Made by a program: the position numbers and the translations under genes. Source: Heterohyrax brucei (lineage: Eukaryota; Chordata; Mammalia; Hyracoidea; Procaviidae). From it: 64,000 bases of DNA. The stretch covers positions 5,001 to 69,000 of the forward strand of contig CM053143.1 of assembly GCA_028571685.1 (NCBI GenBank). Direction: 5' to 3'. Shown in pieces: positions 1-64,000 of this stretch (position 1 is the stretch's first letter; each line of letters opens with the position of its first letter). A model generated the notes under the pieces. The model saw only the letters and a program-made list of their open reading frames with translations, was not told where the DNA came from and did no database searches.

Positions 1-59
1 GTGTCCTGGCACACAGGGCCAAAAACACTCCGTTCAAAATTAAGCCCCCCAAAAATAAA

Positions 60-240
60 GCACTCACTTCTCTACTTCACTATGACTCACAGCAACCCCA
101 CAGGACAGATTACAACTGTCCCGTGAGGTCTCCAAGAAGGTGACTCTATGGAAGGGACTGCCACACCTTTCTCCCACACAGTGGCGGCTTTGTTAGCAGG
201 ACAGTGTGAACACTCCCACCACTCGTCACAGAAAGAGCCC
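60..240 (-). repeat. AfroSINE-like fragment
   Basis: Contains the core of the afrotherian tRNA-derived SINE in antisense: GACTCACAGCAACCCCACAG, then an ACAACTGTCCC stretch, a 'tccaagaaggtgactct' stretch, and a 'tgccacacctttctccc' stretch. It is diverged and its edges are uncertain. Similar sequence occurs at 8826-8996 in the same orientation. Confidence 0.45.
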
Positions 241-827
241 AACATGGGCTCCCAGAGATCCCAGCCCTCTGTGGGGTCCTTCCCAGCTTCCACCCAGTCC
301 ACCTCTCTCGGGGTCTCCTGCACCATCCGAGGGGCTGACCCCTCAGGGGCTCATCAGGGGACAGGCAGCTAACTAGGGGAGGGTACTCCTCCCCGGGGGC
401 TTCCAGGGAAGCCACAGTCTGCACTGCCCTGGCCCGGGCTCCGAACCCTAGCAGATGAGCCCCGAGGGGCCTCAGGCCACTCCTCCCCCAGCCGGGCCCA
501 CAAACCGGCGGGACAGGTGGAAGGCCTTGGCCCCCCACGAGCTCTGTGCGCCCACCACACTGCGCGGGGCCTTTGGGCCACAGCCCTTCAGACTCCCAGA
601 TGTAGGGAAATCCGTGGCTGCATTTTCCCCCACAGGTGGGAGGGTGAATTCCCACCAAGTCACTGGGTAACCAGGGGCTCCCCCTTGGAGCCCACCAAGT
701 ATGCTATTTCCTGGGGGAGCAGGGTCTTTGGGTCAGGTCCCCCATGGGCTCCAGACCATGGCCCTCCACCCTCGGGAATCTCTGCAGCCACAGAGATGTG
801 GGTGTTGCTGCTTCCTGGGTCACGCAG

Positions 828-922
828 GGGGACCTGGCACCCCAGGTCCTTTACAGCCTGGTCAGGCACCTGGAACGCCCGGAGGCCCGGGGGGGCACCA
901 TCGGGGACCAGGAGGCCAGCAG
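828..922 (+). CDS. Possible internal exon of an unrecognised host gene
   Basis: This 95-bp open stretch is preceded by a pyrimidine-rich acceptor (cttcctgggtcacgcag) and followed by a donor (cagcag|gtgggg). In frame it reads GDLAPQVLYSLVRHLE followed by RPEARGGTIGDQEAS, which looks like a normal coding composition rather than random GC-rich sequence. I do not recognise the protein. The intron to the next candidate exon would be only about 69 bp and the phase does not join cleanly, so the pair may be a decayed gene or a mis-chosen donor. No start codon or complete gene model can be built from the window. Confidence 0.22.
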
Positions 923-991
923 GTGGGGTTACAGCAATGGACAGAGGGTGCGTAAGCGTCCCTCCAGGGCCCCCACCTCCCGGGCTCACAG

Positions 992-1218
992 GAGCGGGAG
1001 CCGCGCATCTTCTTCCGACAGCCCAACACCTTTACAGTGCCCTCGCGTCCCACCGGGAAGCGGGTCCCCCACTGGGGTCCCGTGTCTCCTACCTTTCAGA
1101 AAGCACAGCAAGCACAGCGGCAAGAAACCCCAGCTCAGCTCCACACTGGGACCTTCATGGCCTCCAGAGGCGTCAAGGCCCTGAGGCGGGTCACCTGGTT
1201 GCTGCTCCGCCCACCGGC
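992..1218 (+). CDS. Possible exon of an unrecognised host gene
   Basis: An acceptor-like tract (cacctcccgggctcacag) ends at 991. The frame then stays open to an excellent donor at 1218 (cacag|gtgagg). The reading includes EREPRIFFRQPNTFTVPSRP and later ETPAQLHTGTFMASRGVKAL, which has no low-complexity bias and looks coding. I cannot name the family. The donor region is echoed at about 1374, where a similar 'caggtgagggggc' block recurs, so the downstream sequence may be an intronic minisatellite. A longer open frame at 517-1380 crosses this region in another phase and is less protein-like. Spliced alignment or RNA evidence would be needed to accept it. Confidence 0.33.
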
Positions 1219-1550
1219 ACAGGTGAGGGGGCCAATGACGAAGCGGGAAGGGGGGAGACGGGGGTGGAGCCAGGAGAAAGCTCAGGTGTGGGAAGTCAGA
1301 TGAGAAGGAGGAGGGTGGGGTCAGCATCAGGGCCCTGGGCAGGCTCACCTGTGCACTGTCCCACCCACTGGCCCAGGTGAGGGGGCTAATGAGGGACTAT
1401 AAATGGAGGCGGAGGGGTGGAAGGACCAGGAGAAGGGTCACTATAGGAAGGGAGGTGAGGAGGCCCAGGTGGGGAGAGGGAGGTGGGGGAGAGGAGGGGG
1501 GCTTCTGTGGGCAGTGAGGACGTGGGAGGGGTCAGGAGAAGGCCCACGGT
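1215..1550. repeat. Degenerate GC-rich tandem repeat
   Basis: Purine- and GC-rich sequence in which a block starting 'caggtgaggggg' followed by 'aatga' and later 'ccaggagaa' appears near 1217 and again near 1374, a spacing of about 155 bp. Further loosely related blocks (gaggaggcccaggtgggg, ggtcaggagaaggcccac) follow. It reads as an old minisatellite, perhaps intronic. Confidence 0.45.
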
Positions 1551-1559
1551 GAGCAGTGA

Positions 1560-1845
1560 AGGGCCAGGCTGCTCAGGTCTTCAAGGTAACTAACAACAGG
1601 AATCACAATACAAGAATGTCCTACAGTGCTGCGTTAACAAACTGCAAAAATAAACACATGGACTTCATGATGTTTGCAATGAATCTCACCATCACACTAC
1701 AGAAGGAACAAAAACTCAGCCAAAGCAAAGGAAAATACAAAACCTGGAACATACCATTTTCAAGCTACAGATGAAAACAGCCACACAGAATTTTTAACCG
1801 TACACAGGTATGGGTGTAGCAATTCTGGAATTCTGTTTCTGTGTG
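1560..1845. other. Unassigned sequence
   Basis: About 290 bp of mixed composition with no recognisable gene or repeat. The only open frame (72 codons at 1556-1774) is lysine/asparagine-rich and has no family features. Confidence 0.5.
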
Positions 1846-2070
1846 TTAGGTAATGGACGAGACCTCCTGGGGAAGTGGTTAAGGGCATAGCTGCTGACCG
1901 AAACATCAGTAAGTCGAATGTACTGTCCACGGTACAAAGATGGGGCCATGGGCTTCTCTAAAGATGACAACCATGGAAACCCTGTGGGGTGCCTCTGCTG
2001 TGTCCTATAGGGTTGCTAGGAGTTAGAACCCACTCAAGGTAACGATTAGGTTTGGGGGGTTCGGGTTATG
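1846..2070 (+). repeat. AfroSINE copy, sense
   Basis: Old plus-strand SINE. The tRNA-like head ('gtggttaagggcatagctgctgacc') is followed by the body ('aaagatgacaaccatggaaa', then 'cctgtggggtgcctctgctg') and a tail with 'gtcctatagggttgct' and 'ggttTGGGGGGTT'. It is diverged, with no clear target duplication. Confidence 0.6.
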
Positions 2071-2770
2071 ACAATGAGACCAATGATTCCATCTACAGAC
2101 ACAGCTGAAAGCTCGGGCTTCCCACACGGGACAAAGGACCTACAGATGCTGCAGGAGGAAAGAGAGGACAGCTCCCAGGTTACTAGATTAGAATTTAAAT
2201 TAGGAGCATGAGTTGGTAACGGGCACATATGTTGGAGGAAAAAAAAAAACTCTCACGACAGGGCCCATAAGCAACACGATGAAAAATGGGGAAGAAAGAA
2301 GTTTTCATACTAGCGTAGTAGCAAACTTCTTAGGATAGATTTAAAAAATAATTAGTTTAAATAGAGTTCTTTCTACAGCAGGTTTGGGGAAGTTAATGAC
2401 TAGTAGAATGGCCTTCGGGTCACGGTCTTCTTAGAGACACCAAATGACTGGATGATATTACACAAATAAGGTGCTCCTGTCCTGCCAAGGACACTGGACA
2501 GCCTTGGAGAATGCAAATGAGGTGCATGGAACCCTGGGGCGGTGACCACGCACCTCGGGGAAAGGAATAGTAAGTTCTCCCATCCCACTAGGCTTAAAAG
2601 GAGCCAATCCCACTGGGGAGAGGGAGACCCCACCACCATCCAGAAGAGCCCAGAATGGAGCACGTCCTTGAGACCCAGCATCCCTGAGCTGAGAGAAAGC
2701 TGTCACTCGGGAGATGGCACGAGAAGACAAGAAGTGTAGCTGAGAAAGGGCAGCAGCAGAACCAGAAGAC
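2071..2770. other. Unassigned sequence, possible old LTR
   Basis: No gene is recognisable. The part from about 2480 to 2760 (pyrimidine/purine blocks, 'gcttaaaaggagccaatccc', 'gacccagcatccctgagctg') has the layout of an old retroviral LTR transcription start and R/U5 region, but I could not find both ends or a family name. Confidence 0.3.
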
Positions 2771-2890
2771 CGTCGAGACCCTGACCCTACAACCCTGACG
2801 CTCATCCTGAAAGCCTAACCCGGAACGGGCCCTCATCCTGATAGGACCTGACCCTGACACTGACCTGAGCCCTAACACGAACGCTCTGAG
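2770..2890. repeat. Degenerate CCTGA/CCCTAA-like tract
   Basis: A roughly 120-bp C-rich tract in which short units such as cctgaccct, accctgac, cctaaccc, cctgacac and gccctaac recur irregularly. It resembles a degraded hexamer/nonamer repeat with partial likeness to telomeric CCCTAA, but no perfect telomere repeat is present. Confidence 0.45.
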
Positions 2891-3924
2891 CATCTCCACC
2901 CCCCTACTCTCACAGGGTCTACACTCTGCTGGGTCCAGCTTCAAAAACGGCACCTTCCCTTTTTGGACTCTGCCTCCTGGCTGGCTCCACTCACTGGAAA
3001 CGGAGATGGTGAAGTCACGTCTGAAAGGATGGGAGTGCCTTCCAGTGAGTGCCCTCACACCCTTCCTGGGGACACAGTGGACAGCACATTCCCACTAAGG
3101 GGCTCCAAGGAGATACTCTGCTCTGAACCCATGAGACATTCCATCCTGGCTACCGACCTTCCCACACAAGTACAGGGACTGCTGGTCTCAGGGCAGATAT
3201 TCCCTCCCAGGGGCTCGCTGCACTCTCAACCAGGGGCCGTGGAGTCTGCTCGATCTCACAGGGACACCACGGGTGTCAGAGCAGGACTGTGCTCCCGAAC
3301 ATTTTCAGGGAATGATTTCTCAGAAGCAGGGCACCACGTCTTTCTTCCAAGGCACCTCTGGGTGGAGGCAGACTCATCTTCTAGCGGGTAGCTGAGCACT
3401 CCACCATGGGCACCACCCAGGGGCTCCCCACGTCCCCCTGGGGTCCACACCAAGCTCTGCCAGACCGTGCCTGTTTCTGTGTCTCCTCTTGGAACGTGTC
3501 CGTCTTCCCCGATGGCTTTACTCATCGAGGCCCAAATCACAGGAACAATGAGTGCAGTGGTAGAAGAGACACGGTCACGAGGGGGAGGAGGGGGCATCTG
3601 GACACCAATATCCAGGCCTTACATGGTAGAGTGTCACCCTTCCCACTCCTCTGTCCAAGTCGACGTCTCTGGCACAGACGGCTGCACTAGAGTTCCAGAC
3701 TCAAATCAGACATAGGAAGGGAAGGAAAATACAAGTCAGAATGTTCTCCCTCCCGCCCGTCAGTGCCAAGATACAGAGCGCTCTTGAACACCCCCGTTTC
3801 CTCCCTCCCAATGTTTCTAACCCTCAGTGAGCTGCTGAAGATTCAGCTCAGGTCTCCCTTCCCGTCTCACAAGGTGCGGAGGATGCGCGCCTCTTCTGTC
3901 CCCAAATCCGGGGCGGACCATCCT
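2890..3924. other. Unassigned moderately GC-rich sequence
   Basis: No repeat family or protein is recognisable. Open frames in this stretch (for example 142 codons at 2963-3391) lack any domain signature, and comparable frames exist on the opposite strand, as expected by chance at this GC content. Confidence 0.5.
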
Positions 3925-3926
3925 GA

Positions 3927-4082
3927 CCCCGAACGTCAGCGATTCCGCGTCCGGCCACGAGAGGGCGTGCCGACAACCCTTTCTGCCCTCCGGGCCCCGA
4001 GCGTGGGAAATCCGCGGCGGACAAAATCCTGACACGGAACGTCAGTGATTCGGCTGACGGCCACAAGGGGGCGTGCGAACAG
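3927..4082 (+). promoter_or_regulatory. Duplicated block with two CTCF-like motifs
   Basis: Two related blocks lie 106 bp apart. Each begins with GAACGTCAG (3931 and 4037) and, 22 bp further on, contains a CTCF-core-like element: GGCCACGAGAGGGCGTGC at 3953-3970 and GGCCACAAGGGGGCGTGC at 4059-4076. The second is a close match to the published CTCF core CCA(C/N)NAGGGGGC. The CpG content is high for the window. Binding is inferred from the motif only. Confidence 0.45.
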
Positions 4083-4382
4083 CCGATTCTGGCCACCTGG
4101 TCCCCAACGCCGGGCGCTGGGCCTGGGGGAACGTGGGTGCAGTTCCTACGGGTCCTGCAGCACCCACCGCCCCAGGGCTGGACCAAACCGGCGCTGAGTC
4201 AGCAGTGAGGACAGCACTCCCTCTGCACACCCCAGACTGCGGAAGAGGGGTTTCTGCCAGCTTCTCCCTGATGCTTTTCTCCCCTAGCAAGCACAGAAGC
4301 ACTCTGCTTCTAGACTATTTCCACGTATCGTGTTCTCCACTTTCTGAAATACTGGTACAGGACTTAGGCAAACGGTGGACAC
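4083..4382. other. Unassigned sequence
   Basis: GC-rich to about 4240 and then mixed. No gene, repeat or signal is recognised. Confidence 0.5.
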
Positions 4383-4570
4383 TCCTCGACTAGCCTAGAG
4401 GTCAGGGGTTTGAACCTGTCCCAGAGCACGGCTGAAGAAAGGCCTGGCGATCAGCTTCCTTAAAGATGACACCCAAGAATACTCTGTAGACCACAGTTCT
4501 GTGACAAAGGGGTTCAGACTCCACGAGTCAGAATCCGCTGGGTGGCAACTGGTTTGGGGTTCCAAGTTCT
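4383..4570 (+). repeat. AfroSINE-like copy
   Basis: Diverged plus-strand SINE: a box-B-like 'ggggtttgaacctgtccc', then 'gatcagcttccttaaagatg', 'cacgagtcagaatccgctgg' and the terminal 'gtggcaactggtttggggtt'. Order and spacing fit AfroSINE. Confidence 0.55.
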
Positions 4571-4924
4571 GTGTTTGTTTCATGGATGGTAAGTGTTGGT
4601 TTTGCTGGACAAGTTTATCCATGGGTTGATGTCTTGCCTGAGCTGAAACCACTGCAGGCTCTAGTATTCTTTATGGATTCAGGATTGTTAACCGGGGAGA
4701 ATCTCCACGGATTCAGAGAGGGGAAGAGCATAGAGGATCACAAAATGAGTGTGTGGAAGACAGCCACCTTCTAGTCTAGCCAGCTGGGCACATGCCCGGT
4801 GCCAGGGTGAGCCCTAGCCAGAAAGCCAAGGAGAAGCTGAACATAAGTGTCCTCCTACACATGTTTTTATGAAAGTTTATAGGGATGATTTGGTCCTACC
4901 ATATTAGTGGAACAAAAGTGGAGC
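4571..4924. other. Unassigned sequence
   Basis: About 350 bp between a SINE and the 3' end of an L1. Nothing is recognised. Confidence 0.5.
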
Positions 4925-6001
4925 TTAATTTTTTTTTTTTAATTGTGGTTGTGTTCAAGTGTACAATCTGGTTTAAATTCGCATGCCCACCTATGGGGAG
5001 CTCCTACTGCTCTCCTTGCCTGGTAACAGCACACTCCTCCTTTATGTTCTGTGCAAGTCCTATCCTGTTAACAAACCCCTGTCCCCTCTTCTCCGCCCTC
5101 TCCACTCCCCTCCAGAAAGAGGCCAGTTGGGCGACATCCTGTAGATATATACAACCATAAAGTGCACACACGATAGGGTCGCTCTGTGTTGCCGAGTCCA
5201 ATTCATTCGTGCCCGAGGAGTGGACCTGAGTAATGATTTATAATGAGGGTCCATTTCAGGTCTAGGGGCCATCCTCCCAGGGGAACCCATAGGCTTTCCG
5301 ACCATCGATGCTGGTCTTTGAGGGGAGTTCTCAGGGCACACCCCTTCTTATTCTCGCGTTGCCACTGAGACTTAAGATTGGGAGCCCCGTCATGGCTGTC
5401 ACTGGAGATGGCCAGGCACCATCGGGTTCTTCTGGTCCCATGTGGATGGCGTCACCCATTCACATGGCTCTTTCTGTCTTCTGGGTTCTCTTTGTCCATT
5501 GTCATTTTGGTCCTTGGGGATCATCTGTTGTGGATGAGTTAGGACTATTTAATGGACCTCAGATGACAGCTTGCTAGCTTTGGAGACCTCAGATGCCAAT
5601 CACCAATAGGACGTGGAGAGGACTCCCGTAGCACTAGGCTAGTTATGCCCATGGGCCTCCATGTCCTCTGAGAGCATGGTCCCCCACCCCTGCTACTGCC
5701 CTAACCTATTGGGTTAAGATGGGAAGAGTTTTCAGGTTCTGTCCAAGTCCACGTAAGTGGATCTTCTTTCTAATGGGTGCTGTCACTGATTTCACCCAAC
5801 CAAGTTTCCATCAGCTGTCTAATCTATACCCACCCCTCTCTCTCCCTCCCTCCTCTGCATCCGTCATCAGTTTTTTTCAGTACACGGGTCCATTTTCAAG
5901 TCCTTAAAGTAGGGGTCTCATATCATATCTATCCTTGTGCTGCTGACTAATTTCAGTCAACATGATGGGTACAAAGTTCTGTCGAGGTCGATGGGCTCTA
6001 G

Positions 6002-6307
6002 TTAGTGAATAGTCACAAGGAGGTTTTCTGTGTCTTTAGAGAGCTTTTTTTTTCTACAGTCTATTTTATCTGAGATTAATATTGCCACACATGCTCTTCT
6101 TTGTCTATTGGTAGCTTGGTATATATTATTCCATCTTTTAATTTTCAGTTGGTTCATACCTTTAAGTCTAAGGTCCGTTTCTTGTAAGCAGCAGGTAGAT
6201 GGGTCATGTCTTTTCATCCAAGATGTCACTTGTTGTCTCTTGACTGGACTGTTCAGTCTATTGACCTTCAATGTCGTTATGTATAGGTATGTGTTTAGTG
6301 CTGTCAT
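6002..6307 (-). pseudogene. L1 ORF2 N-terminal remnant (endonuclease start)
   Basis: The frame starts near the expected ORF2 ATG and keeps the first part of the apurinic-type endonuclease: the N-V-N-R-L-N motif region and SWMKRHDPSTCCLQETDL, whose QET holds the catalytic glutamate area. It then runs through a short stretch ending in DTENLLVTIH that belongs further along the endonuclease. The rest of the endonuclease, the reverse transcriptase and the C-terminal domain are absent because the 3' UTR follows directly, so this L1 could not supply its own reverse transcriptase. Its neighbours are ORF1 upstream in L1 sense and the L1 3' UTR downstream. Confidence 0.8.
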
Positions 6308-6789
6308 TTGGATGTACTTACTTTTGTGTGGATGTTTTCTCTGCGGCTCTTGTTATTCTATTCTGGGACATTCTTCTTTAGGATTTGATTTTTCACCCTT
6401 TTCAGTGTTAGTTTTGTGTTTCTTGAGACTCCTGTATTGCATTTCTTGTTTTGCTAGGTCGCTTCTTGGTTGTGCTTTGTGGCTACCCCTAGGATCCCCC
6501 TTAATAATGTGCATTGAAACCCAATTTTAACTTCTAAATATCTTATCAATGTCCTCTCCATCTGGACGGACTGTAACTACTGTAATAGATCCCTCTTTTT
6601 AATGGGGTGGTATTCTGGTTTTCACGACAGGATCACTGGATCACTTCTTTTAGTATTAGAGCTTTGGTTGGGGTGTTGTGCCTTCCCCAGCTGAGTAGAT
6701 TTCTGGGTACTGTGTCCTTTATTGTCTCCTAAAATATAGAGTTCAAGGTTTGGTTCTTCTAAGCCAAGAGCTTCTTTCAGTATTTCTTG

Positions 6790-7702
6790 TAGCTTTTTTG
6801 GGTTTGTTTTTTAAACAAATCTCTGAGTTTCTGTTTCTCTGCCAAGGTCTTCATTTCATTTTCATATTTGAAAGACAGCTTTGCATGGTACATAATTCTT
6901 GGTTGGAAGTTTTTCTTCTTTGAAGGCTTTGAAGGGGACACCCCTCTGCCTCCGTGCCAACATGGTTTCTGCCAAGAAGTCAGACAAAACCCTACAGGAC
7001 TTCTCTCTGAAGGTTCGCTTTGCTTTGAGTCTCACTGCCATTAAGAGCTTCTTCTTGGGTTTCATTTTGTTAGGCTTGATGACAATATATCTTGGACTCT
7101 TTCTTTGGAGGTCTGTATTGTACGGTGATGGATATGCATCTCGGATGTCTAGGTTCTCTTTTTCACAATTTCTGGGAAGTTTTCTGTCAGCAAGTCAACA
7201 ACAATCCTCTCTGTGTTTTCAGGTGTCCCTTCCTGTTCAGGAACTCCAATGAATCGTAGATGGCTCCTCTTGATAGAGTCCCACATGTTTCTTAATGCTT
7301 CTGCGTTGTTCTTTTGTCTTTTCTTGGATTTCTCCTCATAAATGCTGGTGTCAGCCATTCTGTCTCCCAGTCAGAAAGTCTGTTTTCCATTGGTTACATT
7401 CTGTTCTCTTCGCTTTGAATGGAGTTTTCTGGTTCTTCATTTGGTTGTTGATCTGTTGAATTTCAGAGTGCTGGAGTTCTGTCAGTTCAAACAGCTTGCT
7501 TATTTTTTCATTTGGGTCTGCTAAATTTGGTAGAATGTCTAGGAGGGCTCTCTCTATAATTCTTTTGTACTCTGACCTCTGAAAGTTTCAGAAAGTCTTC
7601 TTCATCTGGGAAGATCTTTGGTTCGTTCTTTTGGGAGCTTTCTGGAGCCATGGTTGGATTTTTCCTTAAGTGTCGAGCCAAGGTCTCTTGCTTTGGGGGC
7701 AT
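6790..7702 (-). pseudogene. L1 ORF1 (RNA-binding chaperone), broken
   Basis: L1 ORF1p forms a coiled-coil trimer that coats L1 RNA. Pieces in order on the minus strand are: an N-terminal part with MAPESSQKN and FPDEEDFLKLS (about 7600-7655), a middle part with SIKRSHLRFIGVPEQEG (about 7230-7290, start of the RRM-like domain), and a C-terminal part with ARRQRGVPFKAFKEEKL (about 6900-6960). Frameshifts and stops separate them. The ORF1 of the L1 at 33702 (314 codons) is a good comparison. This copy lacks the one-base deletion shared by the two LTR-bearing L1s at 19150 and 49390. Confidence 0.75.
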
Positions 7703-8825
7703 CTAGAGGTTGTTTAGTTCCTCTGGTGTTGCCCTAATAGGAGCTGACATAGAAGTGGATCACCAGTGACCTCTATGAACAGCTGTGACTCAGCCCAGTA
7801 GAATCTCTGTGAGAGCAGGCCCCACCTTCTGCCTGGCAAAGACACAGCCCTATTTAGGGAGTCATTGGGAGGCCTTCCACTGACCCTAGGTTGTGGGTCA
7901 GTCAAAATTGGACGAGATGCAGTTCAGGCTGCACCTCAGTTATTTCCCTAGGTAGTCGTATTTGGAAAGGTAAAAGCTATCTGATGGCTTCCAAAAACAA
8001 TCAGACTGTCAGGCGGGCAAGCTCCTCTTTCCAGCTGGCAATGGAGGCACCTCTGTATCTGTCCCTAGATGCTGTGGTCTGGTTCAAAGTATAGACAGGC
8101 TACTGCCCTGCTGTCATCAGGTGCTGGGCCCTACCTGAAGGGTAAACTGTGCTAAACACAGCTTTTCTTCTGGGGAAGCACGGCCCAAGCTGGCACTACC
8201 TCCTAGCCTGGGAATTAGCCCCCTCCGAGTCCTCTGTTTGGGTAGCTCCACCTCCTGGTTGGACAAGATGGCGTCCTGCCGAGGCTCTCCCGCCCTCCGG
8301 GAAATAGCCGAATCAATGGTGGAGGTTCAAAAATGGGGTGGAGGGGCCATGGTGCTCAGAGTCCAGAGCCAGGCTCTCAAAGTGTGGCTATTCCACCCGC
8401 TGGTCGTGTCGGCAGTGTGGCAGAACTTTATGGCCAGTTAAGCCTAATCTCTGCCACAGGCTAACAAAAAGGAAAAAATTGAAGCCAGTCGTTACCTTCA
8501 GACAGTGAGAGCCAGCCATTCGACAAGGGCTGGGGTCAGCAAAAGAGTAGAAGTTTCCTGTTTAGTGGCATGTGGTCCAAAAGGACAGTCCTGTGCCATG
8601 TCTTAGGGCTCACTGGGTGTCCAGAAGGCTCCATTGAATGATTAATCCTGGCCTCAGTTTTCAGAGTGAGTTAGGGAGACGTGTGTCTAGTCCTCCATCT
8701 TGACTCTGCCCCGAAAGTTAAAAACTTTATAAGTAGATGTATTGAAGGAAACAGTACTTTAAATTTATAAATTAAAATAATAAAGATTATATAAACATAA
8801 TTCTCATTTGGTTCCAAATCAGTAC

Positions 8826-8996
8826 TCCAAACTCACTGCTATCAAGTCAATTCCAACTCATAGTGACCCTACAGGACAGAGCACAACTGCCTCACAGAGT
8901 TTCCAAGGAGCACCTGGCAGATGAGAATGGCGCACCTTTTGGTGAGCAGCCATAGCACTTAACCATTATGCGACCCAGGGTTTCCATTTTGTTCTA
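8826..8996 (-). repeat. AfroSINE copy, antisense
   Basis: A clear antisense SINE. It begins 'aaactcactgctatcaagtc' and contains 'cctacaggacagagcacaac', 'gtttccaaggagcacctggc' and 'accttttggtgagcagccat', and ends 'cccagggtttcc'. This is the complete body in the order expected for AfroSINE. It lies between the L1 5' end and the RTE. Confidence 0.8.
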
Positions 8997-9579
8997 AAGC
9001 CATCATGGATCATGACGGGACTTCGCTGACTTGGTTGTCTTTAGTGGCTTTCAAGTACATTTAGAGGCATGTTGTTGTTGTTAGGTGCCATCGAGTCAGT
9101 TCTGAGTCACAGTGACCCTGTATAAAACCGAGCAAAACACGGCCCAGTCCTGCACCATCTTCACAGACGTTAAGCAGAACTTGTGTTTGCAGCCACTCTG
9201 ACAGTCCGTCTTAGGGAAGCTCTTCCTCTTTTTCACAGACTACCAAGCAGGATGTTCTCCTCCAGAGACACAGCCCTTTTACAACATTTCCAAAGTATGT
9301 GAGATGCGGTCTCTCCATCTTGACTTCCAAGAAGCACTCCTATTGCATTTCTTCAAAGACACTTCTGTTCACTCTTTCCACAGTTCGGGCATGGTATTCA
9401 AGGTCCTCCAACACCACCGTCCTTATTCCTCGTCCAACTTTCACATGAATCAGAAGTGACTGAAAAGACCATGACTTGGGTCTGCCACCTTAGCCTTCAA
9501 GGCTCTACTTTTCAACACTTGGGCAGCTGACTGGCCTAATGCCATGCAATTTGGATTTTTCAGTGGCTGTTTCCACGGG

Positions 9580-10080
9580 TGTCATGGTTGGAATTGTGTC
9601 CCCCCAAACATGTGTGCAGCCATGTGGCTGGGATATGGTTCCCAGTATCTTGGGACTGTCCTCCATTGTGTGGTTTTGCTAACCTGTATGTTAAAGGATT
9701 AGGGTGGGGCTGTGAATTCCTGCTGCGGGGGGAGTTTCCCTGGAGTATGGCTTGCCCCACCCTTAATGCTTTTAGCTTGCATGGAATAAAAGGAAAAAGA
9801 AACAAAGGACAATTTGAGAACCTCGCTACCATCAAGCAAGCAGCACCGGGAGCAGAGCATGTCCTTCAGACCAGAGGTTCCTGCGTGAGGACACTCCCTG
9901 GACAAAGACTGATGCAATACCAGACTTTCCTCCAGAGACGACAAGGGGAAAGTCTTTCCCTGGAGCGGACACCCTGAATATGGACTTGCAACCTACCGGA
10001 CTGTGTAAGAATAAATCTTTCTTTGTTAAAGCCATCCACTCTGTGGTATTTCTGTTAGAGCAGCCTAGCTGACTAAAACA
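9580..10080 (+). repeat. 5' LTR of the MaLR provirus
   Basis: Begins TGTCATGGTTGGAATTGTGT and ends GCTGACTAAAACA, giving TG...CA termini. An AATAAA polyadenylation signal lies near 10010. The same LTR family occurs alone at 40003-40502 and, more diverged, at 41800-42324. Confidence 0.92.
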
Positions 10081-11035
10081 GAATTGGTACCGTGTGAGTG
10101 GGGTGCTGCTCTAGCAAATACCTAGAATGTGGAAGCCACTTTGAAACTGCGAATGGATAGAAGATTCAGAAGGAACAAAGAAGGCGCAGATGGTGAGAAA
10201 CAACAGAGGACTGGCAGCAGCGGCAGCAGCGGCAGCAGAACCAGAGGCAGCACTGGAGCTGACCCGTGGAGCGAGAGAGGTCAGTGCCTGTGCAGAGTTT
10301 TCCTCACGGAACGGGGTGCCTCTGGGCACATGAATCGGTGGAGCTGGCCTTGCTGACCCACGGAGTGAGAGAGTTGAGTGCCTTTGGGCAGGATGCTTTC
10401 CAGCAAGAGTGGAGTGCCTCCGGGCACTTAAACCAGTGGAGCTACAGAGCTTTGTAACACTTGCCCAGCAGGGCAGATGTGGGCCTGAGGCCCGGGCCAT
10501 GCGGCCATAGGAAGCTGAAGCTGAAGAGACAAATAGCGTGAGAAGCTGAGCTGCCTCAGTCTCAAGAGGTATGGCCATGACCTCAGGGGTTTGAAAGGGT
10601 GGAACCATGGCGTGCTGTGTTCGTAAGGGTGGAATTGCCACTCAGTTGGGCTTAGGGTGCTCCTAAAGCCAATGGGACAGAGTTTCTGTCCAAGTGGGCC
10701 TTGAAGGCAGAGTTGTAGCATGGGGCTGGAGGTCTCCACTCAGAAACCAGAGAGTGTGGCCAATACCTAGAGTCTGGAGAGCATTGCTGTTGTGTAGAAT
10801 GTCTCAGAAAATGTAAGAGTATTTCCAAAGCTTTGAGGGCTAATGTAATGTGTTCTGTTGGCTTGCCTGTTGCCTGTTAATGCCTTCTAAGTTTCACAGA
10901 TGTAGAAGAGTTTTTGTATTTTGTACTTGGAACTGATTTAAGACTTCTGTTATATGGATGGACATAATTTTGCTATGGTGAGATGAATGTGTTAAATGTT
11001 TTGTGATGTGATTTTTGGGTTGTCAAAGGGTGGGA
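10081..11035 (+). other. MaLR internal region, non-coding
   Basis: Contains the primer-binding neighbourhood at its start, a short (GCAGCG)n triplet tract at about 10212-10240, two related blocks around 10260-10460 (each with 'gtgcctctgggca'/'gtgcctccgggca'-like text), and a polypurine tract at the end. No retroviral protein motif was found in any frame. Confidence 0.8.
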
Positions 11036-11535
11036 TGTCATGGTTGGAATTGTGTCCCCCCAAAAATGTGTGCGGCCACGTGGCTGGGATATGGTTCCCA
11101 GTATCTTGGGACTGTCCTCCATTGTGTGGTTTTGCTAACCTGTATGTTAAAGGATTAGGGTGGGGCTGTGAATTCCTGCTGTGGGGGGAGTTTCCCTGGA
11201 GTATGGCTTGCACCACCCTAATGCTTTTAGCTTGCATGGAATAAAAGGAAAAAGAAACAAAGGACAATTTGAGAACCTCGCTACCATCAAGCAAGCAGCA
11301 CTGGGAGCAGAGCGTGTCCTTCAGACCAGAGGTTCTTGCGTGAGGACACTCCCTGGACAGAAACTGATGCAATACCAGACTTTCCTCCAAAGACAACAAG
11401 GGGAAAGTCTTTCCCTGGAGCAGACACCCTGAATATGGACTTGCAACCTACCGGACTGTGTAAGAATAAATCTTTCTTTGTTAAAGCCATCCACTCTGTG
11501 GTATTTCTGTTAGAGCAGCCTAGCTGACTAAAACA
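11036..11535 (+). repeat. 3' LTR of the MaLR provirus
   Basis: Partner of the LTR at 9580-10080, with the same termini, and followed by the target duplication ACGGG at 11536-11540. Confidence 0.92.
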
Positions 11536-12607
11536 ACGGGCATCGAGGATGGATCCAAGAAAAATGAATTCCTTGACAACTTCATCTTTTCTCCGTTGAC
11601 TAGGATGCTGTTAAAAGGTCCAGTTGCGAGGATTTGGATTTTCTGGATGGGGAGGTGCCATCCACAGGAAAGCTTGTAGTCTCGGAGGTTCATCAATAAG
11701 TCTCTCGAGTCTTCTTCACTTCCAGCACACCACACAAAGGTGAGTCATCTGTGTCCTACAGGTGGTTAAGGACTCTTCCTCCGGTCCTGACGCCCCCTTC
11801 TTCAGGGTCCAGCTTCTCAGATGATTGGCTCAGCATACAGAGTGAACAGGTAAGGTGAAAGGATCCATTCCTGGCTCACAACTTTCCTGACTTTAAACGA
11901 CTGGGTATCCCCTTGTTTTATTCAAGTAACGGCCTCCTGATCTATGTACAGGTTCCTCATGAGCACAATGAAGGGCTATCCATAATTTTTGAGTATCTAC
12001 GTAGTCAAGCATCTCTAAAACACTGTAAAGATCTTTTCTAGTATTCTCTGCTTTCGGCTAGGATCCATCGAACATCAGCCATAATATCATGGGTTCCACG
12101 TCCTCTTTGGAATCCAGCTTGAATTTCAAGCAGATCCCTGTCTATAGACTACTGCAGCTGCTTTTCAAGGGTCTTCAGCAAAACTGGAATCGTGTGGGAT
12201 GTGGATATTTGTAAATGAGTTCCACACTGGGTGAGATGATCTTTCTTGGAACTATACAGTACTAGAGATCTCTTCCATTAGTTGGCAAGGTAGCTGTCTT
12301 CCCAATTTCTTGGCATCAACGAGAGAGTACTTCCAGCACAGCATCCGGTCATTGGAACATCTCCTTCTGTAGTTTTTTAGTTCCCGGAGTCTTCTTTTCA
12401 GCCAGTGCCTTCCGTGCAGCTTCGACTTCCTCTTTTGGTGCCATGGTTCCTGCTCAGGTGGTACCTCTGGAAACGGTTTCGCGTCCACGAATTTCTTTCG
12501 GGTACAATGACTTGCTTCTGCTCCCAGCAGCTCCACGGAGGCAGAGCAGATCTGCTCCATCGTGTTTTCAAGGCTGTGAGCTCTCAGAAGCAGATGTCCG
12601 AGCCTGT

Positions 12608-12700
12608 CTTCCGAGGAACCTGTGTCTGGGTTGGAACCACCAACCCCTCAGCTCGTGGTTAAGGACTCAACCGTCAGCACTACTCAGGATCGCCTAGGAA
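12608..12700 (-). repeat. Possible AfroSINE head fragment
   Basis: The text 'tctgggttggaaccaccaac' followed by 'ctcgtggttaaggactcaac' resembles the antisense tRNA-like head of AfroSINE. It is short and diverged, wedged between the RTE and the L1 tail. Confidence 0.35.
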
Positions 12701-13723
12701 GTTGACTCATCAACGATATTTTTTTTTATTTTTATTTAACATGACTGACTGCAAATGTACATTCACGTATAAATTTACATGCCCACCTATATGCAGCTTC
12801 CACTGCTCTCCCTGTCCGGTGACTGCACACTATTCCTCTCTGCTCCATATATGTCTCATCCTCCGAACAGCCTCCTTTCCCCTCCTCTCCATCCACTCCC
12901 CTTCCTCCAGCCAGAGGTCAGTAAGATGATATCCTATGGATGTATAGAACCATAAAGGGCTTCCAATATATGATCACTCTGCATTGCCAAGTCCAATCCA
13001 TGCTTGTCCAAAGAGTGGACCTTTGTTATATTTATGGGAAAGGGCAGCATCAGGACCAGGGGCCAGGCTCTCAGAGGCACCCCAAAACCGCTGGACCATC
13101 AATTGAGGTCTTTTAGTGGAGACCTCAGGATGCACCCCTTTTTATACTTATGTTGCCAGTGAGAATCCTCTCTGTGAGCTCCATCGTGGCTATCGCTGGT
13201 GGTGGCCGGGCACCATGCGGTTCTTCCAGTCCGAAGGCGATGTAGGCACCCACTCTTGTCCGGGTTCTCTCTGTCTTCTCGGTTGTCTTTACTGCATGTC
13301 ATTTTGGTCCTCGGTGAGCATCCGTTCCTGCAGAGTTGGGACCACTTGCTGTGTTCTCGGATGGCAGCTTGGCAGCTTTTAAGACCCCAGAAGCCATTCT
13401 CCACTGTGGGGTGCAGAGAGCTCTCTTAGCAAAACGCTAGTTGTGCCAATTGGCCTTGATTTCACCTAAGAGCATAGTCCTCTGCCCCCTGCCCCAGCTA
13501 CTGCATCCTTACAGTAATGAGTTAAGATGGAAGGAGTACTCAAGTTATGCTGAAGTCCACTTAATGTCGTTCTTGTTCCTAATGTGTGCTATCACCGCTT
13601 TCTCTCAACTAGATTTCTAGTAACTATCTAAACTAAATCCTGCCCCATTAACCCTTCCTCCCTCCCCTCCCTTGCAGCTGTCAAAGAGTCTTTTCTTCTA
13701 TACACAAGTCTGTTTTTGAGATC

Positions 13724-16700
13724 TTATCGTAGAGGTCTCATACAGTATTTGTCCTTTTGTCGCTGACTACTTTCACTGAACATAATATCTTCCAGTTGAA
13801 ACCAGGTTAGGAGATGTTTCTTGGAATCATCGTTATTCTTTATCATTGCATAGTGCTCCATTGAATATATGTACCATAGTTTACCTATCCATTCTTCTAT
13901 TGTTGGGCATCTGGATTGATTCCATCTCTTTGCTATCGTGGACTGTGCTACGATAAATATTCTGGTGCATGTGTCCGTTGGTATGACAGGCCTTGATTCT
14001 GTAGGATATATTCCAAGTAGTGGAATGACTGGGTCAAATGGTATATCGATATCCATTTTGTTAAGGAAGCGCCAGATTGCCTTCCAAAGAGGTTGGACCG
14101 TTTTTGAACCCCACCAACAGTGTAGGAGGGATCCACTTTCTCCACAGCCTCTCCAGCATTTGTTGTTTTGTGTTTTCTGGATCATGGCCAATCTTGATGG
14201 GGTGAGATGGTATCTCATTGTTGTCTTGATTTGAATTTCTTTGATAACTAAAGATCGTAAACATGTCCGCATGTATTTTTTGGCTGCCTGGATCTCCTCT
14301 TTAGTGAAGTGTGTATCCATCTCCTTTGCCCATCGCTTAATTGGATGGTTTATCTTCTTCTTATTGATATTTTGTAGTATCTTATAGATTATGGAGATCA
14401 GGCATCAGTCCAACATAGAGTTGCCAGATATTTTTTCCCATTCTGTGGGTGTTCATTTAATTCTATTAATATAAAGTCTTTGGATGAGTAAAAGTATTTG
14501 ATTCTTAATAGTTCCCATTTATCTATTTTCTCTTCTGTTGATTGAGGTTTCTTTGACAGATTTTGAAGTCTGTCCTCATTGTGAATTAAAACTTCCATTG
14601 TTGTTCCTACCTTTTCTTGGATGGGCTTTATCGTTTTAGGTTTGATATCTAGGTCTTTTATCCAGTTGGAGTTGCTTTTTGTATAAGGTGTAAGATATGG
14701 ATCTTGATTCAGTGTATTGCAGATGGATAACCAATTTTGCTGGCACCATTTGTTGAAGACTGTTTTTACCCCAGTTTAATGTCTTAGGACCTTTGTCGAA
14801 TATCAACTGATCATAGGCAGATGGTGTCATCTCTGGGGTCTCAATTCTGTTCCATTGATCGATCTGTCTGTTCTTGTACCAGTACCAGGCTGTTTTGACC
14901 ATTGTGGCAGTGTAGTATGTTCTAAGGTCGGGTAATGAGAGGCCTCCCAGTGTGTTCTTCTTCTTCAGTAGTACCATACTTATCCAGGGCTTCTTCCCTT
15001 TTCAAACAAAATTGGTGATTTGTTTCTCCATCTCATTAAAAAATGATGCTGGAACTTGTATTGGGATTGCATTATATAAATAAATTGCTTTGGGTAAAAT
15101 AGACATTTTCACAATGTTAAGTCTTCCTATCCATGAGCAGGGTAGGTTTTTCCATTTATCTAATTCTCTCTTAGTTTCTTGTAGTAAGGGCTTGTAGTTC
15201 TCTTTGTAAAGGTCTGTTGTTTCTCTGGTTAGATTAATTCTTAGGTACTTTATCTTCGTAGGGGGTATCATAAATGGTATTGATTTGATAATTTCCTCCT
15301 TAACAGTCTCGTTGATGGTATAAGGGAAACCTACTGATTTTCTTATGTTTATCTTGTATCCTGAGACTTTGCTGAACTGTTCTATCAGTTTGAGTAGCTT
15401 ACTTATAGATTCCTTGGGGTTCTCTGCATATACAATCATATAATCTGCAAACAGAGAGATTTTAACTTCCTCTTTGCCGATGCAGATGCCCTTTATTTCT
15501 TCGTCTTGTCTAATTGCTCCGGCTAGAACTTCTAGCACAATGTTGAATAGGACAGGTGACAGTGGGCATCCTTGTCTAGTTCCTGATCTCAAGGGAAAGT
15601 CTTTCAGTCTCTCTCCATTCAGGATGATGTGGGCAATTGGCTTTGTATAAATGACCCTTACTGTGTTGAGGAATTTGCCATCTATGCCCATTTTGCTAAG
15701 AGTTTTTAGCATGAATGGGTGTTGCACTTTATCCAATGCCTTTTCTGCTTCAATGGACAAAACAGGTGATCCTTGTCTTTTGTGTTATTTATGTGGTGAA
15801 TCACATTAACTGTTTTCCTGATGTTGAACCAGCCTTGCATCCCTGGTATGAATCCCACTTGGTCATGATGGATTATTTTCTTGATATGTTGTTGTATTCT
15901 ATTGGCGAGAGTTTTGTTGAAGATTTTGGGATCTAGGTTCATGAGTGATATTGGTCTGTACTTCTCTTTCTTTCTTGGGTCTTTCCCTGGCTTAGGTATC
16001 AGGGTTATGCTGGCTTCCTGGAACGAGTTTGGGAGTACTTCATCCCTTTCTATACCGTGAAATACTTTCAGTAGTATTGGAGATAACTCTTCTCTAAATG
16101 TTTGGTAGAATTCTGCAGTGAAGCCATCTGGACCCGGACTTTTTTGGGTGGGCAGTGTTTTGATGACCTTTTCAATCTCTTCCTTTGTAATGGATTACTA
16201 AGTTGTTCTGCTTCATGTTGTGATAATTTGGGTAGATGGTACGAGTCAAAGAATTGTTCCATTGCCCTAGGTTTTCATATTTGTTAGAGTACAGTCTTTC
16301 CTAGTCTTCTGTTATGATAGTTTTCATATCTATTGCAACTGTGGTGTCAACCCCCCCCTCATTTCTAATTTGGGTTATTTGTTTCCTTTCCTGCTTTTCT
16401 TTAGTAGTAAGTTCAGCCAGTGGTTTGTCAATTTTGTTGATCTTCTCCAAAAACCTGCTTTTGGTCTTTTCAATGTTTTTGGTTGTTTTTCTGTTCTTTA
16501 ATTGATTTAGCTCTACTCTAATCATTATAATCTCATTTCTTCTGGTGCCTGAGGGATTCTCCTGTTGTTCTCTTTCTACTTGTTCAAGCTGTAGGGTTAG
16601 TTCCTTTACTTGGTTTCTTTCTTCCTTCCAGATGTGTGCATTTATGGAGATAAACAGACCTCTGAGCACTGCTTTGGCTGTATCCCATAGGTTCTGGTAG

Positions 16701-17541
16701 GAAGTGTTTTTGTTCTCGGTTGAATCCATGAATTTCTTTAATTCATCCTTGATTTCCTGTATAAGCCGTGTTGTTTTGAGCAAGATGTTGTTCCGTTTCC
16801 AAGAGTTCCACTTTCTGTCTATGTTTTTTCTGCTATTGATTTCAACTTTTATGGCTTTATGATCTGAGAAGATGCTTTGCAGTAATTCAGTGGTACGGAT
16901 TTTGTGGAACATTGCATTATGGCCTACCACACGGTCAATTCTGGAGAATGTTCCATGTGCACTGGAGAAGTTGTCTGCTGATGGGTGGAAAGTTCTGTAT
17001 ATATCAATGAGGTTTAGTTGGTTAATTGTGGCAATGAGGTCTTCCGTATCTTTACTGAGTTTTTTTCTAGATGATCTGTCTAGTATTGAGTGTGGAGTGT
17101 TGAAGTCTCCCACTATTATGGTGGAGTCGTCTAACTATCTTATGAGTGTAGTCACTGTTTCTTTGATGTATTTAGGTGCTCCGATATTATGTGCAGAAAT
17201 ATTTAATATAGTTAGGTCTTGCTTGTGTACTGAACCTTTCAGCAATAAATAGTGTCCATCTTTGTCTATGACGGTGGATTTGACATGAAAATTGATTTTG
17301 TCTGAGATTACAATTGCCACCCCGGCTCTTCTTTGTTCATTGTTAGCTTGATGTATCTCCTTCCAACCTTTAATTTTCAGTTTGTTCCTATCTTTAGGTC
17401 TCAAGTGAGTTTCTTGTAGACAACATATGGATGGGTCATGTCTTTTGATCCAAGATGTCACTCAATGTCTCTTTACTGGAGCATTCAGTCCATTCACATT
17501 CAATGTAATTATTGATAGGTATGTGTTCAGTGCTGCCCTTG
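13724..17541 (-). pseudogene. L1 ORF2 (endonuclease/reverse transcriptase), broken
   Basis: ORF2p nicks DNA and primes reverse transcription of L1 RNA. In L1 order: endonuclease pieces at 17135-17461 (HDPSICCLQETHLRPKD) and 16301-17113 (starts GDFNTP, with FSDHKAI near the catalytic histidine region); the reverse transcriptase from about 15942 ([18 protein letters not shown]) through 15002-15760 ([15 protein letters not shown]); and the C-terminal part at 13724-14977. Several frameshifts and stops separate these. The catalytic FADD motif reads FADY at about 15434-15445, which would remove an essential aspartate. The full length, about 1270 codons' worth, matches the copy at 36078-39899. The start ATG region is altered at about 17538. 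Confidence 0.88.
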
Positions 17542-17724
17542 TGATGTGTTTATGTTTATGTTGATGTTTTCTCTGTTGTTCTTATTAGTCTGTTCTGGGA
17601 CGTTCTTTTGTGTGAGTTGATTTTTCGCCTTTTTCATAGCTGGTTTTGTGGTTGTTGAGACTTGTGTTACATTTCTTGAAATGATCTTTGTTGGGCTTTA
17701 CAGCTGCCCCTATGATCCCCCTTA

Positions 17725-17979
17725 ATGATATTAAAAAGAGGGATGTACTACAGTTGTTATAGTCCTTCCAGATGGAGAGGAAGATGACAAGATTGGTAGT
17801 AATTAAAATTAGGTTCATATATAATAAACTATATATATATAATATAATATATATAATATATAATAAACTATATAATAAACTATATATGAACCTAATTTTA
17901 ATTACTACCAATCTTGTCATCTTCCTCTCCATCTGGAAGGACTATAACAACTGTAGTACATCCCTCTTTTTAATATCAT
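17725..17979. repeat. Perfect 99-bp inverted repeat with AT-rich spacer
   Basis: The left arm 17725-17823 and right arm 17881-17979 are exact reverse complements as far as I can check base by base. They are separated by a 57-bp A/T-only-like spacer rich in 'aataaactatata'. Both arms are the L1 inter-ORF segment; the other L1 copies (for example 35790-35880 and 50250-50345) have it only once. The pair would form a very stable hairpin. Confidence 0.93.
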
Positions 17980-18109
17980 GACATCATAGTTTTCATGATG
18001 ATCACTGGATTGCTTCTTTCCTTATCAAAGCTGTGATTGACTTTGGAGCCTTCCCTAACAGAGTAGAGTTTTGAGTAGTAAAGTCGTTCTAAAATATAAA
18101 GTTAGTGGT

Positions 18110-18566
18110 TGTCATGGATTGAATTGTGTCCCCCCCAAAGTGTATGTGTTGATTGGAATTGGTTTGGCGTTCCAACATGGTGCCCTTCCTCCCATGTGTT
18201 GTGAATCCTGCCTCTGTGATACTGATGATGAAGACTCATCTTCAGTTGTGTTAGTTAGGCAGGACTCAAGTTACGAGCTTGTGGAATATAAGGGAGAGAA
18301 GTGAGCAGAGGAAGTTGGGAACCTCATACCATCGAGAGAGTAGCACCGAGAGCAGAGCACATCCTTTCGACCCGAGGTTCCTGTGCTGAGATGCTCTCAT
18401 TGGATTTGGACTCAGCCTACTGGACTGTGATGATTTGCCATTCTGAATGGACTTACAACCTACAAATGTATCTGCAGCTTACCAGATTGTGCCAGTGAAA
18501 GCTTCTCCTCATGAAACCTTCCACTCGTGCTATTTTCCATTACAGCAGTACCCGGTAACTAGGTCA
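18110..18566 (+). repeat. MaLR-type LTR inside the L1 inter-ORF spacer
   Basis: Begins TGTCATGGATTGAATTGTGT and ends AACTAGGTCA, with a 5-bp target duplication GTGGT at 18105-18109 and 18567-18571. It is 457 bp long and lies antisense to its host L1. A second LTR of the same length and with more than nine in ten identical positions lies at the same L1 site with the same duplication at 49660-50116. The L1 at 33702 has the empty site (ACCAC once, 35651-35655). The simplest reading is one insertion copied within L1. Confidence 0.92.
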
Positions 18567-18582
18567 GTGGTTTTGTACTTCT

Positions 18583-18907
18583 AACACTCGTGTGTTAGAT
18601 TTCTTGAAATGGTATGATACATCTTTGTTGTGCTTTACAGCTGCCCCTATGAACCCCCTTAATAAACTATTTATAAACTCAATTTTAATTACTACCAGTC
18701 TTGTCATCTTCCTCTCCATCTGGAAGGACTATAACAACTGTAGCACATCCCTCTTTTTATTATGATGACACCATAGTTTTCATGATGATCACTGGATTGC
18801 TTCTTTCCATATCAAAGCTGTGAATTACTTTGGGGCCTTCCCTAAATGAGCAGAGTATTGAGTACTGTGTTGTTCTAATATATAAAGTTAGTGGTTTTGT
18901 TCTTCTA
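18583..18907 (-). repeat. Tandem duplicate of the L1 inter-ORF spacer
   Basis: After the LTR, the 16 bases 18567-18582 (gtggttttgtacttct) repeat at 18891 (gtggttttgttcttct). Between them lies a second copy of the inter-ORF region that also occurs at about 17667-18109. The L1 copies at 33702 and 47704 have one spacer only, so the duplication is private to this element. Confidence 0.8.
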
Positions 18908-19842
18908 AGCCAAAGCCAAGAACTTCTTGCACTATTTCTTGTAGTTTGGGTTTGGTTTTTACAAAGTCTATGAGTTTCTGTTTATCTGGCAATGTCTTAA
19001 TTTCATTTTCGTATTTGAAAGATTGTTTTGCAGGATATATAATTCTTGGTTGGAAGTTCTTCTCCTTCAAGACTTTGAATGTGTCATGCCACTGTCTCCA
19101 TGCCAGCATTGTTTCTGCTGAGAAATCTGAAGAGAGCCTGCAAGGTTTCCCTCTGAATATTCCTTTGCTTGGTATCTTGCTGCCTTTAAGAGTTGCTGCT
19201 TATGTTTCATTTTGTCGAGCTTGATTATAATATGTCTTTGAGTCTTTCTTTTGAGATCTATATTGGATGGTGTACAGTATGCATCTGAGATGTCTGTGTT
19301 CTCTTCCTTCATGATTTCTGGGAAGTTTTCTTTCAGCAGCTCAGCAACAATACTGTCTGTGTTCTCAGATGTCTCACCCTGTTCGGACACTCCAATTAGT
19401 CGAAGGTGGTTCCTCTTAATAGAGTCTCACATGCTTCTTAATGTTTCTTCATTTTTCTTGTTTCTTTTTTCTGATTTCTGCTCATAGACGCTGGCATCAG
19501 TAGCTCTGTCTTCCAAGGCAGAAATTCTTTTTTCCATTTGTTCCATTCTGTTTTCTTGGCTTTGCATGGAAGTTTCTATGTCTTTGATTTTCTTCTTGAT
19601 CTGTTGGATTTCAGAGTACTGGTGTTCCATCAGATCAACTTGCTTAATTTTTCATTTTGTTCTGCTGCATTTTGTATAAGGTCTAGAAGGGCTCTGTATA
19701 TAATCAATTTGTATTCACTTCCTGATGCTTTCATAAAAGTTTCTTCATCTGGAAAACTCCTTGGTTGCTTTGTTTGGGAGCCTTCTGAAGCCATGAGTGA
19801 TTGCTTGTATGCCACAGTTGTGTGTTGCTTTTTGGTTCCCAT
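18888..19842 (-). pseudogene. L1 ORF1, frameshifted
   Basis: The start is MGTKKQHTTVAYKQS at 19842, by comparison with the copy at 34705. Pieces include SFPDEETFMKASGSEYK, a coiled-coil stretch with QQIKKKIKDIETSM, the RRM-like part, and a C-terminal part MLAWRQWHDTFKVLKEKNFQ. A one-base deletion at about 19163-19180 shifts the frame so that the reading becomes AARYQAKEYSEGN where the 33702 copy keeps AARLKAKLTFRGK. The identical deletion and surrounding bases occur at 49374-49400. There is also a private nonsense change at about 19427 (TGG to TGA). Confidence 0.88.
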
Positions 19843-20845
19843 GTGAGTATATAGAGGCTGGAAGAGGTACTGTGAGGATGTAATGCAGATGTTTCTCTGG
19901 GCTGTCTTCAAGTGTAAAGCAAAATGTATCTGACCAGTTCACAAGTCAGTTAGGTTTTCAGGGGTAGAGGTCCCTCTTCTCATCTGACAAAGTAAGTGCC
20001 ACTATATCCAACCCCAGATGATAACAAACTAGTTCAGAATACAGCAATGCTACTGCCCTGGTGGCCTCTGCTGACAGGGCCTAGCCTTAGCCAACAATGC
20101 GTCGAGTACTGGTTTTGTGATAGAAAAGCGCTCTCCTGTGGGCAGGGTCTGGCTCCCAAGCTAAGAATTAGGTCCAGCTGCGGCCACCGTATCCAAGCTG
20201 GCATCCTCCACACAGGCAGCTGACAGAGGAGCTAAAGTTGCCGAGAGGTAGTGATTCCTCTGCTTCTGTTGCAGGGCACCCAACGTAGGCAGCACTGTAC
20301 AAAATCGCTACTTTTCTGTCGGAGAAGCGCTGTCCCGTTTGCAGGCGCTGTCTCCCAGGCTATGAACGAGGTCCCGCTAAAATCTCGGTACCAACATGGC
20401 ATCCACACACTGACCGCAAAGCTCCGCACAAACCCCGCTGAGGCAGCTACAAAACAAAAGGCTCAAAGTGGCTAGATTAACAGAGTCCCGAGCCTGGCTC
20501 TCAGAATATGGGAATTTCTCCTACCTATACCCCCAGCAGTGCCTCTGAGTCCAGCCGCCAGGCAAGACCAAGGTCCGCCTGCCAACCCAGGCAGAGGAAA
20601 AAAAAAAAGTCAAACTGGTGCGTTTACCTTCCGTCCGTGAGAGCCGGGCTTGCCAGGAGCGGGAGTCAGTGAAAGAGAAAAGGTTTCTCCCTGAGTGGTA
20701 TGAAGTCCCAATTAACAGATCTGTGCTGTGTCCTGAGGCTGATTAGGTGATCAGAAGGCTCTGTTTGATTGTCAATTCAAATTCTGGTTTCCAGAGGGAT
20801 ATAAGGAGATGTGGGCTTAGTCCGCCATCTTGACTCCACCCCCCG

Positions 20846-22529
20846 GTGGGTTCTATTCTGAAAGCACAATTGCAGTTGTGTGAACAAGGAATGTACTTCT
20901 GAATTAGAAGCATGAATAGTTGAGATTGTTTCTAACCAAGGAAGGGCAGAAGCAATATATTGACTATCTGTATATAAGTTGAAAGGTTGATGTGCACAGA
21001 GCTGAAACACCACAGCTATTGCCCGTAATTCTACCACTTGGGCGGACTCTGCTGGAGAAGTAACACGAGATATTTTACCATTAATTGAATAGGCAAAAAT
21101 ACCATTAGATGAACCATCAGTAAAAAGAAGAGCCGCATGGGAAATAGGATGAGAACCGGTAACCTTTGGGAACACAAAGGCATGTTCTGAGGCAAATTCT
21201 AATAATCTCTGTGATGGGTAATGAGTTTCCAATTGCCCTGGATAATGTGCAAGGGCAATTACCCATGCAGTAGAATTAGTAAACAGCCATTGAATTTTTT
21301 GTTTGGAGATAGGCAAAATAATAGTGGGGGTTTCTTTACCGAAATATCAGCGAGCTTCCTCATGGCACTGTTGTATTAGAAAGGCTAAAACCTCATCGTA
21401 TCGCTGTAAAGTGGGAGAAGGAGACACAGGCAGATGGATCCGTAAGAGGCGACCGTTCTGCCATAAAACAGCAGTGGGGGGTGTGCTTGGTTGGTAAAAC
21501 ACAAGCATGCCACGGCTGATCATAAGACAAATAGGATATCTTTTGAGAGGATAAAGCTTCCTCGACCTTTGGTAAAGCTATTCGTCCTTCAACAGTGAGT
21601 TGACGGGCTGAAGTAGGATCAGAATTTCCTTTAAGAATATCAAATAAAGGCTTTAATTCAGCTGTGGAAATAGAAAGGTGGCTCCAAATCCAATTAATAT
21701 CTCCTAATAATTTTTGGAAATCATGTAATGTTTTTAGGTTATCTTTTCGTAACTGTATTTTTTGAGGGACAGTATGTTTTGGATATAGAAAGTATCCCAG
21801 ATAAGAAAAGGGTGAATCCTTCTGTATTTTGTCAGGTGCAATTTGAAGTACAGCCTTAGCTAATGCATTAGTTAAATCTGCATATGCACGAAGGAGGTAT
21901 CCTTCTTGTTCGGAAGCCAATAAGATGTCATCCATATAATGAATCATATAGAGATTAGGATAATTGGATCCTACCACGATGATTGCCTGATCTACAAATT
22001 TTGGACAAAATGGAGGGCTATTGGCCATGCCTTGAGGTAGTACCTTCCAGTGATATCGCTGCATAGGGCGTGTAAAATTTGGTGAAGGCACACGAAAGGC
22101 AAAGCACTGACAATCTTTAGGGTTCAGAGGTATAGCATAAAAATAGTCTTTAAGATCAATGACTATTTTGGAAATATTTGCTGGGATTGCTACAGGATGG
22201 GGGAGCCCTGGTTATAGGGCCCCCATAACTTGCATGGTTTTATTTACTTCTCTTAAATCCTGTAACAGTCACCATTTTCCTGATTTTTTCTTTATACCAA
22301 ATATAGGTGAGTTCCAATGCGGGTTGGAAGGTTCTATATGACCGCTGGCCAACTGCTCCTGCACCAGCTGCTCTGCGGCCTGGATTTTTTCTTGACTTAG
22401 GGGCCATTGATCTACCCATACAGGGTCATCACTTTTCCAAATGATAGCATCTGCATTAATCGCAGGAGAATCAATGACCCCCACTAAAAAGAACCTAAAC
22501 CCGCTCACTGTGGATGGGGTTGTGAGCAA
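20846..22529 (-). pseudogene. Retroviral pol remnant: RT and RNase H
   Basis: The reverse transcriptase N-terminal part at 22269-22529 includes [20 protein letters not shown] and [14 protein letters not shown] break follows, then 21393-22091 with WKVLPQGMANSP and the catalytic YMDD (21927-21938), thumb/connection text LLGDINWIWSHLSIS and ELKPLFDIL. A further frame change leads to RNase H at 20846-21316 with the acidic residues visible in FTDGSSNG, VVELRAIAV and YTDSQYIASAL. It ends inside RNase H at the L1 junction. At least two frame breaks make it non-functional. The RT motifs are close to betaretroviral RT, not to the gamma-type scrap at 60944-61122. Confidence 0.88.
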
Positions 22530-22539
22530 ATAGGCTCGA

Positions 22540-23356
22540 CTATTCCTTGATAAGAAGCCCCTAATCCTTGATGGGGAAGGAGTCTTTTGTTCATTAGCTG
22601 GTGAGTTACAATAGGATTAGGGCTGTGGTGGTAAACTCCCATTTGGGACATAACATCTCGTCCCCATAGATTAAGCGGGAGATGAGGAATGATATAAGGT
22701 TGAAAAGTAACCCGATGTCCTTCTCCATCAGTTCAGACTAGTATATCACTACTAATTGTCGGGTTTTGAATTTGTCCAATTCCCTTTAATTGGGTGACAC
22801 TGTCATGGGCTGGCCATGAGGCCGGCCACTGAGCTTCAGACATAACAGATACATCTGCACCAGTGTTTAGAAGCCCTAAAAATTTAAGACCCTGTATTGT
22901 AAGCTCCAATTCAGGGCGTTGCTGCCCTATGGCCTGTACCCAATAAGTATCAGAGGAACCAAAACCTTGTGTTCCTCTCCATTTTCTTTTGCTCTTAAAG
23001 GAAGTGGCACTACTTGGCCCAAGTATAAGTTGTGGAATCCGTTGACCAGATTCAAGCACAGATACAGGTTGAGAGGAAGAAACCATAAGTTTGATCTCAC
23101 TCTCATAATCCTCATCTATTACACCTGGGTGCACCTGAATGCTCTTGAACGTGGCACCACTTCTTCCTAATGAAAGCCCCACAGTACCACTGGGTAACGG
23201 GCCGTAGATACCAGTGGGAAGGAGCTGTACTCCCATCTTGGGAGTTAGTATTGTGTGGGTGGCGGTACAGAGGTCCAATCCTGCGCTGCCTGGGGTGGCT
23301 TTCCAGAGGTCACAAATGGATTGTTTTCCTGTCCATGACTGAGTACCCCATAGCAT
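22540..23356 (-). pseudogene. Retroviral dUTPase-protease remnant
   Basis: The open part is 22733-23356. dUTPase motifs in order: PGSAGLDLCT, then LSLGRSGATFKS, VHPGVIDEDYESEI, and the glycine-rich RGTQGFGSSDTY. Protease follows with LLNTGADVSVMS (about 22840-22875), where the catalytic aspartate of the D-T/S-G motif is asparagine (codon AAC), a one-base change that would abolish activity. The frame closes near 22733 before the protease C-terminus. The dUTPase-protease fusion upstream of pol is the betaretroviral arrangement. Confidence 0.87.
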
Positions 23357-23389
23357 TGTTTCAGGGCCTGGGGCTGGCCCCTCCTCCCG

Positions 23390-25098
23390 TTTCCCGGATG
23401 AACAGGGTTTCCATTTTTATCAAGTTTAGAACAGCATTCATTAGCCCAATGTTTACCTTTCTTACATTTTGGGCAAATGCAAGGCTGAGAATTTTTATCT
23501 TTTGGATTTGGGCAGTTTTTGATTAAATGACCAGGTTGGCCACATCTGAAGCAGGCTCCCTTATTTCCTCTTTGTCCCGCTTGTTGGAAAAGAACTTCTT
23601 TTCCACTCTTTCCCTGTAGGGCTGCAGCAAGGGTAACACCCTGTACATACCCAGGGCCAATATCCGCACAAAGCTGAATGTAATCGGATCAATCAGATTT
23701 TTTTCTCCAAGGCCATATGGCCGACTGGCATGCCGAATTGGCATTCTCATAAGCTAGCTGTTTTACTAAAAGTGTTCCAGCTTCAGTAACACCCCAAAGT
23801 CTCTTAGCAGTTTTAAGAAGGCGAGAGACAAAGTCCTGATATGGCTCATCAGGTCCCTGTCTGATTTTGGACAGATCTGCAGCTGGCTTGCCAGTCCATG
23901 GGAGCTTATTCCATGCCTTTTTTGCTGCAGCACTAATTTGTGCATAAACTCCCACATCATATAGTAATTGATCATGTACATTTCCATATATACCTTCTCC
24001 TGCCAACATGTCATAGGTGGCATCAATATTATTTCGTGCGTTTATATTAGCTGTAGCTTGATATTGATCTGTAAATTCTGACTTCTATACTAGGAAATAT
24101 CCCCTGATAGGCACGCTTTAGCTAACATTTTCCAGTCTGCAGAAGGGAGAGCATCAGTAGCTATATTATCTAGCAATGCTAATGTAAAAGGCGCAGTGGG
24201 ACCATAAGACACGCTAGCAGCCTTCAACTCTTTTAACTATTTAACAGGAATTGGTCTATGAATTCTCTTAGGGTTTCCCTGCTGATCAACACCATCCTCA
24301 AACACAGGAGAAAGGTTTTCAAACCTATCTGCACTTTCTCCATTATTTATTGCCTGCTGTATAGAGCTCTGTAAAGGAGACTGATATATTTTCAAAGGAC
24401 GTAATGCAGATTGCTGGGCTACAGCAATTATGGGGTTAAGGACCACATCTGCTGCATCCAAGCCTGCGATGACACTAGGAGCTGGACTTGGTGGTGGAGG
24501 GAGGCTTAATGGTTTCGAGGAGGAAACTTGTGTCAATAAAGTAATTAATTGGTGTTGCATTTTTTCAATACTTGGAAGAAGATCAAAGTTGTCTATCTTT
24601 GGGTAAGCAGGCTCTGCCAAATTAACAAGGGCTGCGGGGAGCTTCCCAGAATGAGATCGGGCCACCAGCCATATTGGACCCAGTGTCCTCGAAATCTATA
24701 ACAGATTGAGGATCAAGTTGTTCCTCTTCTTCTTCAGCTAATTCAAAAAGGGGGGCACTCGGGAGAGTGCCCTCAGTAACAACTTCCTTTTTTATTTGAG
24801 CAGAAAATTTTTCTGCCTCATGGCAGGGGTCTAAGCAACCCCTTATGAATGCCCAGAGACTGAAAGCATCTACAGGCATTTTTTCTGGCCCTTAGGCTGA
24901 AAAATAATCCTTCATTTTTTCACCCACCTTCATCCAAGTTTCTATATTAACACTACCCTCCTCCAGGAACCAAGGGCATATCTTTTCTACAAATTCGAAA
25001 AACTGCAAGATCTGTGTGTGCCCTACCTCGGCACCTCTACCTTTAAGCACGTGCTGCAACATTTGAGAGAGGGGAACTCTACTACTGACCGTTCCCAT
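23390..25098 (-). pseudogene. Retroviral gag remnant
   Basis: The start is at 25098, MGTVSSRVPLS, with glycine at position 2 as for a myristoylated matrix protein, followed by matrix-like text ending KICPWFLEEGSVNIETWMKV. Further pieces are 24622-24879 (acidic EEEEEQLDPQS), 24237-24665 (proline-rich linker, then VFEDGVDQQGNPKRIHRPIP towards capsid), and 23689-24009 (capsid C-terminal part with SKIRQGPDEPYQDFVSRLLK). Nucleocapsid has two CCHC zinc knuckles: CFRCGQPGHLIKNC (about 23509-23553) and CPKCKKGKHWANEC (about 23428-23474). Stops and frameshifts separate the pieces. Confidence 0.85.
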
Positions 25099-25627
25099 CT
25101 GTACTCCTGATGGTTAAGTGAATACACCGCCCTACTAACCTTGAGAGCTCGCCTTCAAGCGGTGGCTCGTCACGATCTCCCTTGTACTTCAGGTCCGTGT
25201 TCAGGGTGTCAAATGACGGGGCCAGCCGTCTGTATACAGGTGAACAGGACTGAAGAGAGGGCGTAGGAGCTTAAAGAAAGACACTCACATCAGGATGCCA
25301 CTCACCAATGTAGGGTACAGAGAGCCCCGGTAGCAAAATGCTAGTTTTGTTAATTGGCTTTGATTTCGCCTAAGAGCATGGTCCCATGCCCCCTGCCCCA
25401 GCTACTCTCTCCTTGCAATATTGGGTTAAGATGGAAGGAGTATTCAAGTTATGCTGAAGTCCCCTTAATATTGTTCTTCTTTATAATGTGTGCTGTCACA
25501 GATTTCTCCCAACCAGATTTCTAGCAACTATCTATTCCAAACCCTACCCTCCTCGTCCTCCCTCCCTCCCCTCCCTTGAAACTGTCAAAGAGTCTTTTCT
25601 TCTATACACAAGTCTGTTTTTGAGATC

Positions 25628-26027
25628 TTATCGTAGAGGTCTCATACAATATTTGTCCTTTTGTCGCTGACTACTTTCACTCAACATAATGTCTTCCAAT
25701 TGAAACCAGGTTAGGAGATGTTTCCAGGAATCATCGTTATTCTTTATCCTTGTGTAGTGCTCCATTAAGTATATGTGCCATAGTTTACCTATCCATTCTT
25801 CTGTTGTTGGGCATCTGGGTTGATTCCATCGTTTTGCTCTTGTGGACTGTGCTGAGATAAACATTCTTGTGAATGTGTCCATTGATGTGAAAGGCCTTGA
25901 TTCTGTAGGATATATTCCAAGTAGTGGAATGACTGGGTCAAATGATATGTAAATATCCATTTTTTTAATGAAGTGCCAGATTGCTTTCCAAAGAGGCTGG
26001 ACCATTTTGCAACCCCACCAAAAGTGG
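25628..26027 (-). pseudogene. L1 ORF2 C-terminal fragment
   Basis: The frame 25628-26005 reads the conserved end of L1 ORF2 (DPVIPLLGIYPTESRPFTSM, then YTRIKNNDDSWKHLLTWFQL, ending CMRPLR). It is interrupted upstream in L1 sense by the inverted 3' UTR insert at 26028. ORF2 text resumes beyond that insert at about 26259-26990 with several stops. It has no enzymatic domain left. Confidence 0.85.
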
Positions 26028-26258
26028 CCTACAGCTGCAAGAGAGGGGAGGGAGGGAGGATGAAGAGGTTAGGGTTTAGATTATATAGTTGCTAGAAATC
26101 TGGTTGGGAGAAATCGGTGACAGCACACATTAGAAACAAGAACAACATTAAGTGGTCTTCAGCATAACTTGAATACTTCTTCCATCTTAACCCACTATTT
26201 CAAGGACAGAGTGTCTGGGGCAGGGGGTGGGGACCATGCTCTTAGGACAACCGCACCA
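26028..26258 (+). repeat. Inverted L1 3' UTR segment inside ORF2
   Basis: This piece begins 'cagctgcaagagaggggagg' and ends 'gaccatgctcttagg'. It is the reverse complement of the L1 3' UTR found at about 25370-25600, placed between ORF2 positions that are adjacent in other copies (compare 43310-43330). About 10 bp of ORF2 is replaced. Confidence 0.85.
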
Positions 26259-26999
26259 CTTTCTCCACAGCCTCTCCAGCATTTGTTGTTTTGTGTTTTT
26301 TAGTTCATGGCCAACCTTGTTGGGGTTAGATGGTATGTCACTGTAGTCTTGATTTGAATTTCTTTAATAACTGAAGATTGTGAACATGTCCACGTGTGGT
26401 TTTTGGCTGCCTGGATCTGATCTTTAGTGAAATGTCTGTCCATCTCCTTTGCCCATTGCTGAATTGGATGATTTATCTTCTTCTTATTCATATTTTGTAG
26501 TGTCTTATAGATTATGGATCAGGCGTCTGTCTGACATAGAGTTGCCAAATATTTTTTCCTATTCTGCAGTTTTTCTTTTAATTCTATTAGTAAAGTCTTT
26601 GGATGAGCCAAAGTGTTTGATTCTTAATAGTTTCCATTTATCTATTTTCTCTTGTGTTGGTTGTGATTTATTTGACAGATTTTGGAGTCTGTCCACATTG
26701 TGTATTAAAACTTCCATTGTTATTCCTACCTTTTCTTGGAGGAGCTTTATCGTTTTAGGTTTGACATCTAGGTCTTTTATCCAGGTGGAGTTGTTTTTTG
26801 TATAAGGTGTAAGATATGGATCTTGTTTCAGTTTCTTGGAGATGTTTATCCAATTTTACCAGCCGCATTTGTTGAAGATACTTTTTTTACCCCAGTTTAA
26901 TGTCTTAGGGCCTTTGTCAAATATCAACTGTTCATAGGCCGATGGTGATGGTGTCATCTCTGGGGTCTCAATTCTCTTCCATTGATCAAATTCCCTAAA

Positions 27000-27180
27000 T
27001 TTCTGTGTACCTGGAGATTTCCTAATTTCATCATCATGTATGACAGATAATTTGGCTGGATATATAATTCTTGGATGGCAATTATTTTCCTTCAAGGCTT
27101 TCTATACATGATTGTATTGCTTCTTGCCTAAATGGTTTCTTCTGAATATTCCAAGCTTAGTCTTACAGTTTTCTCTTCCT
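27000..27180 (-). pseudogene. Old L1 ORF1 C-terminal fragment
   Basis: Antisense of the old L1 ORF1 segment also seen in sense at 42400-42578. Shared text includes 'aattcttggatggcaattat' (antisense) and 'ccaagcttagtcttaca'. The L1 fragment at 26990 joins it at the same point (after 'atttaggga' in sense) where the truncated L1 at 42579 joins its flank, so the two loci share an insertion junction. Confidence 0.8.
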
Positions 27181-27266
27181 AGGATCACCTCCCTGCTCCA
27201 CTATAAAGGGAGTTTCTCTGGAGTATGGCTTTTCCCACCCTTAATCCTTTCATCCTGCAAGAAAAG
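27180..27266 (+). repeat. MaLR LTR fragment
   Basis: The text 'gatcacctccctgc' and 'ataaagggagtttctctgga' matches the interior of the LTR at 41800-42324 (antisense there). The junction to old L1 falls at a shared 'cctagg', consistent with a microhomology deletion of the LTR start and the adjoining old L1. Confidence 0.75.
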
Positions 27267-28562
27267 TGATCCAATTGAATGCAGAAATTATGGAACAATA
27301 TCACAAATATCACACTCAAGTAAAATTCTGCTGAAGATCATTCAAAAGGGACTGCAGCAGTATACTGACAAGGAACTGCCAGAAATTCTGGCTGGATTCA
27401 GAAGAGGACGTGCAACCAGAGATATCATTGATGATGTCGGGTGGATTGGGTTGAAAGCAGAGAACACCAGATGTTTACTGGTGTTTTACTGACTATGGAA
27501 ACTCATTTGACTGTGTAGATCCTAACAAATTATGGATAACAATGCAGGAAATGGGAAGGCCAGCACACTGAATTGTGCTTGTGAGGACTCTGTTAATGGA
27601 TCAGGAGGCAGAAATTTGAACAGGAAAAGGCGACAGTGCTCAGTTTAAAGTCAGGAAAGGTGTGCATCACGTTTGTATCGTTTCGCCATACCTATTCAGT
27701 CTTTACGCTGAGTGAATAATCCAAGACGCTGGGATATATGATGACAAAAAGGGCATCAGGTCTGGAGGAGACTCATTAACAACCTATGTTATGCAGATGA
27801 CCCAACCTTGCTTAATAAAAGTGAGGAGGACTTGAAATGGTTACTGATGAAGATCCAAGACCACAGCCTTTAATACAGGTTACACCTCAACATAAAACAA
27901 AATTCCTCAAAACTGGACCACTAAGTGGCATCATGACAAATGGAAAAAAAATTGATTTTTAAACATTTTCTTTTCCTTGGTTCCGCAATCAATGCCCACA
28001 GAAGCAGCAGTCAAGAAATCAAGGCTCATTGCTTTCAGCAAATTGGCTGCAAAAGACTTCTTTAAAGTTTTGAAAAGCAAAAACATCACCTTAAAGACTA
28101 AGTTATTCCTGACCCAAGCTACCGTATTTTCAATCGCATCATATACATGTGAATGATGGACAGTACATAAGGAAAACAGAAGAACTGATGCTTTTGAATT
28201 GTGGTGTTGTGGAAGAATATTGAATACACCATGGAAAGCCAAAAGAACAAACAGATCCATCTTGGAAAAAATACAATCAGAGTGGTCTTTCGAACCAAGG
28301 ATGGCTGGACTACGTGTTACATACTTTGGACGTGATGTCAGAAGGGATCAGTCCCTGGAGAATGGCATCATGCTCCATAAAGTAGGAGGGTCAGTGAAAA
28401 AGAGGAAGACCCTCAATCAAACAGACTAACACAGTGGCTGCAACAATGCGCTCAACACAACAATAATTGTGGGCATGGTTCAAGACCAGGCAGTGTTTTC
28501 TTTAGTTGTACACAGAGTCACTATGAGTTGGAACTGACTCCATAGCACCAACCAACAACAAC
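27267..28562 (+). mobile_element. RTE (BovB-clade) LINE 3' part
   Basis: The sense RTE begins inside the reverse transcriptase ('gcagaaattatggaacaata') and runs to the 3' end with AACAACAACA at about 28550-28562. It includes the typical end text 'cactatgagttggaactgac'. A frame at 27285-27490 still shows the RT motif LPEILAGFRRGRATRDII. Stops and indels follow, and the YADD-like region (about 27785, 'tatgttatgcagatgaccca') is out of frame. A second RTE copy begins immediately downstream. Confidence 0.85.
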
Positions 28563-28754
28563 ATTATTAATATCACACACAAGTACAATTTTGCTGAAGA
28601 TCATTCAAAAGTGACTACAGCAGTATACTGACAGGGAACTGCCAGGAATTCAGGCTGGATTCAGAAGAGGACGTGAAACCAGGGATATCAGATGGTTCCT
28701 GTTTGAAAGAAGAGAATATCAGAAAGATGTTTGTGTTTTATGGACTACAAATTC

Positions 28755-29285
28755 TGACAATTACATTTGTGTACTCATCCTAGAGAAAGCACTACATATC
28801 TCACTGCTGAGTATCGCTATGGTCACCTTTGAAGTACTCCTCTTCAGAAGCTATGCACTGACACCAACACTTAGTCCATCCTTCAAAGCAATTCTAGAAC
28901 TCTTTTTCTGGAATGGCCATCAGAGCTGTCACTGGGTTACCCTTGATGTCCAGAATACCATCCAAATGTCTTCTTGTCCATGTTTCCTTTATTTTCACTG
29001 GAGGCCAGATCAGGTGAGTAGGAAGGGTGTCCAATACAGTTATTTGTTTACTAGCTAAAAACTCCATCACAGACAATTATTGAGTGAAGTTCTTGAGCTT
29101 GCTACCACACCACCATGCACAATGGCCATTCCAAAAGGAGTTGCAAAATTGCTTTGAAGGGTGGACGAGGCACTGACATTGGTGATGACTTCCCAAGGGG
29201 AGTACCCTGAAGGTAATCATAGTGATATTGAGCAAGTGAGGTATGTAGCACTCAGAACAATTAAGTTCATGGACTTCATTGTCAG
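28755..29285. mobile_element. Fold-back mariner-like element 1
   Basis: Two long arms (about 28755-28925 and 29110-29285) are diverged inverted repeats of each other. Each contains 'gctacata(t/c)ctca' and 'caccttga/cag' type text, followed by 'gccagtgcctagtccaccct'-like text. Antisense of the left arm encodes a degraded end of a mariner-type transposase (frame 28894-29076: KQITVLDTLPTHL). The insertion point in the RTE is next to TA. The central part differs from the arms. Confidence 0.7.
28894..29076 (-). pseudogene. Mariner-type transposase C-terminal scrap
   Basis: The 60-codon frame carries FLASKQITVLDTLPTHLIWP, recognisable against the better copy at 29601-29843 as the stretch around the third catalytic aspartate (the P-Y-S-x-D-L-A region), which here is corrupted to THLIWP. 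It ends with ALMAIPEKEF. It has no catalytic domain and is part of the fold-back element. Confidence 0.6.
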
Positions 29286-29504
29286 ATCTTATATGCAAAG
29301 GCATTCAAGTGTGTGGATCCTAACCAATTACAGATAACATTGTTAAAAATGGGAATTCCAGAACTCTTAATGTGATCATGAAGAACCTGTATATAGACGA
29401 ATGGGCAGTGGTTCATGAAAAGCATGTATTAAGGTTTTATCATTTCAACCATACTTATTCAGTGTGCTGAGCAAATCATCTGAGAAGCTGTACTATACAA
29501 GGAC

Positions 29505-30052
29505 TGCCAATTAAGTTCACAAACTCATCCTAGAAAAAGTGCTACATACCTCATTGCTCAGCATCACTATGGTTACCTTCACAATACTCCCCTTGCGAAG
29601 CTATGCACCCATGCCAGTGCCTAGTCTGCCCTTCAAGCAATTTTCAAACTCTTTCTCTGCAATGGCCATCAGAGCTGTTGTTGTATTACACTTAATGTCC
29701 TGAGTGCCATCAAAATATCTTCCTTTCAGTATTTCCTTTAACTTCAGGTAAAGAAAATAGCCATTGGAGGCCAGATCAGATGAGTAGGGATGTTGTTCCA
29801 ATACAGTTACTTGTGTACTGGCTAAAATCTCCCCCACAGACAACCATCCAATTAAGTTTGTGGACTTGCCCCCGTGTCACTGTACACAATGCCTAGTCTG
29901 GAGTTTCAAAGTTGCATTGAAAGGTGGACTAGGCACTGATGTCAGTGCATAGCTTTCCAAGGGAAGCACTTCAAAAATGACGATAGCCATATTGAACAAT
30001 GAGGTATGGAGCACTTCCAACAATAAAATTTGTGGACTTGTCAGATCTCCTG
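29505..30052. mobile_element. Fold-back mariner-like element 2
   Basis: Same architecture as the element at 28755. The left arm is about 29505-29665 ('ccaattaagttcacaaactc', 'gtgctacatacctcattgct') and the right arm about 29890-30052, a diverged reverse complement ('aatgaggtatggagcacttc', 'aataaaatttgtggactt'). It is inserted in the same RTE copy and also flanked by TA. Confidence 0.7.
29601..29843 (-). pseudogene. Mariner-type transposase C-terminal fragment
   Basis: The 80-codon frame reads VGEILASTQVTVLEQHPYSS followed by DLASNGYFLYLKLKEILKGR. This fits the end of a Tc1/mariner DDD transposase: a PYSxDLA block holding the third aspartate, then an N-x-x-F block, then a conserved KxIL-KGR-FD stretch. 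The first two catalytic aspartates and the DNA-binding domain are absent. A source element elsewhere would have had to mobilise it. Confidence 0.7.
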
Positions 30053-30830
30053 TGAAGAACAGGGCATCACAATTGGAGGAAGATTCACACAATCTGTGAT
30101 ATTCAGACAGCACAACCTGATAGCTGAAAACAAACACTATCTGAAGTATTTACTGAAGAAGATCCAAGATCACAGCCTTCAGTAAGGATTACATTAAAAA
30201 AAAATCCTCACAAATAGGCAAATCAGCAACTTCATGATAAACTGAGAAAAGATTCAACTTGTGAAGAATTCCATTTTACTTGAATCCACAGTCAACACCC
30301 ATGAAGGCACCACTGAATTGGGGCAAATCTGCAAAAGAGCTCTTTAAAGTGTCAAAAAGCAAAGATGTCATCACTTTGAAGACAGGTAAGCCTGACCCGA
30401 GCCATGGTGTTCTCAGTTGCCTTATATGCATGGGAAAGCTGGACAATGCATAAATAAAGAAGACCAGAACTGATGCCTTTCAATTTTTGTATTAGAAAGA
30501 ATACTGAATGTGTACCACTGACTGCTGAAAGGACAGTCGAATTTGCCTAGGAAGAAGTGCAAGCAGAATGCTGTTTAGAAGCAAAGATGGTGAAACTTTG
30601 GACATGTTACCAAGAGCAATCAGTTCCTGAAGAAGGACATCATGCTTGGTAGAATAGAGGGCGAGTGCAAAAGATGAAGTCTCTCAACGAGATGGATTTA
30701 AACGATGTCTGCAACAATAGGCTCAAGCATAACAAGAATGCAGGACAGTGAAGGATCAGTGAGTGTTTCATTCTCTTACACGTAGCATTGCTGTGAGTTA
30801 GAATTCACTCCATGGCACCTAATAACAATG

Positions 30831-31112
30831 ACATCTGTCTAAACTTGGGTAGGGGGAATCTTAGAGAAACAAATGAAAAACTAAAGAAGCACTAAAGAAA
30901 AAGCATACCAGATTAAGTCACACAAAAAGATAAATTTTCTGTAAACCTAGAGATATTAAAGCCACAATATATTGGGATAAACACATCTCACTAATAAAAC
31001 AGTGATTAAAAAACTTGTAAGAGAAAAATAATGAGGTCAATGGAAAATATGCAAAAGTGCTAAACCAGCAATTCTTAGCAAAGAAAATGATTTTGTTTTA
31101 AAAGGGAAGAAA
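30831..31112. other. Unassigned AT-rich sequence
   Basis: A-rich sequence without a clear family; it may be very old LINE. No frame is of interest. Confidence 0.5.
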
Positions 31113-31345
31113 ACAAAACCCATTGTCAAAGAGTCAACTCCTATTTATACTGACTCTGAAAGATAGATCAGAACCCCCCATAGGGCTTCTAAGGTTGTAA
31201 TCTTTACAGAAACAGACTGCCATCTTCCTTTTGTGGAACAGCTGGTGGTCCAGACTTTCAGTTAGCAACTATGCGTTTAATAACTCTACTACCAAAAGTA
31301 AGAATGATTCCATTGTTGTCAAGTTAGTTCTGACTCATAATAAAC
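31113..31345 (-). repeat. Old AfroSINE copy, antisense
   Basis: Contains 'gtcaaagagtcaactcct', 'cccccatagggcttctaagg', 'taatctttacagaaacagac' and 'ggtggtccagactttcagtt' in the order of an antisense AfroSINE. A second SINE-like start ('gttgtcaagttagttctgac') follows at about 31314. Confidence 0.6.
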
Positions 31346-31369
31346 ATAAAAAGCATGCTTGGGAAAAAT

Positions 31370-32060
31370 GCAAATCAAAGTAATAAAAAGATAACACCAT
31401 TTGGCCTACCTGGCATGCAAAAATTAAGATGAACACTGTCCACAGGTGCTAAGGCTATGTAGAAATTAGCACTTTTACATAAAAGAGATCAACAGCAAAG
31501 TGCCACAACTTAGGTAATTAATCAGGCAATATATATTAAAATAAAAAGCTGAAGTTGTGTGTGTTCTGTAAGGCAGCAGTCACACTTTTAGGTATCATAT
31601 ACAAATAAAAAACATCAATATATAAACTATTATGAATAAGGGTTTTCATCACAGCATCATTTGTAAAGAAGGAGAAATCTACTAGAAAATATAACCTTGT
31701 CTTTCATCAACAAGACAGTGTTTGAATACTCTAGGATATATCCATCTCGTGGAACACCATATAGCTACTAAAATGGGTTAGATTTGTAGAAACTGACATG
31801 GAAGATGCTCATAGTAAGTGAAAAGGAGAGCTGCGCAGTACCGTGTATAGTATTATCCCATTTATGTAAAAAAGTGAACGCTACATATATTTACATAAAT
31901 AAACAGACAGATACACAAAATATAGCCAACACTGATGACCTTAAAGAGTGATTCCGCAAGAGGGATAAACTGTAATCTTTTCTTTATACATGTGTATTTT
32001 TGTTACCAGCATATATCACATAAAAATTAAGGCAAAAAATCTGATAAATTAAATCACCAT
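31370..32060 (+). mobile_element. Ancient L1 3' end (L1M-like)
   Basis: The sense text 'gaaaaatgcaaatcaaagta' and 'tggaacaccatatagctact', and later 'tgtatagtattatcccattt', resembles the ORF2 end and 3' UTR of old mammalian L1. It is highly diverged, and the subfamily was not assigned. Confidence 0.55.
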
Positions 32061-32467
32061 TCTATTTGTTTTTATATTTCAACAAGACAAATGTAGACTC
32101 TGTGTAGTATATCATCCATTACCCTAGAGTTCTGCTTTAAAATTAATTTTTGCAAATTTAGTATTTTTGGTTCTTTGACTCTAATCACAAAATTATTAAC
32201 AAAAAAATTATCTTCATATTCCAAATCAGAACCCTATCTATGATTTGTATTTAAAGTCCATCTTCCTTAAATGTCAAATTCTAGTTCTTCGACTTTCCTT
32301 TAAACTTCTGAAGCTATTTTCACTAAAACTTTAGGACAAAACAACACAGAGATCTTACACAAGGTGGTTGGTAATTGAAAATCACACAAGAGACTTTTCT
32401 AAACATTAATGCATTTATTTTACATTTCATAAATGCTTATGCCAAGCCAAGTTTGGCATATTCAGGT
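32061..32467. other. Unassigned AT-rich sequence
   Basis: About 400 bp of AT-rich sequence with no recognisable gene, repeat or signal. Confidence 0.5.
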
Positions 32468-33433
32468 CAGTCCAAGATGGCAGAATAGATGGATGCTTCC
32501 TGTGGCCCCCATAACAACAAAGACCAAAGAACAAATGAATCTAGTCCTTATGATATCCTAGGAGCTGAGAACATCAAAGGGAAAGTTAAGAAATTGGACT
32601 GAGTAATCGGAAAGGAACAGTAGCACTGAAAGTACACAGGATTTCACAACCTGACCTGCTGAGAAGCAGCCACATCATGTGGTGGGCCAGCAAGGAGATT
32701 AGTGGGTGTTTTCTTCATCAGAGATGATTGAAGATTCCACAGGTACCTCCAGCCCAGTGAGGGACAGTAGCCAATCATCCAACTAAGTCCTGTGTGTAAT
32801 CTGCTAGGCATGCAGACCTTTCCTTCCATGTGGACCTGTTTTCCTTCTCCTGGAGTTTCCCCTTCGCGTCTCTGAACCGCTCAATGTTAGAGTCTGGCAC
32901 CATAAAGTGACCCAGAAGTAGAACCCTTGAAACCCATTCCAAGACTTTCTTCCTCCTCCCTTCTCTGCCTTGCAACTGGCTCTGGAATCTAATGCCATTA
33001 ACTGAGCTGGAAACAGGGCTCTATGACTTCTGCAAACCATTCTCCAAGAATTGGAATGGGAAACAGTTCAGCAAACTCAGAGAAGGGAAGAAAAAGATAA
33101 AAAAGGTATTTTTTTTCTGCCAACTCTCCTACGCCAGAAAATCAAAGTGGAAAATATTCCTTCACCCAGATTCTGATATAAAGGCATATGCCAACATCAC
33201 AGACACTCAGGGACAGCTGATGACCCCTACCTTTCTCCACAGCTGCAGCCAGACAACTACACCTGTACCAAGTACCCCTGCCCATCTAGGACAGTAGTCA
33301 GGAATGTTCACCACAAACTTGGTGACATGCCATGTGGATACCTGGGTTGAATCCATATACAAATGTAAACTGTACATTTTAAAACAACAAAGCTACAACA
33401 CAATAGGTAAACATAAATAACTACAATTCACTG

Positions 33434-33682
33434 ATGGCTCAGAAACAGCAGTCTGTACCAAAGCACTTAAAGGAGTGGACCATGATCTATTCAGAAAGCT
33501 CTGAGAAAAAAAAAAGAATCAAATTTTGCAGAGGAAGAGAATTACTGCAATTACAAGAGGTAGAATACAAAAGGTTAACATTAAGAATTCTTCAAGGGAT
33601 AAGGAAGGAGATAAGGAAGAATACAGAAGGATATAATGACAAATTAAACAACCTACAAGAAAGCAATGAGTTTAAAAATTAG
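33434..33682 (+). pseudogene. Old L1 ORF1 N-terminal part
   Basis: The 82-codon frame starts MAQKQQSVPKHLKEW and continues with EVEYKRLTLRILQGI and a lysine/asparagine-rich segment, which is the ORF1 N-terminus and coiled-coil entry. It is cut at 33701 by the young L1. The next ORF1 part resumes at 41421, where 'agaattatgtgggactctat' (41579) corresponds to the young copies' text at 35105. It encodes no complete domain. Confidence 0.72.
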
Positions 33683-34704
33683 AAGTTAAAAAACTAATAA
33701 TGGGGGGGCGGAATCAAGATGGCCGACTAAGCACACATCTCCTTACATCCCTCTGGAAACCAAGACCTGAATTGACAATGAAACAGAGCCTTCTGATCAC
33801 CTAATCAGCCTCAGGACACGGCACAGAGCTGTTAATTGGGACTTCATACCACTCAGCGACAAACCTCCTCTCTCTCGCTGACTCCCGCTCCTGGCTAGCC
33901 CCGGCTCTCACGGATGGAAGGTAAACACACCAGTTTGACTTTTTTTTTCCACTGTCTCGGCTGGCGGGCAGAGCTGGGTCTTGCCTGGCGGCTAGACTCG
34001 GACGCGCTGCTGGGGGGACAGGCAGGTGAAATTCCCATGTTCTGAGAGCCAGGCTCAGGACTCTGTTAATCTAGACACTTTGAGCCTTTCGTATTGGAGC
34101 TGCCTCAGTGGGGTTTGTGCAGAGCTCCGCGGTCAGGGTGCAGGACGCCATGTTGGTACCGAGATTTTAGCGGGACCTCGTTCTTAGCCTGGGAGACAGC
34201 GCCTGCAAACGGGACAGCGCTTCTCCTTCAGAAAAGTAGTGATTTTGCACAGTACTGCCTGCATTGGGGTCCCTGCAACAGAAGCAGAGGAATCACTACC
34301 TCTCGGCACCTTTGGCCCCTCTGTCTGCTGCTTGTGTGGAGGACGCCATCTTGGGTACGGTGGCCGCAGCTGGACCTAATTCTTAGCTTGGGAGCCAGAC
34401 CCTGCCCACAGGAGAGCGCTTTTCTATCACAAAACCAGTACTCAACGCATTGTTGGCTAAGGCTAGGCCCTGTCAGCAGAGGCCAATAGGGCAGTAGCAT
34501 TGCTGTATTCTGAACTAGTTTGTTATCATCTGGGGTTGGATATAGTGGCACTTACTTTGTCAGATGAGAAGAGGGACCTCTACCCCTGAAAACCTAACTG
34601 ACTTGTGAACTGGTCAGATACATTTTGCTTTACACTTGAAGACAGCCCAGAGAAACATCTGCATTACATCCTCACAGTACCTCTTCCAGCCTCTATATAC
34701 TCAC

Positions 34705-35649
34705 ATGGGAACCAAAAAGCAACACACAACTGTGGCATACAAGCAATCACTCATGGCTTCAGAAGGCTCCCAAACAAAGCAACCAAGGAGTTTTCCAGAT
34801 GAAGAAACTTTTATGAAAGCATCAGGAAGTGAATACAAATTGATTATATACAGAGCCCTTCTAGACCTTATACAAAATGCAGCAGAACAAAATGAAAAAT
34901 TAAGCAAGTTGTTTGATCTGATGGAACACCAGTACTCTGAAATCCAACAGATCAAGAAGAAAATCAAAGACATAGAAACTTCCATGCAAAGCTAAGAAAA
35001 CAGAATGGAACAAATGCAAAAAAGAATTTCTGCCTTGGAAGACAGAGCTAATGATGCCAGTGTCTATGAGCAGAAATCAGAAAAAAGAAACAAGAAAAAT
35101 GAAGAAACATTAAGAAGCATGTGGGACTCTATTAAGAGGAACAACCTTCAATTAATTGGAGTCCTTGAAGAGGGTGAGACATCTGAGAACACAGACAGTA
35201 TTGTTGCTGAGCTGCTGAAAGAAAACTTCCCAGAAATCATGAAGGAAGAGAATATAGACATCTCAGATGCATATCGTACGCCACCCAATATAGATCTCAA
35301 AAGAAGGACTCCAAGACATATTATAATCAAGCTTAACAAAATCAAACATAAGCAGCAACTCTTAAAGGCAGCAAGACTCAAGGCAAAGCTAACATTCAGA
35401 GGGAAACCCTGTAGGCTGTCATCAGATTTCTCAGCAGAAACCATGCTGGCACGGAGACAGTGGCATGACACATTCAAAGTCTTCAAGGAGAAGAACTTCC
35501 AACCAAGAATTATATATCTTGCAAAATTATCTTTCAAATATGAAAATGAAATTAAGACATTCCCAGATAAACAGAAACTCATAGACTTTGTAAAAACCAA
35601 ACCCAAACTACAAGAAATACTGCAAGAAGTCCTTGGCTTAGAAGAATGA
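34705..35649 (+). pseudogene. L1 ORF1, one nonsense codon
   Basis: 314 codons from MGTKKQHTTVAYKQS, with a single in-frame TAA at 34993-34995 where other copies have CAA after the 'atgcaaagc' text. Layout: N-terminal tail (1-40), coiled coil (about 60-130, heptad-like LFDLMEHQYSEIQQIKKK), RRM-like domain (about 140-240, with WDSIKRNNLQLIGVLE), and C-terminal domain (about 240-314, with ARRQWHDTFKVFKEKNFQPR). It lacks the one-base deletion seen in the LTR-bearing L1s. It lies about 430 bp upstream of ORF2. Confidence 0.93.
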
Positions 35650-36077
35650 AACCACTAACTTTATATATTAGAACAACACACTACTCAATACTCTACTCAT
35701 TTAGGGAAGGGTCCAAAGTCAATCACAGCTTTGATACAGAAAGAAGCAATCTAGTGATCATCATGAAAACTATGATGTCATCATAATAAAAAGAGGGGTT
35801 TACTACAGTTATACTCCTTCCAGATGGAGAGGAAGATGACAAGACTCGTAGTAATTAAAATTGGGTTTATAAATAGTTTATTAAGGGGGTTCATAGGGGC
35901 AGCTGTAAAGCACAACAAAGATGTATCATACCATTTCAAGAAATCTAACACACGAGTCTCAACAACTATAAAACCAGCTCTGAAAAAGGTGAAAAATCAA
36001 CTCACAAAAAAGAGTGTCCCAGTACAGACTAATAAGAACAACAGAGAAAATATGAACATAAAAATAAACATATCACA

Positions 36078-39000
36078 ATGGCAGCAGTGAACACATACCT
36101 ATCAGTAATTAAATTGAATGTGAATGGACTGAATGCTCCAGTAAAGAGACACCGAATTTCATCTTGGATCAAAAGACACGACCCATCCATATGTTGTCTA
36201 CAAGAAACTCACTTGAGACCTAAAGACAGGAACAAACTGAAAATTAAAGGATGGAAGAATATATATCAAGCTAACAATGAACAAAGAAGAGCAGGGGTGG
36301 CAATTCTAATGTGAGACAAAACCAATTTTAATGTCAAATCCAGCATCATGGACAAAGATGGACACTATTTATTGCTGAAAGGTTCAGTACACAAGCAAGT
36401 CTTAACTATATTAAATAGTTATGCACCTAATGTCAGAGCACCTAAATATGTCAAAGAAACACTGACTACGCTCAAAAGAGAGTTAGATGACTCCACAATA
36501 ATAGTGGGAGACTTTAACACTCCACTCTCATTACTAGACAGATCATCTAGAAAAAAGCTCATTAAGGATACAGAAGAACTCATTGACACAATTAACAAAC
36601 TAAACCTCATTGTGTATACAGAACTTTCCACCCATCAGCAGACAACTACACCTTCTTCTCCACTGCACATGGAACATTCTCCAGAATTGACCACGTGATA
36701 GGACATAATGCAATGCTCAACAAAATCCATACCACTGAATTACTGCAAAGCATCTTCTCGGATCATAAAGCCATAAAAGTTGAAATCAATAGCAGAAAAA
36801 GCACAGACAGAAAGTGGAACTCTTGGAAACTGAACAACATCTTGCTCAAAAAAACATGGGTTATAGAGGAAATCAAGGATGAATTAAAGAAATTCATGGA
36901 TTCCAATGAGAACGAAAACACTTCCTACCAGAACCTATGGGATACAGCCAAAGCAGTGTTCAGAGGTCTGTTTATCTCCATAAATGCACACATCGGGAAG
37001 GAAGAAAGAAACCAAATCAAGGAACTAACTCTACAGCTTGAATAAGTAGAAAGAGAACAACAGAGGAACCCCTCGGGCACTGGAAGAAATGAGATCATAA
37101 AGATTAGAGCAGAGCTAAATGAATTAGAGGATAGAAAAACAATTGAAAAAATTGAAAAGACCAAAAGCCAGTTTTTTGAAAAGATCAACAAAATTGATAA
37201 ACCACTGGCTAAACTTACTAAAGAAAGGCAGGAAAGGAAACAAATAACCCAAATTAGAAATGAGAGGGGAGTTGTCATCACAGATGCAACAGAAATCAAA
37301 AATATCATAACAGAATACTATGAAAGACTGTACCGTAACAAATTTGAAAACCTAGGGGAAATGGACCAATTCCTTGATTCACACCACCTACCCAAATTAT
37401 CACAACGTGAAGCAGAACAACTTAATAAACCCATCACAAAGGAAGAGATTGAAAAGGTGATCAAAACACTGCCAACCAAAAAAAGTCCAGGCCGAGATGG
37501 CTTCACGGCAGAATGCTACCAAGCATTTAGAGAAGAGTTATCGCCCATACTACTTAGACTATTTCACAGTGTAGAAAGGGATGGAGTACTCCCAAACTCA
37601 TTCTATGAAGCGAGCATAACCCTGATACCTAAGCCGGGGAAAGATCCAACAAAGACAGAGAACTACAGACCGATATCACTTATGAACCTAGATCCCAAAA
37701 TCTTCAACAAAATTCTTGCCAACAGAATACAACAACATGTCAAGAAAATAATCCATCATGACCAAGTGGGATTCATACCAGGGATGCAAGGCTGGTTCAA
37801 CATCAGGAAAACAATTAATGTGATTAACCACATAAATAACACAAAAGACAAAGATCACCTGATTTTGCCCATCGATGCCGAAAAGGCATTTGATAAAGTC
37901 CAACACCCATTCATGCTAAAAACTCTTAGCAAAATGGGCATAGACGGCAAATTCCTCAACACAATAAGGGCCATTTATACAAAGCCAATTGCCCACATCA
38001 GCCTGAATGGAGAGAGACTGAAAGACTTTCCACTGAGATCAGGAACTAGACAAGGATGCCCACTGTCACCTCTCCTATTCAACATTGTGCTAGAAGTTCT
38101 AGCCAGAGCAATTCGACAAGACGAAGAAATAAAGGGCATCTGCATCGGCAAAGAGGATGTTAAAATCTCCCTGTTTGCAGATTATGTGATTGTATATGCA
38201 GAGAACCCCAAGGAATCTATAAGTAAGCTACTCAAACTGATAGAAGAGTTTAGCAAAGTCTCAGGATACAAGATAACATCAGTAAATCAGTAGGTTTCCT
38301 TCATACCGTCAACAAAACTGTTAAGGAGGAAATTATTAAGTCAATACCATTTATGATAGCCCCTAAGAAGATAAAGTACCTAGGAATTAATCTAACCAGA
38401 GAAACAGCAGACCTTTACAAAGAGAACTACAAGTCCTTACTACAAGAAACTAAGAGAGACTTAGATAAATGGAAAAACCTACCCTGCTCATGGATAGGAA
38501 GACTACTTAACATTGTGAAAATGTCTATTTTACCCAAAGCAATTTATTTATATAATACAATCCCAATACAAGTTCCAGCATCATTTTTTAATGAGATGGA
38601 GAAACAAATCACCAATTTTGTTTGGAAAGGGAAGAAGCCCTGGATATGTAAGGTACTACTAAAGAAGAAGAACAACTGGGAGGCCTCTCATTACCCGACC
38701 TTAGAACATACTACACTGCCATAGTGGTCAAAACAGCCTGGTACAGGTACAAGAACAGACAGATCGATCAATGGAACAGAATTCAGACCCCAGAGATGAC
38801 ACCATCTGCCTATGAACAGTTGATATTTGACAAAGGCCCTAAGACATTAAACTGGGGTAAAAACAGTATCTTCAACAAATGGTGCTGGCAAAATTGGTTA
38901 TCCATCTGCAATACACTGAATCAAGATCCATATCTTACACCTTATGCAAAAACCAACTCCAACTGGATAAAAGACCTAAATATCAAACCTAAAACGAGAA

Positions 39001-39899
39001 AGCTCATCCAAGAAAAAGTAGGAACAACAATGGAAGTTTTAATAGACAATGAGGACAGACTCCAAAATCTGTCAAAGAAACCTCAATCAACAGAAGAGAA
39101 AGTAGATAAATGGGAACTATTAAGAATCAAACACTTTTGCTCATCCAAAGACTTTATTAATAGAATTAAAAGAACACCCACAGAATGGGAAAAAGTATTT
39201 GGCAACTCTATGTCAGACTGACGTCTGATCTCCATAATCTATAAGATACTACAAAATATCAAGAAGAAGAAGATAAACCATCCAATTAAGCGATGGGCAA
39301 AGGAGATGGACAGACACTTCATTAAAGAGGAGATCCAGGCAGCCAAAAAACACATGCGGACATGTTCACAATCTTTAGTTATTAAAGAAATTTAAATCAA
39401 GACAACAATGAGATACCATCTCACCCCAACAAGATTGGCCATGATCCAGAAAACACAAAACAACAAATGCTGGAGAAGCTGTGGAAAAAGTGGAACCCTC
39501 CTACACTGTTGGTGGGGTCGCAAAATGGTCCAGCCTCTTTGTAAGGCAATCTGGTGCTTCCTTAAAAAAATGGATACTGATATACCATTTGACCCAGTAA
39601 TTCCACTACTTGGAATATATCCTACAGATTCAAGGCCTTTCACATCAACGGACACATGCACCAGAATGTTTATCACAGCACAGTCCACGATAGCAAAACA
39701 ATGGAATCAACCCAGATGCCCAACAATAGAAGAATGGATAGGTAAACTGTGGTACATATACTCAATGGAGCACTACGCAAGGATAAAGAATAACGATGAT
39801 TCCAAGAAACATCTCCTAACCTGGTTTCAACTGGAAGACATTATGTTGAGTGAAAGTAGTCAGCGACAAAAGGACAAATACTGTATGAGACTTCTATGA
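36078..39899 (+). pseudogene. L1 ORF2 (endonuclease/reverse transcriptase), few disruptions
   Basis: Starts MAAVNTYLSVIKLNVNGLN at 36078 and spans 1274 codons' worth to the stop at 39897. The endonuclease (36078-36790) shows CCLQETHLRPKD, a GDFNTP block and a FSDHKAI block. The reverse transcriptase (about 37500-38700) shows [20 protein letters not shown] and [15 protein letters not shown]. The FADD motif reads FADY (about 38173-38184), losing an essential aspartate. The C-terminal part (38724-39899) is well kept. About three frameshifts (near 36690, 38280-38350 and 38715) and at least two nonsense codons (near 36312 and 37043) also break it. Confidence 0.92.
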
Positions 39900-40002
39900 T
39901 AAGATCTCAAAAACAGACTTGTGTATAGAAGAAAAGACTCTTTGACAGCTGCAAGGGAGGGGAGGGAGGGAGGGTTTGGGGGGGAGGGTTTAGTTTAGAT
40001 AG

Positions 40003-40502
40003 TGTTTTAGTCAGCTAGGCTGCTCTAACAGAAATACCACAGAGTGGATGGCTTTAACAAAGAAAGATTTATTCTTACACAGTCCGGTAGTTTGCAAGTC
40101 CATATTCAGGGTGTCCACTCCAGGGAAAGACTTTCCCCTCGTCGGCTCTGGAGAAAAGTCCGATATTGCATCAGTCATTGTCCAGGGAGTGTCCTAACGC
40201 AAGAACCTCTGGTCTGAACGACGCGCTCTGCTCCCGGTGCTGCTTGCTTGGTGGTAGCGAGGTTCTCAAATTGTCCTTGGTTCTTTCTCCTTTTATTCCT
40301 TGCAAGCTAAAAGCATTAAGGGTGGGGCAAGCCATACTCCAGGGAAACTTCCCCCATAGCAGGAATTCACAGCCCCACCCTAATCCTTTAACATACAGGT
40401 TAGCAAAACCACACAATGGAGGACAGTCCCAAGATACTGGGAACCATATCCCAGCCACGTGGCTGCACACATTTTTAGGGGGACACAATTCAAACCATGA
40501 CA
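40003..40502 (-). repeat. Solo MaLR LTR in the L1 3' UTR
   Basis: A complete LTR in antisense, from TGTTTTAGTCAGCTAGGC to CAAACCATGACA. The 5-bp target duplication GATAG lies at 39998-40002 and 40503-40507. It is closely related to the LTRs at 9580 and 11036 (500 bp). It is younger than its host L1. Confidence 0.95.
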
Positions 40503-41420
40503 GATAGTTACTAGAAATCTAGTTGGGAGAAAGCGGTGATAGCACACATTAGGAACAAGAACAACACTAAGTGGACTTCAGCATAACTTGAGTACTCCTT
40601 CCATCTTAACTCATTACTGCAAGGAGAGAGTAGCTGGGGCGGGGGGCGGGGGACCATGCTCTTAGGCAAATTCCAGGCCAATTGGCACAACTAGCATTTT
40701 GCTAAGAGAGCTCTCTGCACCCCACAATGATGAGTGGTATCTGGGGTCTTATAAGCTGCCAAGCTGCCATCCGAGGACACAGCAAATGGTCCCAACTCAA
40801 CAGGAACGGATGCTCACTGAGGACCAAAATGGCATGCGGTAAAGACAACCGAGAAGACGGAGAGACCCATAAGAGTGGGTGCCTACATCGACTTGGGACA
40901 GCAAGAACTGGATGGTGCCCGGCCACCACCAGTGATAGCCATGATGGAGCTCACAGAGAGGAGTCTCACTGGCAACACAAGAATAAAGAGGTACATCATT
41001 AGATCTCCACTAACAGACTTCAACTGATTGTCCAGCGGTTTTGGGGTTCCTTTGAGAGCATGGCCCCCTGCCCTGATGCTGCCCTTTCCCATAAATTATA
41101 ACAAAGTTCCACTCTTTGGACAGGAATGGATTGGACTTGGCAAGGCAGAGTGACCATATATTGGAAGCACTTTATGGTTCTATATATCTATAGGATATCA
41201 TCTTGCTGACCTCTGGCTGGAGGAAGGGGAGTGGACGGACAGGAGGGGAAACGAGACTGTCGGGAGGATGAGACATGTATGGAGCAGAGAGGAATAGTGT
41301 GCTGTCACCGGACAGTGAGAGCAGTGGAAGCTGCATATAGGTGGGCATGTAAATTTATATGTGAATATACATTTTCACTCAGTTATGTTAAATAAAAATT
41401 AAAAAAAAAAAACTAATAAT

Positions 41421-41799
41421 AAAAGTACAGAATCAGATAACTCAACATAAAGTCAAAGGAGCAGCACTGAGGCAATGGAAGCCCAAATTAGTGAGAATGA
41501 TGATAGAGCATGTGACATCAACGTATCTGAGGAAAAATGAGGTAAGAGAACTAAAAAACAACAATCAAGGAACATTAAGAATTATGTGGGACTCTATAAA
41601 GAGGAATAACCTACAAGGGATTGAGTACCATAACAGGGGGGATAACAGAAAACAGACAGAGAACTGTTGAAGATTTACAGACAGAAAACTTTCCTGACAT
41701 CAGGAAAGATGAAAAGATATCTATCCAAAATACTCCATGAACTCCATACAAGATAGTTCCCAAAAGAAGGACAGCAAGGCATATTACAGTCAAACTTGC
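41421..41799 (+). pseudogene. Old L1 ORF1 middle part
   Basis: Continuation of the old L1 ORF1 after the young L1. It is recognisable by 'tgtgggactctataaagagg' and 'gaaaactttcctgacatc', which match the RRM-like region of the young ORF1 at 35118-35245. It has stops in all frames and ends at the LTR at 41800. Confidence 0.7.
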
Positions 41800-42324
41800 T
41801 GTTTTAGTCAGCTAGTGCTGCGCTAATGGAAATACCACAGAGTGGATGGCTTTCACAAATGAAAGTTTATTCTTACGCAGTCTGGTAGGCTGCAAGTCCA
41901 AATTCAGTACATCTGCTCGAGGGGAAGGTTTTCCCCCTTGTCAGCTCTGGAGGAAAGTCCAGTATTGCATCAGTCTTTCTCCAGGGAGAGTCTTGGCTCA
42001 GGAACCTCAGATCTGAAGAATGTGCTCTTCTCCTGGTGCTGCTTTCTTGAAGGTGTCATTTTTCCCAATTCTCTGCTTGCTTCCCTTTCATTTTTTCTCT
42101 TGCAGGGTTAAAGGATTAACGGTGAGGCAAGCCATATTCCAAGGAAACTCCCTTTACAGTGGGCAGGGAGGTAATCCTAGGAAGGGGTTTACAGTCCCAC
42201 CCTAGTCCTTTAACATACAGCATAGGAAAATCACAAAATGGAGAACAGTCACAGAATACAGGGAATCATGGCCTAGCCATATGACTTCACACGTCTTGAG
42301 GGGGACACAACTCAATCCATGACA
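41800..42324 (-). repeat. Solo MaLR LTR, older subtype
   Basis: An antisense LTR from TGTTTTAGTCAGCTAGTGCT to CTCAATCCATGACA, 525 bp, with a 5-bp target duplication CTTGC at 41795-41799 and 42325-42329. It interrupts the old L1 ORF1. Its interior is also present, in the other orientation, at 27180-27266. Confidence 0.93.
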
Positions 42325-42329
42325 CTTGC

Positions 42330-42578
42330 CAAAACAAAAGATAAGGAGATACTTTTCAAAGTAGCTACGGAGAAATGAAAAATAGCCTAGTAAGGGAAAA
42401 TTGTAAGACTAAGCTTGGACTATTCAGCAGAAAAGATGTAGGCAAGAATGCAATACAATCACGTATACAAAGCCTTGAAGGAAAATAATTGCCATCCAAG
42501 AATTATGTATCCAGCAAAATTATCTCTCAAACATGATGACGAATTTAGGACATCTCCAGGTACACAGAAATTTAGGGA
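42330..42578 (+). pseudogene. Old L1 ORF1 C-terminal part
   Basis: Reads 'gcagaaaagatgtaggcaag' and 'aattgccatccaagaattat' (compare the young ORF1 at 35430-35520). The frame 42448-42578 gives YKALKENNCHPRIMYPAKLS. It is interrupted at 42578 by the truncated L1. The remainder resumes at 44691 with 'agaaatactaaagggagtcc'. Confidence 0.75.
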
Positions 42579-44690
42579 AATTGATCAACAGAACAGAATT
42601 GAGACCCCAGAGATGACACCATCGGCCTATGAACAGTTGATATTCGACAAAGGCCCTAAGACATTAAACTGGGGTTAAAACAGTATCTTCAACAAATGTT
42701 GCTGGCAAAATTGGATAAACATCTCCAATAAACTGAAACAAGATCCATATCTTACACCTTATACAAAAACCAACTTCACCCGGATAAAAGACCTAAATAT
42801 CAAACCTAAAACGATAACGCTCGTCCAAGAAAAGGTAGGAACAACAATGGAAGTTTTAATACACAATGTGCACAGACTCCTAAATCTGTCAAACAAACCA
42901 CAATCAACACAAGAGAAAATAGATAAATGGAAACTATTAAGAATCAAACACTTTTGCTCATACAAAGTCTTTATTAATAGAATTAAAAGAACACCTGCAG
43001 AATGGGAAAAAAATATTTGGTAACTCTATGTCTGACCGACACCTGACTCCGTAATCTATAAGATACTACAAAAAATCAACAAGAAGAAGATGAATCATCC
43101 AATTAAGTGATGGGCAAAGGAGATGGACAGACAGTTCACTAAAGAGGAGATCCAGGCAGCAGAAAAACACATGAGAACATGTTCATGATTTTAGTTATTA
43201 AAGAAATTCAAATCAAGACTACAGTGAGATACCATCTCACCCCAACAAGGTTGGTCATGATGCAGAAAACATAAAACAACAAATGCTGGAGAGGCTGTGG
43301 AGAAAGTGGAACCCTCCTACACTGTTGATGGGGTTACAAAATGTCCCAGCCTCTTTGGAAAGCAATCTGGCACTTCCTTAAAAAATGGATATTTACATAT
43401 CATTTGACCCAGTCATTCCACTACTTGGAATATGTCCTACAGAATCAAGGCCTTTCACATCAATGGACACATGCACAAGAATGTTTATCTCAGCACAGTC
43501 CACAAGAGCAAAACGATGGAATCAACCCAGATGCCCAACAACAGAAGAATGGATAGGTAAACTATGGTACATATACTAAATGGAGCACTACGCAAGGATA
43601 AAGAATAACGATGATTCCTGGAAACATTTCCTAACTTGGTTTCAACTGGAAGACATTATGTTGAGTGAAAGCAGTCAGCAACAAAAGGACAAATATTGAA
43701 TGAGACTTCTATGATAAGATCTCAAAAACAGACTTGTGTATAGAAGAAAAGACTCTTTGACAGCTGCAGGAGAGGGGAGGGAGGGAAGAAGAGGAGGGTA
43801 GAGTTTAGATTAGATAGTTGCTAGAAATCTGGTTGGGAGAAATCGGTGACAGCACACATTAGAAACAAGAACAACATTAAGTGGACTTCACCATAATTTG
43901 AATACTACTTCCATCTTAACCCAATATTACAAGGAGAGAGTAGCTGGGGCAGGGGGCATGGGACCATGCTCTTAGGCGAAATTGAGGCCAATTGACAAAA
44001 CTAGCATTTTGCTAAGGGGGCTGTCTGCACCCTGCATTTGTGAGTGGCGTCTGGAGTCTTAAGAGCTACCATCTGAGGGCACAGCAAATGGTCCCAACTC
44101 AGCAGGAATGGATGCTCACCAGGGACCAAAATGACATGGGGTAAAGACAACCTAGAAGATAGAGAGACCCACATGAGTGGGTGCCTACATCAACTTGGGA
44201 CCAGAAGAACCGGATGGTGCCCAGCCACCACCAGTGATCGCAGTGATGGAGCTCACTCACTTGAGTCACACTGACAACACAAGAATTAAGTGGTGCACCC
44301 TGAGATCTCCACTAAAAGACCACAATTGATGGTCCAGCAGTTTCGGGGTTCCCCTGAGAGCATGGCCCCTGGCAATTGCCCCTAAATCATAATGAAGGTC
44401 CACTCTTTGGACATAAATGGATTGGACTTGGCAATGCAGAGAGAACGTATATTGGATGCCCTTTATGGTTCTATACATCTATAGGATATGATCCTGCTGA
44501 CCTCTGGTTGGAGGAAGGAGAATGGGTGGAGAGGAGGGGAAAGGAGACTGTTTGGAGGATGAGACATGTATGGAGCAGAGAGGAATAGTGTGCTGTCACC
44601 GGAGAGGGAGAGCAGTGGAAGCTGCATATAGGTGAGCATGTAAATTTATACATTTACACTCGGTCATATCAAATAAAAAAAAATAGAGAA
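42579..44690 (+). mobile_element. 5'-truncated L1 LINE
   Basis: Begins in the ORF2 C-terminal region ('attgagaccccagagatgac') and ends with a 3' UTR and an A-rich tail at about 44672-44690. The target duplication AGAAATTTAGGGA lies at 42566-42578 and 44691-44703. It contains the ORF2 end (frames 43341-43579 and others, all broken). Its left part, together with the old L1 and LTR flank, has an inverted paralogue at 25291-27266. Confidence 0.92.
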
Positions 44691-45198
44691 AGAAATTTAG
44701 GGAATTTTCAAAAATTAAACTGAAACTATAAGAAATACTAAAGGGAGTCCTTTGATTAGAATACTAATAACACCCAGTAATAACTCAAGACCACGTGACT
44801 GAACGGTTGGATATCAACATGAATAGTGGAATCATAAAAGTAAATTATACGCAAAACACTGAAAATAGGGAAACAGTGATGTCATTCTGTATACATTATA
44901 GTCAAAAAGAGGTACCCAAAGAAAATGTAGTCATACATCTTTCATACGGACAGGAAGTCAGGGCAATATATGCAAATTAAAGACTAGTTTAATTCTGGAA
45001 AAAATGAGGGTAAATACTAAGGTTACTACAAAGGAAAGTATCAATCCTATACATCAAAATAAAAAAAACAAAGGAAACACAAAGTCTCAGCAAATACAAA
45101 TCACTAATACTGCAAAACATGAAAACACATAAAGAAAAAACGTCAGCACAGAAAATTAAAGGGAACAAAGAAACTGTCTACAACACACAAAAAAGACA

Positions 45199-45334
45199 TC
45201 AAAATGACAGCACTAAGCTCACGCACTTCATTAATCACACTGAATATAAATGGACTAAATGCACCAATAAAGAAATGGAGAGTGGCAGACTGGATTAAAA
45301 AATGACCCATCTATATTCTGTTTATAAGAGACAC
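45199..45334 (+). pseudogene. Old L1 ORF2 N-terminal start
   Basis: Starts 'atgacagcactaagctcacg' and continues into an endonuclease start (LNINGLNAPIKKWRVADWIK) before a stop and the junction with a young L1 tail at 45335. The wording differs from the young L1s (VNGLNAPVKRH), as expected for an older subfamily. Confidence 0.72.
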
Positions 45335-45565
45335 AGTTCTATGCAGCTATAGGGTATCATCCTGCTGACCTCTGGTTGGATTAAGGGGAGTGGGTTGAGA
45401 GGAGGGGAAAGGAGACTGTTTGGAGAATGAGACATGTATGGAGCAGAGAGGAGTAGTGTGCTGTCACCAGGCCGCGAGAGCAGTGGAAGCTGCCAATAGG
45501 TGGGCATGTACATGTAGGAATGTACATTTTCACTCAGTCATGATAAAAAAAGAAAAAAAAAAAAA
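45335..45565 (+). mobile_element. Short 5'-truncated L1 3' UTR
   Basis: Only the last 200 bp or so of the young L1 3' UTR ('tatagggtatcatcctgctg', 'atgagacatgtatggagcag') with a poly-A tail at 45546-45565. It is typical of an extremely truncated L1 insertion. Confidence 0.85.
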
Positions 45566-45702
45566 ACCAGACTGGCAGTTCAAATCTACCAGGTGCTCCC
45601 TGAAAACTCTATGTGGCAGTTCTAGTCTGATCTATAGGGTCACTATGATTTGTGACCAACTCATAGGTGGTTTTTTGTTTTGTTTTGTTTTGTTTTCATA
45701 GA
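45566..45702 (+). repeat. AfroSINE fragment with (GTTTT)n tail
   Basis: Starts inside the SINE ('agttcaaatctaccaggtgc'), includes 'atctatagggtcactatgat' and ends with a tail of repeated 'ttttg' at about 45672-45700. The SINE head is missing. Confidence 0.75.
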
Positions 45703-45935
45703 AGAGTTAATACCATTATTACTAAATGTATTCCAGGGAATAGAAAAGGACAGCATACTTCCAAACTCATTCCATGAAGTGAGTATAACCCTGTTACGAA
45801 AATGACATGACGACAACACTAACAAGGAAAATTACAGACAAATATCTCTCATGAACCTAGATGTAAAAATCCTCAACAAAATTCTAGACAATAGAATTCA
45901 ACAACATATCATAAGAATAATTCACCATCCAGCCA
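45703..45935 (+). pseudogene. Old L1 ORF2 reverse-transcriptase piece
   Basis: Recognisable RT-entry text: 'catacttccaaactcattcc', 'gaaaattacagacaaatatc' and 'tgaacctagatgtaaaaatc', equivalent to 37590-37760 in the young L1. It has no open frame, and the catalytic region is missing because the 3' UTR follows. Confidence 0.75.
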
Positions 45936-46455
45936 CCAACAAAGCCAGCCCTGTCAGATCATGCAATGTATAGTTCCTGATATGTCGTAAGAAAAAGAAG
46001 TGTGCAGATCAAGAACTTCATTAAAAAACCACATTTGATGGTCTGACAGCCTGGAGGGTCCCCTAAGAACATGGCCTTTGGACTTGCTGCTAGCCTAGAG
46101 CTGAGATTAGTACTGAAATGCTAACACTCCAGACAAAGACTGGGCTGGACTAAAGGACACAGTAATGCAGATAGTGTTTGCACCTTATGGCTTAATATAC
46201 ATATACATACATACACGCACACACACATGTATATATATGAGGCTGTCCAAGTGGTCTCTTTTTGGAGGGTAGAGGTGAGGTTGGAGGAAACAGGTGTCAG
46301 TTGAGTAGATACTGGAAGTAAAGGGTAGAGGAGATGAGTGCGCTGTCACAGGGTGAGGACAGAAGGTAGAGTTGCATAGAGGCAGGTGCTTGTGGCTTTG
46401 TATGGCAAATTGACTTGGATTGTAAACTTTTCCTTAATCACAATGAAAAGTTAAA
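45936..46455 (+). other. Old-type L1 3' UTR
   Basis: Shares the overall plan of the young 3' UTR ('acatggcctttggacttgct', 'gagtgcgctgtcacagggtg', 'gcatagaggcaggtgcttgt') but is strongly diverged. It holds a small alternating purine/pyrimidine microsatellite (46196-46240) and ends in a poly-A at about 46450. Confidence 0.65.
46196..46240. repeat. AT/AC microsatellite
   Basis: Alternating 'atacatacatacac', 'acacacaca' and 'tatatatat' text. Confidence 0.8.
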
Positions 46456-46627
46456 AAAAAGAAACAAGATTCAGCAAAGTGATCTAAGAAAGAAGACATT
46501 GAAAGATCAATGGCCCTCTAGGATGCTTTAAAAAGTGCCTGATTTTACTATATTTACACATTTCCCATTTTTTACAATGAACATACATGTATAGATATAT
46601 GAAAAACAAAGCAAATTTTTTCCAAAT

Positions 46628-47662
46628 GAGGGACAAATACTGTATGAGACCTCTATGATAAGATCTCAAAAACAGACTTGTGTATAGAAGAAAAGACTCT
46701 TTGACAGCTGCAGGAGAGGGGAGGGAGGCAGGGTGAGGGGTACAGGGTTTAGTTTAGATAGTTGCTAGAAATCTGATTGGGAGAAAACGGTGATAGCACA
46801 CATTAGAAACAAGAACAACACTAAATGGACTTCAGCATAACTTGAGTACTCCTTCCATCTTAACCGAATATTGGAAGGATAGAGTAGCTGGGCCAAAGGA
46901 CGGGGGACCATGGTCTTAGGCAAAATCGGGGCCAATTGGCACAACTAGCATTTTCTTAAGAGAGCTCTCTGCACCCTACATTGCTGAGTGGCGTCTGGGG
47001 CCTTAAAAGCTGCCAAGCTGCCATCTGAGGACACAGCAAATCGTCCCAACTCAATAAGAACACATGCTCACCAAGGACCAAAATGACATGCGGTAAAGAC
47101 AACCTAGAAGACAGAGAGACCCGCAAGAGGGGGTGCCTTCATCAACTTGGGACGGGAAGAACCGGATGGTGCCTGGCCACAACCAGTGATAGCCACGATG
47201 GAGCTCACTACCTTGAGTCTCACTGGCAACACAAGAATAAAAAAGGGTGCATCCTGAGATGTCCACTAAAAGAGCACCATTGATGGTCCAGCGGTTTTGG
47301 GGTTCCCCTGAGAACATGGCTTAGAGCCCTGATGCTGTCCTTACCCATAAAGTATAACAAAGGTCCCAACTTTGGACAGGAATGGATTGGACTTGGCAAT
47401 GCAGAGTGACCATATATAGGTTGCACTTTGTGGTTCTACACATCTATAGGATATCATCCTGCTGAATTCTGGCTGGAGGAAGGAGAGTGGGTGGAGAGGA
47501 GGGGAAAGGGGACTGTTGGGAAGATGAGACATGTATGGAGCAGAGAGGAATAGTGTGCTGTCACCGGATAGGGAGAGCAGTGGAAGCTGCATATAGGCGG
47601 GCATGTAAATTTATACAGGAATGTACATTTTCACTCAGTCATGTTAAATTAAAAAAAAAAAA
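46628..47662 (+). mobile_element. 5'-truncated young L1, 3' end only
   Basis: Begins 'gggacaaatactgtatgaga' at the last codons of ORF2 and continues through the complete young 3' UTR to a poly-A tail at about 47650-47662. An imperfect target duplication is possible ('ccaaatga' before, 'tcaaaatga' after). Confidence 0.88.
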
Positions 47663-48704
47663 TTCAAAATGACCCAAACCTCACTAAATATAGAAGTAGT
47701 AATGGTGGAGGTGGAGTCAAGCTGGCGGAGTAAGCACACATCTCCTTATATCCCTCTGGAAACCAAGACTGAATTGATAATCAGACGGAGTCTTCTGGTC
47801 ACCTAATCAGCCCCAGGACACGGCACAGGGCTGTTAATTGGGACTTCATACCATTGATCGAAAATCCTCCTCTCTTACGCTCACCCCCGTGCCTGGCTAT
47901 CCCTGGCTCTCATGGACTGAAGGAAAATGCACCATTTTGACTTTTTTTTTTCCTCTGTCTTGGCCAGCAGGCAGAGCAGGGTCTTGCCTAGCGGCTAGAC
48001 TCAGACACACTGCTGGGGGGACAGGCAGACCAAATTCCCATATTTTGAGAGCCAGGCTTGGGACTCTGTTAATCTAGCCACTTTGAGCCTGTCATTTTAT
48101 ATCTGCCTCAGGGGCGTTTTTACGGAGTTTCGCAGTCACTATGCAGGACACCATGTTGATAAGGAGATTCTAGTGGGACCTCATTCTTAACCTGACAGCC
48201 AGTGCCTCTAAACAGGACAGTGCTTCTCTGACAGAAAAGCAGTAATTTACCTAGTACCACCTGATTTGGGGGTCCTCCAACAGAATCAGAAGAATCACTA
48301 CCTCTCAGCACCTTTAGCCTTCTGTCTGCCGCCTGTGTGGAGGGCGCCATCTTGGATACAGCAGCCACAGCTGGTTCTAATTCTTAGGTTGGGAGCCAGA
48401 GTCTTCCCACAGGAGAGTACTTTTGTATCAGAAAAGCACTACTCTCCGCAGTGTCGTCTACGGCTAGGCCCTGTCAGCAGAGGCCAACAGGGCAGTAGCA
48501 TTGCTGTATTCTGAACTAGTATGTATCATCTGGGGTTGGATATAGTGGCACTTACTTTGCCAGTTGAGAAGAGGGACCTCTACCCCTGAAAACCTAACTG
48601 ACTGGTGAAGTGGTCAGATATCTTTGGCTTCACATTTTAAGACAACCTAGAGAATCATCTGCAGTCAATCCTCACAGTACCTCTTCCAGTGTCTACATAC
48701 TCAC

Positions 48705-49659
48705 ATGGGTTGAAAAAGCAACAGACACTTGTGGCACACAAGAAATCAGCCATGGCTTCGGAAGGCTGCCAAACAAAGCAACCAAGGAGTTTTCCAGATG
48801 AAGAAACTTTTATGAAAGCATCAGAAAGTGAATATAAAATGATTATATACTGAGCCCTTCTAGACCTTATACAAAATGCGGGAGAACAAAATAAAAAATT
48901 AAGCAAGATGTTCAATCTGATGAAACACTAGTACTCTGGAATCCAACAGATCAAGAATGAAATCAAAGACACAAAAACTTCAATGCAAAGCCAAGAAAAC
49001 AGAATGGAACAAATAGAAAAAAGAATTTCGGACTTGGAAGACAGAGCTACTGAGGGCAGTGCCTATGAGGAGAAATCAGAAAAAAGAATAAAGAAAAATG
49101 AAGAAACATTAAGAAGCATGTGGGACTCTATTAAGAGGAACCACCTTCGATTAATCAGAGTCTCTGAACAGAGTGAGACATATGAGAACACAGAGAATAT
49201 CGTTGCTGAGCTGCTGACAGAAAACTTCCCAGAAATCCTGAAGGAAGAGAATACAGACATCTCAGATGCATATCGTATGCCACCCACTATAGATCACAAA
49301 AGAAAGACTCAAAGACATATTATAATCAAGCTCGACAAAATGAAACATAAGCAGCAACTCTTAAAGGCAGCAAGATACCAAGCAAAGGAATATTCAGAGG
49401 GAAACCCTGCAGGCTCTCTTCAGATTTCTCAGCAGAATCCATGCTGGCACGGAGACAGTGGCATGACACATTCAAAGCCTTGAAGGAGAAGAACTTCCAA
49501 CCAAGAATTCTATATCCTGCAGAACTATCTCTCAAATACGAAAATGAAATGAAGACATTCCCAGATCAACAGAAATTCAGAGACTTTGTGAAAACCAAAC
49601 CCAAACTACAAGAAATGTTGAAAAAAGTTCTTGGCTCTGGCTTAGAAGAACAAAACCAC
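48705..49659 (+). pseudogene. L1 ORF1, frameshifted
   Basis: The start region at 48705 is already broken (ATG-GGT-TGA). The coiled coil is at about 48900-49080, then a long open piece 48983-49483 (MQSQENRMEQIEKRISDLED, then SIKRNHLRLIRVSEQSETYE). The one-base deletion at about 49390 converts the reading to AARYQAKEYSEGN, identical in position and context to the deletion at about 19165. The correct frame resumes at 49441 with MLARRQWHDTFKALKEKNFQ and runs to the LTR. Confidence 0.9.
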
Positions 49660-50116
49660 GGTCCTAGTCACCAGGTACTGCTCTAATGGAAAATAGCACG
49701 AGTGGAAGGTGTCATGAGGAGAAGCTTTCACTGACAGAATCTGGTAAGCTGCAAATCCATTTGTAGGTTGTAAGTCCATTCAGAGTGACAAATCATCACA
49801 GTCCAGTAGGCGGAGTCCAAATCCAGTGAGAGCATCTCGGCACAGGAAACTCGGGTCGAAAGGACATGCTCGACTCTCGGTGTTTCTCTCTCGATGGTAT
49901 GAGGTTCTCAACTTCCTCTGCTCACTTCTCTCCCTTATATTCCACAAACTTGTAGCTTGTGTCCTGCCTCACTAACACAACTACAAACGAGTCTCCATCA
50001 TCAGTATCGCAGAGGCAGGATTCACAACACATGGGAGGAAGGGCACCATGTTGGAACGCCAAACCAATTCCAATCAACACATACACTTTGGGGGGGACAC
50101 AATTCAATCCATGACA
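49660..50116 (-). repeat. MaLR-type LTR inside the L1 inter-ORF spacer
   Basis: 457 bp, antisense to its L1, ending CAATCCATGACA, with the 5-bp duplication ACCAC at 49655-49659 and 50117-50121. The first two bases are mutated (GG for TG). Sequence, length, orientation and target site equal the LTR at 18110-18566 and differ from the other LTR subtypes in the window. Confidence 0.93.
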
Positions 50117-50538
50117 ACCACTAACTTTATATTTTAGAACAACGTTACTACTCAAAACTCTACTCAGTTAAGGAAGGCTCCAAAGCCAATCACAGCTTTG
50201 ATAGGGAAAGAAGCAATCCAGTGATCATCATGAATACTGTGGTGTCATCATATTAAAAAGAGGGATGCACTACAGTTATTATAGTCCTTCCAGATGGAGA
50301 GGAAGATAATAAGACTGGTAGTAATTAAAATTGGGTATATATATAATTTCTTAAGGGGGATCATAGGGGCAGCTGTAAAGCCCAACAAAGATCATTTCAA
50401 GAAATGTAACACAGGAGTCTCAACAACCACAAAACCAGCTGTTAAAAAAGTGAAAAATCAACTCACACAAAAGAACATCCCAGAACAGACTAATAACAAA
50501 AACAGAGAAAATATCAACATAAAAATAAACACATCACA

Positions 50539-52806
50539 ATGGCAACACTGAACACATACCTATCAATAATTACATTGAATGTGAATGGACTGAATGCTCC
50601 AGTAAAGAGACATTGAGTGACATCTTGGATCAAAAGACATGACCCATCCATATGTTGTCTACAAGAAACTCACTTGAGACCTAAAGACAGGAACAAACTG
50701 AAAATTAAAGGTTGGAGGGAGATATATCAAGCTAACAGTGAACAAAGAAGAGCCGGGGTGGCAATTCTAATCTCAGACAAAATCAATTTTCATGTCAAAT
50801 CCACCATCGTGGACAAAGATGGACACTATTGATTGCTGAAAGGTTCAGTACACAAGCAAGACCTAACTATATTAAGTATTTCTGCACGTAATATCGGAGC
50901 ACCTAAATACATCGAAGAAACACTTACTACACTCATAGGAGAGTTAGACGACTCCACCATAACAGTGGGAGATTTCAACATTCCACTCTCAATACTAGAC
51001 AGATCATCTAGAAAAAAACTCAGTAAAGATACAGAAGACCTCATTGCCACAATTAACCAACTAAACCTCATTGATATATACAGAACTTTCCACCCTTCAA
51101 CAGACAACTACACCTTCTTCTCCAGTGCACATGGAGCATTCTCAAGAATTGACCATGTGATAGGCCACAATGCAATGCTCCACAAAATCCATACCACTGA
51201 ATTACTGCAAAGCATTTTCTCAGATCATGAAGCCATCCAAGTTGAAATCAATAGCAGAAAAATCATAAACAGAAAGTGGAACTCTTGGAAATGGAACAAC
51301 ATCTTGCTCAAAACAACACGGCTTATACAGGAAATCTAGGTTGAATTAAAGAAATTCATGGATTCAAACGAGAACAAAAACACTTCCTACCAGAACCTAT
51401 GGGATACAGCCAAAGCAGTGCTCAGAGGTCTGATTATCTCCATAAATGCACACATCTGGAAGGAAGAAAGAAACCAAATCAAGGAACTAACCCTACAGCT
51501 TGAACAAGTAGAAAGAGAACAACAGGGAAACCCCTCAGGCACCAGAAGAAACAAGATTATAAAGATTACAGCAGAGCTAAATCAGAGAACAGAAAAACAA
51601 CCGAAAACATTGAAAAGACCAAAAGCTGGTTTTTGGAGAAGATGAACAAAATGAACAAACCACTGGCTGGACTTACTAAAGAAAAGCAGGAAAGGAAACA
51701 AAGAACCCAAATTAGAAATGAGATGGGGGTTGTCACCACAGATGCAACAGAAATCAAAACTATCATAACACAATACTATGAAAGACTGTACTCTAACAAA
51801 TTTGAAAATCTAGGGGAAATAAACCAATTCCTTCACTCGTACCATCTACCCAAATTATCACAACGTGAAGCAGAACAACTTCATAAATCCATTACAAAGG
51901 AAGAGACTAAAAAGGTCATCAAAACACTGCCCACCCAAAAAAGTCCGGGTCCAGATGGCTTCACTGCAGAATTCTACCAAGCATTTAGAGAAGAGTTATC
52001 TCCAATACTACTGAAACTATTTCACGGGATAGGAAGGGATGGAGTACTCCCAAACTCGTTCCAGGAAGCCAGCATAACCCTGATACCTAATCCAGGGAAA
52101 GATCCAACAAAAAAAGAGAACTGCAGACCGATATCACTCATGAATCTAGATGCCAAACTCTTCAACAAAATTCTCGCCAATAGAATACAACAACATATCA
52201 AGAAAATAATCCATCATGACCAAGTGGGCTTCATACCAGGGATGCAAGGCTGGTTCAACATCAGAAAAACAAGTAATGTGATTCACCACATAAATAACAC
52301 AAAAGACAAGGATCACCTGATTTTGTCCATTGATGCAGAAAAGGCATTGGATAAAGTGCAACACCCATTCATGCTAAAAACTCTTAGCAAAATGGGCATG
52401 GATGGCAAATTCCTCAACACAATAAGGGCCATTTCTACAAAGCCCACATCATCCTGAATGGAGAAAGACTGAAAGACTTTCCCTTGAGAGCAGGAGCTAG
52501 ACAAGGATGCCCACTCTCACCTCTTCCATTCAACATTGTGCTAGCAGTTTTAGCCAGAGCAATTAGACAAGACCAAGAAATAAAGGGCATCTGCATTGGC
52601 AAAGAGGAAGTTAAAATCTCCCTGTGGGCAGATGATATGATTGTATATCCAGAGAATCCCAAGGAATCTGTAAGTAAACTACTCAAACTGATAGAAGAGT
52701 TCAGCAGAGTCTCAGGATACAAGATAAACATAAGTAAATCAGTAGGATTCCTTTATACCAACAATGAGACTGTTAACGAAGAAATTATGAAATCAATACC
52801 ATTTTC
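50539..52806 (+). pseudogene. L1 ORF2, truncated after the RT catalytic site
   Basis: Starts ATGGCAACACTGAACAC at 50539. The endonuclease (50617-51340) has CCLQETHLRPKD and FSDHEAIQVE. The RT (51633-52806) has [35 protein letters not shown] and the catalytic LWADDMIVY, the only copy here that keeps both aspartates. The frame is broken by an early stop (50611-50616), a stop at 51337, a frameshift near 51600 and a deletion near 52440. Everything after [12 protein letters not shown] is replaced by the inverted array. Confidence 0.9.
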
Positions 52807-55800
52807 GATTGTAGATGGCTTTCTTGGAAACAGACCTTTTCACAAAGTTAAGTCTTCCTATCTCCATGAACAAGGTAGATTTTTCCATTTATCTAAGTGT
52901 CTCTTAGATTCTTCTAGTTAGGGCTTAGAGTTCTCTGTGTGAAACTCTGTAGTTTCTGTGTATAGATTAATTCCTAGGTCCTTTCTGTTCTTAATATCTG
53001 TGGTAAATCGTATGGAACGTACTATTTCTCCAATCACTGGCTCGTTGTTAGTATGAAGGAATCCTACTGATTTACTGTGGTTTCTCATGTATCCTGAGAA
53101 TTGGGTTTACTTAGAGATTCCTTGCGATGCTAAGCATTTACAATTGTATCATCTGCTAACAGGGCGAAAATGATGCTACAACTTGTACTCGGAGTATCTT
53201 AGAGAAGTGGATGGCTTTCAGGGAAAGAGACCTTTTCCCAATGTTAAGTCTTCCTGTCTCCATAAACAACATAGATTTTTCCATTTATCTAAGTGTCTCT
53301 TAGTTTCTTACAGTTAGGGCTTGGAGTTCTCTGTGTAATACTGTAGTTTCTGTGTATAGATTAATTCCTAGGTCCTTTCTATTCTTAATAACTGTGGTAG
53401 ATCGTATGGAACTGTCAATTTCTCCAACCACTATCTTGTTGTTAGTGTCTCTTGTATCCTGAGAATTTGCTGATGTCTCCTATCAGTTAGAGGTTTTACT
53501 TAGAGATTCCTTGGGAATCTAAGCACTTACAATTGTATCATCTTGTAACAGTGGAAAAACAAACCTGGAACTTGTACTGGGACTGTCTTATAGAAGTGGA
53601 TTGCTTTTGGGGAAAGAGAAGTTTTCACAATGTGAAATCTTCCTATCTTCATGAACAGCGTAGATTTTTCCATTTCTCTAAGTCTCTCTTAGTTTCTTGT
53701 AGTTCAGACCGATAGATCTCTCTGCAAAAGTCTGTTGTTTTCTGGTTACATTAGTTCCTAGATACTTCCGTTTATGGATTCTATGGTAAATGGTATGGAT
53801 GTGATGATTTCTCTGTTCACAATCTTGTTACTGTAAATCCTACTGATTTACTTAGGATTCTCTTGTATCCTGAGAATTTGCTGATCTCTCCTATCAGGTA
53901 GAGGGTTTACTTAGAGATTCCTTATGGTTCTCGGCACGTACAAATTCATCATCGACTAACAGGGAATAAAATGACGCTGGAGGTTGTACTCTGAGTGCCT
54001 TATAGAAGTGGATTGCTTTCGGGGAAAGAGACTGTTTCACAACGTTAAGTCTTCCTACCTCCATGGAGAGCGTAGATTTTTCCTTTTATCTACGAGTCTC
54101 ATAGTTTCTTTTAGTTAGATCTTGGAGTTCTCTGTGTAAAACTCTGTAGTTTCTGTGGTTAGATTAATTCCTAGGTACTTTCTCTTGTGAGTATCTGCTG
54201 TAAATCGTTTGGAACTGATAATTTCTACAGTCACTGTCTTGTTGTTAGTGTCAAAGAATCCTACTGATTTACTTAGGTTTCTCATGTAACCTGAGAATTG
54301 GCTGATCTCTCTTATCAGTTAGAGGGTTTACATAGAGCTTCCTTGCAATTCTAAGCATTTACAATCGTATCATCTGCTAACAAGACAAAAATGATGCTAG
54401 AACTTGTACTCGGAGCACCTTAGAGAAGTGGATTGCTTTTGGGGAAAGAGACATTTTCACAATGTTAAGGCTTCCTATCCATGGGAAGAGCGTAGATTTT
54501 TCCATTTATCTAAGTCTCTCTTAGATTGTTGTAGTTAGGGCTAAGAGTTCTCACTGTAAAACTCCATACTTTCTGGGGTTGGAGTCATTCCTCGGTACAT
54601 TCTCCTGTTCATATCTGTGGTAAATCTTGTGGAACTGATGATTTCTCCATTCATTTTCTCGTTGTTGGTGTCAAGGAATCCTATTCATTTACTTAGGTTT
54701 TCTTGTAGATTCCTTGGAATTCTCACCATGTACAATCGTTTCATCGACTTACAGGGCAAAAATGATGCTGGAACTTGTACTTGGAGTGCCTTATAGAAGT
54801 CGATGGCTTTCGTGGAAAGAGAACTTTTCACAAAGTTAAGTCTTCCTATCTCCATCAACAATGTAGATTTTTCCATTTATCTAAGTGTCTCTTAGTTTTT
54901 TCGAGTCAGGGCTTGGAGTTCTCTGTGTAAAATTCTGTCGTTTCTGGGATGAGATTAATTCCTAGGTCCTTTCTGTTCTTAATATCTGTGGTAAATCGTA
55001 TGGAACTGACGATTTCTCCAATCACTGTCTGGTTGTTATTGTCAAGGAATCCTACTGATTTACTTAGGTTTCTCATGTATCCTGAGAATTGGCTGATCTC
55101 TCTTATCAGTTAGAGGGTTTACTTAGACATTCCTTGCGATTCTAAGCATTTACAATCGTATCATCTGCTAACAGGGCAAAAATGATGCTAGATCTTATAC
55201 TCGGAGTGTCTTAGAGAAGTGGATTGCTTTCGGGGAAAGAGACTTTTTCACAATGTGAAATCTTCCTATCTCTATGAACAGCATAGATTTTTCCTTTATC
55301 TAAGTCTCTCTTAGTTTCTTGTAGTTCAGACCGGTAGATCTGTCTGTAAAAGTCTGTTGTTTCTCTGGTTACATTGGCTCCTAGGTACTTTCTCTTTGGG
55401 GGTTCTATGGTAAATGGTGTGGATCTGATGATTCGTCTGTTCACAAACTTGTTACCATGATTCCTACTGATTTATTTAGGTTTCTCTTGTATCCTGAGAA
55501 TTTGCTGATCTCTTCTATCACTTAGAGGGTTTACTGAGAGATTCCTTGCAATTCGAAGCATGTACATTCAAATCATCTGCTAACAGCACAAAAATGAAGC
55601 TGCAAATTCTACTGGGTCTGTCTTATAGAAATCGATTGCTTTCTTCAAAAGATACCTTTTCACAAATTCAGTCTTCCTATCTCCTTGAACAGTGTAGACT
55701 TTTCCATTTCTCTAAGTCTCTCTTAGTTTCTTGTAGCTAGTACTGGCAGTTCTCTGAATAAACTGTGTTGCTTCTCTGGTTAGATTAGTTCCTAGGTACT

Positions 55801-58376
55801 TTCGTTTTGGGGGTCTATGGTAAATAGTATGGATGTGATGATTTCTCTGTTCACAATCTCGTTACTGTAAATCCTACTGATTTACTTAGGTTTCTATTGT
55901 ATCCTGAAATTTGCTGATCTCTCCTATCAGGTAGAGGGTTTACTTAGAGATTTCTTACGATTCTCAGCATGTACAAATTCATTATTGACTAACAGGGAAA
56001 AAATGACGCTGGAACTTGTACTCGGAGTGCCTTATAGAAGTGGATTGCTTTTGGGGAAAGAGACCGTTTCGCAATGTTAAGTCTTCCTACCTCCATGCAT
56101 TAGAGCTTGGAGTTTTCCGTGTAAAACTCTGTAGTTTCCATGGTTAGATTAATTCCTAGGTACTTTCTCTGTGAATATCTGTTGTAAATCGTAAGGAACT
56201 GATGATTTCTCCAATCACTGGCTCATTGTTCGTGTCAAGGAATCCTACTGATTTACTTAGGTTTCTCATGTAACCTGAGAATTGGCTGATCTCTTTTATC
56301 AGTTAGAGGGTTTACATAGAGCTTCCTTGCGATTCTAAGCATTTACAATCGTATCATCTGCTAACAAGGCAAAAATGATGCTAGAACTTGTACTCGGAGC
56401 ACCTTAGAGAAGTGGATTGCTTTCAGGGAAAGAGACCTTTGCACCATGTTAACTCTTCATATCTCCATGAACAGCGTAGATTTTTCCATTTATCTAAGTC
56501 TCTCTTAGTTTCTTTTTGTTAGGGCTTGGAGTTCTCTGTGTAAAACTCTGTAGTTTCTGGGGTTCGATGAATTCCTAGGTACTTTCTCTTGTTCATATCT
56601 CTGGTAAATGGTATCAAGTGGATGATTTCTCCAATCATTGTCTCGTTGTTAGTATCAAGGAATGCTGCTGATTTATTTAGGTTTCTCAAGTGTCCTGAGA
56701 ATTGGTTGATCTCTCATATCAGTTCGAGGGTTTACTTAGAGATTCCTTGTGATTCTAAGCATTTACAATTGTATCATCTGCTAACAATGCAAAAATAAAT
56801 CTGGAACTTGTACCAGGACTGTCTTATAGAAGTGGATTGCTTTTGGGGAAAGAGACATTTTCACAATGTTAAGGCTTCCTATTCATGGGAAGAACGTAGA
56901 TTTTTCCATTTATCTAAGTCTGTCTTAGATTGTTGTAGTTAGTGCTTAGAGCTCTCATTGTAAAACTCCATAGTTTCTGGGGTTGGATTCATTCTCAGTA
57001 CATTCTCCTGTTCATATCTGTGGTAAATCTTGTGGAACTGATGATTTCTCTGTTCATTTTCTCATTGTTGGTGTCAAGGAATCCTATTCATTTACTTAGG
57101 TTTTCTTGTAGATTCCTTGGAATTCTCACCATGTACAATCACTTCATCGCCTAACAGGGCAAAAGTGATGCTGGAACTTGTACTCGGAGTGCCTTATAGA
57201 ATGCGATGGCTTTCTTGGAAATAGACCTTTTCACAAAGTTAAGTCTTCCTATCTCCATCAACAATGTAGATTTTTCCACTTATCTAAGTGTCTCTTAGTT
57301 TCTTCTAAATAGGGCTTGGAGTTCTCTGTGTGAAACTCTGTAGTTTCTGTGTATAGATTAATTCCTAGGTCCTTTCTGTTCTTAATATCGGTGCTAAATC
57401 GCATGGAACTGACGATTTCTCCAATCACTGTCTCATTGTTATTGTGAGGGAATCCTACTGATTTACTTAGATTTCTCTTGTATCCTGAGAATTTGCTGAT
57501 CTCTCCTATCAGTTAGAGAGTTTAGTTCAAGATTCCTTCGGATTCTCGGCATGTACAATAGTGTCATCTTCTAACAGCACAAAAAGGATGCTGAGACGTG
57601 TACTGGGACTGACATAAGTGGGTTGCTTTCGGTGAAAGAGACCTTTTCCCAATGTTAAGTCTTCCTATCTCCATGAACAACATAGATTTTTCCATTTATC
57701 TAAGTCTCTCTTAGTTTCTACTAGTAAGGATTTGAAGTTCTCTGTGTAAAACACTGTAGTTTCTGTGGATAGATTAATTCCTAGGTCCTTTCCGTTCTTA
57801 ATATCTGTGGTAAATCGTATGGAACTGTCGATTTCTCCAATCACTGTCTTGTTGTTAGTGTCTCTTGCATCCTGAGAATTTGCTGATGTCTCATATCAGT
57901 TAGAGGCTTTACTTAGAGACTCCTTGGGAATCTAAGCACTTGACATCGTGTCATCTGCTAACAGCGCAAGAATGAACCTGGAACTTGTACTGGTAGTGTC
58001 TTATAGAGGTGGATTGCTTTCGGGGAAAGTCCTTTTCACAATGAGAAATCTTCCTATCTCCATGAACAGCGTAGATTTTTCCACTAATCTAAGTCTCTCT
58101 TAGTTTCTTGGGGTTAGGACTGCTCGTTCTCTCTGGAAAGGTCTGTTGTTTCTTTGAGGAGATTAATTCCTAGGTACTTTTTCTTTTAGGATCTACTGTA
58201 AATGGTATGGATCTGATGATTTCTCCATTCACAATCTCATTACTGTAAATCCTAATGATGTACTTAGGTTTCTCTTGTATCCTGAGGATTTGCTGATCCC
58301 TCCTATCAGAGGTTTACTTATAAATTCCTTGGGATTGTTAGCATGTACAATAGTGTCATCTGCTAACAGGGCAAAA
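52807..58376 (-). repeat. Higher-order part of the array
   Basis: Unit types recur in order. Type E starts at about 52807 (partial), 54762 and 57166. Type A, with a deletion leaving 'tgttagtgtctcttg', is at 53170 and 57586. Type B, ending in 'acaaattcat' before the junction, is at 53557 and 55594. The 371-bp type D, with 'ggttttcttgtagattcctt', is at 54391 and 56795. This gives a higher-order repeat of about 2.0-2.4 kb. It is incomplete and edited in places: the unit at 56003 lost about 48 bp. Confidence 0.75.
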
Positions 58377-60943
58377 ATGATGCTGGAACTTCTCCTGGGA
58401 CTGCCTTATAGAAGTAGATTGTTTTCGGGGAAAGAAACGTTTTCATAGTGTTAAGTTTTTCTATCTTCATGAACAGTGTAGATTTTTCCATTTTTCTAAG
58501 TTTCTCTTAGTTTCTTGTCGTTAGGATTAGTAGTTGTGTCTGTAAAAGTCTGTTGTTTCTCTGGTTAGATTAATTCCGAGGAACTTTCTCTTTTTAGGAT
58601 CTATGGTAAATGCTATGGATCTGATGATTACTCTATTCACAATCTTGGTACTGTAAAGGAATCCTATTAGGTTCACGTAGGTTTCTCTTGTAGCTAGAGA
58701 ATTTGCTGATCTCAGTTAGAGGGATTACTTATAGATTCCTTGGGATTTTCAGTATGTACAACTATATCACCTGCTAAGAGGGCGAAAATGCTGCTGGAAT
58801 TTGTACTGGGACTGCCTTATAAAAGCAGATTGTTTTCGGGGAAAGAGACCTTTTCACAACGTTAAGTCTTCCTATCTCCATGAACAGCATATATTTCTCC
58901 ATTTTTCTAAGTCTCTCTTAGTTTCTTGTAGTTAGGACTGATAGTTCTCTCTGTAAAATTCTGTTGTTTCTCTGTTTAGATTAATTCCCAGGTACTTTTT
59001 TCTTTGAGGATCTACGGTAAATGGTATGGATCTGATGATTTCTCTGTTCACAATCTCATTAGTGTAAATCCTACTGATTTACTTAGGTTTCTCTTGTAAT
59101 CCTGAGAATTTGCTGATCTCACCTATCACTTAGAGGCTTTACTTATAAATTCCTTGGGATTCCCAGCATGAACAATCGTTTCATCCGCTAACAGGGCAAA
59201 AATGATGCTGGAACTTGTACTGGGAGTGCCTTATAGAAGTAGATTGCTTTCGCGGAAAGAGATCTTTGCACAATGTTAAATCTTTCTATCTCCATGTACA
59301 GCGTAGATTTTCCATTTATCTGAGTCTCTCTTACTTTCTTGTAGTAGGACTGGCATTTCTCTCTGTGAAAATCTATTGTTTCTCGAGTTAGATTAATTCC
59401 TAGGTTCTTTCTGTTTTTAGGATCTATGGTAAATGGCAGAGGTCTGATGATTTCTCCGTTCACAATCTCCTTACTGTAAAGGAATCCTAGTGATTTACTT
59501 AAGTTTCTCTGATATCCTGAGAATTTGCTGATCTCAGTTATAAGGTTAACTTATACATTCCTTCCAATTCTTGGCATGTACAATCGTATCATCTGCTAAC
59601 AGGGCAAAAATGTTACTTGAACTTGTACCAGGACTGCCTTACAGAAGTAGATTGCATTCCGTGAAAGAGACCTTTTCACAATGTTAAGTCTTCATATCTC
59701 CAAGCTTAGGGTACGGTTTTCAATTTATCTAACTATCTCTTAGGTTCTTGTAGTAAGGTTTGGTATTTCTCTCTGTAAAATTTGTTAATTCCCTAGGTAC
59801 ATTCTCTTTTTGGAATCTATGGTTAATGGTATGAATTTGATGATTTCTCCAATCCCAACTTCATTACTCTAAAGGAATCCTACTGATTTACTTAGGTTTG
59901 TCTCGTATCCTGAGAATTTCCTGATCTCTCCTATTTGTAAGAGGGTTTTCTTATAGATTCCTTGGGATTCTCGGCACGTACAATCGTATCATCGGCTAAC
60001 AGGGAAAAATGATACTAGTACTTGTACTGGGACTGCCTTATAGATAAGCAGATTGCTTTCAGGGAAAGAGACCTTGTCAATGTTAAGTCTGCATATCTCC
60101 ATGAGCATGGTAGGTTTTTCCATTTATCTAAGTCTCTTTGTTTCTCATAGTAGGCGCTGGTAATTCTCTCTCTAAACGTCTGTTGTTTGTCTTGTGAGAT
60201 TAATTTCTGGGTCCTTTCTCTTAGGGTATGTTGTGAATAGTATGGATCTGATGATTTGACAGTCTCGTTGTTGCTGTCAAGGAACTCTACCGAGTTCCAT
60301 AGGTTTCTCTTTTGTCCCCAGACTTTGCTGAACTCTCCTATCACTTAGAGTATTTACTTATAGATTCCTTGGGATTCTCAGTCTGTACAATCATATCATC
60401 TACTAACAGGGAAATGTGATGTTGGAACTTGTACTGGGACTGGTAAAAATAGTTTGCTTTGGGTAAAAGAGACCTTTTTACAATGTTAGTTCTTACCTCC
60501 ATAAGCAGGGTAGGTTTTTGCATTTATCTAAGTTTCTGTTAGTTTCTTGTAGTAAGGGCTGGTAGTTCTCGTTGTAAAAGTGTGTCATTTCTCTGGTTAG
60601 AATAATTTCTAGATAGTTTCTCTTGTTAGAGTCAATGATAAATGGTATGGATCTGATGATTTCTCCATCCACAGTCCTATTGTTGGTGTCAAGAGTCCTA
60701 TTGATATACGTAGGTTTGTCTTGTGTCCTGGGAATTTGCTAATCTAGCCTATCAGTTAGAGGGTTTCCTTATAGATTACTTGGGATTCTCAGCATGTACA
60801 ATCGTATCATCTGCTAACAGGAGAAAAATGATGCTGGAACTTGTACTGGGACTGCCTTATACAAGTCGATTCCTTTGGAGGAAAGAGACCTTTTCACAAT
60901 ATTAAGTCTTCCTATCTCCACGAGCAGGCTGGATTTTTCCACA
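52807..60943 (-). repeat. Satellite-like tandem array derived from L1 ORF2
   Basis: Twenty start anchors (text like 'gatgctggaacttgtact') occur at about 53170, 53557, 53971, 54391, 54762, 55182, 55594, 56003, 56375, 56795, 57166, 57586, 57971, 58377, 58788, 59202, 59609, 60009, 60416 and 60828, with a partial unit at each end. Spacing is 371-420 bp, mean about 403. Each unit is antisense and corresponds to about 15046-15448 of the L1 at 12717, that is ORF2 from just before the FADD catalytic site to the VPASF text about 130 codons later. No unit keeps an open frame. All units face the same way, which excludes separate L1 insertions. Confidence 0.95.
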
Positions 60944-61122
60944 GTAGAAGCTGCCTGTCGTGGATTGACTTCTGTTCCCCCGGTGGTTGAAACTCTTCAG
61001 AACTCTTTTTAGGACCTGGTCCAATAAGTTCAGGGCCTCAGAGAAGCTCCATCCTAGCACTGTCCAGTGGGATGGTTGCGTTCGTCCAGTCTGTGGGTTT
61101 TCCCACTCAAAGGCAAAGATAT
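60944..61122 (-). pseudogene. Class I (gamma-type) retroviral RT scrap
   Basis: The minus-strand frame shows FAFEWENPQTGR, then HWTVLGWSF, then LNLLDQVLKRVL. This is the conserved part of gammaretrovirus-like RT before the YxDD site: a FAFEW block, a T-W-T-x-L-P-Q-G-F block (here corrupted to GWSF) and an L-F-x-x-x-L block. It is only about 60 residues long, flanked by the array and the RTE. No other part of this retrovirus is present. Confidence 0.6.
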
Positions 61123-62797
61123 ACAAACCTGATGCACACCTTTCCTGACTTTAAACTGAGCACTGTCCCCTTTTCCTGCTCAAATTTCTGCCTCCTGATC
61201 CATTAACAGATCCCTCACAAGCACAATTCAGTGTGCTGGCCTTCCGATTTCCTGCACTGAGATCCATAATTTGTTAGGATCTACACAGTCAAATGAGTTT
61301 GCATAGTCAGTAAAACACCAGTAAACATCTGGTATTCTCTGCTTTCAACCCAATCCACCTGACATCAGTAATGATATCCTCGGTTGCACGTCCTCTTCTG
61401 AATCCAGCCAGAATTTCTGGCAGTGCCTTGTCAGTATACTGCTGCAGTCCCTTTTGAATGATCTTCAGCAGAATTTTACTTGAGTGTGATATTTGTGATG
61501 TTGTTCGATAATTTCTGCATTCAATTGGATCACTTTTCTTGGAAATAGGTCTAAATGTGGATCTCTTCCAGTCAGTTGCTCAGATAGCTGTCTTCCAAAT
61601 TGATTTGCACAGACCAGTGAGTACCTCCAGCACTGTATCTGTTTGCTGAAACATCTCAGTTGATTGACTCCCTGGAGCCTTGTTTTTCACCAATACCTTC
61701 AGTGCAGCCTGAAGGTCTTTCAGTACCATCCATTCTGGATCATATGTCACCTCTTGAAATGGTTAAATGTTGACCAGTTCTTTTGGTATAATGACACTGT
61801 GTATTCTCTCTGTCTTCAGCTGCCACTTTCTTCATTGTTTAGTATTTTCCACATAGAAATCTACTGAAACTCAAGGCTTGCATTTTTCTTCAGTTCTTTC
61901 ACCTTGAGAAATGCAGTGTGTTCTTCCCATTTGGTTTCTATCTCCAGCTCTTTGCATGTGTCATCTTAATATTTTGCTTTGTTTTCTTTGGCTGACCTTT
62001 GAAATTTTCTGTTTAGTTCTTTGGCTTTATTATTTCTTCTTTTTTGCTTTAGCTACTCGACATACAAGTTCAAGTCTCATAGTCTCTTATGGCATTTATT
62101 TTGGTCTTTTCTTTCTTTCCTGTGTTTTTAATGGTCTCTAGCTTTCTGCATGTACAATGTCCTTGATGTTATTCCAAGTTCACCTGGTCTTCAGTCATAA
62201 GTGTTCAGTGTATCGAATCTGTTCCTGAGATATCTCTGCACTCAGGCGATGTCTCTAAACTCAAGACTCTACTCTGGCTTTCATGGACTTCTCATTTTCT
62301 TCAGGTTCCGTTTCAACTTGCATATGAGCAATTGATGGTCTGTTCCACAGTCACCACCTGACCAGCCCCTGGCTGATAGTATTGAGCTGTCCCATCATGT
62401 GTTTCCATAGATGTAGTGGATTTGACACCTATATATTCCATCTGGTGAGGTCCACAGGTATAGTCAATGTTTATATTGGTGAGAAACAGTATTTACAATG
62501 AAGTCATGTATTTTACATCACTTCGGGCTCCAAGGCTGTATTTCCCAACTAGCAGTTCTTCATGGTCTCTAACTTTCACAGTCCAATCATCAGTAATTAT
62601 CAGTGCATCCTGATCACATATTTGATTTATTTCAGACTGCAGAATTTGGTAAAAACCTTCAGTTTCTTCATGTTTGGCCTTATAGTTGTTGGTGGGTAAA
62701 TTTAATAATAGTCATATTAACTGGCCTTCCTTGTAGGCAGATGATATTATTCTATCATTGACAACATTGTGTTTCAGGAAAGACCTTGCAGCGTTCT
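61123..62797 (-). mobile_element. RTE (BovB-clade) LINE, internal part
   Basis: Antisense RTE from the RT region ('acacctttcctgactttaaa', 'cacgtcctcttctgaatcca', 'ctgctgcagtcccttttgaa') to the endonuclease region ('ttgcatatgagcaattgatg', 'atcagtaattatcagtgcat', 'gactgcagaatttggtaaaa'). It lacks the 3' end and is cut at 62797 by an L1 tail. No frame is usable. Confidence 0.85.
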
Positions 62798-64000
62798 TTT
62801 TTTTTCATTTATTTTTATTTTTGTTTTTAATAATTTTTCATTTAATATAACTGAGTGAAAATGTACATTCTCGTATACATTTACATACCCACCTGTATGC
62901 AGCTTCCACTCTTCTCCCTGCCCGGTGACAGCACACTATTCCTCTCTGCTCCATACATGTCTCGTTCTCCCAACAGTCTCTTTTTAACCTCCTCTCCACC
63001 CACTCTCCTTCCTCCAGCCAGAGGTCAGCAGGATGACATCCTATAGATGAATAGAATCGTAAAGTGAATCCAATACATAGTCACTACATCGCCAAGACCA
63101 ATCTATTCCTGTTCGAAGCGTGGACCTTCGATATGATTTATCATCAAGGGCAGCATCAGGGTGAGGGGCCATGCTCCCAGGGGAAACTCGAAACCACTGG
63201 ACCATCAATTGAGGTCTTTTAGTGGGGATCTCAGGGTACACCCCTTTTTATTCTTGTGTTGCTGGTGAGACTCAACTTAGCAAGCTCCATTGCGGCTATC
63301 ACTGGTGGTGGCCGGGCACCATCTGGTTCTTCTGGTCCCAAGTCGACGTAGGCACCCACTCGTGTGGGTCTCTTTGTCTTCTGGGTTGTCTTTCCCCCAT
63401 GTCATTTTGGTCCTTGGTGAGCATCCATTCCTGCTGAGTTGGGACCATTTGCTGTACCCTCAGACGGCAGCTTGGCAGCTTTTAAGACCCCAGATGCCAC
63501 TCACCAACGTGGGGTGCAGAGAGCCCTCTTAGCAAAACGCTGGTTGTGCCAATTGACCTCACTTTCGCCTAAGAGCATGATCCCCTGCCCCCTGCCCCAG
63601 CAACTCTATCCTTGCAATATTGGGTTAAGATGGAAGGAGTACTCATGTTATGTTTAAGTCCACTTAATATTGTTCTTGTTTCTAATGTGTGCTATCACCG
63701 ATTTCACCCAACCACATACCTGACAACTATTTAATCTAAGCCCTCCCCCACTCCCTCCCCTCCCTTGCAGCTGTCAAAGAGTCTTTTCTTCTATACACAA
63801 GTCTGTTTTTGAGTTCTTATCGTAGAGGTCTCATACAATATTTGTTCTTTTGTCGCTGACTACTTTCATTCAACATGTCTTCCAGTTGAAACCAGGTTAG
63901 TAGATGTTTCCTGAAGTCATCATTGTTCTTTATCATTGCATAGTGCTCCATTGAGTATATGTACCATAGTTTAACTGTCCATTCTTCTGTTGTTAGGCTT
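62798..64000 (-). mobile_element. L1 LINE 3' end, continues beyond the window
   Basis: The T-run from about 62798 is the poly-A tail. It is followed by the young-type 3' UTR (about 62850-63840) and the last ORF2 codons (from about 63830, antisense 'tttgtcgctgactactttca'). It runs off the window edge, so the length is unknown. It is inserted in the RTE at 61123-62797. Confidence 0.9.

Follow-up and report, generated by a model that had tools for sequence, protein, structure and literature searches.

A tandem array built from a reverse-transcriptase segment of L1 ORF2, very probably old and decaying, in Heterohyrax brucei

The window analysed here, a stretch of 64,000 nucleotides from Heterohyrax brucei (assembly GCA_028571685.1, contig CM053143.1), holds several pieces of L1 and an 8.1 kb region in which one short segment of L1 ORF2 is repeated head to tail. 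An AfroSINE motif has two matches in the window, each with 3 mismatches (expected 0.00), which fits an afrotherian, and a longer AfroSINE pattern has no match in the window. The features to which we refer are as follows, in window positions.

15039..15454, minus strand: segment corresponding to the array unit in the L1 copy 'L1a'; RVT_1 region, translation ending ...VPASF
38168..38590, plus strand: corresponding segment in a second copy, 'L1b', matched by the unit query
47694..52804, plus strand: left neighbour, 'L1c', the 5' part of an L1 in opposite orientation to the array, 92.8% identical to L1a over 50344-52804
52807..60943, minus strand: the complete array, made up of 21 units of one reverse-transcriptase segment of L1 ORF2, with the sense direction on the minus strand
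52807..53166, minus strand: unit 1, partial at the left end, 360 bp; first aligned base 52828, equal to L1a 15097, with a start near 15080 by extrapolation
53167..58372, minus strand: units 2-14
58373..60004, minus strand: units 15-18, grouped with units 3, 7, 8 and 14
60005..60823, minus strand: units 19-20, branching nearest the L1s and the two most L1a-like units
60824..60943, minus strand: unit 21, partial, 120 bp, stopping at about L1a 15154
60944..61120, no strand assigned: right neighbour, 177 bp, whose only matches to the rest of the window are weak and 25-26 bp long
61121..61708, minus strand: non-L1 LINE fragment, reaching at least 61708 and matching other fragments in the window
62808..64000, minus strand: 3' end of a further antisense L1, which continues past the window edge

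The tandem array at 52807-60943 is confirmed. Comparison of the region with itself by shared 9-mers, over offsets of 100-7000, gave peaks at 411, 800, 1203, 1622, 1993, 2408 bp and on, with 43-111 shared 9-mers per 1000 positions at the 17 listed peaks versus at most 3.2 in the control, a single mononucleotide shuffle. TRF split the array into several overlapping repeats, their periods being 371-420, so that the period of about 403 bp claimed in an earlier sequence-only reading is borne out. That reading had counted about 20 units of about 403 bp; the tandem units stand, and the count is corrected to 19 complete units (u02-u20) and two partial ones (u01 and u21), arranged head to tail, with complete units 370-420 bp long. 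The length of 420 bp is found in four units whose sole length change relative to the majority is +3. When a single unit was used as a query on both strands, the rest of the array was matched on the plus strand only, in line with the claim that all units are head to tail and antisense. Outside the array, the same query (64 kb window, E 1e-5) matched three L1 copies only, at 15.0-15.5, 38.2-38.6 and 52.6-52.7 kb, and at this threshold no second array was found in the window. The AT content of the array is 62%, and both of its ends are mid-unit breaks.

Alignment to L1a near 15 kb, limited to the plus strand, resolves the array into 21 consecutive copies of L1a 15039-15454. Units u01-u20 are 72-80% identical to L1a and L1b (72.5-79.8% to L1a), which bears out the proposed origin from L1 ORF2. 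In the sense direction, the source segment carries the codons of the FADD motif (LFAD..) at its start and VPASF at its end, and part of it is covered by a Pfam RVT_1 match (E 1.9e-16) in the L1a reading frame over 15041-15700. By our own estimate, the segment makes up about 5-6% of an L1. Sixteen of the 20 internal junctions join L1a 15453-15460 to 15039-15044, that is, they lie within 7 bases of the same two positions. In the other four, one side lies further off than these 7 bases (left stop at 15435, twice, or 15445; right start at 15049), which probably reflects clipping of diverged ends in local alignment. The unit boundary described earlier as identical is supported as a common one, and the proposed joining of the FADD codons to the text after VPASF matches the translation of the segment. 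In addition, at 22 positions fixed in at least 85% of the units, the array differs from all L1 rows that have a base at the position. Because the junctions are common and these positions are specific to the array, one founding junction is the best reading, and the suggestion of a single founding tandem event gains further support from the common orientation of the units. A tree of u01-u20, L1a and L1b, with the short L1c and u21 rows left out, splits the array from the two L1s with a support of 100; as these are the only L1s in the tree and are near-identical, the split is weak evidence of a single origin. These sequences are most simply accounted for by one founding junction and subsequent duplication of DNA.

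The same alignments bear on a quite different history, raised together with the original claim, in which each unit is an L1 insertion of its own with its own tail, some twenty independent antisense insertions or fragments having landed side by side in a region that is, in favour of this view, dense in L1 copies. L1 copies produced by retrotransposition normally carry the 3' end of the element and an A tail. No L1 3' end was found in any unit, the alignments containing no L1 sequence below L1a 15038 (towards the 3' end), and no run of A or T of 7 or more occurs anywhere in the array. As 3' ends and A or T runs are absent and the breakpoints are common, separate insertions are excluded; array-specific changes are shared as well, and the common junction alone already contradicts this history, to which we give practically no probability. 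A false expansion of reads during assembly, an error to which repeats are generally prone, is highly improbable, because u01-u20 differ from one another by 8-28% and have indels of their own, features not expected if a single read had been copied.

Mean identity between units is 78.8% (range 71.9-91.9%; u01-u20), and the mean K2P distance over the same segment is 0.252 between units, 0.285 between units and L1a and 0.050 between L1a and L1b. With 0.25 between units versus 0.05 between the two L1s, the array is older than the divergence of L1a and L1b, unless it mutates faster. The textbook substitution rate for mammals is about 2e-9 per site per year, at which a K2P of 0.25 would correspond to some 60 million years. 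These values also qualify the satellite-like reading of the region, which is a single bounded array of 8.1 kb. Head-to-tail units in one orientation, homology to a defined LINE segment and a common junction were all found, as in a LINE-derived tandem repeat; on the other hand, the homogenisation (concerted evolution) that marks satellite DNA proper is lacking, with unit identities spread over 72-92% around the above mean.

When the tree is rooted on L1a, u20 branches first, followed by u19, with moderate supports of 68 and 81. Ten units (u01, u02, u04, u05, u06 and u09-u13; support 100) make up a derived group, which occupies much of the left of the array, while the other group comprises u03, u07, u08 and u14-u18 (support 70). 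Identity to L1a increases rightward (Spearman 0.56, p 0.0097, calculated on 20 non-independent units). Several pairs of distant units are unusually close: u05 and u11 (54387-54757 and 56791-57160) have a deletion of about 48 bp in common and are 92% identical, u02 and u13 have a 26-bp deletion in common and are 88% identical, and u04 and u09 are 92% identical. The closest pairs, u04/u09 and u05/u11, have a K2P of 0.086, versus the overall mean of 0.252. Common indels together with high identity in distant units indicate that some units were re-duplicated later. Distance along the array is weakly related to divergence (Mantel r 0.19, with 182 of 10,000 permutations as high). In a diagonal permutation test, a block pattern was weak over all 20 units (150/5,000) and absent in u01-u14 (1352/5,000); one 2.4 kb block pair is 82% identical, and a regular higher-order repeat is not established.

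The substitutions in the array are rich in transversions, with a ts/tv of 0.80 over all unit pairs and 0.76 between units and L1a, and the fitted kappa is 2.0. Changes private to one unit comprise 103 transitions and 174 transversions, the isolated ones among them 25 and 53. This last ratio differs from that of five pooled L1 pairs (304:261, Fisher p 0.0004) and from that of two older L1 pairs (51:41, p 0.003); in pairwise comparison, older L1 pairs gave 150:137 and 138:134. Out of eleven pairs, six disjoint, hand-picked ones sum to 125 transitions and 130 transversions, and among the remaining five, three are transversion-rich (18:28, 18:24 and 15:29) and two even (47:42 and 45:44). An unusual mutation spectrum as a property of the array was considered and set aside, since private changes omit recurrent transitions and the disjoint pairs are near even. 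The excess of transversions is explained only in part, and no reading is built on it.

On its left, the array meets L1c at about 52805-52807 and starts there mid-unit. L1c itself is broken at 52804 in the RT region, at a position equal to L1a 15272 and therefore inside the source segment of the array. The two sides of this contact are not at the same L1 position, so the contact is not a simple exchange between inverted copies, and the location of the break within the source segment may be a coincidence of position by chance. Twin-priming (5' inversion) was discarded as an origin of this junction by reasoning, the order of sense followed by antisense being the reverse of a 5' inversion. A single L1 split by inversion into L1c and the 3' end at 62.8 kb was also set aside: L1c is 93% and the 3' end 84% identical to L1a, so that they are probably not one element, a comparison that involves different L1 regions and is not decisive. 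On the right, beyond the 177-bp neighbour, lies the LINE fragment at 61121-61708, which we take to be RTE/BovB-like; its RVT_1 match at 61307-61576 is below the Pfam cut-off (25.5 vs 29.6 bits). Next to the array, L1 sequence from beyond 15039-15454 was not found in the array's orientation. With no such sequence at either end, the parent L1 is out of view, and the array may be part of a larger array or of one that was displaced.

The mid-unit breaks at both ends and the lack of a parental flank in array orientation would also suit a different origin, in which the array belongs to a satellite family that is genome-wide and possibly pericentromeric and was transposed to this site as a local outlier, the two ends being the breakpoints of the move. 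This view gains some plausibility from a study which, in its available text, reports that a different repeat forms short L1-flanked tandem arrays in elephants and hyraxes (PMC8421680). We nevertheless consider it unlikely, given that the units are poorly homogenised, that the window holds no second array and that the array contains no CENP-B-box-like site. Allowing at most one mismatch, the number of such sites was 0 in the array and 3 in the window, with 2.8 expected by chance. On this count, a centromeric satellite marked by such a box is not supported; a more divergent box may be present.

No reading frame is open in the array: each of the six frames has 156-184 stops, the average over 100 mononucleotide shuffles being 172. 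Preservation of a reading frame was considered because the length is a multiple of three in 14 of the 19 complete units, and rejected because all frames are filled with stops and indels are mostly not multiples of three (of 57 scored against the majority, 35 have a length of 1 mod 3, 10 of 2 mod 3 and 12 of 0 mod 3). The array might instead act as an antisense store of L1 sequence, for example as a putative piRNA source against L1. On the plus strand, every unit is antisense to L1, and, of 8113 array 25-mers, 53 match one of the three L1 pieces in the window exactly and 734 with at most 2 mismatches, counts that come with no matched control. Against this, the units are no more than 72-80% identical to L1a and L1b, so that the complementarity may be a remnant after decay; a store of this kind appears very unlikely. 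We regard the array as decaying and non-functional and give an antisense RNA role a low probability.

In the account that we favour, a piece of L1 ORF2 of about 416-420 bp would have been joined head to tail once, FADD codons to the text just after VPASF, and the array would then have been enlarged by duplication at the DNA level, presumably through unequal exchange, replication slippage or break-induced replication. Growth would have given at least two unit groups. In the left two thirds, some units would have been duplicated again at a later stage, and the units would then have decayed with little homogenisation. We hold it to be highly probable that the region is such a non-coding, old, LINE-derived tandem array, with one head-to-tail founding, growth at the DNA level and subsequent decay, and most likely it has no sequence-specific function now. 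A more far-reaching reading, which we regard as unlikely, is that the catalytic-core segment of L1 ORF2 seeded an ancient satellite lineage in this host. The 8.1 kb array would then be a relic of that lineage that has survived without homogenisation, and the ages of its units, ordered from right to left, would trace the passage from LINE fragment to satellite. If so, the L1 in opposite orientation, whose break lies within the same segment, would be the trace of a rearrangement brought about by shared sequence. The locus is a clean example, with a boundary on either side, of the turning of a LINE coding segment into a tandem array: its founding junction can still be read, and its most L1-like units lie at one end. 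Should the array prove to be a single locus, with orthologues in related species, both its birth and its slow decay could be dated.

Among afrotherian repeats, the array was compared with TMAsat, described in the available parts of PMC8421680 as centromeric in sirenians and as forming short L1-flanked arrays in elephants and hyraxes. These arrays, of at most 18 units, are flanked by L1 in 9 of 10 cases in the African elephant and 15 of 16 in the Asian elephant, and its authors suggest that TMAsat could be L1 related (PMC8421680). Both TMAsat and the present repeat form tandem arrays with L1 neighbours. By description they are set apart, as the TMAsat monomer is 684-687 bp long with 54.5% AT and, in the same available text, no reported RepBase match (PMC8421680), whereas our units are 370-420 bp long with 62% AT and a clear L1 match. 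The printed CENP-B-like motifs of TMAsat, short motifs rather than the full monomer, fit the array no better than shuffled motifs and lend no support to membership of TMAsat.

Other mammalian satellites share the L1 origin, and the claim that LINE-derived satellites are known in a few mammals agrees with a review which, in the part available, lists L1 ORF2 as the source of PROsat in Phodopus roborovskii and of Pvc 20 in the harbour seal Phoca vitulina concolor (PMC9659126). The available text of a second source also lists PROsat as L1-derived (PMC6947457). PROsat resembles the array in being a mammalian tandem repeat with an L1 ORF2 part and differs, as far as the available description goes, in that only a small region is 88% similar to ORF2, whereas the whole unit of our array is ORF2. 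Pvc 20 is likened to the array by its table entry as L1 ORF2-derived (PMC9659126). The common cetacean satellite is likewise mammalian and derived from L1, and, as described in the available part of the review, its source is the L1 3' end (PMC9659126) and not ORF2. Within the literature on L1- and LINE-derived satellites that was covered, which includes few subscription papers, no description of this ORF2 array was found. Since L1 ORF2-derived mammalian satellites are already listed, the novelty lies in the case and not in the kind, and the array adds one example to the known class of LINE-derived tandem repeats.

Differences between the units of the array at 52807-60943 (antisense, head-to-tail copies of an L1 ORF2 segment, numbered u01 to u21 from the left) are rich in transversions, most so in left-hand pairs such as u01 and u06, which are separated by 26 transversions versus 8 transitions.

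Further repeats and a possible retroviral trace were found in the window:

17725-17979, inverted repeat lying within the 12.7-20.8 kb L1, with 94% self-complementarity across an alignment of 256 bases
9577-10080 and 11033-11535, direct pair of a block of about 504 bp, 97% identical
40003-40502, third copy of this block, inverted relative to the pair (94%)
28773-30048, clustered direct and inverted repeats, 72-82% similarity
23344-23395, minus strand, gag/pro ribosomal frameshift site (Rfam RF01097, 70.4 bits)

Blocks near 18.7, 35.8 and 50.3 kb are related to the inverted repeat, and the Rfam match suggests an endogenous-retrovirus remnant inside the window.

Finally, self-comparison of the window matched two non-L1 LINE fragments, presumably BovB/RTE-like, in opposite orientations (61121-61541 and 27258-27678). 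Their match, which apparently stops at each fragment's own end, reaches 95% identity over 421 bp, compared with 66-80% for the remaining matches between such fragments.
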